A stretch of DNA of 64,000 nucleotides from Desulfatitalea tepidiphila (GTDB taxonomy: Bacteria; Desulfobacterota; Desulfobacteria; Desulfobacterales; Desulfosarcinaceae), in assembly GCF_001293685.1 (NCBI RefSeq), contig NZ_BCAG01000003.1:62001-126000 (forward strand). Reading direction: 5' to 3'. Position 1 is the stretch's first letter, and the number at the start of each line of letters is the position of its first letter. A program made the translations under genes and the position numbers. Below the pieces are notes generated by a model. That model was not told the DNA's origin, searched no databases, and saw only the letters and a program-made list of their open reading frames with translations. Below, in pieces: positions 1 to 64,000 of the stretch.

Positions 1-438
1 CCTGGAAATGGAGATCCAGATCATTTTACGATTGGCGACTGTTCCACGCAGCGTAACCTTGATGAAACGGGTCGCGCTCAAGCACGAAGCATCGGTAATT
101 GGCTTCGCCATAAAGGACCATATTCAGCACGTGTTTACTCCAGCCAATGGTGCCGGTGCCTCGAAACGGCCAAGTTAATGCACTTGGGCCCTGTAAATCA
201 GTTACCCGCTTTAAATTCGTTCTATGAGCGCATTCAAGACCGTGAGCCGAACATCGAAACTTTGAAAGATTTCATTTCCCGGCAGCCCACGGATGGCGAA
301 TTAATTGTATTCGTGACCCATTTTGTAACCATTGCCGCCATGACGGGCGAGAGCGTTTCCTCAGGCATGGGCGTACTGTTGGAACTAAAGGAAGATGCGC
401 CCTATAGAGTGGTTGGCAAGTTAACTTTTGAAAATTAA
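1..438 (+). CDS. Histidine phosphatase family protein, 5' end outside window
   Basis: The reading frame is open from the first base to the stop at 436-438, so the gene starts upstream of the window. The visible 145 residues look like the C-terminal part of a SixA/phosphoglycerate-mutase-type histidine phosphatase. An L-D-E-T-G-R-A-Q-A segment is followed by V-Y-S-S-Q-W-C-R-C-L-E-T-A, the usual strand and helix carrying a phosphate-binding Arg, and later by V-F-V-T-H-F-V-T, which holds the second catalytic His. The N-terminal RHG motif is outside the window. The substrate cannot be told; the family includes phosphoprotein and small-metabolite phosphatases. The M1-type peptidase gene begins within about 20 bases of the stop and may be co-transcribed. 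Confidence 0.72.
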   Translation, partial: PGNGDPDHFTIGDCSTQRNLDETGRAQARSIGNWLRHKGPYSARVYSSQWCRCLETAKLMHLGPVNQLPALNSFYERIQDREPNIETLKDFISRQPTDGELIVFVTHFVTIAAMTGESVSSGMGVLLELKEDAPYRVVGKLTFEN

Positions 439-455
439 AGCGAGTATTGCATGAA

Positions 456-2612
456 ATGGACTCTTTGACCCACTTCACATTTGGCGCCGCCTGTGGAGAG
501 GCAGACTTTAGACAACCTCATGCGTTACGCGGCCTGCGCCCGATTTTCGTCGCTGCCATGGCAGGACTGTGGATTCTTTTCGCGGCGGCCCTCGATTCCT
601 CAGCGCAGCAGACCCTCCACCACGAGCTTGAGGTGGAAATCCTGCACGATGCCAAAACCCTGCGCGGCACGGACACCATCCGTCTTCCCAAGGGCGCGTC
701 GCGCCTGCGGGTGGCCTTTCGCCCTGGTGTGCGCATCCTTGGCGTGGGAGGCGCCGCGTACACGCAAAAAGAGGGTGTGCTGGATCTGAATCTCGAGACC
801 GCACATCCGTCTTCGAACACCGTGGTCCTGCGCTACGAGGGTGTCTTCGACGATTCCTTCGAGGCCGAGCCATTTTCCATGGACAACCCTGGCCAGGGTG
901 TTCTGGGTACCATCACCCAGGATGCAGCCTTCTTTCTGGCTGGCAGCGGCTGGTACCCAATGATCGTGGAAGATATCCCCGAGACCTTTCGTGTTTCGGT
1001 GACCGCGCCGAGGGGCGTCTACGCGGTGATGGAAGGCAGGCTCGAAACCCACGCCGACGACCCCGACAGGAGCCTTTCAATTTGGTCGGTGGCTCGCCCA
1101 TCGGGGCCGCTGGCCATGTTTGCAGGGCGCTACGTCGTCAACGAACGCATGCATGACAAGGTGCGTATCGCCACCTACTTCTTTCCGGCCAATGCCGGGC
1201 TTTCAACCCGCTATCTGGATGCTGTGCAGCGTCACATCGTCCGCTATGAAGCGCTTCACGGGCCCTATCCATTCGCCAAATTCGCTGTGGTGGAAAATTT
1301 CTTTCCCACCGGATACGGTTTTCCATCGTATACGCTGCTGGGCAGTCGCGTGTTAAGACTGCCTTTCATTCCCGACACCAGCCTCAGACACGAGGTGGCT
1401 CACTGCTGGTGGGGCAACGGTGTGTTGGTGGATGCGACCGGGGGCAATTGGTCCGAGGGGTTGACCACTTACGTGGCCGATTACCTTTCCGAGGAGGAGC
1501 ATTCCTTCGAGCAGGCCCGGGCCTATCGCCTGCGCACGCTTGAAAAGTACGCCCTTCTCGCCGCAGGTGCGCAGGACTTTCCCCTGTCGACCTTCCGGAG
1601 CCGCTACAACCCTGCCAGCCAGGCCGTCGGCTACGGAAAGGCCATGTTCGTGTTTCATATGATGCGCCTGCGTATCGGCGACACGGCTTTCTGGGCTGCT
1701 TTGCGCGACATTTATGCCGAGCGGCTGTACAAAAAAACCAGCTGGGTCCATTTTATGGATGCTTTTGCCGAGCACGGTGGATTGGGTCGCGATGAGGTGC
1801 GCTTTTTTTACAAACAGTGGATCACCCGCCCGGGTGCCCTGCAATTGGCCATTGACAGCACCCGGGTGGTTTCCGCTGCAGGCCGTCCGCAGGTGGAGGG
1901 ATTGCTCATTCAAAAATCGCCCCGCTTCAACGTCCGCGTGCCGGTGGAGGTGGTCGGTGGCACGATCAGCCGCAGAGAGAGTGTTGCCTTGGATGATGCT
2001 AAGGCGACATTCAGCATCCGAATGGAGGAAGCGCCTCGAACCGTAGCCGCCGACCCCGATTTCGATGTTTTTCGCCTTCTCTACCCCGAGGAAATCCCGG
2101 CAACCGTCGACGCGGTAAAGGGCTCCAACACGCTCGCCGCCGTGCTCGCAGAAGATAGCCCCGAACCCTGGGCGGAGATTTTCCGCGGACTTCTAATGGG
2201 CCTCAACCAAGGTGGCACACCCGTCTGGAGTGAAAGCAGATTCGCTGCCGAGGATTCCGCCGGAAAGGACGTACTCTTCTTTGGCATGCCCAAACGGGAA
2301 AAGGGTCGCAACCTGTTGTCGGAGTTGGGGGATGCAGCGGAGCTTTCGGCCGGGGCTTTCCGGGTGGGAGAGGACATCTCCAGCCGCAATGCCGACACGC
2401 TGTTTGCGGTCTTCAAAAGGAATCAGAGACTGGTGGCCGTGTTCCTTCCCGTTGCAGGCACCGAGGTCGAAACGGTGGTGCGCACGGCCCGCAAAATTAC
2501 CCACTACGGCCGATATGGGCGGCTGTCCTTCAAAAACGGCGTCAATACCGGCAAGGGCGTCGGCGAGGCGTCCGGGTCGCCCCTTGTCGTTGATCTGGGA
2601 GACAACTCATGA
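456..2612 (+). CDS. Secreted M1-family (gluzincin) metallopeptidase-like protein
   Basis: This roughly 718-residue protein has a hydrophobic export segment (I-F-V-A-A-M-A-G-L-W-I-L-F-A-A-A-L-D-S-S-A) ending near residue 50. The zinc site is H-E-V-A-H around residue 312, followed 18 residues later by the Glu of N-W-S-E-G-L. This resembles M1 aminopeptidases, where the spacing is usually one residue longer. The segment E-N-F-F-P-T-G-Y-G-F-P-S replaces the usual GAMEN exopeptidase motif, so aminopeptidase specificity is not assured. The C-terminal 200 residues have no recognised domain. The start is uncertain: an in-frame TTG at 447, ATG at 456 (used here) and ATG at 558 are all possible. It probably acts in the periplasm or outside the cell. 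Confidence 0.8.
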   Translation: MDSLTHFTFGAACGEADFRQPHALRGLRPIFVAAMAGLWILFAAALDSSAQQTLHHELEVEILHDAKTLRGTDTIRLPKGASRLRVAFRPGVRILGVGGAAYTQKEGVLDLNLETAHPSSNTVVLRYEGVFDDSFEAEPFSMDNPGQGVLGTITQDAAFFLAGSGWYPMIVEDIPETFRVSVTAPRGVYAVMEGRLETHADDPDRSLSIWSVARPSGPLAMFAGRYVVNERMHDKVRIATYFFPANAGLSTRYLDAVQRHIVRYEALHGPYPFAKFAVVENFFPTGYGFPSYTLLGSRVLRLPFIPDTSLRHEVAHCWWGNGVLVDATGGNWSEGLTTYVADYLSEEEHSFEQARAYRLRTLEKYALLAAGAQDFPLSTFRSRYNPASQAVGYGKAMFVFHMMRLRIGDTAFWAALRDIYAERLYKKTSWVHFMDAFAEHGGLGRDEVRFFYKQWITRPGALQLAIDSTRVVSAAGRPQVEGLLIQKSPRFNVRVPVEVVGGTISRRESVALDDAKATFSIRMEEAPRTVAADPDFDVFRLLYPEEIPATVDAVKGSNTLAAVLAEDSPEPWAEIFRGLLMGLNQGGTPVWSESRFAAEDSAGKDVLFFGMPKREKGRNLLSELGDAAELSAGAFRVGEDISSRNADTLFAVFKRNQRLVAVFLPVAGTEVETVVRTARKITHYGRYGRLSFKNGVNTGKGVGEASGSPLVVDLGDNS

Positions 2613-2755
2613 GAATGGCAGCCACGCCATCATCGCCCTTGTTAAAACCTCCGCCCAGGGTTCGATACAAAATTATCTTCGTGGCATTAATCCGGCAGCC
2701 ACAGTATGACAGGTCAACCGCCAATTCTGGATGATATCGGCTATTAGATCGATTG

Positions 2756-3364
2756 TCAGGACATGATCTCAAGGACGGACCCTCTTTTCAAGATTCCTGC
2801 AAAATTGGCTACGATACTGGCGGTTGTCCCCCAAATCAGCTCTCCCCCAACGTTAAATTCCGGGAAATAGTGTTCCTCACACAAGGCTCCGTAATCCGAA
2901 CCGATGGATGCATCGCTCGATAAAAATGACGCAAGTGGGACTTCGATGATTTTTTCCACCTCGTCCGAATTGATTTTGAATCGGTATGGATAGGGTATGG
3001 TCCCAACAAAAGGATGAATGATAAACGGCGGGGCGTAGGTCATGGATTCATCAAGAGGTCCGAGCACAATCACATCCTTCGGTTGAAGACCGATTTCTTC
3101 CCACGACTCCCTCAGAGCCGTATACTCAGGACTGGGGTCTGCCCCATCGACAACACCGCCGGGAAACGACACATGACCGCCGTGATACCTGACATGTGAC
3201 GCTCTTTTTGTAAAAAGCACCGTGAGCTCGCCATTTTTTAGAAAAATTGGCACCAATACGGCCGCAGGTGTAGATATGGTCCTGATCCCGGGCATGGTTT
3301 TGATGTTTCGATGAGAGAGGGCTTTGGCGATTAGCTCGAAAATGTCATTGTGTTCCTGTGCCAT
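2756..3364 (-). CDS. Nudix hydrolase, CoA pyrophosphatase (NudL/UPF0035) type
   Basis: This 202-residue protein carries a clear Nudix box: F-P-G-G-V-V-D-G-A-D followed by T-A-L-R-E-S-W-E-E-I-G-L. The preceding L-F-T-K-R-A-S-H-V-R-Y-H-G-G-H-V segment matches the signature of CoA pyrophosphatases, which split CoA and its derivatives into phosphopantetheine and 3',5'-ADP using Mg2+ or Mn2+ bound by the Glu residues. Length agrees with the subfamily (about 190-210 residues). It stands alone, convergent with the peptidase gene to its left, and a 141-bp palindromic repeat lies 50 bases upstream. The exact substrate is inferred from the motif only. Confidence 0.85.
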   Translation of the reverse strand: MAQEHNDIFELIAKALSHRNIKTMPGIRTISTPAAVLVPIFLKNGELTVLFTKRASHVRYHGGHVSFPGGVVDGADPSPEYTALRESWEEIGLQPKDVIVLGPLDESMTYAPPFIIHPFVGTIPYPYRFKINSDEVEKIIEVPLASFLSSDASIGSDYGALCEEHYFPEFNVGGELIWGTTASIVANFAGILKRGSVLEIMS

Positions 3365-3884
3365 TGAACGGAGACCTGATTTTTTTCACAATCTGAAACA
3401 TGAACCTGACCTAGTGCCCATCCACAAATGACCAATTGTCCCGATATCGGCGTTGCGCGAAAAATTTAATCCTCGGAATATCGACCATATGCCTGCGGTT
3501 AAATTTTTCGCGCGCCTTGATCTCGACCCAATTTGCCTATTTGTGGACGGACACTACCTAGCACAAAAAGCATTAAATCTACCAGCACTTGATTTCCGGT
3601 CTTCACCATCGCATGCCTAAGCGGTTTGAAAGGTTTTTGATCGTATCACGCGCATTGAAAGCGGCAGACGCTTTTTTCCGGAAAAGGGGGGGGCAGGACC
3701 CATGGTCTGGATCCTGCCCCGGTAGGTAGGAGGAAGCAGAACGGTTTGGCTTTCTTGATCAGCTTCAACGAGACTATAGCAAGTCAAGATGACCCCACCA
3801 TGACCGCAAGATGATCATATGGCAATGTTTTCAAGTGCATTTATTGACAGCCAAAAAGAGGTGCTGGTACTTTTCACGGAATCA
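3365..3884. other. Intergenic region with palindromic element and hairpin
   Basis: No convincing gene is seen. The left part contains the 141-bp palindromic element (3414-3554). At 3691-3720 GGGCAGGA and TCCTGCCC form an 8-bp stem, without a following T tract on either strand, so an intrinsic terminator is not certain. Confidence 0.6.
3414..3554. repeat. 141-bp palindromic MITE-like element, copy 1
   Basis: The sequence is a long imperfect inverted repeat. The left arm begins GTGCCCATCCACAAAT and the right arm ends ATTTGTGGACGGACAC. The inner arms also pair (GCGCGAAAAATTTAA against TTAAATTTTTCGCGC), so most of the element can fold into one hairpin. TA dinucleotides flank it at 3412-3413 and 3555-3556. 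A second copy of exactly the same length is at 22560-22700, and remnants are at 9535-9554 and 28511-28574. Size, terminal repeats and TA flanks fit a non-autonomous element mobilised by an IS630/Tc1-type transposase; no such transposase is in the window. Confidence 0.8.
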
Positions 3885-5207
3885 TCAATTGGCCGCAAGC
3901 GGGAGGTAGATCGCCACGCGGGTGCCTGTTCCTGGTTTAGAGTCTACGTTGATCCACCCATTGTGGTTTTTGATGATGCCGAAGACTGCCGCCATGCTGA
4001 GACCGCGCCCTTCAAATTTTGTGGAAAAGAAGGGTTCGAAGATACGGCGTTTCGTTTCTTCGTCCATGCCTCGCCCATTGTCTTCAATTTCAAGGCACAG
4101 AAAAGAGCCGCAGCGGTCGCCATCGTCGATTCGGCTGCCGTCCACGATGAAGCCGCGAGCGGTTATGATGCCCGTTGCGGAAATGGCCTCGACGGCATTT
4201 TCAACCACAGCCAGAATGACCATGCGCAGTTGGATGGTATCCACTCGAACCGAAATCGATTCGTCCGCCAATTCGAGTGAAAATGTGACCGCTGGTTTCA
4301 GCATCCGTTGAATCGCGGGCTGAGCATCTTGAATAAGCTCCTTGAGCGTTACGATGCGGGTCATTGATTTGCCACCCTGAGCATACGCCAGGAGATTGTT
4401 GGTTAAATAGCGCATGCGTTCGGCCACCGGATGAATGCGTTCGATGTAACCTGCGATTTTGGATTCTTTATCGATGCTCATAGATGCCAGATCAATGTAG
4501 CCGATCAATGAAGTCAAGGCATTGTTGAACTGGTGGGCAATACCGCCGGCCAGTTTGGCGATTGCCTCCATGTTTTGAGTTTGCAGGATTTGTTTTTCAT
4601 ACATGACCAGGCGCTGGGTTTTTTCCTCGATCATCGCTTCCAGTTCGCGTTTCTGCCGTGTCAGCATGCTGGAGTATTCTAAGCTCTCAATGGAATTGGC
4701 GGCATTGCGAAGGATGATCGACAACATTTCGAGGGAGGTGTCCGGCAGCTGTCCATCCTTTTCCGGAAATACGCCGACGAACAACCCTCTGATTCGGGAG
4801 CAGGTGGACAGAACGTGCAGAAAAAGCTGTCGGTTGCTGTGGTTTGAAAACAGTGTGATGCCTCGCCGTTCGCGGATCGCCCAGGCCACGCTGCCATTTT
4901 CGATCAGGTAACTTAATTCGGCTTCACTGCTATTTTTTGTATCGATGGGCGAGCAGGACGCCAATCTGAGGTCAGAGGTTTCCTCGTCAACCAGATAGAG
5001 GGCACGGGTTTCGAATTCGATCAGCCGTTCGATCCGCTCCAACGCTATTTCCACCACCACCTGGGCCGAGCACTGGCCGCTGACTTCCTTTTGAAAATCT
5101 CCCAGGGACAGCGCCAGTTCAATGGCATGATGGATGAACTGGCGGCTTCTTTCATCCCCATTTGCATGTCTGATCTGGTTCTCATGGATATGTGTCGCGT
5201 CCAGCAT
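3885..5207 (-). CDS. GAF-domain sensor histidine kinase
   Basis: Translation from the ATG at 5205-5207 gives 440 residues; it begins 5 bases after the stop of the HDOD gene, so the two are coupled. A GAF-like region spans roughly residues 45-185, a coiled coil follows, and the dimerisation/phosphoacceptor helix reads G-G-I-A-H-Q-F-N-N near residue 225. The ATPase domain has D-N-G-R-G-M and F-E-P-F-F-S-T-K motifs. No transmembrane segment is present, so it is cytoplasmic. The glycine-rich G2 box is F-E-G-R-G-L-S-M rather than the usual G-T-G-L-G-L. A longer frame continues upstream through the HDOD gene, but that part is out-of-frame coding sequence. No receiver domain or partner regulator is adjacent. 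Confidence 0.85.
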   Translation of the reverse strand: MLDATHIHENQIRHANGDERSRQFIHHAIELALSLGDFQKEVSGQCSAQVVVEIALERIERLIEFETRALYLVDEETSDLRLASCSPIDTKNSSEAELSYLIENGSVAWAIRERRGITLFSNHSNRQLFLHVLSTCSRIRGLFVGVFPEKDGQLPDTSLEMLSIILRNAANSIESLEYSSMLTRQKRELEAMIEEKTQRLVMYEKQILQTQNMEAIAKLAGGIAHQFNNALTSLIGYIDLASMSIDKESKIAGYIERIHPVAERMRYLTNNLLAYAQGGKSMTRIVTLKELIQDAQPAIQRMLKPAVTFSLELADESISVRVDTIQLRMVILAVVENAVEAISATGIITARGFIVDGSRIDDGDRCGSFLCLEIEDNGRGMDEETKRRIFEPFFSTKFEGRGLSMAAVFGIIKNHNGWINVDSKPGTGTRVAIYLPLAAN

Positions 5208-5212
5208 CGCTC

Positions 5213-6436
5213 TCAGCCTTCGAAAACCGTCTTGAGGGGAGCGAGTTGAAGGGTGGCCTGGCGGATCAACGCAGGTATGGCGCAGGCCGAAATTCCGATC
5301 CCATCGAGCACGGAATAGTCGAAACAGGGGATCGTCAGCTCTCCGCTGTTGCCGATACCTGTTCCATGAACCAGGAGATCGGCCAACTGGATAATGCCGG
5401 CCTTGGTTGGATCCGGTGATTTGGACGGCGTATGGTGGTGGACGATGTTGGCCTCCAGCTCGTCCGGCAACCGCCATTTTCTGATCAGATGGCGGCCGAT
5501 CTGTGTATGGTTCAGTCCGAGGATTTCCCTTTCAGCCTGGTAAAGACAGCGATCTGATGATCGAGCCGAATGGATCGCTTCACGGGCATGGTCTGGGTAG
5601 TATTTGAATACGATCAATTTGCCAATGTCGTGCAACAACCCGGACACGAACAACTGTTCCGTATCTTTTATGTTTTTCAGGGCGGCCAGAATACGGGCCA
5701 CGATGCCGCATGCCAGGCTGTGGCGGGTGAAGTCCCGCACATCCAAAAATTCCCGGGGAATATCTTTAAACGCATTCATGACACAGATGCCTAACGCAAT
5801 CCCGGAAATTTGTTTGGTGCCGATGATCGTTACGGCTCTGGATATGCGGTCTATTTTGGATGGGAACCCATAGAACGCGGAATTGACAAGTTTAAGAAGA
5901 ACAGCCGACAAACTGGGGCTTTTGTTGACGACACGGGCCACATCATTCGACGTGGAAAGCTCGTCTGCAATGACATCGTTGAGTTCTTGTACGATAACCG
6001 GCGCTTCCGGCAGTTTTTCATCGATTTTCCGGATGAATCCACCGATATCCTTTGGCCTGCCCGGCATCGCTTGGGCGGGTATTTTCAGATGAATCGGCAT
6101 TGGAGATGGGGTGTAAGCACCCCCTAATCGATAGGCCACGGAGGATTGATAGATTTCTCTGATGATCTTGTGATTGAGGTCCAGATGCTTGAATACGGCG
6201 TCGACGGCTTGTTGCGCCTGTTGTCGCTTTTCCGGGTCCTCAACCGGCAATTCACAGGCTTTGTGTTTTACGGTGCCGACAATGTTGACTTCGTTCACGC
6301 CCCAGATTTTGAGAACACGGATATGTTTTGAGACGATTTTTTGCCCCCTGGACAGCAGTAAGCGGGTGTTGATATCGAGTACATCCTCACTCAATACCAT
6401 GCCCGGTTCCAATTGATCGACTGCGATGTTCGCCAT
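5213..6436 (-). CDS. HDOD-domain signalling protein
   Basis: The 407-residue protein starts with a short N-terminal module (L-E-P-G-M-V-L-S-E-D-V, G-Q-K-I-V-S-K-H-I) of the type found ahead of HD-related output domains. The HDOD domain covers roughly residues 130-340 and includes L-H-D-I-G-K-L. HDOD domains resemble HD phosphohydrolases, but most are thought to be non-catalytic and to bind partners. The stop lies 5 bases before the start of the GAF kinase gene, so the pair is probably one operon in which the kinase and HDOD protein act in one pathway. Its own upstream region (6437-6637) is shared with the divergent hybrid kinase. Confidence 0.88.
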   Translation of the reverse strand: MANIAVDQLEPGMVLSEDVLDINTRLLLSRGQKIVSKHIRVLKIWGVNEVNIVGTVKHKACELPVEDPEKRQQAQQAVDAVFKHLDLNHKIIREIYQSSVAYRLGGAYTPSPMPIHLKIPAQAMPGRPKDIGGFIRKIDEKLPEAPVIVQELNDVIADELSTSNDVARVVNKSPSLSAVLLKLVNSAFYGFPSKIDRISRAVTIIGTKQISGIALGICVMNAFKDIPREFLDVRDFTRHSLACGIVARILAALKNIKDTEQLFVSGLLHDIGKLIVFKYYPDHAREAIHSARSSDRCLYQAEREILGLNHTQIGRHLIRKWRLPDELEANIVHHHTPSKSPDPTKAGIIQLADLLVHGTGIGNSGELTIPCFDYSVLDGIGISACAIPALIRQATLQLAPLKTVFEG

Positions 6437-6637
6437 ATAAGGGCCTGTTTTCGATATAGGGTGGTCCCCATGTCAGTATCCAGGGGAACCGATTCAACTC
6501 CCTGCTATTGTGTCATTATCGGTCCAGTCGAATGAAACTTGAAAAGAAAGATTCATCTGTGGTTTTTTTTGCTATTGTCATGATTAATAAGGATAGGTAG
6601 GGTTGAAAAAGATCAATGCGGAATATGACCGGCGTGA

Positions 6638-9535
6638 ATGATAAACTTATCAGGATCTGGAGTGTTGGCTTCACGTAAAATGGAAAATTCCCGCCCGCTA
6701 TATAATAGTCGCATATTTCAAAGTTTTATCGATTATTTGCGCACGGCTCGTCCCGATCTCAACAGCCTGGAATTTCTTGACTATGCCGGTATCACGCCAG
6801 AAGAGTTGGTGGACACCGCTCATTGGTTCACCCAGGAACAAGCGGATCGATTCTATCAAATCATTGCCGAAAAATCGGGTGACGAGGATATCGCCCGCAA
6901 AGCGGGCCGATTCAGCGCCTCGTCCGCCGGCATGGCCTCGTTTCAACACTATGTGGTCGGGCTCTTGAATACCGAGACCGCCCTGCTCTCCATGGCGAAA
7001 ATATTTCCTCTGTTCACAAAGGGGGCGACCGTCAAAGCGAAAAGGTTGGCTCCCGGCAAAATCGAAATTGTTTCCACGCCCAAAACCGATGTCGATGAAA
7101 AGCCCTATCAGTGTGAAAACCGCATGGGCAGTATCGAGGCCCTGCCCAAGTTGTTCACCAATGACTATGGCCATATCGAACATCCATCCTGTTTTCATAG
7201 GGGCGCGGAGGCGTGCCACTATATTGTCTCATGGGTTGATCCGAAATCGCTCAAGATAAAATTGTGGCGCAACTACGCACTGATCGGCTCGTTGATGTTA
7301 TTGGCACCTTTTTACATCGTTTTGCCGACCGGCTCTTTCTTCTTTCTCGCTACTTTTTTCCTCTGTCTAGATATTGCGTTGGAGGTCGTCTATACCCGTA
7401 CCAAAATCAAAGAGCTTGAAAAAATCGTGGAGCACAGCCGCCAGGCTGCTGAAGAGCGCATCGAGATGGCGCATACCAGTTACAATAACTCTTTGCTGGT
7501 TCAGGAGATCGGGCAAGCCACGGCTGAAATTCTCAATGTCGACGATCTGATGCACAAGCTCGCCGACCTGATGTGCCATCGGCTCGGTTTCGATCGAGGG
7601 CTGATCCTGCTGGCCGATGAAGCGGAGACTCGGTTGTTCTATAAGGCAGGCTATGGATATTCCGAGGAGGAGCAAACCTATCTCGAAAAAACAACGTTTC
7701 ATTTGGACAAACCGGATTCCAAGGGGTTTTTTGTCAGGTCATTTCTGGATAAAAAGAATTTGACGATTTCCGATGCCAGTGAAATGGCGGATTCATTATC
7801 GGCCAAGAGCAAGAATCTGTTGGAGACCTTCGGCGTGCGCTCGCTCTTGTGCATACCGATCATTTACAAAGACAAGGCGCTCGGCATCCTTGCGGTGGAC
7901 AATGTGAATTCTAAAGTGCCGTTGAAAAAGAGCGATGTCAATTTGCTCGAGGGGATTGCTTCGCACATCGCCATCGGTATCAATAACGCGCGATCTTTTC
8001 AGCGTCTGAAGCAGAGCGAAGACCGATACCGGCAAACGCTGGAAAGCATTGAAGAGGGGTATTTCGAAATCGACCTGGACAGACGCCTCTTGTTTGCCAA
8101 CAAAGCGTTCGAGGAGTTTGCCGGTTTGGCTTCGGGGGAATTGGGAACGAATGGGTTCGAACACTTCTTCAGGCCTGGTTCGATCGCCGAATTGGAGCGG
8201 TTGTTAAAACAGATCCTGGATTCCAGGGACCCGGTCCGTTTTGCTCAACTCGATCTGGCCACAGACAAAGGAGAAGTATTGCCTGTAGATATCTCCATCT
8301 CCCTGATCGTCGACCAGAACGGTCAGCCGACCGGCTATCGCGGTTTTCTGCGCGACGCACGGGATCGTTTAAAGCTCGAAATGGAACGAAAGGAACTCGA
8401 GTATAAATTGCAGCGGGCGCAGAAGATGGAATCTATCGGTACTTTGGCTGGCGGCATCGCCCACAATTTCAACAACTGGCTGGGCGGCATCCTGGGCAAT
8501 ATCAGCCTGATCAAAATGGCCGTTCAGGGGCATGGAAAGGTCTTGGAGCGAATTTCAAAAATTGAGCATATCGTGGATAACGCCGCCAAAATGAACCGAC
8601 AACTGCTCAGTTACGCACGAGGGGGCAACTATGAAATCAAACCCACCAACCTGAACGATATGGTTCAAGAGATTTCGGAAACCTTTGCGGCGACCAAAAA
8701 GGATGTCGTTGTCAAACTGTTGCTCGATTCCGACTTGGGTACCGTGGAGGCGGATCGGAGCCAGATCGAGCAGGTATTGTGGAATCTTTATGCGAATGCT
8801 ACCGATGCCATGCCGAACGGTGGCGTATTCACCATTTCGACGGCCAATGCGACCTCAGAAACCATAAAAGGGCGGTTTCATAATATTCCATCAGGCGACT
8901 ATGTGAGGTTGAGCTGCGCGGACACAGGATCCGGCATTTTGACCGAGCACATGGATACTATTTTTGAACCCTTTTTTACTACCAAAAAAAGTAAAGGCAC
9001 CGGCCTTGGTTTGGCCTCGTGCTACGGCATTGTCAAAGCGCACAATGGCTTTATCGATTTCGTGTCTCAAGTGGGCGTCGGCAGCACCTTCACCATCTAT
9101 TTGCCTGCGGTGGATGCAATCCCCGCGGTGAATGGCCGTGTGTCATCTTCGGTCCAAAAGGGGCAAGGTACGATTTTGGTCGTGGATGACGAAGAAATAA
9201 TTTTGGAGTCCAGCATCGCTCTTCTCTCCGGATTGGGATATGTCGCAGTAGGCGCTTCCAGCGGCGAGGAGGTTTTGGATAAATATTCACACGAATTGAA
9301 TGCCTTGGATGCGGTTATCATCGACATGGTGATGCCCGGTATGAGTGGTGGAGAACTTTACGCGCGCTTAAAAAAATTAAAGCCGGATTTAAAAGTTTTG
9401 TTGTGCAGCGGCTACAGCGTGAACGAAAACATCCAGGCGGTCCTGGATCAAGGCTGTCAGGGTTTTCTGCAGAAGCCCTTCAGTTTGGATCAGCTGTCGA
9501 CGGCGATCAGAAGCTGCTTGTTTAAGGACACTTAG
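6638..9535 (+). CDS. Hybrid sensor histidine kinase/response regulator, membrane-anchored
   Basis: This 965-residue protein begins with a roughly 190-residue sensor-like domain ending in an H-P-S-C-F-H-R-G-A-E-A-C-H-Y-I segment. Two close hydrophobic helices follow (about 212-255), then a coiled coil, a GAF domain (about 285-450), a PAS domain (460-590), a kinase core with phosphoacceptor H609 in G-G-I-A-H-N-F-N-N, an ATPase domain with D-T-G-S-G-I and G-T-G-L-G-L, and a C-terminal receiver with D896 in I-I-D-M-V-M-P-G-M-S-G. The first ATG is used; a second is at 6680. The stop TAG at 9533-9535 coincides with the edge of a remnant of the palindromic repeat. Ligand and output partner are unknown. 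Confidence 0.9.
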   Translation: MINLSGSGVLASRKMENSRPLYNSRIFQSFIDYLRTARPDLNSLEFLDYAGITPEELVDTAHWFTQEQADRFYQIIAEKSGDEDIARKAGRFSASSAGMASFQHYVVGLLNTETALLSMAKIFPLFTKGATVKAKRLAPGKIEIVSTPKTDVDEKPYQCENRMGSIEALPKLFTNDYGHIEHPSCFHRGAEACHYIVSWVDPKSLKIKLWRNYALIGSLMLLAPFYIVLPTGSFFFLATFFLCLDIALEVVYTRTKIKELEKIVEHSRQAAEERIEMAHTSYNNSLLVQEIGQATAEILNVDDLMHKLADLMCHRLGFDRGLILLADEAETRLFYKAGYGYSEEEQTYLEKTTFHLDKPDSKGFFVRSFLDKKNLTISDASEMADSLSAKSKNLLETFGVRSLLCIPIIYKDKALGILAVDNVNSKVPLKKSDVNLLEGIASHIAIGINNARSFQRLKQSEDRYRQTLESIEEGYFEIDLDRRLLFANKAFEEFAGLASGELGTNGFEHFFRPGSIAELERLLKQILDSRDPVRFAQLDLATDKGEVLPVDISISLIVDQNGQPTGYRGFLRDARDRLKLEMERKELEYKLQRAQKMESIGTLAGGIAHNFNNWLGGILGNISLIKMAVQGHGKVLERISKIEHIVDNAAKMNRQLLSYARGGNYEIKPTNLNDMVQEISETFAATKKDVVVKLLLDSDLGTVEADRSQIEQVLWNLYANATDAMPNGGVFTISTANATSETIKGRFHNIPSGDYVRLSCADTGSGILTEHMDTIFEPFFTTKKSKGTGLGLASCYGIVKAHNGFIDFVSQVGVGSTFTIYLPAVDAIPAVNGRVSSSVQKGQGTILVVDDEEIILESSIALLSGLGYVAVGASSGEEVLDKYSHELNALDAVIIDMVMPGMSGGELYARLKKLKPDLKVLLCSGYSVNENIQAVLDQGCQGFLQKPFSLDQLSTAIRSCLFKDT

Positions 9536-9554
9536 CGCCCGTCCACAAATAACC
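9535..9554. repeat. Remnant left end of the palindromic repeat
   Basis: GCGCCCGTCCACAAATAACC matches the left terminus of the 141-bp elements (GTGCCCATCCACAAATGACC) and is preceded by TA. The rest of the element is absent, so it is read as a decayed or solo end. Confidence 0.5.
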
Positions 9555-9647
9555 ATAATATGGCTGACCGATCCGGACATCCATGAGGCCCTGTTATCGC
9601 GGGCCATGGTGATGTCCAGTTATGCCGGGGATGCGTCGGTGCTGGGC

Positions 9648-10550
9648 TTATTTTCGCGCGAGCCGATCCATGGCCGTTTTGAGACTGAATCGAAGTCGTT
9701 CCAGAGCGTCGGCCAGTTTTCCGATTTCATCATTGCCTTTAACGGCGATTTTCTGATTGATTTGCCCTTCCACTAAACGAATGGATGTATCCGTCAGCTC
9801 CTTGATGGGCAGCAGGGATCGTTGCACGGTGATAAAGACCAGGATAAATGATATGAGAAAAATTGCGCCCATGATCAACAGCGTCGATATCATCATGCGG
9901 AATTTTGCGGCATTGATTTTTTCAAGCGAATAGCCGATTCGAAATCCTCCCCAGTGCTTCCCTTTGACCATAATGGGCGAGGATATATCCCACATGGTTT
10001 CACCTGTGTCACGGCTGTAGACTTGCAGAAAACCGAGATTCAGATTTTGTGCGGCGGCAAGCCCTACCTTGTCGCTGAATATCCGCTTGGTCCGGTTGAG
10101 GATCAGATCTTTTTCCGGATCTCCGGTGGGCGGCTGGTTGTATCGCGTGTTGTGAGTGGGAACATAGCCGTTGACATCCGCGGCCACGGCATAGACCACG
10201 CTCTTGTCCTTGAGAAATTCGTCTTCGATACCCAGCAGGGCCTTATCGAGGTAAAAGTCGTACTTCGTATGAAATTTGGGTGGATTGAAACCTGGTATCT
10301 TTTCATAAGCCGTATCAAAGGCGTCCCTGATTGTAAACACGCCGTTATCGATGGCCTCTTCGATTAAGACGCCGGTCATTTTTGCGCCCGTCATGGATTC
10401 GGTTTTGCCTCTTTCCAGCAATTGGGCCTCCAGCGCGGCACCTTGATCGATGATCATATAGGCCGCTCCAGCCCCCATGACGACTAAAAGCAGAAGGTTG
10501 ACATACAACGTAACCTTTACCGCGACCCGTTCGGAAATGAATTTGATCAT
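9648..10550 (-). CDS. Membrane sensor protein with Cache-like periplasmic domain and HAMP domain
   Basis: This 300-residue protein has an N-terminal transmembrane helix (about 12-33), a periplasmic domain (about 34-225), a second helix (about 228-250), a HAMP domain, and then only about 20 residues. There is no methyl-accepting, kinase or cyclase domain, so signal output must go through a partner. The periplasmic part contains F-H-T-K-Y-D-F-Y-L-D, V-N-G-Y-V-P-T-H-N and D-T-G-E-T-M-W-D-I-S-S-P-I, typical of Cache-type sensors of chemoreceptors. The neighbouring 189-residue secreted protein is a clear paralogue of this domain. A GGGGAG ribosome site precedes the ATG. It is the last gene of a probable four-gene operon reading leftward from 12215. 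Confidence 0.82.
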   Translation of the reverse strand: MIKFISERVAVKVTLYVNLLLLVVMGAGAAYMIIDQGAALEAQLLERGKTESMTGAKMTGVLIEEAIDNGVFTIRDAFDTAYEKIPGFNPPKFHTKYDFYLDKALLGIEDEFLKDKSVVYAVAADVNGYVPTHNTRYNQPPTGDPEKDLILNRTKRIFSDKVGLAAAQNLNLGFLQVYSRDTGETMWDISSPIMVKGKHWGGFRIGYSLEKINAAKFRMMISTLLIMGAIFLISFILVFITVQRSLLPIKELTDTSIRLVEGQINQKIAVKGNDEIGKLADALERLRFSLKTAMDRLARK

Positions 10551-10616
10551 GGCGCTTTCTCCCCTGTGACATGATGTGTGAAGTGAGCATATTCCCGGAA
10601 ATGGAAGTTGGGTTTA

Positions 10617-11186
10617 CTATGGCGCATAGCCGAATCGCACGGCCCCCCAGTGTTTGGTGTGAACATAAATCGGTACGGATAGGTCGTACATTGTTTCGCC
10701 CGTATCGCGATTGTATTTCTGCAAGAGAAAGGGCTGCGTGTTGCGAGCGGCCGCAAGACCGGTACGATCGTTAAAAACCCGCTTGGATCGGTCTTGGGAT
10801 TTGCTGTTGTGGGTCGGCAAATAGCCGTTTCGGTCGACCGCTACGACGAAGAGCAATTTTGGGTCCTTCGCCAAATACTTGTCCAGTATCGTTTGCAGGA
10901 CCGTATCACAAAGCCTGTCATATTGCGTATGGAATTTTTGCGGAGCAGTGTTGGGGATCGGTATGTAGAACGTATCGAACATCTGGGCCATGGTCAGTTT
11001 TCCACTGGTGACCAGGTATTCGAATTGTGTCTTGATTTCCGACTGGCACTCGATGGCCCATGCTTTTACCTTGGCTTCCATCTCTGCGTTGGCGTCCGCC
11101 GTCACGGGACCGACGCAGAGCATGATCAATAGTATCGTTAAAACAGATGGGTTGAAAATTTTCCTGAAATGGTTTGATGCGGACAT
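10617..11186 (-). CDS. Stand-alone secreted Cache-like sensor domain protein
   Basis: This 189-residue protein has a hydrophobic N-terminal export segment (V-L-T-I-L-L-I-M-L-C-V-G-P-V-T-A-D-A) and a domain homologous to the periplasmic part of the next gene. Shared features include F-H-T-Q-Y-D, V-D-R-N-G-Y-L-P-T-H-N, R-V-F-N-D-R-T-G-L-A-A-A and Y-N-R-D-T-G-E-T-M-Y-D-L-S-V-P-I, ending H-W-G-A-V-R-F-G-Y. Translation stops exactly where the paralogue enters its second membrane helix, so it is a soluble or lipid-free periplasmic version. It may be a ligand-binding accessory or a decoy; this is inference. A GAGGAA ribosome site lies before the start. Confidence 0.78.
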   Translation of the reverse strand: MSASNHFRKIFNPSVLTILLIMLCVGPVTADANAEMEAKVKAWAIECQSEIKTQFEYLVTSGKLTMAQMFDTFYIPIPNTAPQKFHTQYDRLCDTVLQTILDKYLAKDPKLLFVVAVDRNGYLPTHNSKSQDRSKRVFNDRTGLAAARNTQPFLLQKYNRDTGETMYDLSVPIYVHTKHWGAVRFGYAP

Positions 11187-11195
11187 GGCGATTCC

Positions 11196-11555
11196 TCAAT
11201 GGAGTTGGCTGGCGGTGCTGCTTTTTTTGATGGTTTCAATGAAATCATCGATTTTAAGAACCAGGTCATCGGCCGATGCCTTGGCTTCTTTTATGACCGC
11301 CAGAAAATAGTTGCTAAAGCCAAACAAAAGGAGATCCTCTTGGCTTTGTCGGGAAAAAACCATGTGTTTGAACTCGGATAACCCGAGTGACGAACGAATG
11401 GTGTCGCAATTAAGCCCCGCAAAAGCAATGAAGGGAAACAGGTTGTCGGCATTGTCGCCGTGGAATGCGAGGCCCTTTCCATCGTATTTCACGAGGTAAT
11501 AGCTTTTGACGCCATCGATATTTTTAATGTTCGTAAAATCTTGTACGGTGGCCAT
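11196..11555 (-). CDS. Roadblock/LC7-like small signalling protein
   Basis: The 119-residue product, started at the ATG at 11553-11555 because GGGAG lies just upstream, opens with V-K-S-Y-Y-L-V-K-Y-D-G-K-G-L-A-F-H-G. This is the strand-turn pattern of roadblock/longin-type folds that partner small GTPases or act as signalling scaffolds. An in-frame GTG immediately precedes the ATG. It sits between a larger protein of possibly similar fold and the secreted sensor protein, all leftward with 9-10 base gaps, implying one transcript. The fold assignment is by eye only. Confidence 0.6.
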   Translation of the reverse strand: MATVQDFTNIKNIDGVKSYYLVKYDGKGLAFHGDNADNLFPFIAFAGLNCDTIRSSLGLSEFKHMVFSRQSQEDLLLFGFSNYFLAVIKEAKASADDLVLKIDDFIETIKKSSTASQLH

Positions 11556-11567
11556 CACGATGCTCCC

Positions 11568-12215
11568 TTACCGGATGTTTAAATGGGGTGCGATGAGGTT
11601 TTTAAAGGTGGCAATTTTTTCCTGGTCATCGATTTCAGCGCACAGCATGTTAACCAGTCGCTCGATAGACGCCTGATTGATTCGATCGACGCTGCCGATC
11701 CATGCCTGACGTGTATCGTTGAAAACAATGGCGGCGATGGGGCCCATGACCTTGTTGAGCGCATTTTCCAATTGGGAGAGGAGCTTGGAAACGGGCTCTG
11801 AACGAAGCAACGCCCCATGGTTCTCCGTCGCGGCATTCTGGTTGATCGTGTCCACGCCGGCCTGATCGGGTGATAGGTCGCTTTGCCTCGGCCGACTATT
11901 CGCGGATTGTGAGATCGTCAGGTCGAGCAAGTTTTCATCAAGGGGGGATTGGTGGAGGATCACGATGTATTGATGATTGCCTGCCCGCCTTATTGACAGG
12001 TTTGAATCGGCGAATTGCAGGCGGATTTGAACGATATCGGAGAAGAGTTCTGCGCCCCAGGAATAAAACTTCTCCAGGGTCTTGTTCAAGGTGGAGAGAT
12101 TGTCCTTGGTAAATTCGTTGCCTCCTTTTTGGGAGATTGTTCCGAGTTGGGGGTCGAAAAGTAAAACACATGAAACGCCGGGAAGTGTTTTTATCCTGTC
12201 CAGTATTGTTTCCAT
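11568..12215 (-). CDS. Hypothetical protein, possible two-lobed roadblock-like protein
   Basis: The start at 12215 is chosen because GCGAGG lies 7 bases upstream; an in-frame codon at 12260 would add 15 residues. The 215-residue protein has an N-terminal half (T-L-P-G-V-S-C-V-L-L-F-D-P-Q-L-G) and a C-terminal half (M-G-P-I-A-A-I-V-F-N-D) that each look like a roadblock-type strand pattern, joined by a polar, probably disordered linker at about 115-145. No enzymatic motif is visible. As first gene of the operon with the roadblock-like, secreted-sensor and HAMP genes, it may form the cytoplasmic end of that sensory system. Confidence 0.5.
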   Translation of the reverse strand: METILDRIKTLPGVSCVLLFDPQLGTISQKGGNEFTKDNLSTLNKTLEKFYSWGAELFSDIVQIRLQFADSNLSIRRAGNHQYIVILHQSPLDENLLDLTISQSANSRPRQSDLSPDQAGVDTINQNAATENHGALLRSEPVSKLLSQLENALNKVMGPIAAIVFNDTRQAWIGSVDRINQASIERLVNMLCAEIDDQEKIATFKNLIAPHLNIR

Positions 12216-12260
12216 TGGCGGCCTCGCAAATGCTTTTCGTTTCGGTAAATGAACAGCCAC

Positions 12261-12559
12261 ACAATATCATTCAACCGCCGGCCCAAGAGGGTAGGGCGCG
12301 ACCAACGGATATGGTTCTGGTGCTGGATCTGGAACAATAGATCTGGTGAACGTGGCACTGCGGCCGACAGGCCGGCAATAACACGCGAAGTGGACCATAC
12401 AGGAGCTTGGCAATACCATCAATTTCGATTAAACTAACCGAAATGGCGTGAATAGTCAATTCTTGAAATAATTCTTGAGCCTTGCTCGTAAAATTGCGTG
12501 CGATTCGCGATTGACAGCTGTTCTTTCCACATGTTAGAGGCTCGTCGAGCAAGAAGTCG
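12261..12559. other. Divergent intergenic region upstream of the cobalamin riboswitch
   Basis: No gene is supported here. It separates the leftward sensory operon from the rightward riboswitch-cobT unit and should contain both promoters, but no clear -35/-10 pair stands out. Confidence 0.5.
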
Positions 12560-12735
12560 ATATCCGGTGGCCCAACAGGGCCGGAAGAGGGAAGCCGGTG
12601 CGAATCCGGCACGGACCCGCCGCTGTGAGCGAGGACGAAACCCGCTGCAATACCACTGTATCGCCAATTGAGGAACGAAGCGGTGCGGGAAGGTGCGGGA
12701 AGTAGATTGATCCGCGAGTCAGAAGACCTGCCGAA
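12560..12735 (+). ncRNA. Cobalamin (B12) riboswitch
   Basis: The conserved blocks of the adenosylcobalamin aptamer occur in order: GGTGGCC at the 5' side, AGGGAAGCCGGTGCGAATCC (12589-12608), the ACGGACCCGCCGCTGT block, ATACCACTG, and the 3' B12 box GCGAGTCAGAAGACCTGCC (12714-12732). It lies upstream of cobT. A terminator hairpin follows directly at 12767-12803, so ligand binding probably causes premature termination. Confidence 0.93.
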
Positions 12736-12766
12736 TATCTTTGAGTTCTTGGTGGAGACGGTAAAT

Positions 12767-12803
12767 CCCCAGGCTGATAGTCATATTGGCTTGGGGTTTT
12801 TTT
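12767..12803 (+). terminator. Intrinsic terminator, riboswitch expression platform
   Basis: CCCCAGGC and GCTTGGGG form an 8-bp stem (one G-U pair) followed by seven T residues at 12797-12803, between the aptamer and cobT. The position fits a transcriptional off switch. Confidence 0.8.
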
Positions 12804-12890
12804 ATGGCCCCGGCCGATACGCAGGGCGCTTGACGGGAAATTGCTTATCGCGCATGCGCTTCTGCGAAAATTTGGCGACAAGGAGGTTTT

Positions 12891-13973
12891 ATGCTGGAAC
12901 AGACCGTTCAAGCCATCGGGCCATTGGACCTGAACGCCATGGCAGCGGCCAAGGATCACCAGGCCCGCCTGGCTCTGCCCCCGGGCAGCCTGGGCCGGCT
13001 GCACCAGTTTGCTGTCAAGATGGCCGGGGTAACCGGGCGGCCAAGGCCCGCCGTTCGCGACCTGGGGGTCATCACCATGGCCGGTGACCACGGGGTGGCG
13101 GTTCGCGGGGTGAGCAAGTTCCCTCAGGAGGTGACACGCGAGATGGTGGTTAACTTCGCTCGCGGAGGTGCGGCCATCAATGTGTTGACCCGTCATGTGG
13201 GCGCCCGGTTGACTGTGGTCGATATGGGCGTGGCCGGACCGGCCCTGAACATAGATATGGACGAGAAGGGAAAGGTCCGATTCGTTTCCCGCAGGGTCGG
13301 TTCCGGAACGCGGGATATTTTTACAGGGCCGGCCATGACCCGGGATGAGGCCGTGCGATCCCTGGAAACGGGAATCCGGGTTTTCATTGAAGAAAAGGAG
13401 CGGGGTCTGGATGCCGTGGGCACCGGAGATATGGGGATCGCCAATACCACGCCGTCGTCGGCCATCGCGGCGGCGATGCTCGCCGTTTCGCCGAGGCAGG
13501 TGGTGAACCGGGGCACCGGCATCGACGACGCGGCCTTGGATCACAAAGTCCAAGTCGTGGCCCGGGCGCTGGCGGTCAATCGTCCCGATTCTTCCGATCC
13601 AATAGATATTTTGGCCAAGGTCGGTGGGTATGAGATCGGCGGCATCGCCGGGGTTATCCTGGCCGCCTGCGCGCATCGGGTGCCCGTGGTGGTCGATGGG
13701 TTCATTTCGACCGCGGCGGCCCTGCTGGCGTGCGGCTTTCATCCGGAAGTAAAACAGTATCTTTTCTCCGGGCACCAGTCGGCCGTGGAGGGTCACCGTT
13801 TGATGTTGGAAGAGATGGGACTCGAACCCATGATCGATTTGGGTATGCGATTGGGGGAAGGGACCGGCGCTGCATTCGGTCTCTCGATTCTGGCGGCGGC
13901 ATCACGGATCGCCACCGAGATGCACACTTTCGAAGAGGCGCAAGTGTCCGGTCCGGGAAATGATGGTGGTTAA
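12891..13973 (+). CDS. cobT: Nicotinate-nucleotide--dimethylbenzimidazole phosphoribosyltransferase
   Basis: The 360-residue length is usual for CobT. The N-terminal L-P-P-G-S-L-G-R-L, the M-A-G-D-H-G-V segment, the G-T-G-D-M-G-I-A-N-T-T-P-S-S-A block and the C-terminal L-G-M-R-L-G-E-G-T-G-A-A with the catalytic Glu are all family hallmarks. CobT transfers phosphoribose from nicotinate mononucleotide to 5,6-dimethylbenzimidazole (or a related base) to make the alpha-ribotide of the lower ligand of cobalamin. AAGGAGG precedes the ATG. It is a single-gene unit behind a B12 riboswitch and terminator, so its expression should fall when cobalamin is plentiful. No other cobalamin gene is adjacent. 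Confidence 0.96.
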   Translation: MLEQTVQAIGPLDLNAMAAAKDHQARLALPPGSLGRLHQFAVKMAGVTGRPRPAVRDLGVITMAGDHGVAVRGVSKFPQEVTREMVVNFARGGAAINVLTRHVGARLTVVDMGVAGPALNIDMDEKGKVRFVSRRVGSGTRDIFTGPAMTRDEAVRSLETGIRVFIEEKERGLDAVGTGDMGIANTTPSSAIAAAMLAVSPRQVVNRGTGIDDAALDHKVQVVARALAVNRPDSSDPIDILAKVGGYEIGGIAGVILAACAHRVPVVVDGFISTAAALLACGFHPEVKQYLFSGHQSAVEGHRLMLEEMGLEPMIDLGMRLGEGTGAAFGLSILAAASRIATEMHTFEEAQVSGPGNDGG

Positions 13974-14038
13974 GAAAAAATGGAGCTTCGCGATTGGACG
14001 TGTGGAGCAAACCGATGGCGTGTCGGCCGGCTGCTCGA

Positions 14039-16087
14039 TCAGATGATCGGTGCCGGCCGTTCGCCATCGAGAACTTGCCGCACGGCACGGCCCAGATCGC
14101 CGCGGACCAGGGGCTTGCGAATCAGGGCCCGAATGCCCAAACGATCGATCATCTCCTGGGTCACCTTTTCGCTGTAGCCGGTGCAGATGATGACGGGGAT
14201 ATCCGGACGCAGGGCCAATATCCGTTCAGCCAGTGCGTCCCCGGTCATGCCGGGCATGGTCATGTCCGTAATCACCAGATCGTAGGCATCGGGTTGCTGT
14301 TCGAAAAGGTAGAGCGCCTTGGCGCTGCTGGTATGGACCGTCATGCGGTAGCCCAACCGTTCGAGCATCTCCTTGCCCAATTCGGCGAGGGGGGCTTCGT
14401 CGTCGACGAACAGGATGTGTTCCCGACCAATCGGTACGAGGTTTTCATGGGACATGTGGACGGGGGAGCCCTGTTGGATGATCGGAAGAAAAATGGTGAA
14501 GGTCGTACCCTTCCCGGGCGTGCTCGCCACGCCGACCGCTCCGCCGCATGCGTGGACGATGCCTTGTGCCACCGCCAGTCCCATGCCTGTGCCTTCCCCT
14601 TTTTCCTTGGTGGTGAAATAGGGGTCGAAGATTCTCTCCAAGTTATTGGGATCAATGCCATGTCCCGTGTCGGCCACCACCATCTTCAAATAACGACCCG
14701 CCTGCAGACCTGGGTATTTCTGGGCTTCTTCGCCGGACAACGCCTCCTCTCTCAGGGAGACCTCGAGCCGGCCGCCACATTGACGCATGGCGTGGCTGGC
14801 ATTGGTACATAGATTCATGATGACCTGATGGATTTGAATGGGATCGGCCTGGACCACCGCATCGCATTGAATGGCGCTTTCGATCTCGATGGTGGAGGGG
14901 AGCGAAGCACGCAGCAATTTAAGGGCTTCCTTGAGGATCGGTTGCACCTGGATGGGTTTGGCCTCTGATTCGGTCTGGCGGCTGAACGTAAGGATTTGCT
15001 GCACCAGTTCACGCGCCCTCTCTCCGGCGCGAAGCACTTGTCCGATAAAGGCGGGATTGGATTGTCCCCGGTTGGCATCGTCCAGGGCAAGCTCCGAAAA
15101 ACCCAGGATCGCGGATAGAATATTGTTGAAGTCATGAGCGATACCGCCGGCCAGAACCCCAATGGCCTCCATTTTTTGAGCTTGCCGCAGTCGGGCTTCG
15201 GTTTGCCTTCGTTCCTGTTCCAGGAATTTGACCGCACTGATATCGGTGGCGACGTGCAGGCGCACCCAGCGGCCGTTCACCCATTTGATGGCGCGGTCGT
15301 GATGCAGGAACCAGCGGGTTCCCTCATCGTTCATCGCTTCGCAGACATGCAGGTCGGTGGGGTTGCCTTGTGCGTCGAGCAGTTGCAGATCACGGCAATG
15401 CGTACACGGTTCATCACGGTGGTAGAACGCTTTCCAGCAGGGCTGGTTGTTCAGATCGTCACTGACGATGTCGCGCATATGGCGATTCATGAAGATGGGG
15501 ACGTGGGTTTCCAGATCGGTCGCGTAGATGATTGCGTCGATACTGTCAAGAATGGTCAACAGGGTCTGGCGGGTTTCACGCAGTGCCAGCTCCTCATGCG
15601 CCAGATGGGACACATCCCGCATAACATGAACGTAGCGTTGGACCTGGCCCTCTTCATCGAAGCTTGGCGCCACTGACACCTCGAACCATCGTTGATCGAA
15701 TTTCAAGTTGAACGATTCGCGCCGGCGACTGGCGGCCGAGCGCCGACACGGGCAATCCGCCAGCATCCGATCGGTGCCGTGAATCGCTTCCCAGCAGGGC
15801 CTTCCGACGATCCGGGATTCGGTCGTCTTCAGAAGACGGCACATGGCCTGATTGCATTTGATGATGCGGTGACGTGGATCCAGAACGCAGATGGCATCGT
15901 TGATGGCGTCAAAAATCTCCTGCCATGGAAGCTCGTCTATCATGGATTCGGTCGCCGTTGTTGGTACGACTTGTCGAAGGGGGCCGCCGATGCGGCCGGA
16001 ATCGGCTGTCTCATCTGTAGCATCCGGTGAGGCTGGGCCGATATCGTTAGGGTTCGTTTTTTCCACTGGGCTCTCTTTCCCCCGCAT
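14039..16087 (-). CDS. PAS-domain hybrid histidine kinase with receiver domain
   Basis: The 682-residue soluble protein has two PAS-type sensor domains (about 50-165 and 175-300), a coiled coil, the phosphoacceptor motif G-G-I-A-H-D-F-N-N near residue 325, the N box N-L-C-T-N-A-S-H-A-M, D-T-G-H-G-I, G-T-G-M-G-L, and a C-terminal receiver with L-V-I-T-D-M-T-M-P-G-M-T-G. Cys-rich stretches D-C-P-C-R-R in the first PAS and P-C-T-H-C-R-D in the second are notable; such CxxC-type motifs occur in redox-sensing or metal-binding PAS variants, but no function is shown. No membrane segment is seen. It is convergent with cobT, about 65 bases apart. Confidence 0.9.
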   Translation of the reverse strand: MRGKESPVEKTNPNDIGPASPDATDETADSGRIGGPLRQVVPTTATESMIDELPWQEIFDAINDAICVLDPRHRIIKCNQAMCRLLKTTESRIVGRPCWEAIHGTDRMLADCPCRRSAASRRRESFNLKFDQRWFEVSVAPSFDEEGQVQRYVHVMRDVSHLAHEELALRETRQTLLTILDSIDAIIYATDLETHVPIFMNRHMRDIVSDDLNNQPCWKAFYHRDEPCTHCRDLQLLDAQGNPTDLHVCEAMNDEGTRWFLHHDRAIKWVNGRWVRLHVATDISAVKFLEQERRQTEARLRQAQKMEAIGVLAGGIAHDFNNILSAILGFSELALDDANRGQSNPAFIGQVLRAGERARELVQQILTFSRQTESEAKPIQVQPILKEALKLLRASLPSTIEIESAIQCDAVVQADPIQIHQVIMNLCTNASHAMRQCGGRLEVSLREEALSGEEAQKYPGLQAGRYLKMVVADTGHGIDPNNLERIFDPYFTTKEKGEGTGMGLAVAQGIVHACGGAVGVASTPGKGTTFTIFLPIIQQGSPVHMSHENLVPIGREHILFVDDEAPLAELGKEMLERLGYRMTVHTSSAKALYLFEQQPDAYDLVITDMTMPGMTGDALAERILALRPDIPVIICTGYSEKVTQEMIDRLGIRALIRKPLVRGDLGRAVRQVLDGERPAPII

Positions 16088-16401
16088 TCATGTTGGCCGA
16101 TCGGCCGGTTGATGATCATGTAACACAGGCCCCATGACCGCGCAACCACCGGCCTTCTGGCTTTAGGAAGCCGGATGCCCGCATGGAAGGTGGATGTGAG
16201 GGACCCGAGCATTTCATATTTTTCATCTTGATGCCGAAAAATATAAATGATAGCAAGGCGAAGACATTCTGGCCAGATTGCTGATCACTGATCTCCGGTT
16301 CTCCTCCTTTAAGCTCAATTCCGCCTTGATCTCCTGTTGCAGGCCCTTATCTTAATTCAAAAACCCATTCGGCATGCATCGCCTCTTGAAAGGTGTTGAA
16401 T
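16088..16401. other. Intergenic region between divergent kinase and PilZ genes
   Basis: Nothing gene-like or repetitive is seen apart from the expected upstream regions of the two divergent genes. Confidence 0.5.
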
Positions 16402-16788
16402 ATGGAAACATTGCTCAAAAGGCTATTGGCCTTGAAGATACGCAGAAAAAGGCGGTTCAAAGTCAAAAAAGGGGTGAGTGTGGTTTTAGGCGGTTCAGGA
16501 TCCATCGGCAAGAACCAGATCAATGATATCGGCATGGGTGGTCTCTCATTTTACTATACAGACAATGGACAGCCCACCACGCAAAAATCACACAATGTTT
16601 CGTTGATACAGGATGGGCGGCCGACCATCTTTCACATTCCTTGTCGAACCATTTGTGATGCGGAGACCGGGGAGCTGATCTTTCCGAATCAACGTGTCAA
16701 GCGACGCTCCGTGAAATTCGATCGTTTAAGTATCCGTCAGAAAAAACAGGTCAAACAGTTGATCAAGGAGTTTGCGGTCAAGCGGTGA
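16402..16788 (+). CDS. PilZ-domain-like protein (possible c-di-GMP receptor)
   Basis: Started at the ATG of M-E-T-L-L-K-R (an in-frame ATG nine bases earlier is possible), this 128-residue protein is highly basic. An R-R-K-R-R-F-K-V cluster at about residues 14-21 is followed by N-D-I-G-M-G-G-L-S-F near 48-57. That is the order of the PilZ RxxxR and (D/N)xSxxG c-di-GMP-binding motifs, though the second has Gly in place of Ser. Binding is therefore plausible but not certain. It stands alone between a hybrid kinase and a response regulator. Confidence 0.7.
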   Translation: METLLKRLLALKIRRKRRFKVKKGVSVVLGGSGSIGKNQINDIGMGGLSFYYTDNGQPTTQKSHNVSLIQDGRPTIFHIPCRTICDAETGELIFPNQRVKRRSVKFDRLSIRQKKQVKQLIKEFAVKR

Positions 16789-16837
16789 GCTCATCCGACC
16801 TTGGTTCGCTTGCTCCTCAAAATCAAAAATAGTGGCT

Positions 16838-17260
16838 TCAGGCGGGTTTTTCTGTGAGGTTCGAGGGAGGTAGTGGATTCAGAATCAGCTCTTGAATGAC
16901 CGTCAACAGGTCATTGACATCGAAGGGCTTGGAGACGAATGCATTGGCGCCCATGTGATAAGCGATCTGTTCGTGATCCGGGTTGCTCGATGTGATGATG
17001 AAGGTCACATCAGGCCGAAGTTTTTTTAGCTGTTCGAGCAACTCCAAACCACTCATATCCGGGATGTTGGCGTCTGCGATGACGATGGTCGCGCCGTTGG
17101 GGTTGCTATGCAGATGATGCCAGGCTCTGAAGCCGTTTTCGAATGTCAAGACCTTGCTGTTGGTACAAAATTCGATCGTATTGACCGCAAAATCGCGGAC
17201 AAATTGATCATCGTCGATGATCAGAATTTGTCGATGTGTGGGGGAAGTTTCGGACTCCAT
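16838..17260 (-). CDS. Single-domain response regulator
   Basis: The 140-residue protein is a lone receiver: acidic pair in I-I-D-D-D-Q-F, phosphoacceptor Asp in I-V-I-A-D-A-N-I-P-D-M-S-G, conserved Thr/Ser in I-I-T-S-S-N and Lys in F-V-S-K-P-F-D. No output domain is present, so it would work by protein contact, like CheY or Spo0F. Its start codon lies one base past the stop of the upstream internally duplicated gene, implying translational coupling. Confidence 0.9.
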   Translation of the reverse strand: MESETSPTHRQILIIDDDQFVRDFAVNTIEFCTNSKVLTFENGFRAWHHLHSNPNGATIVIADANIPDMSGLELLEQLKKLRPDVTFIITSSNPDHEQIAYHMGANAFVSKPFDVNDLLTVIQELILNPLPPSNLTEKPA

Positions 17261-17261
17261 G

Positions 17262-17681
17262 TCAAGCCACCTTCAAAAACGCGATATCTTCCGCGCGGCT
17301 GCTGAACATAAGCGTATGGCAGATCGTGTCGATATTTTCCTCCATCGCTGATTTGCGATGCTCTCCCATGGGAAAACCTTTGGCCGCGGCTTTAACCATA
17401 ACGGCCAGCAACTTGACGCGCTGATAGAAAAGATGATCGTAAATTGAATTTCCGGACGCTTTTTGCTTCAGAGGCAGCCCGTCCACCAGGCCACCGATAT
17501 CGATGGATTCGGCTTCGACATGGTCGGCATTGTCTATCATGGCTTTTCGGCGGTACTCACCCATTGGGTAGCCATTGAGATAGGCCTTGGCCATAATGAT
17601 CATCAGCTTCAAACGCGAAAAAAAGATATCATCCAAATCCATTTCGCGGGATTCGGATGCCGGAGAGCCTAATCGCAGCAT
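17262..17681 (-). CDS. Small internally duplicated protein coupled to response regulator
   Basis: The ATG at 17679-17681 is chosen because AGAAGGA lies just ahead; an ATG six bases earlier is possible. The roughly 139-residue protein is two copies of one helical unit: F-F-S-R-L-K-L-M-I-I-M-A-K-A-Y-L-N-G-Y-P-M-G-E-Y and L-F-Y-Q-R-V-K-L-L-A-V-M-V-K-A-A-A-K-G-F-P-M-G-E-H, each followed by R-(R/K)-x-A-M. I do not recognise the family. The overlap with the receiver gene downstream suggests that this protein is a partner of that regulator. Confidence 0.65.
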   Translation of the reverse strand: MLRLGSPASESREMDLDDIFFSRLKLMIIMAKAYLNGYPMGEYRRKAMIDNADHVEAESIDIGGLVDGLPLKQKASGNSIYDHLFYQRVKLLAVMVKAAAKGFPMGEHRKSAMEENIDTICHTLMFSSRAEDIAFLKVA

Positions 17682-17902
17682 AACCATCCTTCTTTAGGAG
17701 GTGAGAATGATCGCGGGGGGACCTTCGTGAATCGGGGAGTCTTGTAGCCCTTTTAGGTGCGTCAAGTCAAGTATTGCAGCGCGCCGTCGTCAATTTTGTA
17801 TCCACGCTTCGGACTTCCATTCGCCGGCTGCAGCCACTTGAATGAATGGCGTTGGGTGCAGATGTCAACGCCAGGCGGGGCAGTTCGCTTAAGGCGGGAT
17901 CG

Positions 17903-18106
17903 TCAATAAAATGCATAATGATCGCGCCTGTCCACTTCATAGGGGGCCGGGAGTTTTCCAAGTTTCGATTCACGGGGTGCAGCGCCCGTATCGCGCCTCT
18001 CCATTCCGGTTCTCCTTTCCGGAATATGATTCGAGTAATCAAACCGACGCCTTTCCAGATGAAGGCGCCTGTCACCAAAAACGGACGGGTTGTTTTTATT
18101 TTTCAT
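17903..18106 (-). CDS. Small Arg-pair-rich hypothetical protein
   Basis: The start at 18106 is preceded by AGAGGA at a suitable distance and gives 67 residues. The sequence repeats Arg pairs: D-R-R, E-R-R-R, E-R-R-T-G, E-R-R and D-R-R, with Y-S-N-H-I-P-E-R-R in the middle. No known domain is recognised; small proteins with this repeated R-R spacing look nucleic-acid-binding, but this is a guess. It is divergent from the histidine kinase at 18385. Confidence 0.45.
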   Translation of the reverse strand: MKNKNNPSVFGDRRLHLERRRFDYSNHIPERRTGMERRDTGAAPRESKLGKLPAPYEVDRRDHYAFY

Positions 18107-18384
18107 GGTACCAATCCTCTGGGTCATAAAACTTCGTTTACGGTGGCGTTTGAATAAAACAGCAAGATGCATGCCGGTTAAAAGTGAAACAATTCACATA
18201 ACACTCAGTATGTTGCATACTCTTTCGCTCTCAGTACAATACGACCGTGCTCAAATTTTCCCGCTAGGTTACATTTTCGGTCGTGATCTACTGTCAAATT
18301 GATTTGCCCTGAGATTTTTGCTAGAGTAACGGTCAATCATACCGATTATTAAAAATTGTTAATTAATAGGCATATATACCTATC

Positions 18385-19911
18385 ATGGACCCCAGCTACG
18401 GCATCACCGGCAAATTGTTGATCTGGTTTTTTGCCATCGTATCCATATTTTACGCTACGATTTTAGTTCTTTACATAAATTTTCAGCAGGTTGTGCAGAT
18501 ATCGGAGCGCATCGTCAGTAAAAATTATGCCATTTCGGACTATTCGAAACGCATGCTGGAAAATCTGCTCAGCATGGAGGAGAACGAAAAAAAGTATCAC
18601 CTGCTGCGCAAAGAGGACTATCTTGGTTTTTTTACCAACGCCAGAAATGAGTTCGAAGCGAGCCTGATCAGAATTCTCGCGTTGGACAGCCAGGGTGACG
18701 CCGTTTCCTCGCATTGGAAGGATGTGTATGAGGCCTACCGGAAATATCCCCGACCGAACAGTACCGCCAACAGTCGCGGCGAGGTGGCCCTCGAAGATAT
18801 TTGGATCCCCGAAAAAGTGATCAATACCTGGATTCAGAAAATATCCATGGCCCGGCTCGACAATCAATCCGAGGTCGAGAACGCCACGCGCGAGCTTAAT
18901 CGGAGAGGTGTCAGCTCAGTTCATAATGCCTTGATTGGATTGGGGATATCGAGTCTTGTCGGGTTGCTGGGGGTTGTTTACCTGGCCTATTCGATGATCC
19001 GGCCGCTGAAAGAACTGATGAGGGGTATTCGTTCCATTTCTAAAGAGCGACAAAGCGAGCCGCTTAAAATTCATTCCAAGGATGAATTGGGGGAATTGGC
19101 ATCGGCGTTCAATGAAATGGCGGACCGGTTGCGTCAGGAGGAACAGTTGCGATCGGATTTTATCTCCATGTTGAGCCATGAAATCCGGACGCCGCTGACC
19201 TCCATTCGGGAGTCTGTGAACATGATCGAAGAAGAGGTGATGGGCCCGATCAACGACAGACAGAGGAAATTTCTCGAAATCGCGGGCACTGAAATCGGTC
19301 GGATTTGCGACCTGCTCAACCATCTCATGCAGGCCTCGCGGCTGGAGCCGGGGGCCTTGAAATTGAGCAGTGAACCTGTGGACGTCTACGCCTTAGTCAC
19401 GGCCAGCATCGACAGCCTGAGGCCGACGGCCGAGGCCAAGAATATCGGGATCACATCCGAAATCGCACCCGAAACTCCCGATGTACTGGGGGACGCCCAA
19501 TACCTCCAACAGGTCTTTTTGAATCTAATCGGCAACGCCATCAAATTTTCGGATCCCAAGGCCGAGATCCGGGTCAGGGTCGGTGCGCTGGACAAACACA
19601 ACCGCTTGACCTTCAAGGTGGTCGACACTGGTCCGGGCATTCTGGAGGAAGACCAATCCAAACTGTTCAACAAGTTTTACCGATCCGCCAAGGTCCGCGA
19701 CCATCTCGACGGTGTCGGGTTGGGGCTCAGCATTACCAAAAATATCGTGGAGGCTCACGGGGGCACGATTTGGGTGGAGAGCCAGGTGGGAAAAGGGACC
19801 ACGTTTGGTTTTACATTGCCCGTGGTTTCGGCGGAAGCGATCGCGATGCGGCCAAAAGAGCGCCAAATTAGGTCCACGGTATCGTCTTTTTTAAGTAAAT
19901 CCAGCGAGTAA
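18385..19911 (+). CDS. HAMP sensor histidine kinase, GlrK/QseE type
   Basis: The 508-residue protein has two membrane helices (about 9-30 and 186-207) bracketing a helical periplasmic domain, then a HAMP domain, the phosphoacceptor H265 in S-M-L-S-H-E-I-R-T-P-L, and an ATPase domain with N-L-I-G-N-A-I-K-F, D-T-G-P-G-I and G-V-G-L-G-L. It is followed by a lipoprotein gene and a sigma-54-dependent regulator gene on the same strand. This order matches glrK(qseE)-qseG-glrR(qseF) of enterobacteria, where the kinase phosphorylates the regulator. The start is the only ATG before the first helix. Confidence 0.9.
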   Translation: MDPSYGITGKLLIWFFAIVSIFYATILVLYINFQQVVQISERIVSKNYAISDYSKRMLENLLSMEENEKKYHLLRKEDYLGFFTNARNEFEASLIRILALDSQGDAVSSHWKDVYEAYRKYPRPNSTANSRGEVALEDIWIPEKVINTWIQKISMARLDNQSEVENATRELNRRGVSSVHNALIGLGISSLVGLLGVVYLAYSMIRPLKELMRGIRSISKERQSEPLKIHSKDELGELASAFNEMADRLRQEEQLRSDFISMLSHEIRTPLTSIRESVNMIEEEVMGPINDRQRKFLEIAGTEIGRICDLLNHLMQASRLEPGALKLSSEPVDVYALVTASIDSLRPTAEAKNIGITSEIAPETPDVLGDAQYLQQVFLNLIGNAIKFSDPKAEIRVRVGALDKHNRLTFKVVDTGPGILEEDQSKLFNKFYRSAKVRDHLDGVGLGLSITKNIVEAHGGTIWVESQVGKGTTFGFTLPVVSAEAIAMRPKERQIRSTVSSFLSKSSE

Positions 19912-20040
19912 GTCTTTTCAGGAACTGGCTTGGAGCACCCCGGAAAGGTTATGTGTTGCACTCCATCAGGGACATGATATACAAAACGTCAGCCATTTGA
20001 AATTGCGTTGGCACCGCTTGTGGCAATGGGATGAAAAGGG

Positions 20041-20784
20041 GTGGTATTGAATTCCTTGATTGTGTCGAGGGTCGTTGTGCCCGAACAGAATGCTTGCCGG
20101 TCGCTTCTGGTCCTGAAGCCCCGGTTCTTGGTTGTTTTGGCAGTTCTGGCGGTTTGCATGATGGTGGGGATTGGCGGTTGCCGTATGCCCGGGCAGTCGC
20201 GACCGACGCTGGAGGTCGGGCCGTCGCCCGTCGAGTTGAAAAAGTACGATGACGCCGTGGCCGTTTACCTGTCGGCCAAGTATGGTGAGGCGGCCCAGGC
20301 GTTTGACGCCATCCGGGAGCAGACCAACGATCCGGGCGTCGCACGAATGGCACTTTACGGGTTGGCTTGTTCTCGATTGATGACCGCAGATGATCCGCAA
20401 GCCTATCATGATGCGTTGGCCCTTTGGAATGCATGGGTGCAGTGTGCCAACACAGACGATGGGCCGTATCGCGAAAGTCCACGGTTGCTTGCACCCGTAA
20501 TTCAAGATAAGATGCTTTTTTCGCACATGCCCCCGGTCGCGGCTGATGCGTCCGATGGTGAAGCGGGACAGATGGTCCCCCGCTGGCTGGTGGTAGAGGC
20601 CGACAGGGAACTTCAGAAAATGAAACAACGGTTGACCGATGAGCAGCAAAAATCATCCAACCGGGAGAAAAAGATAGAGTCGCTTGAAAAAGAGATAATG
20701 AGATTAAAGCAGCAGATCAAAGCCTTCGAAACGATTGACCAGAAGATTCAAAAGAAGAAAAACGCCATTCCATCAGCCGATTGA
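20041..20784 (+). CDS. QseG-like lipoprotein
   Basis: The frame gives up to 247 residues; the true start is unsettled. A hydrophobic stretch ends in the lipobox V-G-I-G-G-C at about residues 42-47, so the mature protein should be lipid-anchored at the Cys. The middle is helical and repeat-like (A-V-Y-L-S-A-K-Y-G-E-A-A-Q-A-F-D-A-I-R), and the C-terminal 55 residues are a charged coiled coil. Position between a kinase and a sigma-54 regulator matches QseG, which modulates the kinase in E. coli. Assignment rests on synteny and lipoprotein character rather than clear sequence similarity. Confidence 0.65.
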   Translation: MVLNSLIVSRVVVPEQNACRSLLVLKPRFLVVLAVLAVCMMVGIGGCRMPGQSRPTLEVGPSPVELKKYDDAVAVYLSAKYGEAAQAFDAIREQTNDPGVARMALYGLACSRLMTADDPQAYHDALALWNAWVQCANTDDGPYRESPRLLAPVIQDKMLFSHMPPVAADASDGEAGQMVPRWLVVEADRELQKMKQRLTDEQQKSSNREKKIESLEKEIMRLKQQIKAFETIDQKIQKKKNAIPSAD

Positions 20785-20870
20785 CACGATCACCCTGCGA
20801 CACTGGCGCTCATTCGTACCTTTGGATTCTAAAAGCACATACTATTAAACCCACTCGTTGGGGTTCAAGG

Positions 20871-22256
20871 ATGGTTGATATGGCCAACCTGATACAAGAT
20901 TCACATTCCAAGATTTTGATTGTCGACGATGACTTGAATGTCCTGCAGGTCTTGGAGGCCCGGTTGCAGGCGTCCGGGTTCCAGATTTTGAAGGCCGGAA
21001 ACGGTCAGGATGCGTTACGTCTGTTAAAGGACCATAAGATCGATCTGATGATTTCGGATATGAAGATGCCGGGCATGAGCGGTATGGAGGTACTGGACAA
21101 GGCCCGAACGCTTCATCCGGGGCTGCCGATCATTTTTTTGACCGCATACGGCACGATTCCCGACGCCGTAAAGGCCGTCAAGGCCGGCGCCGTCGACTAC
21201 CTGGCCAAACCCTTCGATGGCCGTGAATTGGTTTTCAAGCTGCGTAAGGTGTTGGATGAAAGTCCGGGTCTTGCTCCCGAGGGGGGCGATGAAGGCCTGG
21301 TCAGCGACATGCACGCCGCAGTCAGTGCAAAAATGAAAGCACTCTACCAGCTGGTGCAGAAGGTGGCCCTGAGCGACGTCAATGTGTTGATTCTTGGCGA
21401 AAGCGGTGCCGGAAAGGAGCGGATCGCGCGTTTGATCCACCATCTCAGTGCCAGAAACAAACAGCCGTTCGTGGTGGTCGATTGTGGCAGCACGCCGGCC
21501 GGGCTGCTTGAAAGCGAACTCTTCGGTCACGTACGTGGCGCATTTACCCATGCGGTCAGCGACAAGCGGGGACTCATCGACACCGCCGACAAGGGGACAC
21601 TTTTTCTCGATGAGATCGGCAACATCTCCCCCGAGATGCAGGTTCGCCTGCTGCGTTTCCTGGAGGACCGGAAGATACGCCGTATCGGCGACCTGAAGGA
21701 GAATGCCGTGGACTGCCGTGTTCTTGCGGCCACCAATTCAGATCTGGTCGAGGACATCAAGCAGGGACGTTTTCGCGAGGACCTCTATTACCGCCTGCGC
21801 GTCGTGACGTTGCAAATCCCTCCGTTGCGCGAAAGAAAAGATGATATTCCCATTTTGGCAGATCATTTCGTGCAAAACTATGCCCGCCAAAACGGCATGC
21901 GGCCGGTCAGGCTGCCGCCGGAAACGCTCCAATATATGTGCACCTATCCCTGGCCCGGAAATGTACGCGAACTGAAAAATGCCATCGAAGCCGGCATTGT
22001 CCTGTGCCACGGCAATGTGTTGCGCCCCGAAGACATGCACCTGTCGGGTCTGCCGGCCATGTCCGTCTCTGAAACCCCGACCGACTCCTCTTTTTCCCTG
22101 GAAGATAACGAGCGCAATGCTATCGTCAGAGCTCTCAAACAAGCCGGCGGCATTCAAAAAGAGGCTGCCAAGCTGTTGGGCATCAGTCGGCGCGCCATTC
22201 ATTATAAGATCAAGAAATACGAGATCGACTCGGCGGCCCTTCGGGCGCGTGGATAG
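20871..22256 (+). CDS. Sigma-54-dependent response regulator, GlrR/QseF type
   Basis: The start at 20871 is used because the receiver begins just after; an upstream frame from 20781 codes an unlikely leader. The 461-residue product has a receiver with L-M-I-S-D-M-K-M-P-G-M-S-G, an AAA+ domain with Walker A G-E-S-G-A-G-K-E and Walker B L-F-L-D-E-I-G, and a C-terminal FIS-type helix-turn-helix (E-A-A-K-L-L-G-I-S-R-R-A-I-H-Y-K). The sigma-54 contact loop reads G-A-F-T-H-A (21538-21555) instead of G-A-F-T-G-A, an unusual change. As the partner of the kinase at 18385 it would activate sigma-54 promoters elsewhere. Confidence 0.92.
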   Translation: MVDMANLIQDSHSKILIVDDDLNVLQVLEARLQASGFQILKAGNGQDALRLLKDHKIDLMISDMKMPGMSGMEVLDKARTLHPGLPIIFLTAYGTIPDAVKAVKAGAVDYLAKPFDGRELVFKLRKVLDESPGLAPEGGDEGLVSDMHAAVSAKMKALYQLVQKVALSDVNVLILGESGAGKERIARLIHHLSARNKQPFVVVDCGSTPAGLLESELFGHVRGAFTHAVSDKRGLIDTADKGTLFLDEIGNISPEMQVRLLRFLEDRKIRRIGDLKENAVDCRVLAATNSDLVEDIKQGRFREDLYYRLRVVTLQIPPLRERKDDIPILADHFVQNYARQNGMRPVRLPPETLQYMCTYPWPGNVRELKNAIEAGIVLCHGNVLRPEDMHLSGLPAMSVSETPTDSSFSLEDNERNAIVRALKQAGGIQKEAAKLLGISRRAIHYKIKKYEIDSAALRARG

Positions 22257-22355
22257 CCTTGATCCGCGCTTTTTCCGTATTAGTGTAAGGGTCTTAAATC
22301 ATCTGGGAACAACTGGCCGTTGCCTTAAAAATGCGCGGCCAAGGAGATTCTTGTC

Positions 22356-22445
22356 ATGAAAGAAATTCTGATTGTTATCGTATTCATAGGCGCCTGGTAC
22401 CTGCTACAGGCCTATATCCTGCCCAAGTTGGGGGTGTCGACCTGA
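22356..22445 (+). CDS. 29-residue single-pass membrane peptide
   Basis: ATG at 22356 is preceded by AAGGAG. The product M-K-E-I-L-I-V-I-V-F-I-G-A-W-Y-L-L-Q and so on is one hydrophobic helix followed by Y-I-L-P-K-L-G-V-S-T. The good ribosome site, complete frame and helix-plus-conserved-looking tail support a real small protein. Function unknown. It lies between the sigma-54 regulator and the palindromic element. Confidence 0.65.
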   Translation: MKEILIVIVFIGAWYLLQAYILPKLGVST

Positions 22446-22559
22446 GTGCGGGATGCATGTCAGTTGACACGCAAAGAGGCGCCCCCCAGCCAGGACCATC
22501 AAGCCGGTGAACCATCGTCTGCGGACACCGTGAGAGATCCAAAGCATTTGAAATAGATA

Positions 22560-22700
22560 GTGTCCCTCCACAAAGGGCCGATTTGCCCGATATCGGCGTT
22601 GCGCGAAGAATTTAATCCTCGGAATATCAACTATATGCCTGTGGTTAAATTTTTCGTGCGCCTTGATCTCGACCAAATTTGCCTATTTGTGGACGGACAC
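22560..22700. repeat. 141-bp palindromic MITE-like element, copy 2
   Basis: The element is the same length as copy 1 and highly similar throughout, beginning GTGTCCCTCCACAAAG and ending ATTTGTGGACGGACAC, with TA on both sides (22558-22559 and 22701-22702). Its right edge supplies the last base of the stop codon of the M16C peptidase gene. Confidence 0.82.
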
Positions 22701-25700
22701 TATATAGTATAAAGCGTCAACGGTTTTTGCCCGAGTTGGCCGTTCGCTGCTTCCAGATGTTCCCGACCGCCGATCACGGCAATACCCACCTGGGTGTTTC
22801 CTGGGGCGAGATACTTGGCTGCTACCGTGCGTACCGTCTTCAGCGAGACCGACATCAGGTTGGCCTTGTAGGATCGGCGATCTTCGTCGGTTAGCCCGAC
22901 GATCCAGCGGAAAAACGCCTTGCGGGCACCGGGTCCAGGGGGATCGGGTTTGTCGATTTCCGAACAGACCTGTAGAATCGCCTCATGGATGTCGGCCTCC
23001 TGTATGGGTGCCGATTGCACAAAATCCACTGCGCCGGCATACACTTTCAATGTTTGGACGATGTGCGGGTCTCGGTAGGAGGCCATGCTGAACAGGCCGT
23101 TTTCCGGGTTAAAAACGGCAAACCCGCCATAAGCGCCGCCCTTTTCCCGGATTTCGCGATGAAGATAAAGAGAGCGCAGGATTTTGCTCAGGACCGACAG
23201 GTCGGGGGCGTCGGGATGGCGAAAATCCACGGCGGTTGTGGTTTGCGCCACAAACGCGACGGCCGTTGAGGTGCCCCATCCTTCGTACGGGCTTGGGGCA
23301 TCGACCGCCAGATTCAACAGCGGAAATTTTGCATCCAAAGGGTCGCGCTTGAATCGGGACAGCACCGGGCTGTTGCCGGTGCGTCTGCGCGCGGCCGTCA
23401 CCGACTCGTTTTCACCGATGGCCGCCATGATGACGTTGTCCGTTGAAAAAATCTGCCTGGAAATGTCCATCAATCGAGCGGACAACGCTTCCATCCCCCC
23501 CTCATCCGATGGTTCTCCGAAGGTGCGGATGGTCTTGAGTTGATCGATGCCGTGCCACATCTCGGAAAGCGCGCTCGCGGGTCCGAAGGTTTTGGATGAG
23601 AGGCTGATGGCCAATCGGTGCCCGTTCTGGACGATCATGGTTTCCAGTGCGGACCGGTATTCGCCGAGCAGTTGTTTCAATCGATTCAAATTTCCGAAAT
23701 CCACCTCTCCGATCAATTCTTCGACAATGCCGTACATGGGATCGATATTGCGGCTCAGACACTTGGCCGACAGTTGCAAAAGCGGCAGGCAGCTTCCCGA
23801 ATGACCATATAGAACGCGGGCTTGAGAGCTGAGCCCGACCCCGCCGGTGGCCGCGTCGATGCGACGCGCCATCTGGGCGTAGTCGTGGCGCCGTGTGCCG
23901 ATTTTTGAAAAGGCATAGCAAAAGAAGGGCACCCACGGCAGCAGGTTCCTGGAGACAGGGGCCGCCCCGGCGGCGGCATTCAGGTAGCAGATCCCCGAGG
24001 TCGGCAGCGCATAGCTCCAAAGGGGCAGGCCAGATGCCGTTTCCGTGGGTGAAAAGGATTGAACTTCCGGCGGCACATCTTCCAAAGCGAGGGTGGGGAG
24101 GCAGGAGGCATCTTCCTGGGCTTCCTGGCGCTTTTGGAGTTCGATGGCATTCTGTCGAATTTGAGCCCGCTCGGCCGCGTCCAACCGGGCCAGTTTTTCA
24201 GCCAGCTCCTGCTGGACCCGCAGGTCTTCCTGCTGTGCCTGTTGTTGATCGGGCACCAGAGAGAGACGAACGCGGTGGGAATTGTCGATGAAATAGGTTC
24301 TGATGCGGTCTTCCAGAAATTTTCCGGCCGCGATCTCCCGGTGCAGGCGTTCGAAGTCGGCATCGAGCTGAAGAATGCGTTCCGGATCTCCACCGTGCAA
24401 CCAGCTCCCGATCACCATGAGCATGAGCTTGATGCCGTAAGGATATGGGGTATTGGTCACTTCCTTGCGATGAAACTCGATCTGGTGGATGGCCGACGCG
24501 ATGGATTCGGGATCGATCCCCTTGTCGGCCAGTTCTGTGAGGACGTCGAAGATGATTTTTTCGATGGCCTCTCCGGCCTCATCGGCCACATTTTTCAGGC
24601 CGCAGGCAAACAGGGTATCCTTATTGTCGGCATCGTAGCCGCTGCCATCGCTCAAAGCCGTACCCAGCCCCGAGTCCATCAACGCCTTGCGCAACGGCGA
24701 AGCCGCATTGCCCAGCAGGACCTGTTCGAGCACCGAAAGCACCAGCACCTCGAAGGTGTCGCAGATGTCGCTGGTCAACCAGGCCAGGCAGATCTGGCAG
24801 CGCTTGGCCGGATCCTCGCCGACGGCCAGCGGGTAGGTGTAGCGGGCCGTGCGCGCATCTTTCCAGCGGGGTTGGGCGGGGACATCCGTTTGCGGATCGA
24901 TGCGTTCGAAGCGGCGCATGACTTTCTGCTCGATGAAGGCCAGGTGATCGGCCAGCGGCAGGCTGCCGTAGGTATAAAAATAGGCGTTGCTGGGGTGGTA
25001 ATGGCGTTTGTGAAACGCCACCAGCTGCTCGTGTGTCAGCCGGGGAATGACGGCCGGATCGCCGCCCGAGTTGTTGCTGTAGGTGGTGTCCGGATAGAGC
25101 GCGTTGAGCAGGGATCGCCCCATGACCTGATCGGGAGAGGACATGGCGCCTTTCATTTCGTTGTAGACCACGCCCTTGTAGACGAGCTTTTCGCCGTTGC
25201 CTTCCGCGTCCCCATGGTCGAACTCCACCCGGTGGCCTTCCTGCTTGAAGCTCAAGGCGTCGAGATTGGGAAAGAAGGCCGCGTCAAGGTAGACATCCAT
25301 GAGGTTGTAGAAATCCTTGCGGTTCTGGGTGGAGAAGGGATACATGGTCCAGTCCGAGGCCGTGAAGGCGTTCATGAAGGTGCTCAAGCTCCTTTTCAGC
25401 ATGGAGAAGAAGGGATCGCGCACCGGGTATTTCTCCGACCCGCAAAGGACGGTATGTTCCAGAATATGGGCCACGCCGGTGGAATCGGTGGGGACCGTCT
25501 TGAACGTCACACCGAAGGTGTTTTCCATGTCGCCATTGCTCAGATGTACATGGCGGGCGCCCGTGGCCAGGTGTTCCAGCCGGTAGAGCACGGCATCGAT
25601 CTCCCTGAGCTGAGTCATGCGCAAGATGCGATAACCATGGATGATCTGGCCGGTGGTCAGATCACGGTTGTTGGGATCTGTGATGTTGGCTTCGGAAGCT

Positions 25701-25708
25701 GGGGACAT
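22700..25708 (-). CDS. M16C-family zinc metallopeptidase (presequence-protease-like)
   Basis: Started at the ATG at 25706-25708 with AAGG upstream, the protein is 1002 residues, standard for M16C enzymes that form a closed chamber from four homologous domains. The inverted zinc motif H-I-L-E-H appears in V-A-H-I-L-E-H-T-V-L-C-G-S-E-K-Y-P-V, followed by M-N-A-F-T-A-S-D-W-T. Relatives degrade presequences and other short unstructured peptides. No export signal is seen, so it is probably cytoplasmic. The C-terminus ends T-L-Y-T-I and the stop TAG straddles the junction with the inserted palindromic repeat, so the original C-terminus may have been altered. Confidence 0.92.
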   Translation of the reverse strand: MSPASEANITDPNNRDLTTGQIIHGYRILRMTQLREIDAVLYRLEHLATGARHVHLSNGDMENTFGVTFKTVPTDSTGVAHILEHTVLCGSEKYPVRDPFFSMLKRSLSTFMNAFTASDWTMYPFSTQNRKDFYNLMDVYLDAAFFPNLDALSFKQEGHRVEFDHGDAEGNGEKLVYKGVVYNEMKGAMSSPDQVMGRSLLNALYPDTTYSNNSGGDPAVIPRLTHEQLVAFHKRHYHPSNAYFYTYGSLPLADHLAFIEQKVMRRFERIDPQTDVPAQPRWKDARTARYTYPLAVGEDPAKRCQICLAWLTSDICDTFEVLVLSVLEQVLLGNAASPLRKALMDSGLGTALSDGSGYDADNKDTLFACGLKNVADEAGEAIEKIIFDVLTELADKGIDPESIASAIHQIEFHRKEVTNTPYPYGIKLMLMVIGSWLHGGDPERILQLDADFERLHREIAAGKFLEDRIRTYFIDNSHRVRLSLVPDQQQAQQEDLRVQQELAEKLARLDAAERAQIRQNAIELQKRQEAQEDASCLPTLALEDVPPEVQSFSPTETASGLPLWSYALPTSGICYLNAAAGAAPVSRNLLPWVPFFCYAFSKIGTRRHDYAQMARRIDAATGGVGLSSQARVLYGHSGSCLPLLQLSAKCLSRNIDPMYGIVEELIGEVDFGNLNRLKQLLGEYRSALETMIVQNGHRLAISLSSKTFGPASALSEMWHGIDQLKTIRTFGEPSDEGGMEALSARLMDISRQIFSTDNVIMAAIGENESVTAARRRTGNSPVLSRFKRDPLDAKFPLLNLAVDAPSPYEGWGTSTAVAFVAQTTTAVDFRHPDAPDLSVLSKILRSLYLHREIREKGGAYGGFAVFNPENGLFSMASYRDPHIVQTLKVYAGAVDFVQSAPIQEADIHEAILQVCSEIDKPDPPGPGARKAFFRWIVGLTDEDRRSYKANLMSVSLKTVRTVAAKYLAPGNTQVGIAVIGGREHLEAANGQLGQKPLTLYTI

Positions 25709-25752
25709 GGCACACCTTATTATGGTAAACGGGTTGAATGTCGAAGCAGGCG

Positions 25753-26127
25753 TCACGCCTGGGCATAGACACCCCGGCTGACCCGGCGGATCTTGCCGAG
25801 TTTGTGAAGTCTAAAGAGGATGTTACGCAGTTTTTTTTCGCCGTAGGCGGTTTGCCGTTTGATTTCGGCATAGTCGACGCCATCCGGATATCGCTTGATC
25901 ACTTCCAGGACCAGATCGGATGCCGTGGCAACGGCTTGACTGCCGGCGGATTTGCTGTCGCCGTTACGGCGTCCCTTTTCGGCATTCAATGTGGCAATCG
26001 AACGTTCGATGCGATCCAGGCGAACCATCAAGGCTTCCACATCCCTTTTGGTAGGGATGTTGTACGTGCTCATGAAGAATTTGACCATGGCATCGAAGCT
26101 GACCGATTTTCCTTTCTTTTTGGCCAT
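25753..26127 (-). CDS. Small protein with coiled-coil and winged-helix-like regions
   Basis: The 124-residue protein has a basic start, a helical region (D-V-E-A-L-M-V-R-L-D-R-I-E-R-S-I) that looks like a coiled coil, a polar linker, and a C-terminal segment (L-V-L-E-V-I-K-R-Y-P-D-G-V-D-Y-A-E-I-K-R) followed by L-R-N-I-L-F-R-L-H-K-L-G-K-I, the pattern of a winged helix. It may bind DNA. The gap to the peptidase gene is 44 bases, so the two may be transcribed together. Confidence 0.7.
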   Translation of the reverse strand: MAKKKGKSVSFDAMVKFFMSTYNIPTKRDVEALMVRLDRIERSIATLNAEKGRRNGDSKSAGSQAVATASDLVLEVIKRYPDGVDYAEIKRQTAYGEKKLRNILFRLHKLGKIRRVSRGVYAQA

Positions 26128-26301
26128 CGTTCACTCCGCGATATGTGTCGTGTTGCATGTCATGATAAGTTTTTGTAACTATTGGCGATGTGCTTGAATA
26201 GCTAATGAATCGGGGACCAAAAGTCAAGGAAAAGGCAAGATTGAATTCCCCCTGACCGTGTGTTAGAGCTGCCGGTCTGCAAAGAAAGGAAGGGTGGCGC
26301 C

Positions 26302-27168
26302 ATGACATCGCCCCAAACGATTCTGAAAGCATGGAACCTGCGCGCCCGCAAGGAACTGGGCCAAAATTTTCTCAGAGAACCGACCCTGGCCGAGAATATC
26401 GTCAACCTGGCCGCCATCGGATGTCAGGACCTTGTTCTGGAAATCGGTGCCGGGCTGGGCGCCATGACCATACCGGCTGCGCGTCGGGCCCGGCGCGTCA
26501 TCGCCGTGGAGAAGGATCGCCTGCTGGTCCCTCTGTTGCAGGCCGAATTGCTGGCCCAGGGTCTGCAACACGTCCAGGTCATGGAGGCAAACATCCTCGC
26601 CCTGGATTTGAACCGCCTGGCAGAGCAGGAGGGCCAGGCCTTCGTCGTCATCGGCAATCTGCCGTACAACATCTCTTCGCAAGTGATGGTGAAACTGATC
26701 ACAGAGCGCCGTTCGGTGCGCCGGGCCGTGCTGATGTTTCAGAAGGAGCTGGCCGATCGGCTCTGTGCCGCTCCCGGCAACCGGACTTACGGCCGTCTTT
26801 CGGTTCTTTTGCAGTATTGTGCCGAAATGAAGGTGCTGCGGGAAATCAAGGCGGAGATGTTTTACCCCAAACCCAAAGTGGGATCCACGGTGCTGCAGAT
26901 CGATTTCAAGGCGCGTATCGAGCCCCAGGTGAGCGATGAAGCCTTGATGATCCGCGTGGTCCAGGCCGCTTTCGGCCAGCGTCGCAAAACGCTTCGCAAT
27001 GCGCTGGCCGGCGGGCTGCTGCCCCTGGGCGGTGACGGTGCCGCGGCGGTCCTGGAAGCGGCCGCCATCGATCCCCAACGGCGGGCGGAGACCCTCAGCG
27101 TGGCCGATTTCGTCCGCCTGACCGATGCGGTGGGCCGATACCTGGTCCGGCCCGACCGGCAAGCTTGA
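26302..27168 (+). CDS. rsmA: 16S rRNA dimethyladenosine transferase (RsmA/KsgA)
   Basis: The ATG at 26302 is chosen for the GGAAGGG ahead of it; it gives 288 residues. The sequence starts with K-E-L-G-Q-N-F-L, has the AdoMet loop V-L-E-I-G-A-G-L-G and the catalytic N-L-P-Y-N-I-S-S motif. The enzyme dimethylates two adjacent adenosines in helix 45 of 16S rRNA late in 30S assembly. The ORF ends 10 bases from the end of the convergent GAPDH-like gene, leaving no room for separate terminators. Confidence 0.96.
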   Translation: MTSPQTILKAWNLRARKELGQNFLREPTLAENIVNLAAIGCQDLVLEIGAGLGAMTIPAARRARRVIAVEKDRLLVPLLQAELLAQGLQHVQVMEANILALDLNRLAEQEGQAFVVIGNLPYNISSQVMVKLITERRSVRRAVLMFQKELADRLCAAPGNRTYGRLSVLLQYCAEMKVLREIKAEMFYPKPKVGSTVLQIDFKARIEPQVSDEALMIRVVQAAFGQRRKTLRNALAGGLLPLGGDGAAAVLEAAAIDPQRRAETLSVADFVRLTDAVGRYLVRPDRQA

Positions 27169-27178
27169 AACAGTTTTC

Positions 27179-28441
27179 CTACATCTGTTCGGCGACGGAC
27201 ACCGTGCGGTCGCCGAGCATGTTCACATAACTGCCCATTTCATTGTCGTACCACCCATAGATCACGGCCTGGGTCACCTGGGGCCGAACGATCGTGCTTT
27301 CCATGGCCGAAAGCAGGGTCGACGGGATACCGGGCACCTTCCTCAGGTCGATGGTCAGTTCGGCGGTACGGGTATGGGTTTCGTGTGCCTCGATGATTGC
27401 GGCCGCCCGCGGAGTGCCGATGATATCCACCGAAACGTTCTGCTCCTCGGTGTAGTAGAGATAGGCGTTGGGATCTTCCGAAGCGGCCCGGGCATAGACG
27501 GCATTGATGGCTTCCCGCGTGACGCTTCGGCTGTCGGGCTCTTCCTGGATGCTCAGCACGAGGATAATCAACGATCCCGAGCTGGTCGGCACGCGCACGG
27601 ATTCCGCGATAAACCCGATGCCCTTCATTTCAGGGATCACCAGGCCCAGGGCGGCGGCCGCGCCGGTGGTGGTCAGAATGATGTTGTTCATGATGCTGCG
27701 ATTTTTGCGCAGGTCGGTCTTGCCTGCTTTGGGCAGGCGATCGAGCACTTCCTGAGAGCCGGTGGCGGCATGAATCGTGGCCATGGAAGCCGACAATATC
27801 CTCTGGGCGCCGAAGGCATCCAGCAAGGGTTTGAACATGTGGGCCAGGCAGGTCGTGGTGCACGAGGCATTGGATATCAACCGATGGCGCCTGGGATCAT
27901 AGTCATTGCCGTTGACGCCCATGACGGTGGTGATCGCATCTTCGGGCATGGGAGTCGCTTTGGCTTTGATTTTAAACGGCGCGGATGCAATGACCTTTTG
28001 GGCGCCGGCGGCCAGATGGCCCCGCAACGAGCCCTTGGCGCTGTCGGGAGGCAACGTCGGGTCGAGAAACTGTCCGGTCGTGTCGACCACCAGGCGGATA
28101 TGATGGCTTTGCCAATCGATGGCCCCGGGGTTGCGGACGTCCCGCAAAAAACGAACCTTGACGCCGTCCACCCGCATGCTGCCTTCGCTTTCGTTGAGCT
28201 CTTCCACGACCGGCTTGGCGTTGTAGCCATGCAGGTAGGCATGCAGGGCGCCATAAGTGGAGTCCCGTTCGAGGTAGTGGGCGATGTCCGCCAGGCCGGT
28301 GCCGGCTTGTCGTCCGATGTTGACCACGATCTCATTGAAGTACTTGCGCCCGATATGGTGCCACAAGCTCAGTTTGCCGATCCGGCCGAAGCCGTTGATA
28401 CCGAGTCCCCCGATCCTGCTGTAACCCTCTTGTTCTTTCAT
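27179..28441 (-). CDS. Glyceraldehyde-3-phosphate dehydrogenase-like protein, extended
   Basis: The N-terminus has the NAD-binding G-I-N-G-F-G-R-I-G. The active-site Cys is C194 in S-N-A-S-C-T-T-T-C and its partner His is H224 in A-T-I-H-A-A-T-G-S-Q. The C-terminal Y-D-N-E-M-G-S-Y replaces the usual Y-D-N-E-W-G-Y-S. At 420 residues it is about 85 longer than ordinary GAPDH, with extra segments before the catalytic Cys and near the C-terminus. The catalytic pair is intact, so an oxidoreductase on a phosphorylated aldehyde is likely, but substrate may differ from glyceraldehyde 3-phosphate. It lies downstream of the PPDK-like gene on the same strand. Confidence 0.82.
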   Translation of the reverse strand: MKEQEGYSRIGGLGINGFGRIGKLSLWHHIGRKYFNEIVVNIGRQAGTGLADIAHYLERDSTYGALHAYLHGYNAKPVVEELNESEGSMRVDGVKVRFLRDVRNPGAIDWQSHHIRLVVDTTGQFLDPTLPPDSAKGSLRGHLAAGAQKVIASAPFKIKAKATPMPEDAITTVMGVNGNDYDPRRHRLISNASCTTTCLAHMFKPLLDAFGAQRILSASMATIHAATGSQEVLDRLPKAGKTDLRKNRSIMNNIILTTTGAAAALGLVIPEMKGIGFIAESVRVPTSSGSLIILVLSIQEEPDSRSVTREAINAVYARAASEDPNAYLYYTEEQNVSVDIIGTPRAAAIIEAHETHTRTAELTIDLRKVPGIPSTLLSAMESTIVRPQVTQAVIYGWYDNEMGSYVNMLGDRTVSVAEQM

Positions 28442-28510
28442 TTTTTCCCCCTTGGCGTGGTTGGACGGAGATAAAGGCCACCCCTGCGACGTCTGTTCAT
28501 CAAAATACCT

Positions 28511-28574
28511 GCCTGAGGCAAAATTTTCCGCATGCCTTGATCTCGACCCAATTTGTCCGTTTCCGGATGGGCAC
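28511..28574. repeat. Degenerate right half of the palindromic repeat
   Basis: GCCTTGATCTCGACCCAATT is shared exactly with copy 1, and the flanking bases match at roughly four positions in five up to the end GGATGGGCAC. The left half is missing. It lies between the GAPDH-like and PPDK-like genes. Confidence 0.6.
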
Positions 28575-28587
28575 CTTTAAAACGGAT

Positions 28588-31500
28588 TCAGGCCTCCTTG
28601 ATTTTCAAACAGCCGCGGTAAACCGATCCCTCGCGGCCATCGATGCTGATGTAGTCTCCTGATGACAACTCGTGGTTCGTGAAGCGGACCAACCGTTTTC
28701 GCTCGTCGCAAAGCATGCCGCCGCAGCCGACCACGCATGTCTTTCCGAGGCGGTGGGCCACGACCGCGGCATGGGAGGTCACCCCACCACGGGCCGTGAG
28801 AACCCCATCGGCGGCAAAGATCTCCTTGATGTCATCCGGCACCGTATCACCGCGTACCAGGATCAACGCGGTTTGGGGCTCCTTGGCCCGCCAGTATTCG
28901 ACCTCGTCCAAACCGAAGACGAGGCGGCCGCTCATGGCGCCGGCGCTGACACCGATGCCATGGCCCAGGTAGAGGTCGGTTTCCTTGCCTTGCAGATCAA
29001 AAGCCAGTACGCGCTTGCGTTCTCGAATGGCCATGTCGCGTGTCTGAAGCAGGTAAAGGTCACGGGTGTCCTGGCTTTCGAAGGTAAATTCCATCTCCTG
29101 GGGACTCCACCCTCTTTTAAAGATCAGCTCCTGGGCCCAGCTCAGCATGGTCTGATAGATTTCGGGAAAGTGCGTCTCCAGGGTGATATCGGTCTCGCGC
29201 AGCTCGGCCTCCTGCTGCTTGATCGAAATGGGCAGTGTCTTGACCAATCCGGCCACCACGTCCTCACCCTGGTTTTCAACGGTAAAGTCACCCCACAGGC
29301 TCAGCCGTTCGCTGGACCAACGGGGGTTGTGGGTAAAGATCACGCCTGAGCCGGAGCGCTGGGAGACGTTGCCGAAGACCATGGCCTGGACCGTGATGGC
29401 CGTCCCCCAATCGTCGGATATCCCCATGATCTGCCGGTACGTCTTGGCCTTTTCCGACTCCCAGGAGTCCATCACGGAGCGGATGGTCAAATGCAACTGT
29501 TCCATGGGGTCGTCAGGAACCGTATAGCCTTCGTCCAAAATGCGCCGCTTGTAATTCAGCGCCACCTGTTTCATGTGTTCCCCGCTGAATTCCTTCTTCA
29601 AGGGGATCCCCAAATGTTTTTTATGGTCACTGATGATGGCGTCGAAGTCGTCGCGTTGCAGTCCGACCCCCATACCGTAGCACTGAAGGAAGCGTCGGTA
29701 GTTGTCCCAGGCGAACCAGGGATTTTGGCTTTTGACGGCCAGTCCCTCGGCGATCTCTTCGTTCATGCCCACATTCAGGAAGGTATCCATCATGCCGGGC
29801 TGTGAAATGGACGAGCCGCTGCGCACTGAAATCAGTAGGGGGTTTCGCGGATATCCAAAGCGTTTACCGGTGATTTTTTCCAGATCATGAATGTGTTGCG
29901 TTACCTGGTCATGGAAATTGTCTTTGGCCGGTGGGAAGGTTTCGATGATTTCCCGGCAGCGAAATACTTCGGTGGTGATGATGAACCCTGGCGGCACCGG
30001 CAGGCGGAAATTGAGCAGTTTAACGAGGTTGTAGCCTTTGTTGCCCAGGTTGATAATATCCGTGGCCAGGCGATTGGGAGCCGATAAAGAGGTAATGGCC
30101 CGTTCCGGGTCGTAGTTGAGCAGCAGGCGCAATTTTTCTTTGGGCAGTTTGTTGGATTGATGAAACAAAGTGTTCAGGATGCGACTGAGAAAAAGATCGA
30201 GCTGCTGCAAGCCCAATGATGTGGCCAGGCGATCGCGGAAGAAGATTTCCGATGTGCGGTGACACACGTTTTCCAGATCCACTTCCCCGGAAAAGCCGAT
30301 GGGTTTGAATTTCTCCAACAAGCAGGTCTGGGGCATCGAATCCAGGATCTGGGTCAGATGCTCCCCGTGGATATTGTTGAAGTAGTCATTGATCACGTTT
30401 TTGACCGCCTGGGCGAACCCCTTGAAGATATCCAGGTACTGGGTGAAGCTGAACCCGCGGATCTCCAGGGAGTGGCTGAGCAGGTCCAATTCGCGCTCCA
30501 ACTCGGCGGATGCAATCCCATCGATTTTCAGCGCCCGGTCGAACAGTTTCAACCGTTTGTAGATCTGATGGCACGTGGATTTAGTGATGAAGCTCAAATC
30601 AATGGTGTTGACCAACTCCTCGAACAGCGCGTTGACCAGGGCCTCGATGCGCAGGGTCAACCCCATGGCGTCGAATTTCAGTTCGCGATAACTACCGTAC
30701 ATGGAGGGAATGTCTACGGTAAAGTGACGCTTCTTGTAAATGTCTTCTCGAGCCTCGTAGGTTTCGGCCATCAGGATGATGGAGCGCAGGACCATGAGGT
30801 AGTCGAGCAGGCCTGAGATGCGGTCGTTGAGACCAGGCTCATCCAACGCTTTTTTGAGCATGTCCAGGCGGGGAAAAGATTCCTGGGGCATTTGATTGAC
30901 GAGGCTCTTGAGGCTTTTGAAATCCAGGTTGTACTTGTTGTTCAACTGCTTGTAGAATTCAGCGAGGAGCAGGATGCGCTCGCGATCGGTGTCCGTCACC
31001 TTGTCGACCTTACCCACGATCGTTTTGAGCTCCGATGCCCGCTTGAGCAGAAGTTGGCTGTCGATCTGCAGGCCCGATTGGGCAAGATAGCTCAAGATGC
31101 GGTGAACGCCCCGGATGTGAGGACCGTTGGTGTCGATCTGGGCATAAATATCGGGTGGCAGGAACGGTCCCAGCGCTGTCTTATCGCGGGTCGTCCAGAA
31201 ATGAAGCACCGCCTCCATGAGGTTGAGCACGCGGTTGCTGCTTTCCACATGGCTTTGCTTGCGCAGGAAGTGGATCAGGGGATCCCGCCGATGGCAAATC
31301 TCGTCGATGCGGGTGGAGATGTCGCGCAACTCGCCTTCGGCGCCGATGTCGTTGAAGTAGACTGGAAATAGGCGGGCCAGTTGCTTGGTCAGGTTGTAGA
31401 TCGGTCCGATATCGCTGTTGAGCAGACGGGTGATATCGCGGCCGAACAGATCCGTATCGCGAATGAAGACGCCGCTGACGGCCAGGTGAATGATCAGATT

Positions 31501-32775
31501 GCTCATCAGGCGGGTCGCCTTCTTGGGTTGCAATTCGATCAGCTCCAGCCAGGTGCGAATGTTTTCCAGGTGGGCATTGTTCACCTGGATCTGCCAGTCG
31601 TTGCCGACGCCCTTGATCTGGGGAGCCTGGAATCCGAGATCGATCACCCCATCGATAAACATGGCGATCAGCTCGTCATCGTCGGTCCGGAAGATGGCTT
31701 TGCCCATGTTGAGCACGCAGCTCAATGCCGTGGTCGGGTAACTTTGCGAGCTGATCTTGAGAATGGAGAAGGTCTTGCGGATCAGGCTGTCGGTGTAGTG
31801 GCTACTCTGGGTGCTGATCAATTGGTCGAGGGTGCGGTTGATATCGCGCAGGGTGTCTTCATGGAGCAGCGCCAGCCCCTCGATGTTCATGCTGTGAAAT
31901 AGAAACAACACCTTCCATTGGTTGCCGTATGCCGCGCCGCCCGCCTCAAGCAGTTGCTGTGGAATCTTGCGGTAGGTCTTCAAAATATCGTTGAAATCAT
32001 CGAGCCGGCACAGGTCCCGGAGAACTTCGGGCGAGGCCAGGTCCCGGGTGTCGGCGATTTGGATGGCTTTTCCCCGCTGCGCTGCGAGGGTTTCGTGTCG
32101 AACCGGGTGAAAAATCTCGAGCAGGCGATTCATGCACGGCAGGTCCGTTCCGATTTCGGCCACGAACCACTGCATCGGTCCCTTTTGAGCCAGCCAGTAG
32201 TCGTAACTGGCCATCAAACAGCGCAAGATCAACCGGCCGGTCGCCGCCGCCATTTGCCTTTCGGTTTTGGGCGCATCGACCGTGAAGCTTTCGGCCAGCC
32301 GCTTGAGCGGGAAATAGCTTCGCACGAAAAGATGAAACAGGTCGTCCGGAAGATTCTCGATTTTTTCAAAATAAGCCTGCACCAGGGGTTCGAAACGCTT
32401 CCATTCGCCCTCCGCGGATTTGATGATCCTTTGGAGAAAAAGCAGGAGATTGTCAGCGGCATCCACTTTAACGGCCTGGGTAGTTGAATTTGTCAAACCA
32501 TCCAGAAAAATCTCCAGCAGCCGCTCGGCCGCCTCGACCCCCATGGGGTGCATGCGCATCAAATGGAAGTAATCCAAAGCGTAACCACGTGCGCCGCCGA
32601 CGATATATTGCCAGTTCTTATAAGGATGGGATACTTCTTTGAGAAACGTGTTCAACCCTTTGAGTAGACCGTAATAATCCGCCATGACGGCTTGCAGGCT
32701 GGCATACTTCGGATCGATGGCCACATCCACCTGGGTGCGGGCCAGATTAACTTCCAGTGCTCTGGATTTGATCAT
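28588..32775 (-). CDS. PPDK/PEP-synthase-like protein: ATP-grasp plus phosphohistidine domain, no PEP barrel
   Basis: The 1395-residue protein has about 910 N-terminal residues that are largely helical and match no domain I know. A PPDK-type ATP-binding region begins near residue 912 (N-K-G-Y-N-L-V-K-L-L-N-F-R-L-P-V-P-P-G-F) and contains S-V-R-S-G-S-S-I-S-Q-P-G-M-M-D-T and Q-R-S-G-S-G-V-I-F-T-H-N. The swivelling domain carries the phosphoryl-accepting H1335 in G-G-V-T-S-H-A-A-V-V-A. The chain ends 60 residues later, so the PEP/pyruvate TIM barrel is absent. The phosphate acceptor could be another molecule, as in glucan dikinases or rifampicin phosphotransferases. No second gene for the barrel is adjacent. 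Confidence 0.85.
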   Translation of the reverse strand: MIKSRALEVNLARTQVDVAIDPKYASLQAVMADYYGLLKGLNTFLKEVSHPYKNWQYIVGGARGYALDYFHLMRMHPMGVEAAERLLEIFLDGLTNSTTQAVKVDAADNLLLFLQRIIKSAEGEWKRFEPLVQAYFEKIENLPDDLFHLFVRSYFPLKRLAESFTVDAPKTERQMAAATGRLILRCLMASYDYWLAQKGPMQWFVAEIGTDLPCMNRLLEIFHPVRHETLAAQRGKAIQIADTRDLASPEVLRDLCRLDDFNDILKTYRKIPQQLLEAGGAAYGNQWKVLFLFHSMNIEGLALLHEDTLRDINRTLDQLISTQSSHYTDSLIRKTFSILKISSQSYPTTALSCVLNMGKAIFRTDDDELIAMFIDGVIDLGFQAPQIKGVGNDWQIQVNNAHLENIRTWLELIELQPKKATRLMSNLIIHLAVSGVFIRDTDLFGRDITRLLNSDIGPIYNLTKQLARLFPVYFNDIGAEGELRDISTRIDEICHRRDPLIHFLRKQSHVESSNRVLNLMEAVLHFWTTRDKTALGPFLPPDIYAQIDTNGPHIRGVHRILSYLAQSGLQIDSQLLLKRASELKTIVGKVDKVTDTDRERILLLAEFYKQLNNKYNLDFKSLKSLVNQMPQESFPRLDMLKKALDEPGLNDRISGLLDYLMVLRSIILMAETYEAREDIYKKRHFTVDIPSMYGSYRELKFDAMGLTLRIEALVNALFEELVNTIDLSFITKSTCHQIYKRLKLFDRALKIDGIASAELERELDLLSHSLEIRGFSFTQYLDIFKGFAQAVKNVINDYFNNIHGEHLTQILDSMPQTCLLEKFKPIGFSGEVDLENVCHRTSEIFFRDRLATSLGLQQLDLFLSRILNTLFHQSNKLPKEKLRLLLNYDPERAITSLSAPNRLATDIINLGNKGYNLVKLLNFRLPVPPGFIITTEVFRCREIIETFPPAKDNFHDQVTQHIHDLEKITGKRFGYPRNPLLISVRSGSSISQPGMMDTFLNVGMNEEIAEGLAVKSQNPWFAWDNYRRFLQCYGMGVGLQRDDFDAIISDHKKHLGIPLKKEFSGEHMKQVALNYKRRILDEGYTVPDDPMEQLHLTIRSVMDSWESEKAKTYRQIMGISDDWGTAITVQAMVFGNVSQRSGSGVIFTHNPRWSSERLSLWGDFTVENQGEDVVAGLVKTLPISIKQQEAELRETDITLETHFPEIYQTMLSWAQELIFKRGWSPQEMEFTFESQDTRDLYLLQTRDMAIRERKRVLAFDLQGKETDLYLGHGIGVSAGAMSGRLVFGLDEVEYWRAKEPQTALILVRGDTVPDDIKEIFAADGVLTARGGVTSHAAVVAHRLGKTCVVGCGGMLCDERKRLVRFTNHELSSGDYISIDGREGSVYRGCLKIKEA

Positions 32776-33089
32776 CCTTGCCTCCGATGGTTCGGGCTAA
32801 GGGCTTGGCGCGTGTCGTTTGGGCCCACGGAAAAGAGATTAAATCTTATCAGAGCCATGGCCTGTTTTCAAGGCGGGATCGAAGAGGTCAGGGACCCTTA
32901 CTGAATGCTATTCATTAACCCGGCGAGGATAGAGCAGGTGGCCCTGTCCACCTGCTCTATCCTCGCCTGTCATAACTGCTGCCATCCGATTAGAATTGCT
33001 GCAAAGCGATAAGATCAAGGGTGGCAGGATCAAATCCGGTTTTGTCTGCATGGATTCGGGTCTACCGTCTACCGACTGGGTGGCGCCTC
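32776..33089. other. Intergenic region with long hairpin
   Basis: No gene is seen. The region contains the 20-bp perfect inverted repeat at 32922-32967 and the promoter region of the leftward PPDK-like gene. Confidence 0.5.
32922..32967. terminator. 20-bp perfect inverted repeat, possible terminator
   Basis: GGCGAGGATAGAGCAGGTGG (32922-32941) is perfectly complementary to CCACCTGCTCTATCCTCGCC (32948-32967) across a 6-base loop. It lies past the end of the lemA/TPM operon and upstream of the PPDK-like gene. There is no T tract, so classical intrinsic termination is doubtful; transcript-end protection or a regulatory hairpin is also possible. Confidence 0.45.
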
Positions 33090-33746
33090 CTACTGGTCCG
33101 TAACGATGAGGTTTTTGAGTTCGTTGGCGTCATCGGGATCGACGGGGAAATGTTGGCTGAGAATGGCACCTATTGTATCGACAGCCTCGCAGATAGCGAC
33201 CGCCGCTCGTTGATTGCGAATGCCGGCGATCACCCGATCCACAATGGCATCCCACTGGCCGGCCGGCACCCGGGTGTGGATCCCGTGATCGGCCAACACC
33301 CAGACCTTGTGCTCGAAAACCGAAATAAAAAGCAGGATGCCGTTAGCATTTTTGGTGCGATACAGACCGTGCTTGAAAAAGCTGGTGATGGCCGCTTCTT
33401 CGACCTCCTCCTCGATCTCCCTTTTCGAGACAAAAGCGCGCTTCAGCGGTGTACTATGGTCGACGATAATATAGGCGCCCGTAAAGGCGAGCCCGAACAG
33501 GCCCAAAAAGAGCCACATGTTATAGGGGCCGATCCAGAGCCATCCGCCGATCAGCGGGGTGAGTATCAGGGCCAGAGGCAACGCGAGGACCGCTGCGCCG
33601 ATCACGTTGGCCATGGGGTAGCGATAACTCGCCGATTCGACCAGGCAAACGATTTCGCCCGAGGTCTTGGCTTCGGCCGCTTTTACCGCGGCATCGATCT
33701 TGATTTTCTCCTCATCGGTCAAAAACCGTTTGGCAAGATTTGTCAT
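33090..33746 (-). CDS. TPM-domain membrane protein
   Basis: The 218-residue protein starts with a helical region (K-I-D-A-A-V-K-A-A-E-A-K-T-S-G-E-I-V-C-L-V-E), has two hydrophobic helices (about 47-65 and 72-92) and a TPM-type C-terminal part (G-I-L-L-F-I-S-V-F-E-H-K-V-W-V-L-A-D-H-G-I). TPM domains occur in bacterial proteins of unclear role and in a plant thylakoid phosphatase. It is the last gene of a lemA-TPM-TPM operon. Confidence 0.85.
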   Translation of the reverse strand: MTNLAKRFLTDEEKIKIDAAVKAAEAKTSGEIVCLVESASYRYPMANVIGAAVLALPLALILTPLIGGWLWIGPYNMWLFLGLFGLAFTGAYIIVDHSTPLKRAFVSKREIEEEVEEAAITSFFKHGLYRTKNANGILLFISVFEHKVWVLADHGIHTRVPAGQWDAIVDRVIAGIRNQRAAVAICEAVDTIGAILSQHFPVDPDDANELKNLIVTDQ

Positions 33747-33784
33747 GCCCGACTCCGTACCCGTTCAGAAACACCCGTCCCTAT

Positions 33785-34717
33785 CTACCATCCGCCCGAA
33801 GCGCCGCCGCCGCCGAAGCCGCCGCCGCCGCCGGAAAAACCACCGAAGCCGCCGCCTCCCGAAAAACCGCCAAAGCCGCCGCCGCCCCAATGGGTGCCGC
33901 GACGCGAGGAGGGAAGGGTGTGGCCAAAGGATAGCGGCGCTCCGAAGGTACCGAGTAAAAATCCACCCAACACACCGATGGGAATCAATGCCAGGATGGC
34001 CAACGCGCCTGCGCCGAACAATAAGGCGCCGGCGATGGGTGCCAGCACGCCACCCAAGCCTGCGCCGACCCAACGATTCACCCGTCCCAAAACATTCAGC
34101 AACATGAACAGGACGATCAACCCCACCAGGCCCGATGAGCCCGGCCCGTTTTTCTCGGGCCGGCGCTCCGAAGCCGGTGCCTCGTATTCCCCCTTGACCG
34201 TGCCCACCATGGCCGATACGCCGTCCATGATCCCCTGATCGAAACGGCCCATTTTGAATTGCGGGGCGATCACATTGCGAATGATGCGGCCCACCATCAG
34301 ATCCGTCAGCCGTCCCTCCAGGCCGTAGCCCACCTCGATGCGGATTTTACGGTCGTTTTTGGAGATCAATAAAATGGCGCCGTTGTCATTGGCCTTTTGC
34401 CCGATGCCCCATTTTTCGGCCACGCGGATGGAAAAGTCCTCAAGCGCATCGCCCTGCAACTCCGGAATCGTCAGCACCACGATCTGGGTGCCGTCGGAAC
34501 GCTCCAAATCGGCCAGCATGGCTTCCAACTGCTGTTGCGTGGCGCTGCCGATCATGTTGGCGTAGTCGTTCACCCGGCCTTGAAGCCGGGGTACCTCCAG
34601 CGCCCATAATTGCTGGACACCGATAAACAATGCGGCCAGGGCGGTCAACACCGCCATGACGATCAGTATCCGCTGACCGATACGCGCCGGTTCGATGCCG
34701 TCTCTGCTTTGCTGCAT
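33785..34717 (-). CDS. TPM-domain protein with glycine-rich tail (YgcG family)
   Basis: The 310-residue protein has an N-terminal membrane helix (about 17-40), a TPM domain at about 42-170 (V-N-D-Y-A-N-M-I, Q-I-V-V-L-T-I-P-E-L, G-A-I-L-L-I-S-K-N-D-R-K-I-R-I-E-V-G-Y-G-L-E-G), two or three further hydrophobic helices (195-270), and a C-terminal Gly/Phe/Ser-rich tail. This is the usual YgcG layout. The very GC-rich tail region yields a long proline-rich open frame on the other strand that is not a gene. It lies between lemA and the second TPM gene with short gaps. Confidence 0.9.
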   Translation of the reverse strand: MQQSRDGIEPARIGQRILIVMAVLTALAALFIGVQQLWALEVPRLQGRVNDYANMIGSATQQQLEAMLADLERSDGTQIVVLTIPELQGDALEDFSIRVAEKWGIGQKANDNGAILLISKNDRKIRIEVGYGLEGRLTDLMVGRIIRNVIAPQFKMGRFDQGIMDGVSAMVGTVKGEYEAPASERRPEKNGPGSSGLVGLIVLFMLLNVLGRVNRWVGAGLGGVLAPIAGALLFGAGALAILALIPIGVLGGFLLGTFGAPLSFGHTLPSSRRGTHWGGGGFGGFSGGGGFGGFSGGGGGFGGGGASGGW

Positions 34718-34743
34718 GAAATGACCAAATCCTTGTGCGTTGG

Positions 34744-35331
34744 CTAGAATTTTACCGTGGGCGCCTTTTCGGCCCCGCCCTCGGCTTTGAAATACTCCTT
34801 GCGCTCCAGGTGCAGCAGCAAGCTGTTGGTCAGGCTGTAGGGCAGTTTTCGCACCATGGTATTAAAGGCCTGCACCGCGTCGTTGTAGCGCTGACGGGCC
34901 ACGTTAATCCGGTTTTCGGTACCTTCCAGTTGATTTTGCAGATCGATGAAATTCTGATTGGCCTTCAGGTCCGGGTAGCGTTCCACCACCACCATCAGGC
35001 GCGACAAGGCCGACGACAATCCCCCCTGGGCCTGCAGCATCTCCTGCATGGCCTGGGCATTACTCAGATCCTTGGGAGCCAGTTGCACGCTGGTTGCCTT
35101 GGCCCGCGCCTCGACCACAGCCTCCAGGGTTTCCCGTTCATGAGCCGCGTAGCCTTTGACCGTCTCCACGAGGTTCGGAATCAGATCGGCCCGACGCTGC
35201 AGATTGGCTTCCACATTGCCCCACGCCTTGAACACCTCCTCTTCGGTCGCCTGAAGCGAGTTGTAGCCGCAACCCGCCGCCCCGAATGCCACCACAATCG
35301 CCAAAAATAGCCTCATGTAACGGTTTCTCAT
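34744..35331 (-). CDS. lemA: LemA family lipoprotein
   Basis: The 195-residue protein has a signal ending in a lipobox (F-G-A-A-G-C), then [31 protein letters not shown], the LemA signature. LemA proteins are helical, membrane-anchored and of unknown biochemical role, very often encoded next to TPM-domain proteins, as here. An ATG 15 bases into the frame (35314-35316) is an alternative start that gives a more normal signal length. Confidence 0.92.
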
Positions 35332-35553
35332 AGGTTCCTCCGCATGATGTGGACTTCGTCAAGAACGTCAATATGTCGCATATAGCTGAATTTCAGTCAA
35401 AAAACAATGGAGGTGCCAATATTGTCCCGCAAAGCCGCTCGATCGATCATCCGAATGTCGGTCCTTGCTGCACCTGAAGATGGAAAGGTCGCCTCTTAGA
35501 TATTTTTCTTGCACTGCCACTGCCTTTTTGATAACAAGATGCACTTTCTTATG

Positions 35554-35629
35554 GTGGGTGTAGCTCAGTTGGTAGAGCACTTGGTTGTGGCCCAAGTGGT
35601 CGTGGGTTCAAGTCCCATCACTCACCCCA
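35554..35629 (+). tRNA. tRNA-His (GTG)
   Basis: The cloverleaf is complete: acceptor GTGGGTG with CACTCAC, D arm GCTCAGTTGGTAGAGC, anticodon stem CTTGG/CCAAG with loop TTGTGGC, T arm GTGGGTTCAAGTCCCAT, discriminator C and an encoded CCA. A G precedes the acceptor stem (35553), as needed for the G-1 of tRNA-His. Confidence 0.96.
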
Positions 35630-35681
35630 TCTGAAAAAATGGACCATTGCCGCATCCCGCCGCAATGGTCTTATCGTTTGC

Positions 35682-35758
35682 GCGCCCGTAGCTCAGCTGG
35701 ATAGAGCACCGGACTTCGAATCCGTAGGTCGCCCGTTCGAATCGGGCCGGGCGTGCCA
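35682..35758 (+). tRNA. tRNA-Arg (TCG), island attachment site
   Basis: The cloverleaf is complete: acceptor GCGCCCG with CGGGCGT, D arm GCTCAGCTGGATAGAGC, anticodon loop CTTCGAA (anticodon TCG), T arm GCCCGTTCGAATCGGGC and encoded CCA. An integrase gene ends 22 bases beyond its 3' end, so this tRNA is the probable attB/attL site. Confidence 0.95.
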
Positions 35759-35780
35759 TTAATATCAAGGGGTTACGGCT

Positions 35781-36887
35781 TCAGCTGTTTCCCCTTTTTT
35801 TATCCGTGTGTGAATCCGTGTGTGAAAAAGTTTTGAATCCATCATCCAGGATGTCCATTGCATGACGTTCGCCCTCGCCAACGGAGTGTAAATAGATCTC
35901 GGTTGTTGCACGATTTTCGTGGCCAAGAATGCGCTGAATCGATCCGATCGGGACTTTGGCAGAGTCAAGCATCGAAGCGCCATAATGACGTAATGCATGG
36001 TAACGGAAATACTTCACGTCCGCTTTTTCGCAGAGCGTATTCATGATTTTCTTCCGCTCCGCATACGGCCCTTCTATCCAACAGTCATTTTTCCGACTCC
36101 AGTAGCGATGCCAAAAGACCCAAGGTTTTTCCGCATCCCGATTTTCAAACCGCCTGACCAGCACTTCAAAAAGCTTGCCGGTCATCGGAACGCTTCGGGG
36201 TGTTAAATGCCCGCCCTTTTTCTTCCTTGTATAAAGGGTCACACAGCGGGCGTCAAAATTGACGTCTTGCCATGTCAGGCGGTTTACCTCACCCATGCGC
36301 CCCATGGTTAGAGCAATGGTCCAAAGGTAATCCTGGGTGTCCGGATCAGCTGCCAGGATGACCCTGAGCACATCTTTCTTGGGCGGGACATATTTTATCC
36401 GTTTCTCCACTGGGAAAAACTCGATACCACGGGTCGGGTTGAAATCCATCCAGTCCCTCGTCGGATGCATCGCAAAATTGAACACGGCGCGAATGTAGCG
36501 TAGCTCCTTATTTGCCGTGTATCCTGACGTCTGCCTGAATCGTTTTAGCAGGTAGTTCTGGATCATCGTCGGGGTAATTTCACGGCATTTCCGTTTTCCC
36601 CATTCCTTGACCCATCGCTTGGCCAGATAAAGATGGTCAGTGTAATGCCGTTCGGAGTTATACGCCTTCACATAATCCAGACGACTATTGACCAGATCCA
36701 AGAATGCCATGTCGATTGGCGTCTCTGGTGCCTCGATCACTGGCACCGGGTTTTTTAGCTCCTCCTTTTTCAATGTGGCCGCCTTCACGGCGTCCTGTTT
36801 CCGCTTGAACCAGCCCCTTGTGTGCCTGGTCCCGTTCAGGGTGAAGTCGTATCTCCACCCCTTTGCCTTTACCGAATAAACGCTCAT
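35781..36887 (-). CDS. int: Tyrosine recombinase (phage-type integrase)
   Basis: The 368-residue protein begins with a short arm-binding segment (W-R-Y-D-F-T-L-N-G-T-R-H-T-R-G-W-F-K) and a core-binding helical domain. The catalytic domain shows box I T-M-G-R-M-G-E-V-N-R-L-T-W, R-Y-H-A-L-R-H-Y-G-A and I-L-G-H-E-N-R-A-T-T-E-I-Y, giving the Arg-His-Arg-His-Tyr set. It reads toward the tRNA and ends 22 bases from it, the common arrangement for tRNA-targeting integrases. Its AGGAGG ribosome site lies inside the upstream HTH gene. Confidence 0.95.
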   Translation of the reverse strand: MSVYSVKAKGWRYDFTLNGTRHTRGWFKRKQDAVKAATLKKEELKNPVPVIEAPETPIDMAFLDLVNSRLDYVKAYNSERHYTDHLYLAKRWVKEWGKRKCREITPTMIQNYLLKRFRQTSGYTANKELRYIRAVFNFAMHPTRDWMDFNPTRGIEFFPVEKRIKYVPPKKDVLRVILAADPDTQDYLWTIALTMGRMGEVNRLTWQDVNFDARCVTLYTRKKKGGHLTPRSVPMTGKLFEVLVRRFENRDAEKPWVFWHRYWSRKNDCWIEGPYAERKKIMNTLCEKADVKYFRYHALRHYGASMLDSAKVPIGSIQRILGHENRATTEIYLHSVGEGERHAMDILDDGFKTFSHTDSHTDKKRGNS

Positions 36888-37050
36888 AGAGGTCCTCCTT
36901 TCTGGGGAAGAGCAGAGAACCTCCGAGTTTCCTGCCGCCCAACGCCTGCCAGTGCTTATAGACCCAACTGGGGCTTTTGCGCAGGTATAGGGCGACCTCC
37001 TCGGGTGTCAAAATATCGTGACCGCCGGGATTGTCAATGGAATCTGTCAT
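36685..37050 (-). CDS. Excisionase-like helix-turn-helix protein overlapping int
   Basis: From the ATG at 37048-37050 the protein is 121 residues. The first 60 contain a MerR/HTH_17-type domain: D-I-L-T-P-E-E-V-A-L-Y-L-R-K-S-P-S-W-V-Y-K-H and L-G-G-R-K-L-G-G-S-L-L-F-P-R-K-E-D-L. Such small proteins act as excisionases or regulators beside integrases. The last 67 or so codons overlap the start of int in another frame and read as low-complexity charged sequence, which suggests the original stop was lost. Its position as the gene before int supports a role in excision. Confidence 0.75.
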   Translation of the reverse strand: MTDSIDNPGGHDILTPEEVALYLRKSPSWVYKHWQALGGRKLGGSLLFPRKEDLYERLFGKGKGVEIRLHPERDQAHKGLVQAETGRREGGHIEKGGAKKPGASDRGTRDANRHGILGSGQ

Positions 37051-37859
37051 GATGACCTCTGTCCTTCCCGGGTCCAGAGGTAACATCTTTTAAATTCGGT
37101 CAGTTATGACCTGTAACTAAATCGGTGATGCGGGTAATTGGGGTGGGTTGGCCGGTGCACTGTGGCGGTGGCCTTAACATGATCGGGGTTCGGGACCCTG
37201 TGTCTGATTGATGTCGCTTGGCGCTGCAACTGCGCCCTTTACTTCTTGCGCGTAATAATACTACCGCTATGATAAGCTGTCAAGCACCTGCTGGCCCTGA
37301 CGGGGCGCCCGCGCCTTAGTATACTGATGGCGCATACTGTCTAAGTTTGACGCGATCATGGACACTGTCATGAACACTGAGCTTAGCGACTATCATGTAT
37401 TGACAGCTGAAATGGAGGATTTGCCGAAAAATGAAGTCGCGTCTGAAGTTTTGCCATCGACCAAGGATGTGGGGCATACGTAGATTAGCTATTTGTCGGG
37501 AGGCCCTGAAGTGGGCAGTTGAATGTAGGACGTATGAGAGGAGATTGGCTATGCTGTTAGCTGCATTTGAAATAGAGGACATTTCTCGACGTTCGCCTTT
37601 GATGTCGTGAGGATTTGTATCGATGCTTGTCCAGGACAAGATTTTTGATGTTTATGGATATTTATCTTGCTGAAATTTTTTTTGAAATTATGAGAATAAT
37701 TGCTTAGACGACTGCCTCAGCGATCCTTGCAAAGGACGCCCCGAAGGGGGCAGTCCTTGGAAAGGATTTTTGGAAGAAGAGAGTTGATAAACTATTTTTA
37801 AATATTTACATATTTATAGAAAAAATAATTCAACAATATCAATATCTTTCAGAATAAAA
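37051..37859. other. Long non-coding region with nested hairpin
   Basis: No convincing gene is seen; a short leftward open frame at 37316-37639 has no ribosome site or recognisable product. From 37700 the DNA becomes AT-rich. At 37711-37767 two related palindromes (TCCTTGCAAAGGA and TCCTTGGAAAGGA) flank GCCCC/GGGGC, so the segment can fold into one long stem or alternative stems. Confidence 0.55.
37711..37767. repeat. Nested palindromes with alternative stems
   Basis: ATCCTT..GGACGCCCC (37723-37742) can pair with GGGGGCAGTCC..AAGGAT (37746-37767), while ACTGCC (37711-37716) can instead pair with GGCAGT (37749-37754). The mutually exclusive pairings and the site next to iterons suggest a regulatory or origin-associated structure. 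Confidence 0.5.
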
Positions 37860-37943
37860 CATACGCGTTATTTTTAAAATCATACGCGTTATTTTCAATT
37901 TTATATGCGAATTTTCATAAATCCTACGCGTTATTTTCTGTCA
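37860..37943. repeat. Four iteron-like repeats with exact 21-bp period
   Basis: Copies start at 37860, 37881, 37902 and 37923. The core is CATACGCGTTATTTT; copies 1 and 2 share it exactly, copy 3 is degenerate (TATATGCGAATTTT) and copy 4 is CCTACGCGTTATTTT. The 21-bp spacing puts the copies on the same helix face. An AT-rich stretch (37770-37860) adjoins. This is the layout of a Rep-binding plasmid origin, next to the Rep-like gene. Confidence 0.78.
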
Positions 37944-37956
37944 TGACGCTGATAAT

Positions 37957-39120
37957 TCAAGTGGTTTCAACTGCTTCCGGCGCCGGAGCTTTGCTTTTTT
38001 TGCGCTTTTTTTGGGGCGTCTCTAAGATCACCCTGTAGAGTCGTTGCTTGGCATATTTAGTCGAGCTGAAATCCTGGATCAACCCCTTTTTTTTCATCTC
38101 ATTAAATGCCAGCTTGATAATAGAATAGACCCCGCTGTTGTTGCTCCAGCTCAAATCCAGGAAGGTCTTGATCTCTTCGAACCACAAATTTATTTGAGCA
38201 GAGGCGTTTTTCCCGGCCACCTTGTTCAATATAAAACGTTTGAAAAGGAAATAGGCGTTTTTCCCCAAATCAAGCACTTCATCGGGGGGCCAGTCGGTAT
38301 CCAATACCAAAGTGTTGTGAATGATCATTTTCCCCAGCGGCGATTTAAAGTTTACCACCAAAAGATCGTCTTTCAAATCCATGGAAAAAATCTGCTCAAA
38401 ATTGTCCATCACATACACTGCGTCCACCATTTCGCCCTTATCAATCCTTATTCCCTTTTTGTTAAATTGGGGTGCCTTGGTGATGCATTTGACCTTGTAG
38501 TTCATCTTAAATTTCGTTTCGGCAATTTTTTGAGCATGCTCGAAGAATTTATCCTTATAACGTTCAAGCACGGGATAGTTTTTAAAAAGATCCAATTTGC
38601 TAAAGGAATATCGGATGTCGATGTTAAAGGCGGATTCCGTTTGGGCCATATTTTCTAAAAATTGCTGATATTTATAATTCCTATTCAAAAAATCCTGAAA
38701 ATGCTCTTCAAAGGTCGGTTTCTTATATTCGTCATCAGATTGCTTTGCATACGCATCTCTCTCGATTTTCTCGACATCTTGACCTTCTTGGATGGAAAAT
38801 GCTTTGATTGGATGTTTGCTCAGATATGCCATCACAATTGGAGTGAAAATCTTACCGCTGAACCTTTGGTTTACTTCGATAGCGTCATTTGACCGCCAGG
38901 ATTTAGGAATATTTGAGTATTTTGAATAATATCCCTTAAAAATCGTGTGTAAAATGATGTCCAGAACAATTGACTGGTGATGGTTCCACGTCCCATCGAT
39001 GGCATAGTTCGGCAGACTGTGGGGCATCTGTTTCTGTGTTGGATTGTGCATATCCACAGGCGACAGTGTGAAATTCAACTGACGATTGGTGATGATACTG
39101 CGTTTGGATTTTATTGGCAT
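37957..39120 (-). CDS. Putative replication initiator-like protein
   Basis: Started at the ATG of M-P-I-K-S-K-R (GGGGGA upstream), the protein has 387 residues. No catalytic motif is seen. A C-terminal region (A-Y-F-L-F-K-R-F-I-L-N-K-V-A-G, then G-V-Y-S-I-I-K-L-A-F-N-E-M-K-K-K-G-L-I-Q-D-F) looks like a winged helix with a basic tail (K-K-R-K-K-S-K-A), and the N-terminal half could hold another. The Rep call rests on this pattern plus the four iterons just beyond its 3' end; most iteron Rep genes lie beside their origin. It could instead be a transcription regulator. A strong inverted repeat sits upstream at 39161-39207. Confidence 0.5.
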   Translation of the reverse strand: MPIKSKRSIITNRQLNFTLSPVDMHNPTQKQMPHSLPNYAIDGTWNHHQSIVLDIILHTIFKGYYSKYSNIPKSWRSNDAIEVNQRFSGKIFTPIVMAYLSKHPIKAFSIQEGQDVEKIERDAYAKQSDDEYKKPTFEEHFQDFLNRNYKYQQFLENMAQTESAFNIDIRYSFSKLDLFKNYPVLERYKDKFFEHAQKIAETKFKMNYKVKCITKAPQFNKKGIRIDKGEMVDAVYVMDNFEQIFSMDLKDDLLVVNFKSPLGKMIIHNTLVLDTDWPPDEVLDLGKNAYFLFKRFILNKVAGKNASAQINLWFEEIKTFLDLSWSNNSGVYSIIKLAFNEMKKKGLIQDFSSTKYAKQRLYRVILETPQKKRKKSKAPAPEAVETT

Positions 39121-39160
39121 TGCTGCATCCCCCATAACGATTACATTCCCCAAGGATGCC

Positions 39161-39207
39161 AAGTCAGGATCAGGTCGTTATGGTTGGGGAAAACCTGATC
39201 CTGACTT
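39161..39207. promoter_or_regulatory. 15-bp perfect inverted repeat upstream of Rep-like gene
   Basis: AAGTCAGGATCAGGT (39161-39175) is perfectly complementary to ACCTGATCCTGACTT (39193-39207). A second, outer-overlapping pair, CCATAACG (39132-39139) with CGTTATGG (39176-39183), can form a competing stem. It lies just upstream of the leftward Rep-like gene and may be an operator or a structured leader. Confidence 0.55.
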
Positions 39208-39471
39208 GCAACCACAGTGAAATGGGCATTTTTTGAGAACCTTGCGCATGGTCCTCAAGACGGTGCGTCCCCGCCTTTTAAGTTTGTTCTCGAGTTGTAT
39301 CGGCAACTTCCGGAATTTTCATAAGGACATCAACTGATCTCGCATGTGACCCGTGCAGATACCTGCTGTGGATTTGAGTTTCCAACCGGCAAAAAATTCG
39401 GGACGACTTTAAAATTTTTCGGAACAAAATATAAATTAAATACAAATCCAATTCACAGGAGGTAGTAAACC

Positions 39472-39636
39472 ATGAGGAAAAAAATCTACACGCGCAATGT
39501 CGGAGTGATGCTCACAGAGCAATGTTATCAGCGGTTGGTCGACATCACCGACAATCTGGAAGTCACGGTTTCTGCGTATATTCGCGACTTGCTTCAAAAA
39601 GAAATCGACCAAAAGGAGGAAAACCTAAATGCATAA
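39472..39636 (+). CDS. Ribbon-helix-helix DNA-binding protein
   Basis: The 54-residue product has the MetJ/Arc pattern: a short strand (N-V-G-V-M-L-T) followed by two helices (E-Q-C-Y-Q-R-L-V-D-I-T-D and V-S-A-Y-I-R-D-L-L-Q-K-E-I). AGGAGG precedes the ATG. Its last codons overlap the start of the next gene by eight bases (ATGCATAA), so the two are translated together. Such a small RHH gene before a partner is typical of antitoxins or of autoregulators in mobile elements. Confidence 0.8.
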   Translation: MRKKIYTRNVGVMLTEQCYQRLVDITDNLEVTVSAYIRDLLQKEIDQKEENLNA

Positions 39637-40615
39637 TTTCAAGAATAAAAATGAAAGCGTTAGAGATCTAATAGACCTCATTACCGAGGCGCAACCCTTA
39701 CACGATCTGCTGGAAAAAAGCGGTATTTCAAAAATCACGGAAGTTAACCCCATAAAAAAGTACCAGCGAAAAGGCGACCGTGAAGGCATCCTATTAAAAG
39801 TTAAGAAAGATAATGACCCTGAGGCAATAAGAGTTCTTATTGATCTCAAAATTGGCGAACCATCTGTTGATCAGGTCATCGATGCCACCTTCGGGATTGG
39901 AAATGACTGTGATAGAAGGATCATATTATATGCACCTGGTACGAACACCAGCGATCTTCAAAACCCTGCAGCAGACGAGCTTGTAGTGTCTTCATTGGTA
40001 CAATGCCTTCAGCGATATCCATTAGGATTCAGTCTCTTCAAAATCGATGAAAAGACACTCACATTTGGTTTGCCAGAGTATCTTGAGCCCATCGATGTAT
40101 CTGATGATGAAAAACTACCATTTGGTCAATTGCCATCCAAAGAGCGCGTTTTAGCCCATACCTTCTGGAACGTTTATTTCAATTCGTTCAATGAAGCGTT
40201 TTATAAGCCCTGGGAAGCATTCGATGACGAGGTTATGGAGACCAGCGACTGGGGTCACACCATCTATATTGATTGCTGCTTTTTCGGAGAAATACAACTC
40301 TATTGGGATAACCAGGGGGTGCGGTATGTGATTAAACAAGAAGACGATAACCATGAATATTTGAAACGAGTCTTAGATCTTAAAATGCCTGAGCTTAAAA
40401 ACCGATACGGTGATGATTCAATGGAATTTGAAAATATGGTTGGAAGATTGCCAAAACTGCATATCAAGTATTCTGATAAACAACTTGACTGGTTGACCAC
40501 AGCATCGCCAGCTGAAAAATCAGAGTTTGCGAAGATAATTTACGATGATGCATGGGAACTTCGATGGTTTATTGAGGAGACCGCTGATCGTTTATTTGAA
40601 GATAAAGTTGCATAA
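39629..40615 (+). CDS. Hypothetical protein, partner of the RHH gene
   Basis: The 328-residue protein is acidic. An N-terminal helical stretch is followed by G-I-L-L-K-V-K-K-D and A-I-R-V-L-I-D-L-K-I-G, which loosely resembles the strands of a restriction-type nuclease fold seen in related unknown proteins, but no clear PD-(D/E)XK set is present. The C-terminal part has N-H-E-Y-L-K-R-V-L-D-L-K-M-P-E-L. I do not recognise the family. The eight-base overlap with the RHH gene is the main clue: the pair could be a toxin-antitoxin-like or regulator-effector unit. Confidence 0.6.
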   Translation: MHNFKNKNESVRDLIDLITEAQPLHDLLEKSGISKITEVNPIKKYQRKGDREGILLKVKKDNDPEAIRVLIDLKIGEPSVDQVIDATFGIGNDCDRRIILYAPGTNTSDLQNPAADELVVSSLVQCLQRYPLGFSLFKIDEKTLTFGLPEYLEPIDVSDDEKLPFGQLPSKERVLAHTFWNVYFNSFNEAFYKPWEAFDDEVMETSDWGHTIYIDCCFFGEIQLYWDNQGVRYVIKQEDDNHEYLKRVLDLKMPELKNRYGDDSMEFENMVGRLPKLHIKYSDKQLDWLTTASPAEKSEFAKIIYDDAWELRWFIEETADRLFEDKVA

Positions 40616-40672
40616 ATTTTCAAGAACGACGTCTTTTAAAGGCGTTCATATTTTTACAAGGAGGAAACGGAG

Positions 40673-40879
40673 ATGACAATTAAGTATTGTCCACACTGTA
40701 ACAAAATGGGAAAAACAAGAGTTTTATCAGATTACGAACAAGTGCCCTGGAGGGGTATTATGGTCAAGCGGCGCCGAGTGATTCATTTAATTGATGATGA
40801 AGGTTGCGGTCAGACTTGGTATACCGTGGAGTTGCCGTTTGAGATGCTGCCAGATGAAGATGAGAATGACACAGGTTGA
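40673..40879 (+). CDS. Small zinc-ribbon-like protein
   Basis: The 68-residue protein opens with Y-C-P-H-C-N-K-M-G-K-T-R-V and later has R-R-R-V-I-H-L-I-D-D-E-G-C-G-Q-T-W-Y-T-V-E-L-P. The CxxC plus a further Cys and a basic run look like a degenerate zinc ribbon of the transcription-factor type. GGAGGAAACGGAG lies upstream. It is in line with the preceding gene, 57 bases apart. Confidence 0.65.
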   Translation: MTIKYCPHCNKMGKTRVLSDYEQVPWRGIMVKRRRVIHLIDDEGCGQTWYTVELPFEMLPDEDENDTG

Positions 40880-41018
40880 ATGAAATTATGGAAATAGTGC
40901 ACCAGGAGAGCGCATAATCATATCAAAAATAGATTGTAAGGCATGCTGTTTTTTCGGTATGGAAGCGCTCCCCTTATCGCATAGAATATTATTCTGGCGA
41001 GGCTGCAAATTATCACGC

Positions 41019-41162
41019 TCAGTTCTCTTCGTTTTTCAGGGCGGCCAGCGCCACTTTGGCCTTGAATTCCGGACTGTACTGTTTCCGTTTCTTGATCATG
41101 AAAAGCTCCTTTTAGGGTGTGACCCAGAGCTTAGCACATTGTCCAGTTTTTGGGGACCACCG
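41019..41162 (-). pseudogene. Truncated IS3-family orfA with its terminal sequence
   Basis: On the reverse strand an ATG at 41097-41099 starts M-I-K-K-R-K-Q-Y-S-P-E-F-K-A-K-V-A-L-A and stops at 41019 after 26 residues. This is the typical beginning of an IS3/IS2-type OrfA helix-turn-helix transposase subunit. Upstream, GGTCCCCAAAAACTGGACA (41142-41160 reversed) is the usual IS3-group terminus. The rest of the element is gone, so this is a fossil insertion. Confidence 0.78.
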
Positions 41163-41183
41163 CAAACATCCTGGTTCCGTTCT

Positions 41184-41250
41184 GTGATCTGCAGATTTGA
41201 GGCGCCCTTCTCGGTAGACTCGATTTTTCGTTTTGAAAACGAAAAACTAT
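41184..41250 (+). repeat. Dispersed island repeat, copy 1 (partial)
   Basis: GATCTGCAGATTTGAGGCGC, CTTCTCGG and ATTTTTCGTTTTGAAAA follow in the same order as in copy 2 at 43171-43270. The upstream third of copy 2 is missing here. Confidence 0.65.
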
Positions 41251-41470
41251 TTAAATTGTGACGATTGTTTTCGGCAATCATCGAAATGAATATTTTGTGA
41301 GCGCCGAAACGTCAGTTCGTTCCCTACCTGAAAATCAATTCTATAGTATCCCGAAAAGTTGCCGATTCTAATCAAACAGACTTAAATTTCCCTATAAGTA
41401 TCAAGCATTGAGTTACTAAGTAACAAGAATTGGTGACGCTGTAAAAAATAAACACAACAGGAGAGCATAT

Positions 41471-43093
41471 ATGGATACCGACACAAGCCTGGAATTTAAG
41501 AAAAAAAACTCTGAAGATGACGATGTAAAAGATATAGTGGAGGATATCGTCAATAGTTCTCAAACCCAATCGGCAGATTCTGTGATCGATGGGGCTCCAG
41601 AAAATTCAGAAGATCCTGTTGTTAATGAGGCGTTTGAACATTTAAAAGCTATTTTTGTCCGTCATTTCCACGATGCAATGATGGAAGCCGGTCGATATAT
41701 CATCGAAAAATTCTACGGAAATGATTATCGAGTCGCGTTTGCCAAAAACAAGACCAAAGACGAACCAGCAAGCCTGAAAGCCCTCATTGACAAAATCAGG
41801 ATGGCGCCGAAAGCAACCGAAAATGGGGTTCCATCCATTGGGTGGTTTTACAATGCGGTTAACTTGGCGGCTCATGAAGAGATTTGCGCCCAGGAAGGAT
41901 TACAAACGTTTGGAATGCTTGGCCACAGCCATAAACTCCAGTTGCTTCATACTCCAAAAATCAAATCAATTCAGCCGGATGAGTTCGATGAGGCCGTTAA
42001 ATCAGCATTTGCAGAAAAAGAGCGGCTCGCCAAACATGCTTACGACAATTCTCTGTCTGTTCGGGAGTTCAAAAATTACATCAAAGAGCAGGATTCCTCA
42101 GATGGTATTGACATCACCTGCTTACCGCCAAAACCAGAATTGCGGAAAATCGAGCCAAAGGAATTGTTAAAACTCTGGAATAAGGCCAGTGCGAAATACG
42201 AAGACGGGCAACGCCAAGCGAAGGTATACAAAGAGGTGTTGGCGTCCCTTGAAATGGTTTTGAATGAAATCGGAAGCAATCCAGCCGCTGGTAAAGGTCG
42301 TTTTCAGGATTGGACTGAATCGAAGAATAATTTCAACATCTGTGTGGGGTGCAAAAACGATTGCGTATATTGTTACATGAAGGACATGAATGTTGGTAGG
42401 CAAAAGAAAAAACAACCTGAGGATTGGAGTAATTGGGAAATTCGCCAACAGAAGGTGGACGCTCCCCAGAACCTTAGAAATGGCCTTGTCGGTTTTCCTT
42501 CATCTCATGACATTTTTCCAGAAATTCTTGATCCCTATTTGTTTGTATTAGGGAAAATGCTCCGTGCCGGGAATGAAGTCCTGGTCGTCACCAAGCCTAA
42601 TTTAGCCTGCATCAGTACTATTTGCGCAGTCAGTCAATTTTTCAAGGACAAAATCATTTTCAGATTTACCATCGGAGCCATGAATGATGCCATTTTGAAA
42701 ATTTGGGAACCAAATGCCCCCAGTTATGAAGAACGCAAGGCATGTTTAGAATGTGCATTCAAACAAGGCTTCCGAACTTCAATTAGCATGGAACCTCCAT
42801 TAGACGTTCCAAATATCCCCAAGTTGATAGAAGATGTTAGGCCGTTTGTTAATAATGATATTTGGCTCGGGACTATGAATCATATCGATTCGATTAGGAA
42901 GTGGGCTGATGAATCGTTTTCAAAGGAAATAGAGAGAATAAAAAACGAACAGTCACCGGAAATACTTCAATCAATTTACGAAAAATATAAGGATGATGCG
43001 TTGATCAAATGGAAAACGGACGCAGTGAAAATTTTTCAGGGTAATCAAAATCAGATAGAGAAAACAAAGCGGACACAAAAAAGAGGCTCGTGA
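41471..43093 (+). CDS. Radical SAM protein with N-terminal domain shared with the downstream gene
   Basis: The 540-residue protein has an acidic N-terminus and then a roughly 130-150-residue domain (about 55-205; R-Y-I-I-E-K-F-Y-G-N-D-Y, G-W-F-Y-N-A-V-N-L-A, S-V-R-E-F-K-N-Y-I). A radical SAM core follows with the 4Fe-4S Cys triad C294-x3-C298-x2-C301 (C-K-N-D-C-V-Y-C-Y). Strand motifs G-F-P-S-S-H-D-I-F-P-E, L-V-V-T-K-P and R-F-T-I-G-A are reminiscent of spore-photoproduct-lyase-like radical SAM enzymes. The N-terminal domain recurs in the next gene, suggesting that the two bind a common target or each other. The substrate is unknown. ACAGGAGAG lies before the ATG. Confidence 0.85.
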   Translation: MDTDTSLEFKKKNSEDDDVKDIVEDIVNSSQTQSADSVIDGAPENSEDPVVNEAFEHLKAIFVRHFHDAMMEAGRYIIEKFYGNDYRVAFAKNKTKDEPASLKALIDKIRMAPKATENGVPSIGWFYNAVNLAAHEEICAQEGLQTFGMLGHSHKLQLLHTPKIKSIQPDEFDEAVKSAFAEKERLAKHAYDNSLSVREFKNYIKEQDSSDGIDITCLPPKPELRKIEPKELLKLWNKASAKYEDGQRQAKVYKEVLASLEMVLNEIGSNPAAGKGRFQDWTESKNNFNICVGCKNDCVYCYMKDMNVGRQKKKQPEDWSNWEIRQQKVDAPQNLRNGLVGFPSSHDIFPEILDPYLFVLGKMLRAGNEVLVVTKPNLACISTICAVSQFFKDKIIFRFTIGAMNDAILKIWEPNAPSYEERKACLECAFKQGFRTSISMEPPLDVPNIPKLIEDVRPFVNNDIWLGTMNHIDSIRKWADESFSKEIERIKNEQSPEILQSIYEKYKDDALIKWKTDAVKIFQGNQNQIEKTKRTQKRGS

Positions 43094-43523
43094 CCACTAT
43101 AAAAGATCAAAGTGATGACAAATAGGTTGTGGGGACGGCGGTGTTATCTTACTATCTGCCTGGCAGAAGTGCTCAGATATGAAAAGACATGCCGTTGTGG
43201 ATTGGCGATCTGCGGATTTTAGGTGCGCTTCTCGGAAGACTCAATTTTTCGTTTTGAAAAAGCAAAAACGGTTTTAAGCAGAACCCGCGAACTTTTAAAG
43301 TGTGTGTATAACACATTCACAAAAGGTTGTATTGATTCACCTCCTGATATTCCTTCCAACTAACAACACTTCTGTCACCGTTTCACCCCACATCAAGGAT
43401 TTTTGAGCATTCATGTTTAAAAAAATTGGTAATGTGCCGAGCAAAATGGGCGATAATCAAAGAGTCCATACTCTTTTTCGCGATTGGGAATCGAATAAAA
43501 CTTTCAACTTCAAAGGAGGCATA
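43094..43523. other. Intergenic region with dispersed repeat copy 2
   Basis: The region holds the longest copy of the island repeat (43171-43270). An upstream in-frame ATG at 43413 would extend the next gene by 37 residues, but the stronger ribosome site lies at the internal start, so this stretch is treated as leader. Confidence 0.55.
43171..43270 (+). repeat. Dispersed island repeat, copy 2 (longest)
   Basis: The segment GCTCAGATATGAAAAGACAT..GCCGTTGTGGAT is shared with copy 3 (49121-49183), and the segment from GATCTGCGGATTT through ATTTTTCGTTTTGAAAA is shared with copy 1. Copies lie between cargo genes and contain no coding potential. Confidence 0.7.
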
Positions 43524-44891
43524 ATGCCCAAAGCCAGTAAAGACATCGAAATTACGACAGGAGAAATCAACGCTAACATTATTCTCATTGCTCCGAATTG
43601 CAAAGGCGCCGATCAAACCACGACGGCCAGATTGACTCGGGCGATTCAGAAGCGACTTGGTTGTCATGCCATTATCAATGAGGCGTTTACTTGTCCCCCA
43701 AAAACCAGCGATGGAAAATTTGGTGATGCTGACATCGAGAAACGGATTGCCGATCTTAATCATATCAATCACGCCAAAAAGCATTCCAAATTCATCTCAA
43801 CAATCAAAAAATGGATTACCGATCCAGCCAATGCCCATGTGTTTTTGATTTACGGAATCGAAGATGAAACATTCTCAGCGGAGTCAAAAAAATGGGGTTA
43901 CAATGATGCAAAATGTCTGGTCGGTTACGGTCAGGGCGCTGGCAACGGTTTATCGATGAACGCCGATAAAGCAAAACAACTCGTTCAACTGATGATCCAA
44001 AATGGGCTCTTAAGTGCAGAGACACACCAGGAATCACCCGATTTCCGTGGCGCCAGTCCCGAAGTGATGAATCAATATTTCAACCTCAATAGCACTAAGT
44101 TCCCTGGTGTGCAGTCTGTTCAACTGGGGTTTGCAAAAGCGGGCGTTAGAGAAAAATGGTTTACAGTACAGACTGGCATCAAGGTGACCAAGGCAATAGC
44201 CGAATTGGTTGGATGTGAAACGGTCGACATCCCAGAGGAAAATGCTGATGAGGATCTCGTCCAGGAAACCACCGCAAAGGTGAAAGAGTTCATAGCCGCC
44301 AATCATAAAAACAGCATCCAAGTCGGCCATTATCTGATTGAAAAATTTTATGGCAACGATTACGAAAAAGCGAAAAAGGGGCAGAAGGTAAAAGGAAAAT
44401 CCCTTAATGCAATGATAGAAGGGCTTGAAAAAATAGGAAATGCCCCATCCAAATCCTGGTTTTACAATGCTGTGAACTTAGCTGTTGACGATAAAGCGTT
44501 TGAAGGCGATGCGGATTATGCCAAATTGAACCTGTCTCATAAAATTTACCTTACCTATCTAAATACAAAGGATGAGTGGGAGACAGCAAAACTTGGACTC
44601 ATAAAAGAAATTGCCAAAAATGGCACGTCAATTCAAGACCTTGGTAAAAAAATAGCGAGTATCAAAGGCAAATCAGAAACGGACTGGCCAGAACCTGATT
44701 TTATCAAAGCGATGGCGGATAAAGAAAAAATGAAATACAAGGACCGTGCCGAAAAACGGAAGATAAAAATCGAAGAGACGATCAAGGCGCTGACACTGGA
44801 ATTAGAGAAATGCGAAAAAATAATCACCGCGGTTGTGGGAACCACAGAACAGACAGAGGAAGTGCTTAAAAAAACCGGCACTGATGGATGA
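43524..44891 (+). CDS. Partner protein of the radical SAM gene, unknown function
   Basis: The ATG at 43524 follows AAAGGAGG and gives 455 residues. The N-terminal 235 residues form a mixed domain (I-I-L-I-A-P-N-C-K-G-A-D, H-V-F-L-I-Y-G-I-E-D-E, F-P-G-V-Q-S-V-Q-L-G-F); the last part faintly recalls zinc amidohydrolases of the N-formylglutamate/poly-gamma-glutamate type, but no metal site is clear. Residues about 250-385 repeat the domain of the upstream radical SAM protein (H-Y-L-I-E-K-F-Y-G-N-D-Y, S-W-F-Y-N-A-V-N-L-A, L-S-H-K-I-Y-L, T-S-I-Q-D-L-G-K-K-I), and a coiled coil ends the protein. The shared domain and adjacency argue for a two-gene system. Confidence 0.75.
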   Translation: MPKASKDIEITTGEINANIILIAPNCKGADQTTTARLTRAIQKRLGCHAIINEAFTCPPKTSDGKFGDADIEKRIADLNHINHAKKHSKFISTIKKWITDPANAHVFLIYGIEDETFSAESKKWGYNDAKCLVGYGQGAGNGLSMNADKAKQLVQLMIQNGLLSAETHQESPDFRGASPEVMNQYFNLNSTKFPGVQSVQLGFAKAGVREKWFTVQTGIKVTKAIAELVGCETVDIPEENADEDLVQETTAKVKEFIAANHKNSIQVGHYLIEKFYGNDYEKAKKGQKVKGKSLNAMIEGLEKIGNAPSKSWFYNAVNLAVDDKAFEGDADYAKLNLSHKIYLTYLNTKDEWETAKLGLIKEIAKNGTSIQDLGKKIASIKGKSETDWPEPDFIKAMADKEKMKYKDRAEKRKIKIEETIKALTLELEKCEKIITAVVGTTEQTEEVLKKTGTDG

Positions 44892-45286
44892 TAACCCGAA
44901 ACCGGTTAACATTCAAAAAATTTCCAAATTTTGGAAATTTCATTAAAAGAACGGATTGACTGCCCACCCCGAAAAAGAACTTATGATGCTCTTGAATAGG
45001 TCCTGGTGTTGGCCATCGAGATAGACTCCTTGCATGGCTGACATCAGGATTTTTTTTTGGACTGTAATAGAAAAACTTTCAACGGGATTTAAATGTGAGT
45101 TTCAATCAAACCAAAGTGAAAGCGTTCTATCCATTGTCTAAGCATTGTGTTAACCTTAAAAAAATAATCGAGGAAAATAATATCTGTTTTAGAAGGGTGG
45201 CTTCTTTTATTGACTTTCATTATTATAAAGAAATTAGGCTTTTCAATTTGCAGTGCGAAGCTGACCGTTCCACCTAAATAAAAGTG
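44892..45286. other. Intergenic region with palindrome
   Basis: AAATTTCC (44918-44925) and GGAAATTT (44933-44940) form an AT-rich hairpin that may end the transcript of the radical SAM pair. The remaining 340 bases hold no supported gene. Confidence 0.5.
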
Positions 45287-47488
45287 CTAATTCCTTGACA
45301 TCATCATTTCATAATGAGCAGAATGTTCAGACTTCTCAAAAATTCGCTTAAAGACATTTAGATAAGTCTCGACTAACATGCCGTCTATTGATAGGTAAAT
45401 ATCGTCAAGGGCGTAATGGGAACCGTCGTTAACCCATGAAAATAGAGATTTACAGATCAATTTTTCCTTCCCTTCAAACATTCCACAAATTTTGTCGGGA
45501 TCAACACCGCCTAAGATCTTGAAATAGTTTTCGAGAATTCTCCTGAGGGTGTTCTGTATTGTGAGGTTCGAGCGATCTGGGTTTCTAACCTCAGCCCAAA
45601 GCAATTCGTAAGAAGTCCTAATTGGGTTCGATTTGTGTTGCTCTATCTTGGATATCGAGCCCGATTTTCGAACGACCCAGAATGTCTCTTCCTTCATAAC
45701 TGCGCAGGTTCTCTTAGGATTGAAAGTGACTTCTCTGTGAAAGTAAACATTATGAGTCAGAACGAAAACCTGCTTAACATGAGTTCTTCCTGACCGAACC
45801 TCATTAAGCAAGTTTTTGATCAAACTGCTTACGATAAAAAGAATGTCGCTGTCGAGACTAGAAACAGGGTCATCAATGACAACAACGCGGTCTGTAGTCA
45901 TTCCACTCTCTGAATCACTCCCTCTCATCAGGTGATAAAAGTAGAGGAAAGTTACAAAGTTTTTTTCTCCTTCGCTCAAAGTCTCCTTTGCATCGGAACC
46001 ATCAGATCGAAACAACTTATAACACGTCCCGCTATCGGCCTTAGCAAGCGAAAAACTTTGGAAACCAAATGAAGCCAGAAGGGTGTTAATACCATCTATG
46101 GTTGGCTGAATACTTGTCGTTTGTCGCTCGAGTTCTCTAATCTCGGTTGCCTTATTCCTCGCTTCATTGGTTGCCAATAAAATTTGTTGATTCATCGCTT
46201 CGATAGCTTTGTTTAAGGCGTCATGTTTTACTTTGTAGGATTCCAAGTCCGCCTTCAGTTCTGCTTCGAGCAGATACTTCCATACTTGTGCACTTAAGAT
46301 CCTACGTTCTTGGGCAAGGTTTGAAACCATCTTGTTGTGCCTGCTAACCTGAACGTTAGCTGCTTCTATCATCTCTTTTGTTTTTGATACAATATCATTG
46401 ATGGATTCTAACTCCGTTACCTGACTCGGCTCTTTTTTCTTTGACAATAGGCGTTGCATATTGACCATGATTGTAGAATCGAGGAGTCCCTTTACTGCCT
46501 TAAGTTTTTCAATGTCAAGGAATCTGCTTGGATTAGCAATAATAGATGAAATCTGTTGCTGAAGTCGTTCGGAGGCTGTCTTATAGTCGGTGACGAGATC
46601 TTCAATGGCTTTACTGTCCGTTTCAAATGCTTCATCAAAATATTCGTTCAAGCTATTCGAAAACGCATCGGTCGTGGCCTGTTGGCAGAACGGGCACACC
46701 CTTTGATTTGTTTCATAAAATTTACGACCTTCCCTAACCCAGTCACTGTTCCTCAACTTCTTTATCATTTCAGCTATATCAACGTCATCCTTCCCAATCA
46801 CGCGTTTCTTGAGTATCGGAGCTTTCTCATAGGAGAGGACAACATCAATCGTTAAATCAGGGACGAATCTCTCCGATGTCGGAGTGGAGCCGAAGACCGT
46901 TTCTGCCTTTTTTTCCAAAGCAGCCAAAGTCTCCACTGATGCAGAATTAGATATCCACTCTTTGAGAACCTTTCCCTTGAATTTTTCAGCATTGTTTCGA
47001 AAACCTTCGAATGCACCTTGCAACTTTGCGTCATGTTTTTGTTTTTGAGACCAGCACTTGTTTTTTAACCCTAATTCGAGAGCTGCCAGTTCACCTATTT
47101 TACCGCCCGTCCCACCCTCACCGTGCAAACCTAACCTAAGGCTTTCGATTTTTTTCGTGATCGTATCGAGCTCAATTTTTGTAGCGGCGATCTTATTGAT
47201 TACATCTATGTTTTTTTCGCCAAGCGTGAAAACGCCCCTTAGCTCCGCACACTGGTTAAAGTTCGTCTCCACAAAATCTCGATTATAGACCAACGGCTGG
47301 AGCTTAGTGCCCCCCTGCCAAGTGATCTTGCAACTCGGATAGTTGGCTTCATTTGCAATTACCCTGCTAATAGTCGTTTTACCAGTTGCATTTGCCCCGT
47401 AAACGAAGTTGAACATAGAAAGGTCACAAAGGCTTTCAGGCGTGTTTGCGAAGGTTGCGGTGCCTGCAATCTGAACTGATTCGATCAT
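45287..47488 (-). CDS. RloC/PrrC-like AAA ATPase with zinc-hook motif, putative anticodon nuclease
   Basis: Started at 47488 (GAGGG upstream), the protein has 733 residues. Walker A is G31-A-N-A-T-G-K-T38, the ABC signature L-S-E-G-E-K at 504-509, Walker B V-V-V-I-D-D-P-V-S-S-L-D at 535-546, and the switch His is in L-T-H-N. The long central coiled coil carries C265-P-F-C268, as in the zinc hook of RloC. The C-terminal part has R624-T-S-Y-E628 and H691, resembling the Arg-x3-Glu...His triad of PrrC/RloC anticodon nucleases, though the His spacing is longer than in PrrC. If so, it would cut tRNA on DNA damage or phage attack. Neighbouring genes are also defence-like. Confidence 0.75.
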   Translation of the reverse strand: MIESVQIAGTATFANTPESLCDLSMFNFVYGANATGKTTISRVIANEANYPSCKITWQGGTKLQPLVYNRDFVETNFNQCAELRGVFTLGEKNIDVINKIAATKIELDTITKKIESLRLGLHGEGGTGGKIGELAALELGLKNKCWSQKQKHDAKLQGAFEGFRNNAEKFKGKVLKEWISNSASVETLAALEKKAETVFGSTPTSERFVPDLTIDVVLSYEKAPILKKRVIGKDDVDIAEMIKKLRNSDWVREGRKFYETNQRVCPFCQQATTDAFSNSLNEYFDEAFETDSKAIEDLVTDYKTASERLQQQISSIIANPSRFLDIEKLKAVKGLLDSTIMVNMQRLLSKKKEPSQVTELESINDIVSKTKEMIEAANVQVSRHNKMVSNLAQERRILSAQVWKYLLEAELKADLESYKVKHDALNKAIEAMNQQILLATNEARNKATEIRELERQTTSIQPTIDGINTLLASFGFQSFSLAKADSGTCYKLFRSDGSDAKETLSEGEKNFVTFLYFYHLMRGSDSESGMTTDRVVVIDDPVSSLDSDILFIVSSLIKNLLNEVRSGRTHVKQVFVLTHNVYFHREVTFNPKRTCAVMKEETFWVVRKSGSISKIEQHKSNPIRTSYELLWAEVRNPDRSNLTIQNTLRRILENYFKILGGVDPDKICGMFEGKEKLICKSLFSWVNDGSHYALDDIYLSIDGMLVETYLNVFKRIFEKSEHSAHYEMMMSRN

Positions 47489-47591
47489 GTAACCCTCTTT
47501 TCGCGAAGGCTCTACATAACCGGCTGGCAATGGGGCGCAGGGGAATTGCCACTCCGAGTTAATGCGTTGGTGATGTGAAATTTATCGAAAA

Positions 47592-48713
47592 TTAGCCAAG
47601 CAATTCCTTGAATATATTATAATCATGATCGGAAAGATTAAATTTCAATTGAAGCTTATTCAGCATTTGCCCTGAATTGAACCATGAGATAAAGGTGTCA
47701 ACATCACCTGCAAAACCTCTCGCGCACTTGTCTGAAATCGTCTGGTAATCCTGAACCTCTGGGAACAACTTTAGCGTCTGGTGAGTTGCCGTAGGGAAAT
47801 CTGAGCCTTGTTTCATAAAATACAGGACACCGTATATGTGCTTCAAGCGAATTAGCAGACGGCTTTCAAATGGTGTGGTTGCGATTTTGTGTGAAGCTGG
47901 AGAATCTTCAGAGGATTTCAAAATAGTGTTTTGAGGTTGAGAGCGAGTAATTTTTTTTGTTGATTCCCTTGTTCGTGCACCACCTGTTGTATTTAAGGGA
48001 ATTTTTTGTCCTATTTCCTCTTTTTTTGAAATTGTGATGTAAACCTGTTGGAGTGCCTCTGAAAAAGTCTCGTCATCGGTGTCCGGAAATTCGTTTCTCA
48101 AAAATCCTACAACTCTCTGTTTTAATTCGAATGAAATCAATTGCTGAGTAACTGCACGCACTTGTTGTTTTTTATTGAATTTGTGAAGTTTGTTGTTCAA
48201 GTATTCATCATATTCATTCGACTCAAGGCCGCTTTTATTAAAAATACTTACAAACTTTATTCCATCTTCTGATTGTTTTTCAAAATCAATTTTTTCTAAC
48301 AATATTGGATCGGAGTGAGGGTTCAGTGGTCCATCATAAAAAACTCGTAAATCGGGTCCAATTAAAAACCCGAAATCGGATTTCATTTGTCTCATATAGG
48401 AACGCAGTTGACCAATTATGTAATCGCGTTTTATGTCCTCTAAAGGCCTTTTTACTTCCACAACAATCAAACATTTTTTATTTTTGCCATAAATTATTAA
48501 ATCCGGTCGAAGTGTGCCTTCACGACCAAGTTGTATGGATGGCTGTCTTTCAATTTCATTCCTAAACTCCTTCCATCCTAAAACCTCAATGGCTCTAACC
48601 ACCTGGTTTTCAAAATCCTTTTCAGGTAAAGTTTGCCTGATATTCTCGGACAGCAGAAAACAAATCTCGTTCCATTTTTCAGAATTTATGATTTGCTTAT
48701 AATTTTCGGACAT
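47592..48713 (-). CDS. PD-(D/E)XK nuclease-like protein (HsdR-N type)
   Basis: The 373-residue protein has at about residues 35-125 a domain like the nuclease part of type I HsdR: F-E-N-Q-V-V-R-A-I-E-V-L-G-W, then R-P-D-L-I-I-Y-G-K and C-L-I-V-V-E-V-K-R-P, giving the D...ExK catalytic set, and later G-F-L-I-G-P-D-L-R-V-F. A long polar linker (about 235-280) leads to a C-terminal helical domain. It lies 103 bases upstream of the RloC-like gene on the same strand and may form one defence unit with it; RloC genes are often linked to restriction systems. Confidence 0.72.
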   Translation of the reverse strand: MSENYKQIINSEKWNEICFLLSENIRQTLPEKDFENQVVRAIEVLGWKEFRNEIERQPSIQLGREGTLRPDLIIYGKNKKCLIVVEVKRPLEDIKRDYIIGQLRSYMRQMKSDFGFLIGPDLRVFYDGPLNPHSDPILLEKIDFEKQSEDGIKFVSIFNKSGLESNEYDEYLNNKLHKFNKKQQVRAVTQQLISFELKQRVVGFLRNEFPDTDDETFSEALQQVYITISKKEEIGQKIPLNTTGGARTRESTKKITRSQPQNTILKSSEDSPASHKIATTPFESRLLIRLKHIYGVLYFMKQGSDFPTATHQTLKLFPEVQDYQTISDKCARGFAGDVDTFISWFNSGQMLNKLQLKFNLSDHDYNIFKELLG

Positions 48714-49614
48714 AAACTTATTATTATCCCCGCATCCCGGTTTTTACCCAACGCGTTCATTGTAGAGTCATCATATCAAATATAATAATCGATTAAATCT
48801 ATAAAAAATTATTATAAATATGTCAAAATTGACCACTATTGAGCATCAAATATAAAAAGATAGTCTCGTGGCACATATTAGGAACGGTTGTTAGACAGGT
48901 ACGACTTAAGTAATCACATCATATTATCTCTATAAAATCAATTACATTTCTGCGCGAAGCCGCGATGCCAGCAACATCCTAACTTGGCAATTTCTCTGTG
49001 TTAATTTTTAGTATGTGTAAAAACCTGTATACATCTTGGTTTAGTTGGATGTGTGAAAAGGGTGGGGCAACTGCTGCGAAATAGAATGATTCAATGACAA
49101 GGCCAGTGTCACAACAAAAGCGCTCAGATATGAAAAGACATGCCGTTGTGGATCCGCGATCTGCGGATTTGAGGCTCGCTTCTGATTGTTCCAAAAAAAT
49201 GGGGGTTGAGATTGGAAATGTTTATAGATGGCGTCACATATGTACATTTTTTGCACTTTGTCGAGCAACTCGGCAATCCTTCGATCGGATTCTGTTTTCA
49301 GTTTCCGATTATGGTGGGGTTAACTTGTCCTGTTTTTGAGGAGCACTGCACATTTTATTCGTGCACCATTTCGAAATAAACTCCTTCTAATTATTATGTA
49401 TAATTAAGATAGGACTTACAAGTAAATTGCTCAAAGTGTCCTATGAGACGTGATTATTGGCACCAAATGTGCAGAAACTTTTAAAAAAGCATTTGAGGCA
49501 GAATTAAATTTACATGATAGATCAAAGCTACCCTAATAATGTTCGAATCTAAGGGAGGTGAACAGTAAACTTAAGATACAATATTTAGAACATTTTGGAT
49601 AGGGAGAAAGAGAC
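48714..49614. other. 900-base AT-rich region with repeat copy 3
   Basis: No supported gene. It holds the third copy of the dispersed repeat (49121-49183) and separates the leftward defence pair from the rightward M23 gene. Confidence 0.55.
49121..49183 (+). repeat. Dispersed island repeat, copy 3
   Basis: GCTCAGATATGAAAAGACAT followed by GCCGTTGTGGAT, then GCGATCTGCGGATTTGAGGC, matches copy 2 almost base for base and diverges after CGCTTCT. Confidence 0.75.
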
Positions 49615-50727
49615 ATGAAAATTAAATATCTCGCTTGCAGTTTGATAGTTATAGCAATTGTTACTTGTTATCAATTACCGCAAGCCTATTCAAAAAGCTG
49701 GTTTCGACGTCTTGAGAATAAAATTGAGAAGCACGTTCCATCTCCAAAAAAAATTACGAAATCTATAAATAAAATTGGGAAAGGTTTAGGAAACACTTTT
49801 GCAGGTGCCGCTTTAACTGTTGCTGATATAGCTACTTTAAAAAATCCTAAAGAAAACTTTAAGAAAGCGACCAATGGGACAAAAGATATTTTTATAGGTT
49901 CTGGAGAGGCTGTTAAGAATACTTTAGAAATTACAGTACATGGGGGAGTAGCAGTTGTAGATGGAACAGTGCAGCATCTTGAAATAGACGTAATGCCACA
50001 CCTTGAAGAAGCCTTATGTATGGGTAATGAAAATTGTATAAATGGTGGTGTAATTGTTAATGATGATGGCGAAGTTGTGTTTACAGATTCTAATGGTAAG
50101 GAAGTTGAAAAACCTGAACCCTCGAATGAAGAAAGAGTTTCATCAAGCAATTTAATAGATCAGAAAAAGGAAACATTTTTTCAAGATATCGAGGTTGTAT
50201 TAAATTGGAATGATTATTGGCCAGGTGTTGATAATAATTTTCAAATAGCCCCACCTAATGGCACGGGTAAAATTCGCAATGATGATAAAGGATATGGCTT
50301 TCAATTTGCACCAAGATACAGAGAGAAAAGATATGATCATAATGGAGTAGATTATAAAGCTAAAACAGGAGATCCTGCGTATGCTCCTGTTCCCGGAAAA
50401 ATCGTTCGAATCTCAAACGCGTACGAAGAAAAAATTTGTTATGATCCTGATTATATGAAAACTGAGGCATTCCGGTTAGAACAATCATTAAAATTGAAAT
50501 GTATTGTTATTGCAAACAATAAAAACAACCAATATGAAGCGAAGGTAATGTATGTGTCGCCTCATAATGATTTAAAAGTGGGGGATACCGTTGAGGCCCA
50601 TCAGTTTATTGGAACTGTTCAGAGCCAAGATCGACCACATATTCATTTAGAAATACGTGATCCTAACAAAAAACCTCTTATAATTCCTGTAAAAAGAAAT
50701 GAATCCCATCCAGAAAATTTCGGTTAG
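49615..50727 (+). CDS. Secreted M23-type (LytM) peptidase domain protein
   Basis: The 370-residue protein has a signal peptide (residues 1-26, L-I-V-I-A-I-V-T-C-Y ending A-Y-S-K), a central region of unknown fold and a C-terminal LytM domain with H-N-G-V-D-Y and H-I-H-L-E zinc-binding motifs and A-P-V-P-G-K-I-V. M23 enzymes cut peptide bridges in peptidoglycan. The loop between the two motifs has an insertion of about 30 residues with Cys pairs. Codon use is very AT-rich compared with the backbone, consistent with transfer. A terminator follows at 50745. Confidence 0.82.
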   Translation: MKIKYLACSLIVIAIVTCYQLPQAYSKSWFRRLENKIEKHVPSPKKITKSINKIGKGLGNTFAGAALTVADIATLKNPKENFKKATNGTKDIFIGSGEAVKNTLEITVHGGVAVVDGTVQHLEIDVMPHLEEALCMGNENCINGGVIVNDDGEVVFTDSNGKEVEKPEPSNEERVSSSNLIDQKKETFFQDIEVVLNWNDYWPGVDNNFQIAPPNGTGKIRNDDKGYGFQFAPRYREKRYDHNGVDYKAKTGDPAYAPVPGKIVRISNAYEEKICYDPDYMKTEAFRLEQSLKLKCIVIANNKNNQYEAKVMYVSPHNDLKVGDTVEAHQFIGTVQSQDRPHIHLEIRDPNKKPLIIPVKRNESHPENFG

Positions 50728-51048
50728 AATAAATTAGGCATTTAGGGGGTTATTTTGAAGTAAGATAGCCCCCTTTTTTATTGGATGAAATTGAATAAGG
50801 CGATCGAGGGCAATGCACTCCGAATTGGTTTGTTGGATGGGAATCAAAATATATCAGTTTCACAATGCAGCGTGCGAAGAGTGGCACCATAAACCAGCTT
50901 GAACAAAATAGTCAGGAAGACAAGGTCTTTTGCCCTATAAACCTGTGGGAAAATATCCAAAGATTAAATCTAAAACCGGATAGCCTTGGTGAATTGCCAA
51001 ACACGGGCCTTAACGATTGGTGAAGTAAAAAAAGTCCTGCTCAAAGAG
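50728..51048. other. Intergenic region between convergent genes
   Basis: It holds the terminator of the M23 gene and otherwise shows no gene. Confidence 0.5.
50745..50779 (+). terminator. Intrinsic terminator after the M23 peptidase gene
   Basis: GGGGGTTA pairs with TAGCCCCC (one G-U pair) across a 16-base loop, followed by six T residues. Confidence 0.85.
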
Positions 51049-51771
51049 TTAAACTTCTTGTTCATTTGCCGTCACAAAAATATCGAAACCACCGTAAAAT
51101 TGCATATGGCAAGACACCAAGTTTTTCATTTGGTTACGATCAATTTTAAACCAAAAAATTTCTGGATTCTCACCGTATCGTTGTTTATCCTCCAAATAGG
51201 TTCTAACAGCAAAACAATATTTTTTTACCAATTCATATGCTTTGTGCGCTGGTCCATCTTCAATGTTGACTAACAAAGGGGTATGTATTCTAATTTTCAT
51301 CGATAAATGTTGTTGATAAACATGATAATACAAAGCGCGCATTATCATATCAATTGAACGCTCAAACCTTTTACGATCAATTGATACCGCAACCGTGGGT
51401 ATGCCATCAACTGTAACGGGAAATTTCTCACTGTGAAGGGCCGTCAACAAAGCGGGCCTACGACTAAAAGCACGAGTCAATTTTGTTTTGAACTGCTTGT
51501 TGGCTAATGGATTATTAAAGTAGCCATTTATGATTATCAAATGAAGATATTCATCATTATGCGATTTTTTAAGATTATGATCAGCACAAGCTGGAACAGT
51601 AATCAAATTTTTGCGGTAATTTTTGCCATCGGCCATATCCTTTTCTTCAGGAAAAAGGCAAAGTGGAGGGGCGTGTTCGCGAGAAATTGATTCAGACTCA
51701 CACATATAGCACTTGGTGATCATATTATTAAGTTTGATGGCCATACAGGTTGTGTATGGATCGATCTCCAA
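51049..51771 (-). CDS. HNH-like zinc-binding protein
   Basis: The frame allows 240 residues; internal ATGs at residues 10 and 17 are alternative starts. The N-terminal part C-Y-M-C-E-S-E-S-I-S-R-E-H-A-P-P-L and then V-P-A-C-A-D-H-N-L-K-K-S-H-N-D-E-Y has the Cys/His and E-H, H-N, D-E arrangement of HNH endonuclease-like proteins that sit in defence islands. The rest is a helical domain without motifs. It follows the type III restriction genes on the same strand and could be part of that cluster. Confidence 0.65.
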   Translation of the reverse strand: MEIDPYTTCMAIKLNNMITKCYMCESESISREHAPPLCLFPEEKDMADGKNYRKNLITVPACADHNLKKSHNDEYLHLIIINGYFNNPLANKQFKTKLTRAFSRRPALLTALHSEKFPVTVDGIPTVAVSIDRKRFERSIDMIMRALYYHVYQQHLSMKIRIHTPLLVNIEDGPAHKAYELVKKYCFAVRTYLEDKQRYGENPEIFWFKIDRNQMKNLVSCHMQFYGGFDIFVTANEQEV

Positions 51772-51801
51772 AGATAATTACAACCCTCTTAAGACAAGAA
51801 G

Positions 51802-54486
51802 TTATGCGTCCTTATATTCCCTGAAACCATCGAGCAGATGTTGAAATGATTTCGGTTTATACTTTTCAAAGCTTTCCTGGTCCACAAATACGAAATCATA
51901 AACAACGTCAGATTGAACTCTATTGATATCTTCGCACCACTGTTTGAGTCTTGACATTTTTTGAGGGACATCCAGGTCCTCTTGGCCTTTGGTCTCAGCT
52001 ATAACTACGCGATGATCGGCCAGTTTAACAAAAAAATCCGGGTAATAATTGGATATATCCCCATCCGCATTGACATAATCGAGTTTAAAATGCACAGCAA
52101 AATAGTTTTTGGCATGAGAAACCACATCAGGGCAATTTTCAAGAAAACTTGCAAAGTCCAATTCGAGATGACCATCACCAATTAATCTATTAAAAACGGA
52201 TTTTTTTGGCATAAGATAACCCTGATCTTTAACCACAAAGGGGCGTGTGTGCCTAAGCTTGATCGTATCCCTTATTTCTGCGTCTCCTTTATCCCTAACC
52301 GTTAACTCGTTGATAGATCTTTTGAATGTTTCTATTATCGCTTTAGTAGCTGGCAACTCTGATAAATTGCGCAAAGTATTAGGGTCTTCCAAATCCACTT
52401 TTGCAGCAAATAAATTATCTCGAACAAATGCTTTTATTTTTCCATATAGAACATCGTAACCGCTAAAAAGATGCAATTCTTTCATGATAGTTTGTGCAAA
52501 ATAGCCAATAACGCTGCGATAATCCCCTTTACCAGCGCCATCAAGCATTGTGGTGTGTACGATTTTTTTTGTTGTTATATCTTTGAAGACGATTTCCCGC
52601 TGCTCTTCCTGAGTAAATTTTAGATACCGGACGGGTTGAAAATCGAATTTGTCGAGGTCCAAATCTGTTAGATTTTTGTATTCCCGATAATTACGGGGCG
52701 AAAGAACAGGTATCTCAATATCCAGGGCTTTGATATCCTTGTTTTGATTGTTTTCATCTACTTCTATCATAAGAGGCGTTTTCGGTTTTGTGCCTTCTCC
52801 CATCGCCTTTCGTTCCAATTCGACACCTTCCGCTTGAATGGACTCGACAAAGTCCATAAAAGCATCAGTGCCGATTACGCTGACATACTCTTCCAGTCCT
52901 CCTGGATACATTTTTCGTAATCCGCGACCGAGTGTCTGTTCCGGCAAAATGTTGCTTTTTGCTGAATAGGCGCGCAGACCAACAATGGTTGTGACATTTT
53001 TGACATCCCATCCTTCTTTGAGCATCAAGACCGAGACAATTGCCTTATAGGGGCTATCCATCTCGTCAATTTTATTTGCCTGTTCACGGAGTCTTTCCAA
53101 GTCCTCCTTTGCCTTACCAGTAGCTGCCTCTGAAATTTCACCGTTATTCTTAGTGTGGATCACCAGCACTGCCCCTTTAAGCTCGGGGTAACGTCCCTGC
53201 AAATATTCGTCAACATCATCACAATTGCGTGTATCATCAGTCATTACGAATAAGATGGCTTTTTTTCCAAGTTTTTCGTGCTCAACATATGCCTTTCGCC
53301 ACTCTATAACCCCAAGGTCGATATAATCTGCATATTTTTCAGTGTATTTTACGCTCTGATTCTCATGGAGTTTTGCTCTGCTCGGCGCATCGGGTAACAC
53401 GGGATGTTTGACAACATTCTGCCAGATAGCTTCGACCAGAGGATAATCGGCAATCGTTTGTACAAAAATTGAGCCATTATTATGTTTTGGGGTGGCAGTT
53501 ACATCCACCTGCAAAGCAAGTGCACTTCCTTTTTGGAGTAGACGATTATGAATGTCTTCGATTGATTTGAACCAGGCGAGTTTTTTATCATGAACATGAT
53601 GAGCCTCATCGTTGACAACCATCAATTCATCGATATCTCGTACGATCATTCCCAGATCGACTTTGGAATCTGTGGTAGCGCCCGTTGGTCTTTTGCCGAG
53701 AAAATAATCCATCATATTCTCATCATCGGGGCTGGGAGGAATATCATCCCCAGAGTATACCCGGTGAATATTGGTCAAAAAGATGTTTCCTGTTGGACGG
53801 GTAACGCGAACCTCATCTTGCTTGTGTAGGGTAAGTTGAAAATCATCGCGCCAGTTGCGGCCACCAAAACCATTTTCCGGCAACACCGGGTCTTCAAAAA
53901 AGATGCGTAGTCCCTGAAAATCATGATAAATGCGATCCAACACAATAATATTAGGGGCGATAACCAGGAAGTTGCGTGACAACGTTGATTCTGGTTCATA
54001 AAGTCGGTTAAAAAAGCTCCAGGTGATTACAAGACTCATGACTTTGGTTTTGCCGCTTCCCGTGGCCATTTTGATCACAAATCGTTTCCAACTTTCATCA
54101 AACATTCCTCCCGAAACTGAATTGGAACTATCAAAGCGCATTAAATCAAACTTATCCTGAACGCCTACTACATCATACAGATAGACAATGGTTTCCAATG
54201 CCTCACGCTGGGCAAAATAATATTGGAATTCGGACATCATACCGTCCGATTTCTCCAACAAATGCGGAGTATCAAACCACCAACTGAGCAAGCTCCGAGT
54301 TGTGTCTGTCGCTCCCACATAACCACTCTCTCGGAACTCTTTAACCTTTTTGCGAAGCTGCGCTACCAACGGTGGTATGAGCTTATCCATTGTCGTTTCG
54401 CGCATTGATTCATCAGCCGGGAACCAACGAATATCAGGATCGAGAATGGCATGAGGGGAAGTTGGAAAATCTGGATGCAGGCCCAT
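51802..54486 (-). CDS. Type III restriction endonuclease Res subunit
   Basis: The 894-residue protein has SF2 helicase motifs: A-T-G-S-G-K-T at 141-147, V-N-D-E-A-H-H near 295, T-A-T-P-K, and later A-L-G-R-G-L-R-like E-Q-T-L-G-R-G-L-R. A C-terminal PD-(D/E)XK nuclease site reads Y-P-D-F-F-V-K followed by V-V-I-A-E-T-K-G. Res needs Mod, translocates on DNA using ATP and cuts at a distance from head-to-head sites. Its ATG overlaps the Mod stop by one base (TAATG), so the two are translationally coupled. Confidence 0.94.
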   Translation of the reverse strand: MGLHPDFPTSPHAILDPDIRWFPADESMRETTMDKLIPPLVAQLRKKVKEFRESGYVGATDTTRSLLSWWFDTPHLLEKSDGMMSEFQYYFAQREALETIVYLYDVVGVQDKFDLMRFDSSNSVSGGMFDESWKRFVIKMATGSGKTKVMSLVITWSFFNRLYEPESTLSRNFLVIAPNIIVLDRIYHDFQGLRIFFEDPVLPENGFGGRNWRDDFQLTLHKQDEVRVTRPTGNIFLTNIHRVYSGDDIPPSPDDENMMDYFLGKRPTGATTDSKVDLGMIVRDIDELMVVNDEAHHVHDKKLAWFKSIEDIHNRLLQKGSALALQVDVTATPKHNNGSIFVQTIADYPLVEAIWQNVVKHPVLPDAPSRAKLHENQSVKYTEKYADYIDLGVIEWRKAYVEHEKLGKKAILFVMTDDTRNCDDVDEYLQGRYPELKGAVLVIHTKNNGEISEAATGKAKEDLERLREQANKIDEMDSPYKAIVSVLMLKEGWDVKNVTTIVGLRAYSAKSNILPEQTLGRGLRKMYPGGLEEYVSVIGTDAFMDFVESIQAEGVELERKAMGEGTKPKTPLMIEVDENNQNKDIKALDIEIPVLSPRNYREYKNLTDLDLDKFDFQPVRYLKFTQEEQREIVFKDITTKKIVHTTMLDGAGKGDYRSVIGYFAQTIMKELHLFSGYDVLYGKIKAFVRDNLFAAKVDLEDPNTLRNLSELPATKAIIETFKRSINELTVRDKGDAEIRDTIKLRHTRPFVVKDQGYLMPKKSVFNRLIGDGHLELDFASFLENCPDVVSHAKNYFAVHFKLDYVNADGDISNYYPDFFVKLADHRVVIAETKGQEDLDVPQKMSRLKQWCEDINRVQSDVVYDFVFVDQESFEKYKPKSFQHLLDGFREYKDA

Positions 54487-56825
54487 TATTTTTTGCCTCC
54501 TACGCTGACCTCAACGATCGTCATCGTATCATTGCCAAAGATGTCGACCACCTTTACGGCAATTTTGCGTCGTCCTGGAGGACATTCCCGAGCGACGCTA
54601 ATCAGCTCTAAAGATCGATCCTTCTTGGTCCGGAAGCTTTGCCACTCATTTTCAAAGATGTATTCACCGGTCCATACCTCTTCATAATCAGCAAATGAAA
54701 GCTGCACCGGTTCTGTTGTTCCATCGATTTTTGTCTGAACGCCTTTACTTCGGTTAATTCGGATGATTTCACGTTTGCTCTCAAAATTAAAATCCACCGC
54801 CCAATAATCGATCCAATCGGTCCATTTTTGGGTCAAAACCTCACGAGTGACTATTCCTTTGGCGTCCTTGTTGACCTTTACGATTTGCCCCTTTTCCACA
54901 ACTATTTTGCTGCCCTTGTTTTTTAAGGTCTCCTCGGCATGTTTTATTGAATCCTGAGAATAAAAAACGGAAAAGTCAGTCAACTTCACAGCTACCGTTG
55001 CAGGTTTTCCTTTCTTACCATCCTTTACAATGGGTTTAACTTCAATGGCCGCGACGTCATGGAAAACCACTTGATTTTTATCTACCGCGCGCTTGTCGAA
55101 GACTTCAGCAGGTATGATTTTGGGTGCAATGTCAATCCCCTTGCTACGTGCTTCATCCAAGACATTCGGGAATAATCCCATTTCGAACTCGAACCCGAGG
55201 ATATCCACTTTGGTGATGTGTTTTTTTCTGCACTCAAGGATAATCTCTTCAACAAAAAGGCGAGAAACCGGTAAGTTGACTGGGCCGATTGCCACGAGTC
55301 TTCCTGCACGTTTACCATGAAAACAGGCAAAGTTGTCGACCTTTTCCGCTCGATATGCCCTCAAGATTAACTCAACAAATGCAGCTTCTTTTTCAGCGAT
55401 TTTTTGTTGACGTTGTTCTTCGCGGAGATTCGGATTTACGCCTATATAATGTTGTCGCTCATATTTTCCCAAATTGAGGATTGCAAATGCACGATAATTT
55501 TTACCTTCACCCTTTAATTTGCGTTGGACATCAATCATGCGCTTTCGGGTCGTATGAATTGCGAACTTGCCCAAATCGCTAACTATCCATTTGCGACCCA
55601 GCTTTTCTGCAACTGCTGCTGTTGTGCCTGAACCGCAGAAGAAATCCGCTACAAGGTCACCCGGATTAGACGATGTTTTAACCATCCGTTCTACAAATTC
55701 TTCGGGTTTTTGGGTTGGATACTTTGTGTCTTCCAGTGCTTGTGAGTTGATTGGGCGAATGTCATCCCATAAACTTTGGGCGGGCTTACCCTCGCTTTCA
55801 TCCAAATACTGTTTTCGCTGTATGCGTTGATCCTTGTTATCTGGGAAATATAGTTTCCCAGCCGCGTCCCACTCCTTCATCGTTTCCAATTTGAACGACC
55901 ATCCATTTGCTGGTGGTTTATAACCCTTGTATTCGTAAATTAGAGAAGGACTATAAGACGGACTCGTTATGGCATGAAGACGATAACGTCTACCGTTCTG
56001 ATCAGTGTAAACGAACTTGGATTTTACGTAAGGATCTTCCTCAGAATATGGAATATATGGTTGGTTGAATATGTATTTTTCTCGGGACTTTGCATAAAAA
56101 TAAATTGTATCCGTTGATGAACCAAATTTTCTACTTTGATTTAGGATGCCAGTTCTCCGCTTCCAAACGATTTCATTTATTAATGAACTAACCCCGAACA
56201 CCTCATCAAGGCATAATTTAATAAATGCCGAAACGCGGTAATCACAATGCACATAAATACTTCCATCTTCAGCAAGCAAATCTCTCATAAGAGCCAACCG
56301 TTCATAGATCATCGCGATAAAAGAATCAGCTCCTCTACCCCAAGTGTCTCGATAAGCAATTTCTTCGAGGATAGTAGGTTTCTTGGTAAAAGTGTCTCCT
56401 CCAATCTGAATATCCATTGAAAAATCGGCCCCCACATCAAACGGTGGATCGATGTAAATTAACTTTAAACCGCCCTGTTTTTCTATTTCTTCCCTCATTG
56501 GACCGTTTTTGAGGGAAGACAAAATCAGTTTATTGTCACCCCATATAAGTTTGTTGGTCCATCCTTTAAGTTGTCGTCCTCGTTCATCGAATAAACCCAT
56601 TTGCAAAACAGCATCTGCTGGCTTTTCGGCTCTTGGTTCGTCCACCTGTTCAATGGTTTGAAAAGGTAGCACAATATTGCAAACCTCGTTGGTCTTGCCA
56701 TTCCAAACCAATTCAACCTCGCGCTTCTCAGCAAAGAGCAGAAATCGATATTTTTCCGGCAGTGGTTTGTCTGCTTCAATGAATCGGATAATTTCTTGTT
56801 GTTCCTGTTCAGTCAAACGTGGCAT
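54486..56825 (-). CDS. Type III DNA methyltransferase (Mod subunit)
   Basis: The 779-residue protein has motif IV D-P-P-F at 126-129 and motif I D-F-F-C-G-S-G-T-T at 394-402, the order of beta-class amino-methyltransferases used in type III systems. The target-recognition domain lies between, around 200-370, with the T-Q-K-P-E-E-F segment before motif I. Mod modifies adenine in an asymmetric site and provides specificity for Res. The C-terminal 350 residues are longer than in the smallest Mod proteins. It is the first gene of the mod-res pair. Confidence 0.94.
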   Translation of the reverse strand: MPRLTEQEQQEIIRFIEADKPLPEKYRFLLFAEKREVELVWNGKTNEVCNIVLPFQTIEQVDEPRAEKPADAVLQMGLFDERGRQLKGWTNKLIWGDNKLILSSLKNGPMREEIEKQGGLKLIYIDPPFDVGADFSMDIQIGGDTFTKKPTILEEIAYRDTWGRGADSFIAMIYERLALMRDLLAEDGSIYVHCDYRVSAFIKLCLDEVFGVSSLINEIVWKRRTGILNQSRKFGSSTDTIYFYAKSREKYIFNQPYIPYSEEDPYVKSKFVYTDQNGRRYRLHAITSPSYSPSLIYEYKGYKPPANGWSFKLETMKEWDAAGKLYFPDNKDQRIQRKQYLDESEGKPAQSLWDDIRPINSQALEDTKYPTQKPEEFVERMVKTSSNPGDLVADFFCGSGTTAAVAEKLGRKWIVSDLGKFAIHTTRKRMIDVQRKLKGEGKNYRAFAILNLGKYERQHYIGVNPNLREEQRQQKIAEKEAAFVELILRAYRAEKVDNFACFHGKRAGRLVAIGPVNLPVSRLFVEEIILECRKKHITKVDILGFEFEMGLFPNVLDEARSKGIDIAPKIIPAEVFDKRAVDKNQVVFHDVAAIEVKPIVKDGKKGKPATVAVKLTDFSVFYSQDSIKHAEETLKNKGSKIVVEKGQIVKVNKDAKGIVTREVLTQKWTDWIDYWAVDFNFESKREIIRINRSKGVQTKIDGTTEPVQLSFADYEEVWTGEYIFENEWQSFRTKKDRSLELISVARECPPGRRKIAVKVVDIFGNDTMTIVEVSVGGKK

Positions 56826-57114
56826 GGGAATCCCTTTTTTAGCCAGTTAAAGGGTTCTGAGCATCAATTAATGCGGTAAGGCTTTGAAAGGCTATAAAAA
56901 ATACACTTTATTTGAGATTTCGGTTGCATTTTGTTTTTATTTTTCAACTATGTCAAGAACTACATAATATCATTCTCTTTTTATCGCTTTTTATATCTCG
57001 GCAAAATCATTCCCCCAAATCCCTCCACCCCGCCTCCATCTATATATATTAATCCCCAATAGACCACCAAACCCACCCACCTAAATCCATCAACCCAACC
57101 AAGGAGGCAAATCC
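56826..57114. other. Divergent intergenic region
   Basis: No gene is seen. The AT-rich half lies on the mod side and a C-rich, A-rich leader with AAGGAGG precedes ssb. Confidence 0.5.
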
Positions 57115-57459
57115 ATGCTCAATTCCTGCATTTTAACCGGCAACCTGGGCGCCGACCCCGAGATTTTCTATTCCAGCGACGGCGACCCGATAGCCACATT
57201 CAACCTGGCATTCCGGTCATCCAAGAAAAAGACCGGCTGGATCAAGATCACCTGCTTTCAAAAACTGGCAGAAATCACCGAGCGTCATCTGCACAAAGGC
57301 GCCCGCATCGCTGTGGCCGGCATCTTGGACCAGAATAAATGGGAAACCGATGAGGGCGTCACCCGGTCATCGATCCAGCTCATTGCCAATACCATCGAGT
57401 TTATCAAAACAGACGGCAGGGGATTTGGCGACAACCCAGCCGATGATGTCCCTATCTGA
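57115..57459 (+). CDS. ssb: Single-stranded DNA-binding protein
   Basis: The 114-residue OB-fold protein has the usual N-S-C-I-L-T-G-N-L-G-A-D-P-E-I, A-T-F-N-L-A-F-R and I-A-V-A-G-I-L strands. It is short compared with chromosomal SSB (about 150-180) and lacks the disordered linker, but still ends in an acidic P-A-D-D-V-P-I, close to the D-D-I-P-F partner-binding tip. This is typical of element-encoded SSB. It is the first gene of the rightward recombination module. Confidence 0.92.
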   Translation: MLNSCILTGNLGADPEIFYSSDGDPIATFNLAFRSSKKKTGWIKITCFQKLAEITERHLHKGARIAVAGILDQNKWETDEGVTRSSIQLIANTIEFIKTDGRGFGDNPADDVPI

Positions 57460-57474
57460 ACCACAAGGAGGGCG

Positions 57475-57606
57475 ATGAAAACAAGAACCGTTGAACTGAT
57501 CATCGCAATTGGACTTGAGCTGCTCGACTGGCTCAAAATCATACTCACGGAGAAACGGAGGAACCATGACGGCAAAAGAGATACAAAAAAGAAACCAGAA
57601 GGCTGA
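57475..57606 (+). CDS. Small hypothetical protein overlapping the SWIM gene
   Basis: ATG follows AAGGAGGGCG and yields 43 residues (M-K-T-R-T-V-E-L-I-I-A-I-G-L-E-L-L-D-W and a basic tail). The first part is an amphipathic or hydrophobic helix. It overlaps the start of the SWIM-domain gene in another frame, suggesting coupling. No function can be assigned. Confidence 0.45.
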   Translation: MKTRTVELIIAIGLELLDWLKIILTEKRRNHDGKRDTKKKPEG

Positions 57607-58549
57607 ACAACTTAAAGTGCTGCAAAGCGATGACGGCCAATACTTCGTTGAAAGCAGCGAGGGCAAGATTTTATACAACGTGATCATCAGCGATGCCGGA
57701 GATAGCTGCACCTGCGGAGACTATGCCCGCAATGTGAAAAAGTCACCCGATTTTAAATGCAAACACATCCTTGCCGTATACAACGCCATTCCCCAAAAGC
57801 AGGTCGAAGGGGCCACTTTCTTAGAACGGCAAGCTCCAAAACTGGATGAACGCTGGATCACCAAGATCGAGGGAAAGGAATTTGTCAAATATCCCGGCCT
57901 GCTCGATCTGGGACATCAAAAAGGGATTTCCAGCATCGAAGTTGAAATCGTTCAGATGCCCACCGGGGACAATGGGAACTTTGCTGTCTGTCGGGCAACC
58001 GTAATGTCAAAACTCGGTGAAACATATTCGGACATCGGAGACGCCAATCCCTCCAATTGTTCGAGCAAGGTATCGAAACATCTGCTCAGGATGGCAAGTA
58101 CCCGTGCCATTGCAAGAGCGCTTCGGTCGTACACCAATGTGGGGATGACCGCACTTGAAGAGCTTGCAGACATCAATGAAGCCATCAACGAAGGGGCAAA
58201 TCATGAGCATCCTAAAGCGCAATCCAAACCGGCGAAAAAGGCTCCTTCAAAGGCGCCGAAAAAGAGTGCAGCTGAAGATGACCAACCGAAATCAGACGCA
58301 GCGCAAATGGCGCCTGCCGTGGAAAACCAGGACGCCAAAGAGTCTGTTCGAAAGGATGATGCAAAGAGTCCTGCCCGTGCTGGGATGAGTGAGGCGCAGC
58401 GCCGTGCCATCTTCAATCTGTCCAGACGCCGGGGAATCAGCGTGGAAGAGATCGAGTGCATGGTTGAAGAATCCTATGGCGTCACGCTCGACAACCTAAC
58501 CAGCAGCGATGCCTCGGCCTTCATCCGGCAACTGCAGACTGCTGCCTAA
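57566..58549 (+). CDS. SWIM zinc-finger protein with possible annealase-like domain
   Basis: The ATG at 57566 follows GGAGG and gives 327 residues. Near residues 50-75 the pattern C-T-C-G-D-Y then C-K-H-I-L-A-V-Y is a SWIM zinc finger (CxC...CxH). The middle (S-S-I-E-V-E-I-V-Q-M, K-V-S-K-H-L-L-R-M-A-S-T-R-A-I-A-R-A-L-R) resembles single-strand annealing/Rad52-like proteins by eye. A lysine/alanine-rich linker then leads to a small C-terminal helical domain (M-S-E-A-Q-R-R-A-I-F-N-L-S-R-R-R-G). The context of SSB, nuclease and helicase supports a recombination role. Confidence 0.7.
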   Translation: MTAKEIQKRNQKAEQLKVLQSDDGQYFVESSEGKILYNVIISDAGDSCTCGDYARNVKKSPDFKCKHILAVYNAIPQKQVEGATFLERQAPKLDERWITKIEGKEFVKYPGLLDLGHQKGISSIEVEIVQMPTGDNGNFAVCRATVMSKLGETYSDIGDANPSNCSSKVSKHLLRMASTRAIARALRSYTNVGMTALEELADINEAINEGANHEHPKAQSKPAKKAPSKAPKKSAAEDDQPKSDAAQMAPAVENQDAKESVRKDDAKSPARAGMSEAQRRAIFNLSRRRGISVEEIECMVEESYGVTLDNLTSSDASAFIRQLQTAA

Positions 58550-58554
58550 CCTAA

Positions 58555-58694
58555 AGATAGCAGATCCTTAACGTATGCCTTTTTAAAGGCGATAGGCAGA
58601 TCCTAACTCGCGCCAACCGGATGCCTATCGCCTTCGTATTTTAACAAATACGCAGCAACTGCGTTTTTAGGATGCCTATGAGGAGGAACTGATA
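58555..58694 (+). promoter_or_regulatory. Structured leader with successive hairpins and terminator
   Basis: AAGGCGATAGGCA (58586-58598) pairs perfectly with TGCCTATCGCCTT (58622-58634). A small palindrome GCCTTTTTAAAGGC overlaps the first arm, CGTATTT/AAATACG follows, and CGCAG-CAA-CTGCG with five T residues (58651-58668) is a good intrinsic terminator. Together they look like an attenuator upstream of the nuclease gene. GAGGAGG is the ribosome site. Confidence 0.6.
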
Positions 58695-59522
58695 ATGGTT
58701 TTAAGTGAGCTCAGGCAAACGCCGCACCTATCGGCATCGAGCATCAACGAATATGTGGAGTGCTCGCTGCTGTATAAATTTGGGCGCATCGACAAACTGC
58801 CTATGGAATTTAAATCCGATGCCCTGGAATTTGGCACCTGCATTCATCGGGTGCTTGAAGCATATTACAGCGCCAAGATGATGGGGGACAGGATGTTGCT
58901 CAAGGATGTCCATGAGTTTTTCGTGTTCACCTGGCTGGATATGGCAAGGGGCCGCGATGATATCCGGTATGCGGACGGTAACGATTACAACTCGCTTTTG
59001 ATGTTTGGAAGAGATCTACTGACTGCCTGGTATACCAAGTTGCCCGATGACGATTTTACCATCCTGGCCATAGAAGAGGCGTTCAGTTTCAACCTGCCGG
59101 GTATCGACATTCCCATCATCGGGGCAATGGATCTGGTCGAACAGGACAATTCCGGCACCATCATCATTACCGATTTCAAGACATCTGGTCGGGCCTATTC
59201 AAAGGATGAGGTGGACAGCAATCAACAACTGACCATGTATCAGATCGCCGCCAAGCAAAATGGATACGCCGATCATGAGATCCTGCTGCGCTTCGACACC
59301 TTGATAAAAACGAAAGTACCTCGTTGTGAACAGTATTGGACTACCCGTACAGAGCTTGATGAACGGCGCCTGATCAAAAAGGCCAGGCAGGTGTGGGATG
59401 GGATATCAAAGGAAGTGTTCGTGCCCAACGATACCAGCTGGAAGTGCAAAGGGTGCGCCTACAAACAGGCCTGTGACGCTTATCTGGAAGGAGAAGAGTA
59501 TGACCAAGCGAGCCATCCATGA
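58695..59522 (+). CDS. RecB/Cas4-like PD-(D/E)XK exonuclease with Fe-S cysteines
   Basis: The 275-residue protein has S-A-S-S-I-N-E-Y-V-E-C at the N-terminus, a His in G-T-C-I-H-R-V-L-E, the catalytic strands G-A-M-D-L-V-E and I-I-T-D-F-K-T, a Q-Q-L-T-M-Y helix, and a C-terminal C-K-G-C-A-Y-K-Q-A-C. The N-terminal Cys plus three C-terminal Cys match the iron-sulfur cage of AddB/Cas4 nucleases. It has no CRISPR neighbours; ssb, a UvrD helicase and a YqaJ-like gene instead point to DNA-end processing of the element. The next gene overlaps its end by 23 bases. Confidence 0.88.
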   Translation: MVLSELRQTPHLSASSINEYVECSLLYKFGRIDKLPMEFKSDALEFGTCIHRVLEAYYSAKMMGDRMLLKDVHEFFVFTWLDMARGRDDIRYADGNDYNSLLMFGRDLLTAWYTKLPDDDFTILAIEEAFSFNLPGIDIPIIGAMDLVEQDNSGTIIITDFKTSGRAYSKDEVDSNQQLTMYQIAAKQNGYADHEILLRFDTLIKTKVPRCEQYWTTRTELDERRLIKKARQVWDGISKEVFVPNDTSWKCKGCAYKQACDAYLEGEEYDQASHP

Positions 59523-59790
59523 CGTTCAATCGTTTTTAACGTTCATGCAGTCAGACGGGGACCGGGTCTATCAAATTGTGAATGTGGAGTTGTTGCTAAG
59601 ACGCCATCCACCCGAGGCGGTCGTGTCATTTTTGCAGGAACTTCATAAAGATTACGGCAAGGCATTATCCAGGTTGATTCAGGAGGACAAGACCAGTTCC
59701 CAGATCAATGAGCTGGTGGCCAAGCGCTTCCGCATCAAGATGGCCATCAACACGATTCGCAACCTTGAAAAGGAGGATCAGGCAGCATGA
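59500..59790 (+). CDS. Small helical protein between nuclease and helicase genes
   Basis: The start at 59500 follows AAGGAGAAG inside the nuclease gene and gives 96 residues. The sequence is helical and charged (L-R-R-H-P-P-E-A-V-V-S-F-L-Q-E-L-H-K-D-Y, R-F-R-I-K-M-A-I-N-T-I-R-N-L). No domain is recognised. Overlaps with both neighbours (four bases with the helicase) show a tight operon, so a part in the same DNA-processing complex is likely. Confidence 0.7.
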   Translation: MTKRAIHDVQSFLTFMQSDGDRVYQIVNVELLLRRHPPEAVVSFLQELHKDYGKALSRLIQEDKTSSQINELVAKRFRIKMAINTIRNLEKEDQAA

Positions 59791-61664
59791 GCGAATTAAA
59801 TCCCAAACAACAGGAAGCAGCTAATTTCAAAGAGGGCATCGCCGCCGTCATAGCAGTGCCGGGTAGCGGTAAAACCAGAACCATGATGGAAAGGATCGGC
59901 ATCCTTGTCACCGAATACGGCATACCGCCCGAGCATATCCTTGGATTGACGTTTACCAGGAACGCCGCCGACGAAATGCGATCACGCCTGGTGCCGGTGT
60001 TGGGAGAGATGTCGTCACGGGTCCGATTGTCCACTATCCATTCGTTTTGTCTGCATCTGCTCAAGGTCGAGGGCAAAGTCTTTGAAATCCTATCCGGCAA
60101 AGAGCAGCTGGTGTTCATCAAAAATGTCATGAAAGGATTGAAGGTAAAGGATCTGACCGTTGGGACCGTGCTGCGAGAAATCTCTCTGGCCAAAAACAAC
60201 ATCATCGACCCGATAGAGTTTAAAGCGCTCTTTTCCGGCGACAAGACCATGATGCGCATTTCTGACATCTACCAGGCATACGATGAAGCCAAGGAACACA
60301 AACTGCTGCTCGATTTTGATGACCTGCTCCTTGAAACCTACTTCCTGCTGCGGGATAACGATGAAGTACGAGCGAAATACCAGGGCAGCTTTCAATCGAT
60401 CCTTGTCGATGAATTTCAAGACACCAACCCGGTGCAGTTCGAGTTGCTGCGCCTGTTGATTCGGGAAGACGGCAATCTTGACGCTTCGAGTTTTTGGGTA
60501 GCTGGCGATGATCATCAAGCGATCTATTCATTTACTGGAGCATCCGTTGGCAATATTTTAAACTTTCAATCGATGTTCCCCGGCTCTCGTCAGTTCATTC
60601 TCGATCTGAATTATCGCTCAACGCCCCAGATCCTCACTGCCTGTCAGAACCTGATCCGTCACAACGTCAAGCAGATCCACAAGGAGTTAAAGACCGACAA
60701 CCCGGATGGGGATGATGTCGTTGTACTCGAAGCATCTAACGAAGAGACAGAAGCGATGGGCGTGGTCAATGAAATCGTGGATCTTATCGAGCGCCGTGGT
60801 TATCAATACAGCGACATTGCCGTGCTCTATCGAGCAAATTTTCAATCCCGGTATGTGGAAGAGGCCTTCTTGCAAAACAAAATCCCGTATCACATTCAAA
60901 GCGGCCGGACCTTTTATGATCGTCATGAGGTCAAGTGTTTGCTCGACTATCTGCGGGTGATCCATGCCCCGGATAGCGATGAGGCAGACGAGGCATTGCT
61001 CAACATCCTCAATGTGCCGGTCCGTTATGTAAGCAACCAGGTCAAGGACCAATTAAAAGATTACTGCCGGAAGCGGGGGATTCATCTGTATGCGGGATTA
61101 AAGTCCATGATCATCGCGGTGCCCTATGTGAGAAAGCTGATCAGAGAATTTGTGGCTTTCATGGACCCGTTGATTGAAACCGCCGAAACATTAGAGCCAG
61201 TGCAGGTCATACAGAAGATTCGCATCATCTGGGACTATGATCGCTTTGTCGTGGACGAAGACATTCCCAGCCCCGATGACATCAAAATTTCAAACATCAA
61301 TCAATTACAATTAGCGGCCGCCCGCTATTCGACCATTGCCGCCTTTCTCGAATATGCCGACAGCTTCACCGACGAGACAGTGGGTGACGACAAAGAGGGC
61401 GTGAGTTTAATGACCGTGCATAAGGCAAAGGGATTGGAGTTTGCCGTGGTGTTCGTCATTGGTCTGGTTGAGGGACTGATGCCCAGCGGTAAAGGAAACC
61501 TGGAAGAAGAAAGGCGCATATGTTTTGTCGCCATATCAAGGGCCATGAAACTGCTGTTTGTGTCATACCCATTGAACTATCTGGGACAACCAGCCAAAAA
61601 GTCCCAGTTTCTGGATGAAATGCTCGGCAAGCGTGACGTCGACCTGCAAAAATCCGCCGCTTAA
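59787..61664 (+). CDS. UvrD/PcrA-type SF1A DNA helicase
   Basis: The 625-residue protein shows all UvrD-family motifs: Walker A A-V-P-G-S-G-K-T (residues 24-31), T-I-H-S-F-C, motif II V-D-E-F-Q-D-T-N, motif III G-D-D-H-Q-A-I-Y-S-F, motif IV L-N-Y-R-S-T, motif V T-V-H-K-A-K-G-L-E-F and motif VI V-A-I-S-R-A. It is shorter than chromosomal UvrD (about 720) and lacks the usual C-terminal tail. It would unwind DNA 3'-5' for the adjacent nuclease, as AddA/B-like pairs do. The start overlaps the preceding gene by four bases (ATGA). Confidence 0.93.
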   Translation: MSELNPKQQEAANFKEGIAAVIAVPGSGKTRTMMERIGILVTEYGIPPEHILGLTFTRNAADEMRSRLVPVLGEMSSRVRLSTIHSFCLHLLKVEGKVFEILSGKEQLVFIKNVMKGLKVKDLTVGTVLREISLAKNNIIDPIEFKALFSGDKTMMRISDIYQAYDEAKEHKLLLDFDDLLLETYFLLRDNDEVRAKYQGSFQSILVDEFQDTNPVQFELLRLLIREDGNLDASSFWVAGDDHQAIYSFTGASVGNILNFQSMFPGSRQFILDLNYRSTPQILTACQNLIRHNVKQIHKELKTDNPDGDDVVVLEASNEETEAMGVVNEIVDLIERRGYQYSDIAVLYRANFQSRYVEEAFLQNKIPYHIQSGRTFYDRHEVKCLLDYLRVIHAPDSDEADEALLNILNVPVRYVSNQVKDQLKDYCRKRGIHLYAGLKSMIIAVPYVRKLIREFVAFMDPLIETAETLEPVQVIQKIRIIWDYDRFVVDEDIPSPDDIKISNINQLQLAAARYSTIAAFLEYADSFTDETVGDDKEGVSLMTVHKAKGLEFAVVFVIGLVEGLMPSGKGNLEEERRICFVAISRAMKLLFVSYPLNYLGQPAKKSQFLDEMLGKRDVDLQKSAA

Positions 61665-61744
61665 AACCCCGCACAACCGCTACAGCACTCGTTCTTAATT
61701 CAACCCATTATCGAATCACACCTTATATAAAAGGAGGTCCAATC

Positions 61745-62221
61745 GTGGATTTTCAGCTGATTCATTTCAGAGACGCAGACAAGATCATCGAGCAAAAGGC
61801 AATGGTCTCGGATGTGGCCATGACCATGGAATATGTGTTTACCGCCCTGCAAGGATCGCTTTATCGAAAAGAGCTGCTACGTCTTGCCCTGGATGAGATG
61901 GGATGGCGTGAAAGCGGATGCCTCAATGTCATCGCCGGCCGCCGTTACCAATACAAGGGCTTTAAGCACGGTGTGGCCATCGATGGGCATTTTAGCGCTT
62001 ACGAATACATCCTGGAAGGTCTGATGCGTCTTCAGATCGGCTATGACAAGGGCAACATCGAAGCAGGTATCCTCATGCTGACCGCCAAACGCAGCGAAAA
62101 GAGTCCCTATGGGGATATCGTGAACATGGTCAAAGAGGACGTGGATTCGCTCTATCCGACCATATCCATGCCCGTATCGATCTGTCTGTTTGACCTGGGA
62201 GAGCCCTATCTGCCCGATTAG
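61745..62221 (+). CDS. Hypothetical element-encoded protein
   Basis: A GTG start at 61745 follows AAAAGGAGG and gives 158 residues. The protein looks globular (V-F-T-A-L-Q-G-S-L-Y-R-K-E-L-L-R-L-A-L, G-R-R-Y-Q-Y-K-G-F-K, A-G-I-L-M-L-T-A-K-R-S-E). The strands around E-A-G-I-L-M-L-T-A-K-R could belong to a restriction-endonuclease-like fold, as in BglII-type proteins, but that is weak. Placement in the recombination module is the main clue. Confidence 0.6.
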   Translation: MDFQLIHFRDADKIIEQKAMVSDVAMTMEYVFTALQGSLYRKELLRLALDEMGWRESGCLNVIAGRRYQYKGFKHGVAIDGHFSAYEYILEGLMRLQIGYDKGNIEAGILMLTAKRSEKSPYGDIVNMVKEDVDSLYPTISMPVSICLFDLGEPYLPD

Positions 62222-62235
62222 ATGGAGGTGATGAC

Positions 62236-62418
62236 ATGGCCTATCCATTTGAAAAGCTGACGACCCGTAAGTTGAGAAGTAAACTGCATGGGAAATGCAA
62301 ACGGGATCGTAGCCATGATGATCGTTGCGACCATACAGAATCAAACCCATGGAAGTTCAAGTCCCGAAGATTCAATCCCACCCATTGTCAGACCAACGAG
62401 AATCCCACCAGCCGGTAA
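62236..62418 (+). CDS. Small basic hypothetical protein
   Basis: The ATG follows GGAGGTGATGAC, giving 60 residues rich in Lys, Arg, His and Cys. The ribosome site is good and the gap to the preceding gene is 14 bases, but composition is odd and an overlapping frame (62288-62512) is also open, so a non-functional or misread gene is possible. Confidence 0.4.
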   Translation: MAYPFEKLTTRKLRSKLHGKCKRDRSHDDRCDHTESNPWKFKSRRFNPTHCQTNENPTSR

Positions 62419-62568
62419 TCATCACCGACAATCAATAAATTCAAATTTTCCGGAAGCCATCCGTCCGCTTGCATGGATACGCACCCTGAAAGAGTCGTCA
62501 GGGAAAATATAGTGCGCCAGGTGGTGAAAGGCGCATCTTCCGGAATTCAACCTTTAAAGGAGAATCGT

Positions 62569-63498
62569 ATGAAACCCAATCTGACCACCCTTGGTAAAGT
62601 GTTCGACCGCGTGGATGCCATGTCGGTAAACTGTTTCGATCATAACATCGCTGTGCCGGACATATCGTTTGATAACCTGGACATCGTTCGCATTGCAGGT
62701 GAACCCCATCCGCTAAGACCTGTGGCGCAACGATCCATATCCAATCGTCTGGGAATCCCATACCCGTATTTGACCAGATGTCCATCCGATGTGCAGGCGA
62801 TGAATTTGAATCACTGGATCAAGCATGAGAAAAATGATCAGCTGCTTTTCCGTTTCGATGGACAGGAAGTTCGAGCAGTCTTTACCACCAAGTATATCCC
62901 CGTGGATAACTTTGAAGTGATGGAGCGCCTGGACTCTCTGGGATATAAACCCGAGACACCGGTCCAATGTCATCTGGATACAGAGTTCATGTCGTTGAGC
63001 ATCCCGGATGGTGCCAAGGCATTTGACATCAACGGAGACAAATTCAAACCGGGCATCTCCATATCCAATTCTGAAGTGGGATTGGCATCGCTATCCATTG
63101 CGGCGTTTGTGTTGAGACTGGTCTGCACAAACGGGTTGGTGGCGAAATCCGATGTCTCTGCGTCGTATAGGCATGTGAGCACCAAGATTTTGAACGAATT
63201 TCCCATCGTGATGGACAAGGTATCGCTGGAGTTGGGCGCTCAGCGGGAACAGTTCCGGTTGTCGTTGGAATCAAGAGTGGAAAATCCTGAATCGACCCTG
63301 GCCAGCTTCAATCGACAGTTTGCTTTGAATGGCGGTGAAAAGGATGCTGTGGAACGGGCATGGCTTCATGAAGCAGGAGAGACCATGTTCCATGTGGTTA
63401 ACACGTATACCAGGGCGGCACAGAAGGAGGATTTGCCAGCCGAATCCAGTTTTCGGCTATCGCGTGTCGGCGGGAATATATTGGGGATGTTGAACTGA
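62569..63498 (+). CDS. DUF932 family phage/plasmid-like protein
   Basis: Started at 62569 after AAAGGAGAA, the protein has 309 residues. Segments R-P-V-A-Q-R-S-I-S-N-R-L-G-I-P-Y-P-Y-L, L-F-R-F-D-G-Q-E-V-R-A-V-F-T-T-K-Y-I-P-V-D-N and L-R-L-V-C-T-N-G-L-V match the DUF932 family, common on plasmids, phages and ICEs and of unknown function. It closes the rightward operon; a hairpin follows. Confidence 0.85.
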   Translation: MKPNLTTLGKVFDRVDAMSVNCFDHNIAVPDISFDNLDIVRIAGEPHPLRPVAQRSISNRLGIPYPYLTRCPSDVQAMNLNHWIKHEKNDQLLFRFDGQEVRAVFTTKYIPVDNFEVMERLDSLGYKPETPVQCHLDTEFMSLSIPDGAKAFDINGDKFKPGISISNSEVGLASLSIAAFVLRLVCTNGLVAKSDVSASYRHVSTKILNEFPIVMDKVSLELGAQREQFRLSLESRVENPESTLASFNRQFALNGGEKDAVERAWLHEAGETMFHVVNTYTRAAQKEDLPAESSFRLSRVGGNILGMLN

Positions 63499-63521
63499 AA
63501 AACGAACTGTGGTTCGTTTTC
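63497..63521 (+). terminator. Intrinsic terminator after the DUF932 gene
   Basis: AAAACGAAC and GTTCGTTTT form a 9-bp stem around TGTG, ending in a short T run, immediately at the DUF932 stop. Confidence 0.65.
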
Positions 63522-63534
63522 TGTGAGAAGGGAA

Positions 63535-63564
63535 AGGCCCCCTTGGAAGAATCCTTTGGGGCCT
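63535..63564 (-). terminator. Possible terminator of the YqaJ-like gene
   Basis: AGGCCCC (63535-63541) and GGGGCCT (63558-63564) form a stem just past the end of the leftward gene. Confidence 0.5.
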
Positions 63565-63576
63565 CTGCTTCAAATT

Positions 63577-64000
63577 TTAATTCCCAAGCTTTTTGAGGTC
63601 ATTCCAAAATTCCATTTCATTTTCCAGTAATTCAGCTATGTAGCGGTCATCCTTGTAAACATTTATGTTAATTCCTGGCAGGTCCGGAAGGTAACACCAA
63701 AAATCTATCATAGGTAAATCTGTTACTGCCAAAATATGCTGCAACTGACCATAATAATATTTTGGTACTTTGTTAGTCGATCTCGTATTTCTGTAAACAC
63801 TATTTCCACATTTTATTTCAACCACAAAACGTCCATCTTTAGATAATCCGTCAACGCTTGCTAACAACCAATCAAATTTTGAACTCTTAAGGCATATTGG
63901 ATGTACAGAAATCTTTTTCATTTCTTCATACTTTTTTCGTGCCTCAGGTTCAAGAGAAGTTCCACGAGCCATAGCGGCATTGGCTTTAATTCGAATTTTA
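63577..64000 (-). CDS. YqaJ/lambda-exonuclease-like viral recombinase, 5' end outside window
   Basis: The frame remains open through the right edge of the window (A-N-A-A-M-A-R-G-T-S-L-E-P-E-A-R), so the start lies outside; an internal ATG at 63972 is not the true start because the preceding N-A-A-M-A-R-G segment is itself part of the family motif. The nuclease site reads L-L-A-S-V-D-G-L-S-K followed by F-V-V-E-I-K-C-G, then Y-Y-G-Q-L-Q-H-I-L-A-V-T, as in lambda exonuclease/YqaJ proteins, which resect 5' ends for strand annealing. It faces the SWIM/SSB module across a shared terminator region. Confidence 0.88.
   Translation of the reverse strand, partial: KIRIKANAAMARGTSLEPEARKKYEEMKKISVHPICLKSSKFDWLLASVDGLSKDGRFVVEIKCGNSVYRNTRSTNKVPKYYYGQLQHILAVTDLPMIDFWCYLPDLPGININVYKDDRYIAELLENEMEFWNDLKKLGN

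Follow-up and report, generated by a model that had tools for sequence, protein, structure and literature searches.

A three-module kit with a predicted radical SAM domain, shuffled among related bacteria and carried on an integrated element of Desulfatitalea tepidiphila

Two neighbouring genes in a 64,000-nucleotide stretch of Desulfatitalea tepidiphila DNA (the window) encode proteins assembled from three modules: an N-terminal domain (NTD), a shared domain (SD) and a radical SAM domain (rSAM). ORF A carries SD and rSAM and ORF B carries NTD and SD, and comparison with other loci indicates that the real unit is the three-module kit, shuffled and sometimes fused among related bacteria. All three modules form a single NTD-SD-rSAM protein at five other loci (L048, L053, L070, L106 and L107), SD-rSAM fusions are found in L047, L006 and L108 as well as in ORF A, and in L123 the SD is fused to DUF1848. 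Among the loci read, only this one has separate, adjacent A and B genes; of the two-gene system proposed in the preliminary description, the linkage is thus backed by the five fusions but the conserved adjacent pair is not. The reading that we prefer, held tentatively and with a little less than even confidence, is that ORF A carries out DNA-directed radical chemistry. As a radical SAM enzyme of a mobile element, it would reach its substrate through the SD, which is perhaps ParB-HTH-like and may bind DNA, and its rSAM might modify or de-modify a DNA base, which could benefit the element or serve in its dealings with restriction. ORF B would be its sister, docking through the same domain and carrying a presumably inactive zinc-hydrolase-like domain, and the two proteins may interact.

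ORF A (41471-43093, forward strand) is an intact reading frame of 540 aa, with the sequence AGGAG seven bases 5′ of its ATG. The SD occupies residues 44-269 (41600..42277, forward strand; 268 bits with our own SD profile) and consists of a possible ParB-HTH-like core and a helical region; it is followed by the rSAM at residues 272-531 (42284..43063, forward strand; 450 bits with our own profile). The radical SAM core with C294, C298 and C301 that had been claimed for ORF A is borne out, the CxxxCxxC cluster motif being intact as CKNDCVYC from residue 294 (42350..42373, forward strand) and present in 24 of the 26 aligned rSAM rows, ORF A among them. The match of ORF A to PF04055 (E 1.2e-4, 22.7 bits) lies below the Pfam cut-off of 29.5, which is passed by the rSAM relatives L113 and L073, and on the motif and the superfamily profile we assign ORF A to the radical SAM superfamily.

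The rSAM core is found repeatedly in virus contigs and mobile elements, and its top PHROGs and NCBIfam matches name no function. The best PHROGs match of ORF A is phrog_13321 (E 2.1e-12 over 283-507), a virus protein whose viral copies are mostly stand-alone and about 260 aa long, whereas ORF A adds the SD. Among NCBIfam models, TIGR04470 (radical SAM mobile pair protein B) matches the isolated rSAM of L007 over 17-237 (E 6.8e-8, 32.2 bits), but ORF A reaches only 18.5 bits against a curated cut-off of 410, and the match covers neither SD nor NTD. No DUF5131 gene, the partner that we deduce from the TIGR04470 family name, neighbours ORF A, and the pair-A model matched none of 10 window proteins; the two DUF5131 genes of this genome that exceed the cut-off (C3:1058119 and C3:1076169) are about 950 kb away. 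The TIGR04471 (pair A/DUF5131) proteins nonetheless offer a parallel, since a pair-A/DUF5131 rSAM occurs with a ParB-like region in L160 and probably in L161, a DUF5131 rSAM whose ParB-like part was judged by eye, an arrangement that mirrors SD-rSAM. Searches of the PDB by phmmer with ORF A and ORF B gave none and three chance-level matches, respectively, and profile searches gave weak matches only, with spore photoproduct lyase the top solved-structure match of the rSAM alignment (E 0.02). That enzyme shares the radical SAM fold, and there are further weak matches of the rSAM to PF20903 and TIGR04070, and the rSAM might undo DNA damage, for example a thymine dimer, while the SD docks on DNA. 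We consider repair of this kind improbable, however, as the matches are far below the curated family cut-offs, several span the cluster-motif region only, and L113, in which an rSAM of the same group is combined with a DNA methylase and DUF1848 in one protein (by Pfam), fits modification better than repair. The proteins of L112, L114 and the contig-cut L119 are likened to L113 by length, rSAM position and a common upstream gene only. The likeness of the rSAM to spore photoproduct lyase, DUF5131 and pair B is about equally weak, which counts against a reading centred on DNA.

The homology of the SDs of the two proteins is clear from BLASTP (ORF A 38-264 against ORF B 270-464; 71 bits, E 2e-17), and phmmer with the ORF A domain as query, run on the window ORFs together with those of the loci then in use, recovered ORF B at 7e-14. 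A common domain of roughly 130 residues had been described; the relationship holds, but the length does not, the domain extending over residues 44-269 of ORF A and 275-480 of ORF B by our own profile when the helical part is included, with a conserved core of about 100-115 residues. Pfam matches among 23 SD members are weak, HTH_ParB (PF17762) being the commonest (9 of 23, best 6e-4), followed by DUF1016_N (5 of 23) and DUF3102 (2 of 23), and none of these three models matches the SD of ORF A itself. An SD-family ORF in L058 (6035-6619), half of a seemingly broken gene, does rise above the HTH_ParB cut-off, at 27.3 bits. Comparison of the SD with ParB profiles by hhalign gave a weak match (Prob 8, with 7 of the 24 rows of the ParB set being pieces of less than 200 aa, perhaps in wrong frames), and nine other profiles gave 0.4 or less. 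Taken together, these matches suggest that the SD is perhaps ParB-HTH-like and may bind DNA; unlike ParB, neither ORF A nor ORF B has a match to the ParB N-terminal domain. Membership of the SD in DUF3102 was rejected, given the two weak matches among the 23 members; across 148 genomes, PF11300 had no match.

ORF B is open from 43413, but the sequence AGGAGG lies four bases 5′ of the ATG at 43524 and no such close site precedes the ATG at 43413, so that translation probably starts at 43524, giving a 455-aa product (43524..44891, forward strand) composed of NTD, SD and a helical tail. The gap between A and B would then be 430 bp, which counts against taking joint transcription for granted. The SD and helical tail (44235..44852, forward strand) score 221 bits with our own SD profile. 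The NTD (43527..44225, forward strand; about 235 residues) has no match in Pfam, NCBIfam, PADLOC or PHROGs, in keeping with its earlier description as unassigned. When 17 other NTDs were aligned by hhalign to PF05908 members, with the window ORF B and two fragments left out of the profile, the match was strong (Prob 95.3, E 2.1e-8, 152 columns), compared with Prob 2.2 or less for seven control profiles. The PF05908 Pfam model itself matches 2 of 20 NTD members (best E 0.067), short of membership in the family, and we interpret the NTD as a distant relative of the zinc poly-gamma-glutamate hydrolases, homologous at the superfamily level and with a predicted hydrolase-like fold. An N-formylglutamate amidohydrolase (PF05013) assignment was rejected, with hhalign Prob 0.5, from three sequences only, against 95.3 for PF05908.

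The presumed active site of the NTD follows an H...D...H...E pattern whose columns align with the zinc ligands His41, Glu46 and His102 and with Glu165 of PghL, from the poly-gamma-glutamate hydrolases PghP/PghL (PF05908, MEROPS M86), the second presumed ligand being Asp in the NTD and Glu46 in PghL. All 19 of the other NTDs retain H, D and H, and 17 of the 18 aligned at the last column retain the final E. ORF B of the window has N, Q, Y and G at these four positions, and by this alignment the presumed zinc ligands and catalytic Glu are lost. It differs in this from the PF05908 hydrolases, as do many NTD members in being fused to a docking domain. The loss of the presumed active site makes ORF B probably a docking, regulatory or structural partner, and it modifies the suggestion of one domain serving two different effectors: the partner domains are indeed different, but that of ORF B lacks the presumed active-site residues. 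Many radical SAM enzymes modify peptides, and the kit could act on protein, with the rSAM modifying a protein in which the peptidase-like NTD cuts an amide bond. The NTD agrees with this in matching, of the two hydrolase families compared, the one in which the members studied hydrolyse gamma-glutamyl peptides (PMC6506827). Against it, an unsystematic look beside A and B noticed no precursor-peptide gene, and in some of the fusions the partner is a DNA-methylating or ParB-like domain; we give this explanation little credence.

The separate genes were expected to co-occur, but they are rarely found together: in five of the seven other genomes with a B-type gene there is no rSAM match, in a search with one rSAM sequence as query against 24 chosen genomes, some of them incomplete. 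The closest ORF A relative, L047 of Desulfosarcina widdelii, is accompanied in its 14 kb of sequence by neither an NTD gene nor a second SD gene. In trees, ORF A groups with the fused proteins and ORF B with a separate NTD-SD lineage; derivation of A and B as halves of a split fusion was rejected on account of these different lineages and the presence of the SD in both. These patterns, together with the fusion of NTD and ParB in L061 and the missing active-site residues of ORF B, favour a reading without a two-protein system, in which the NTD-SD proteins, ORF B included, are ParB-like and serve mobile elements in partition or regulation, and ORF A is a paralogue in its own right that has the docking domain in common with them. 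We regard this as rather unlikely, as it does not sit easily with the five loci at which one protein unites the three modules, and the retention of H, D and H in every one of the other NTDs points to catalysis rather than mere regulation. A first scan of genome contigs found none, a phylum-wide survey gave 74 of 395, in most cases by a weak match that fell in the rSAM part, and a survey on an even draw gave at least 69 of 389 (at most three candidates scored per genome).

Both genes lie inside a 35.5-kb element integrated in a tRNA-Arg gene. The ends of the element are marked by the 47 bp of the tRNA-Arg 3′ end (35714..35760, forward strand) and a perfect repeat 35,466 bp away (window-equivalent 71180-71226, in L009), and a tyrosine integrase is encoded just inside the left end (35784..36887, reverse strand; PF00589, E 8.9e-21). 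Upstream of ORF A is a gene for a 328-aa protein (39629..40615, forward strand) for which no family was found and which has homologues in two other rSAM-gene loci (L008 and L108). The defence-rich character attributed to this zone was confirmed: after the pair come an AAA_13 ATPase gene (45287..47530, reverse strand), which is the PADLOC candidate defence PDC-S06, a gene for an HSDR_N-like protein, and genes for a restriction protein (ResIII and TnsA-like) and an N6_N4 DNA methylase (51802..56825, reverse strand). PADLOC models gave no match to ORF A or ORF B up to E 0.1. HsdR, a type I restriction protein, is encoded near NTD-SD(-rSAM) genes in 5 of 13 loci, compared with 1 of 40 control regions (Fisher p 0.002), as scored with a profile built from the test loci themselves and with L075 and L110, apparently one contig of equal length and with the same genes, counted once. 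Restriction genes are in any case concentrated in mobile islands, and this counts against reading the HsdR proximity as support for DNA modification.

Action on DNA, our preferred reading, is suggested by the fusions to DNA methylase and DUF1848, the HTH_ParB matches of the SD, the parallel ParB arrangements, the integrated element and the HsdR proximity, and the fusions with the docking and hydrolase-like domains are hints in the same direction. The weak match between SD and ParB, the B-type genomes without an rSAM match and the virus rSAMs without an SD count against it. A more specific and very doubtful version is that NTD-SD-rSAM proteins, bound to DNA, write or erase a base that bears an amino acid or peptide, with the rSAM performing carbon chemistry and the NTD cutting or trimming an amide; in the window, A would write and B, a dead hydrolase, would dock or protect. 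Were this so, the element would carry a DNA modification or anti-restriction system of a new kind. No description of the NTD/SD/rSAM architecture was found in literature titles and abstracts, and no mention of DUF1848, DUF5131 or 'radical SAM mobile pair' in the literature searched.

Viral relatives were found with the rSAM. Scans of virus sequences with the SD itself (alignments A1 and A2) gave no match, which reflects how few patterns these alignments offer, as the rSAM-only alignment A8 recovered at least 104 rSAM relatives from IMG/VR virus contigs, of which 80 were kept (the last ten or so being weak). Among the 80 rSAM-carrying virus loci there is one SD match, weak and beside a distant rSAM, from which we conclude that the rSAM can work without the SD. 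It had been considered that the SD might prove to be a common phage HTH module; the weak ParB-type HTH likeness is in line with this, but the single occurrence among 80 loci is not. By tblastn, there was no useful match for ORF A in plasmids or phages or for ORF B in plasmids; the NTD of L060 had no match in phage records, and the stand-alone rSAM of L007 had none in plasmids and matched only Acidianus two-tailed viruses (25%) in phage records. A ParB profile matches in 14 of the 80 virus loci. Of 70 virus loci that were clustered, 60 belong to the main rSAM cluster, and of these, in counts that have no control set, ParB-like genes (clusters 2 and 9) occur in 12 and genes of cluster 1, 4, 7 or 13, judged by eye to be methylases, in 20.

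ORF A (41471-43093, forward strand, 540 aa) and ORF B, whose maximal open frame spans 43413-44891 on the same strand (492 aa), share a domain, here SD, which in A is joined to a radical SAM domain (rSAM) and in B lies between an N-terminal domain (NTD) and a helical tail. ATG 43524 is the better start for B: AGGAGG stands four bases upstream of it, and no comparably close site precedes ATG 43413; from this start B is 455 aa long and the gap between A and B is 430 bp. The preliminary description had proposed a common domain of ~130 residues, and BLASTP comparison of A with B (71 bits, E 2e-17) shows that the domain is real, with a homologous region that extends further than this (A 38-264 aligned with B 270-464). 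The predicted radical SAM cysteines C294, C298 and C301 are likewise confirmed as the CxxxCxxC motif of A.

The 3′ end of a tRNA-Arg gene (47 bp, 35714-35760) has a perfect second copy at the window-equivalent position 71180-71226, past the window end, and an integrase gene (35784-36887) adjoins the tRNA-Arg 3′ end; the A/B pair therefore lies inside an integrated element of ~35.5 kb. The G+C fraction in 2-kb steps is 0.36-0.51 in the element, compared with 0.54-0.57 on its upstream side and 0.51-0.58 downstream. Its cargo includes a PDC-S06 AAA ATPase, an HSDR_N-like protein, a ResIII/TnsA-like restriction protein, a DNA methylase, SSB, a PD-(D/E)XK protein and UvrD, together with a DUF1848 gene (L009 361-1386) just beyond the window end; an Rfam search of 35500-64000 matched two tRNAs and nothing else. 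A 328-aa protein (39629-40615) without a family match belongs to cluster c11, which has homologues at two further loci with rSAM genes. DUF1848 occurs in 126 of 147 class-level genomes; in most it is a single gene whose product of ~300 aa carries a CxxxCxxCYA-like motif towards its C-terminus, as seen in the consensus, and no paper in the library searched names the domain.

Our own NTD, SD and rSAM profiles, run on every ORF of 60 aa or more in the loci used, reveal several combinations. NTD-SD-rSAM occurs as one protein in L048, L053, L106 and L107 (676-821 aa) and in L070 (683 aa, cut by the contig end); SD-rSAM in A, L047, L108 and, with DUF1848 and MgsA_C matches, L006 of the source genome; NTD-SD in B, L049, L054, L055, L075 (on the same contig as L110), L109, L111 and L120. 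SD is joined to DUF1848 in L123 and NTD to ParB in L061, and each module is also found alone. By Pfam, L113 (6573-9683) combines a DNA methylase, DUF1848 and rSAM in one protein, to which L112, L114 and the contig-cut L119 are likened by rSAM position and upstream gene, not by Pfam. That upstream gene encodes the cluster c6 protein (520-555 aa), whose L113 copy has no match in Pfam or NCBIfam. Among minor observations, the L006 protein (6421-10470, contig C3) is 1349 aa long, its MgsA_C-like region included; L007 (5664-6458) and L008 (5231-6025) of the source genome are nearly identical stand-alone rSAM genes, each adjoining a D5-type helicase gene; and an SD gene in L058 is apparently broken into two overlapping frames (5781-6038 and 6035-6619), with an unbroken one nearby (7570-8430).

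Across 97 genomes including the source, A has matches in 15 and B in 13, many of which rest on a single module. Five of the seven other genomes in which B-type genes were found (G067, G110, G164, G241, G317) have no rSAM match, and the remaining two (G028, G063) have some rSAM matches, located elsewhere; among the loci seen, separate A-type and B-type genes stand side by side in the window only. The proposed two-gene system is not confirmed. In the SD tree A clusters with L006 and L047 as well as two fused proteins, L053 and L070 (99/98), and in the rSAM tree with L047 and L053 (99/99), so that A's lineage has probably lost an NTD. B clusters with L049 and L050 in the NTD tree (100/100) and with L049 in the SD tree (90/89), and from these separate placements A and B look like two lineages brought together.

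An hhalign comparison of 17 NTDs, a set that excludes window B and two fragments, with seven members of PF05908, the zinc poly-gamma-glutamate hydrolases, gives Prob 95.3 and E 2.1e-8 over 152 columns; the Prob is 0.5 for FGase and no more than 2.2 for seven control profiles. According to PMC6506827, the zinc ligands of PghL are His41, Glu46 and His102, and PghP activity suffers when the residues corresponding to these three and to Glu165 are mutated. The NTD columns matching the ligands hold H, D and H in all 19 rows other than window B, and that matching Glu165 holds E in 17 of 18 aligned rows; window B has N, Q, Y and G. This loss looks recent, since the nearest relative of B, the broken copy L050 of Desulfosarcina widdelii, retains both the Glu and the second His within the part that is still open. 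The unbroken ORF suggests that B has been retained for a non-catalytic role, and B may be purely regulatory.

When 23 SDs were scanned one by one with Pfam, nine matched HTH_ParB (best 6e-4), five DUF1016_N (7e-5) and two DUF3102, with no match for the SD of A; the SD-family ORF L058 6035-6619 was above the cut-off in a PF17762 genome search (27.3 bits). Compared directly, the SD and ParB profiles match weakly, with Prob 8, and none of nine other profiles exceeds 0.4. Predicted DNA binding by SD is plausible. Two further proteins, L160 6493-7875 and L161 3062-4450, each join a ParB-like region (judged by eye in L161) to a DUF5131/mobile-pair-A radical SAM domain.

The rSAM domain weakly matches PF04055, SPL, DUF5131 and TIGR04470, and membership of the last was ruled out; its best PHROG is phrog_13321, a protein of unknown function. 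An rSAM-only alignment finds at least 104 relatives in IMG/VR; among the 80 kept, most are stand-alone proteins of ~260 aa. SD is matched in one of these 80 loci and DUF1848 in none. Three archaeal records (Sigyn-, Bathy- and Heimdallarchaeota) also contain rSAM, with no NTD or SD in the same protein. The A/B modules are a real, unusual modular family, a variant of the functionally unassigned rSAM proteins that viruses and mobile elements carry (mobile-pair-B-like/phrog_13321).

The rSAM domain may serve in repair or may modify proteins; likeliest is that it would perform radical chemistry on DNA, at sites that SD would choose, because functions in DNA methylation, restriction and element replication, and ParB-like ones, occur among the partner domains and neighbouring genes. 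HsdR-type genes lie in 5 of 13 NTD-SD or NTD-SD-rSAM loci, against 1 of 40 control regions (Fisher p 0.002) and 1 of 35 other family loci (p 0.004), with a profile derived from the test loci themselves, several of which are short contigs, and with controls of 16 kb at hand-picked round-number positions in eight genomes with family members. Some of the 35 other family loci have element-type genes close by: a D5-type helicase is near three (L007, L008, L108; 1 of 40 controls), a PolA-like gene near two (L047, L115; 0 of the controls) and a TGT-like cluster near three (L006, L047 and L059, the L059 member having no Pfam match of its own; 0 of the controls). The TGT-like gene of L006 (PF01702, E 5.6e-16) lies ~4.3 kb from the 1349-aa protein.
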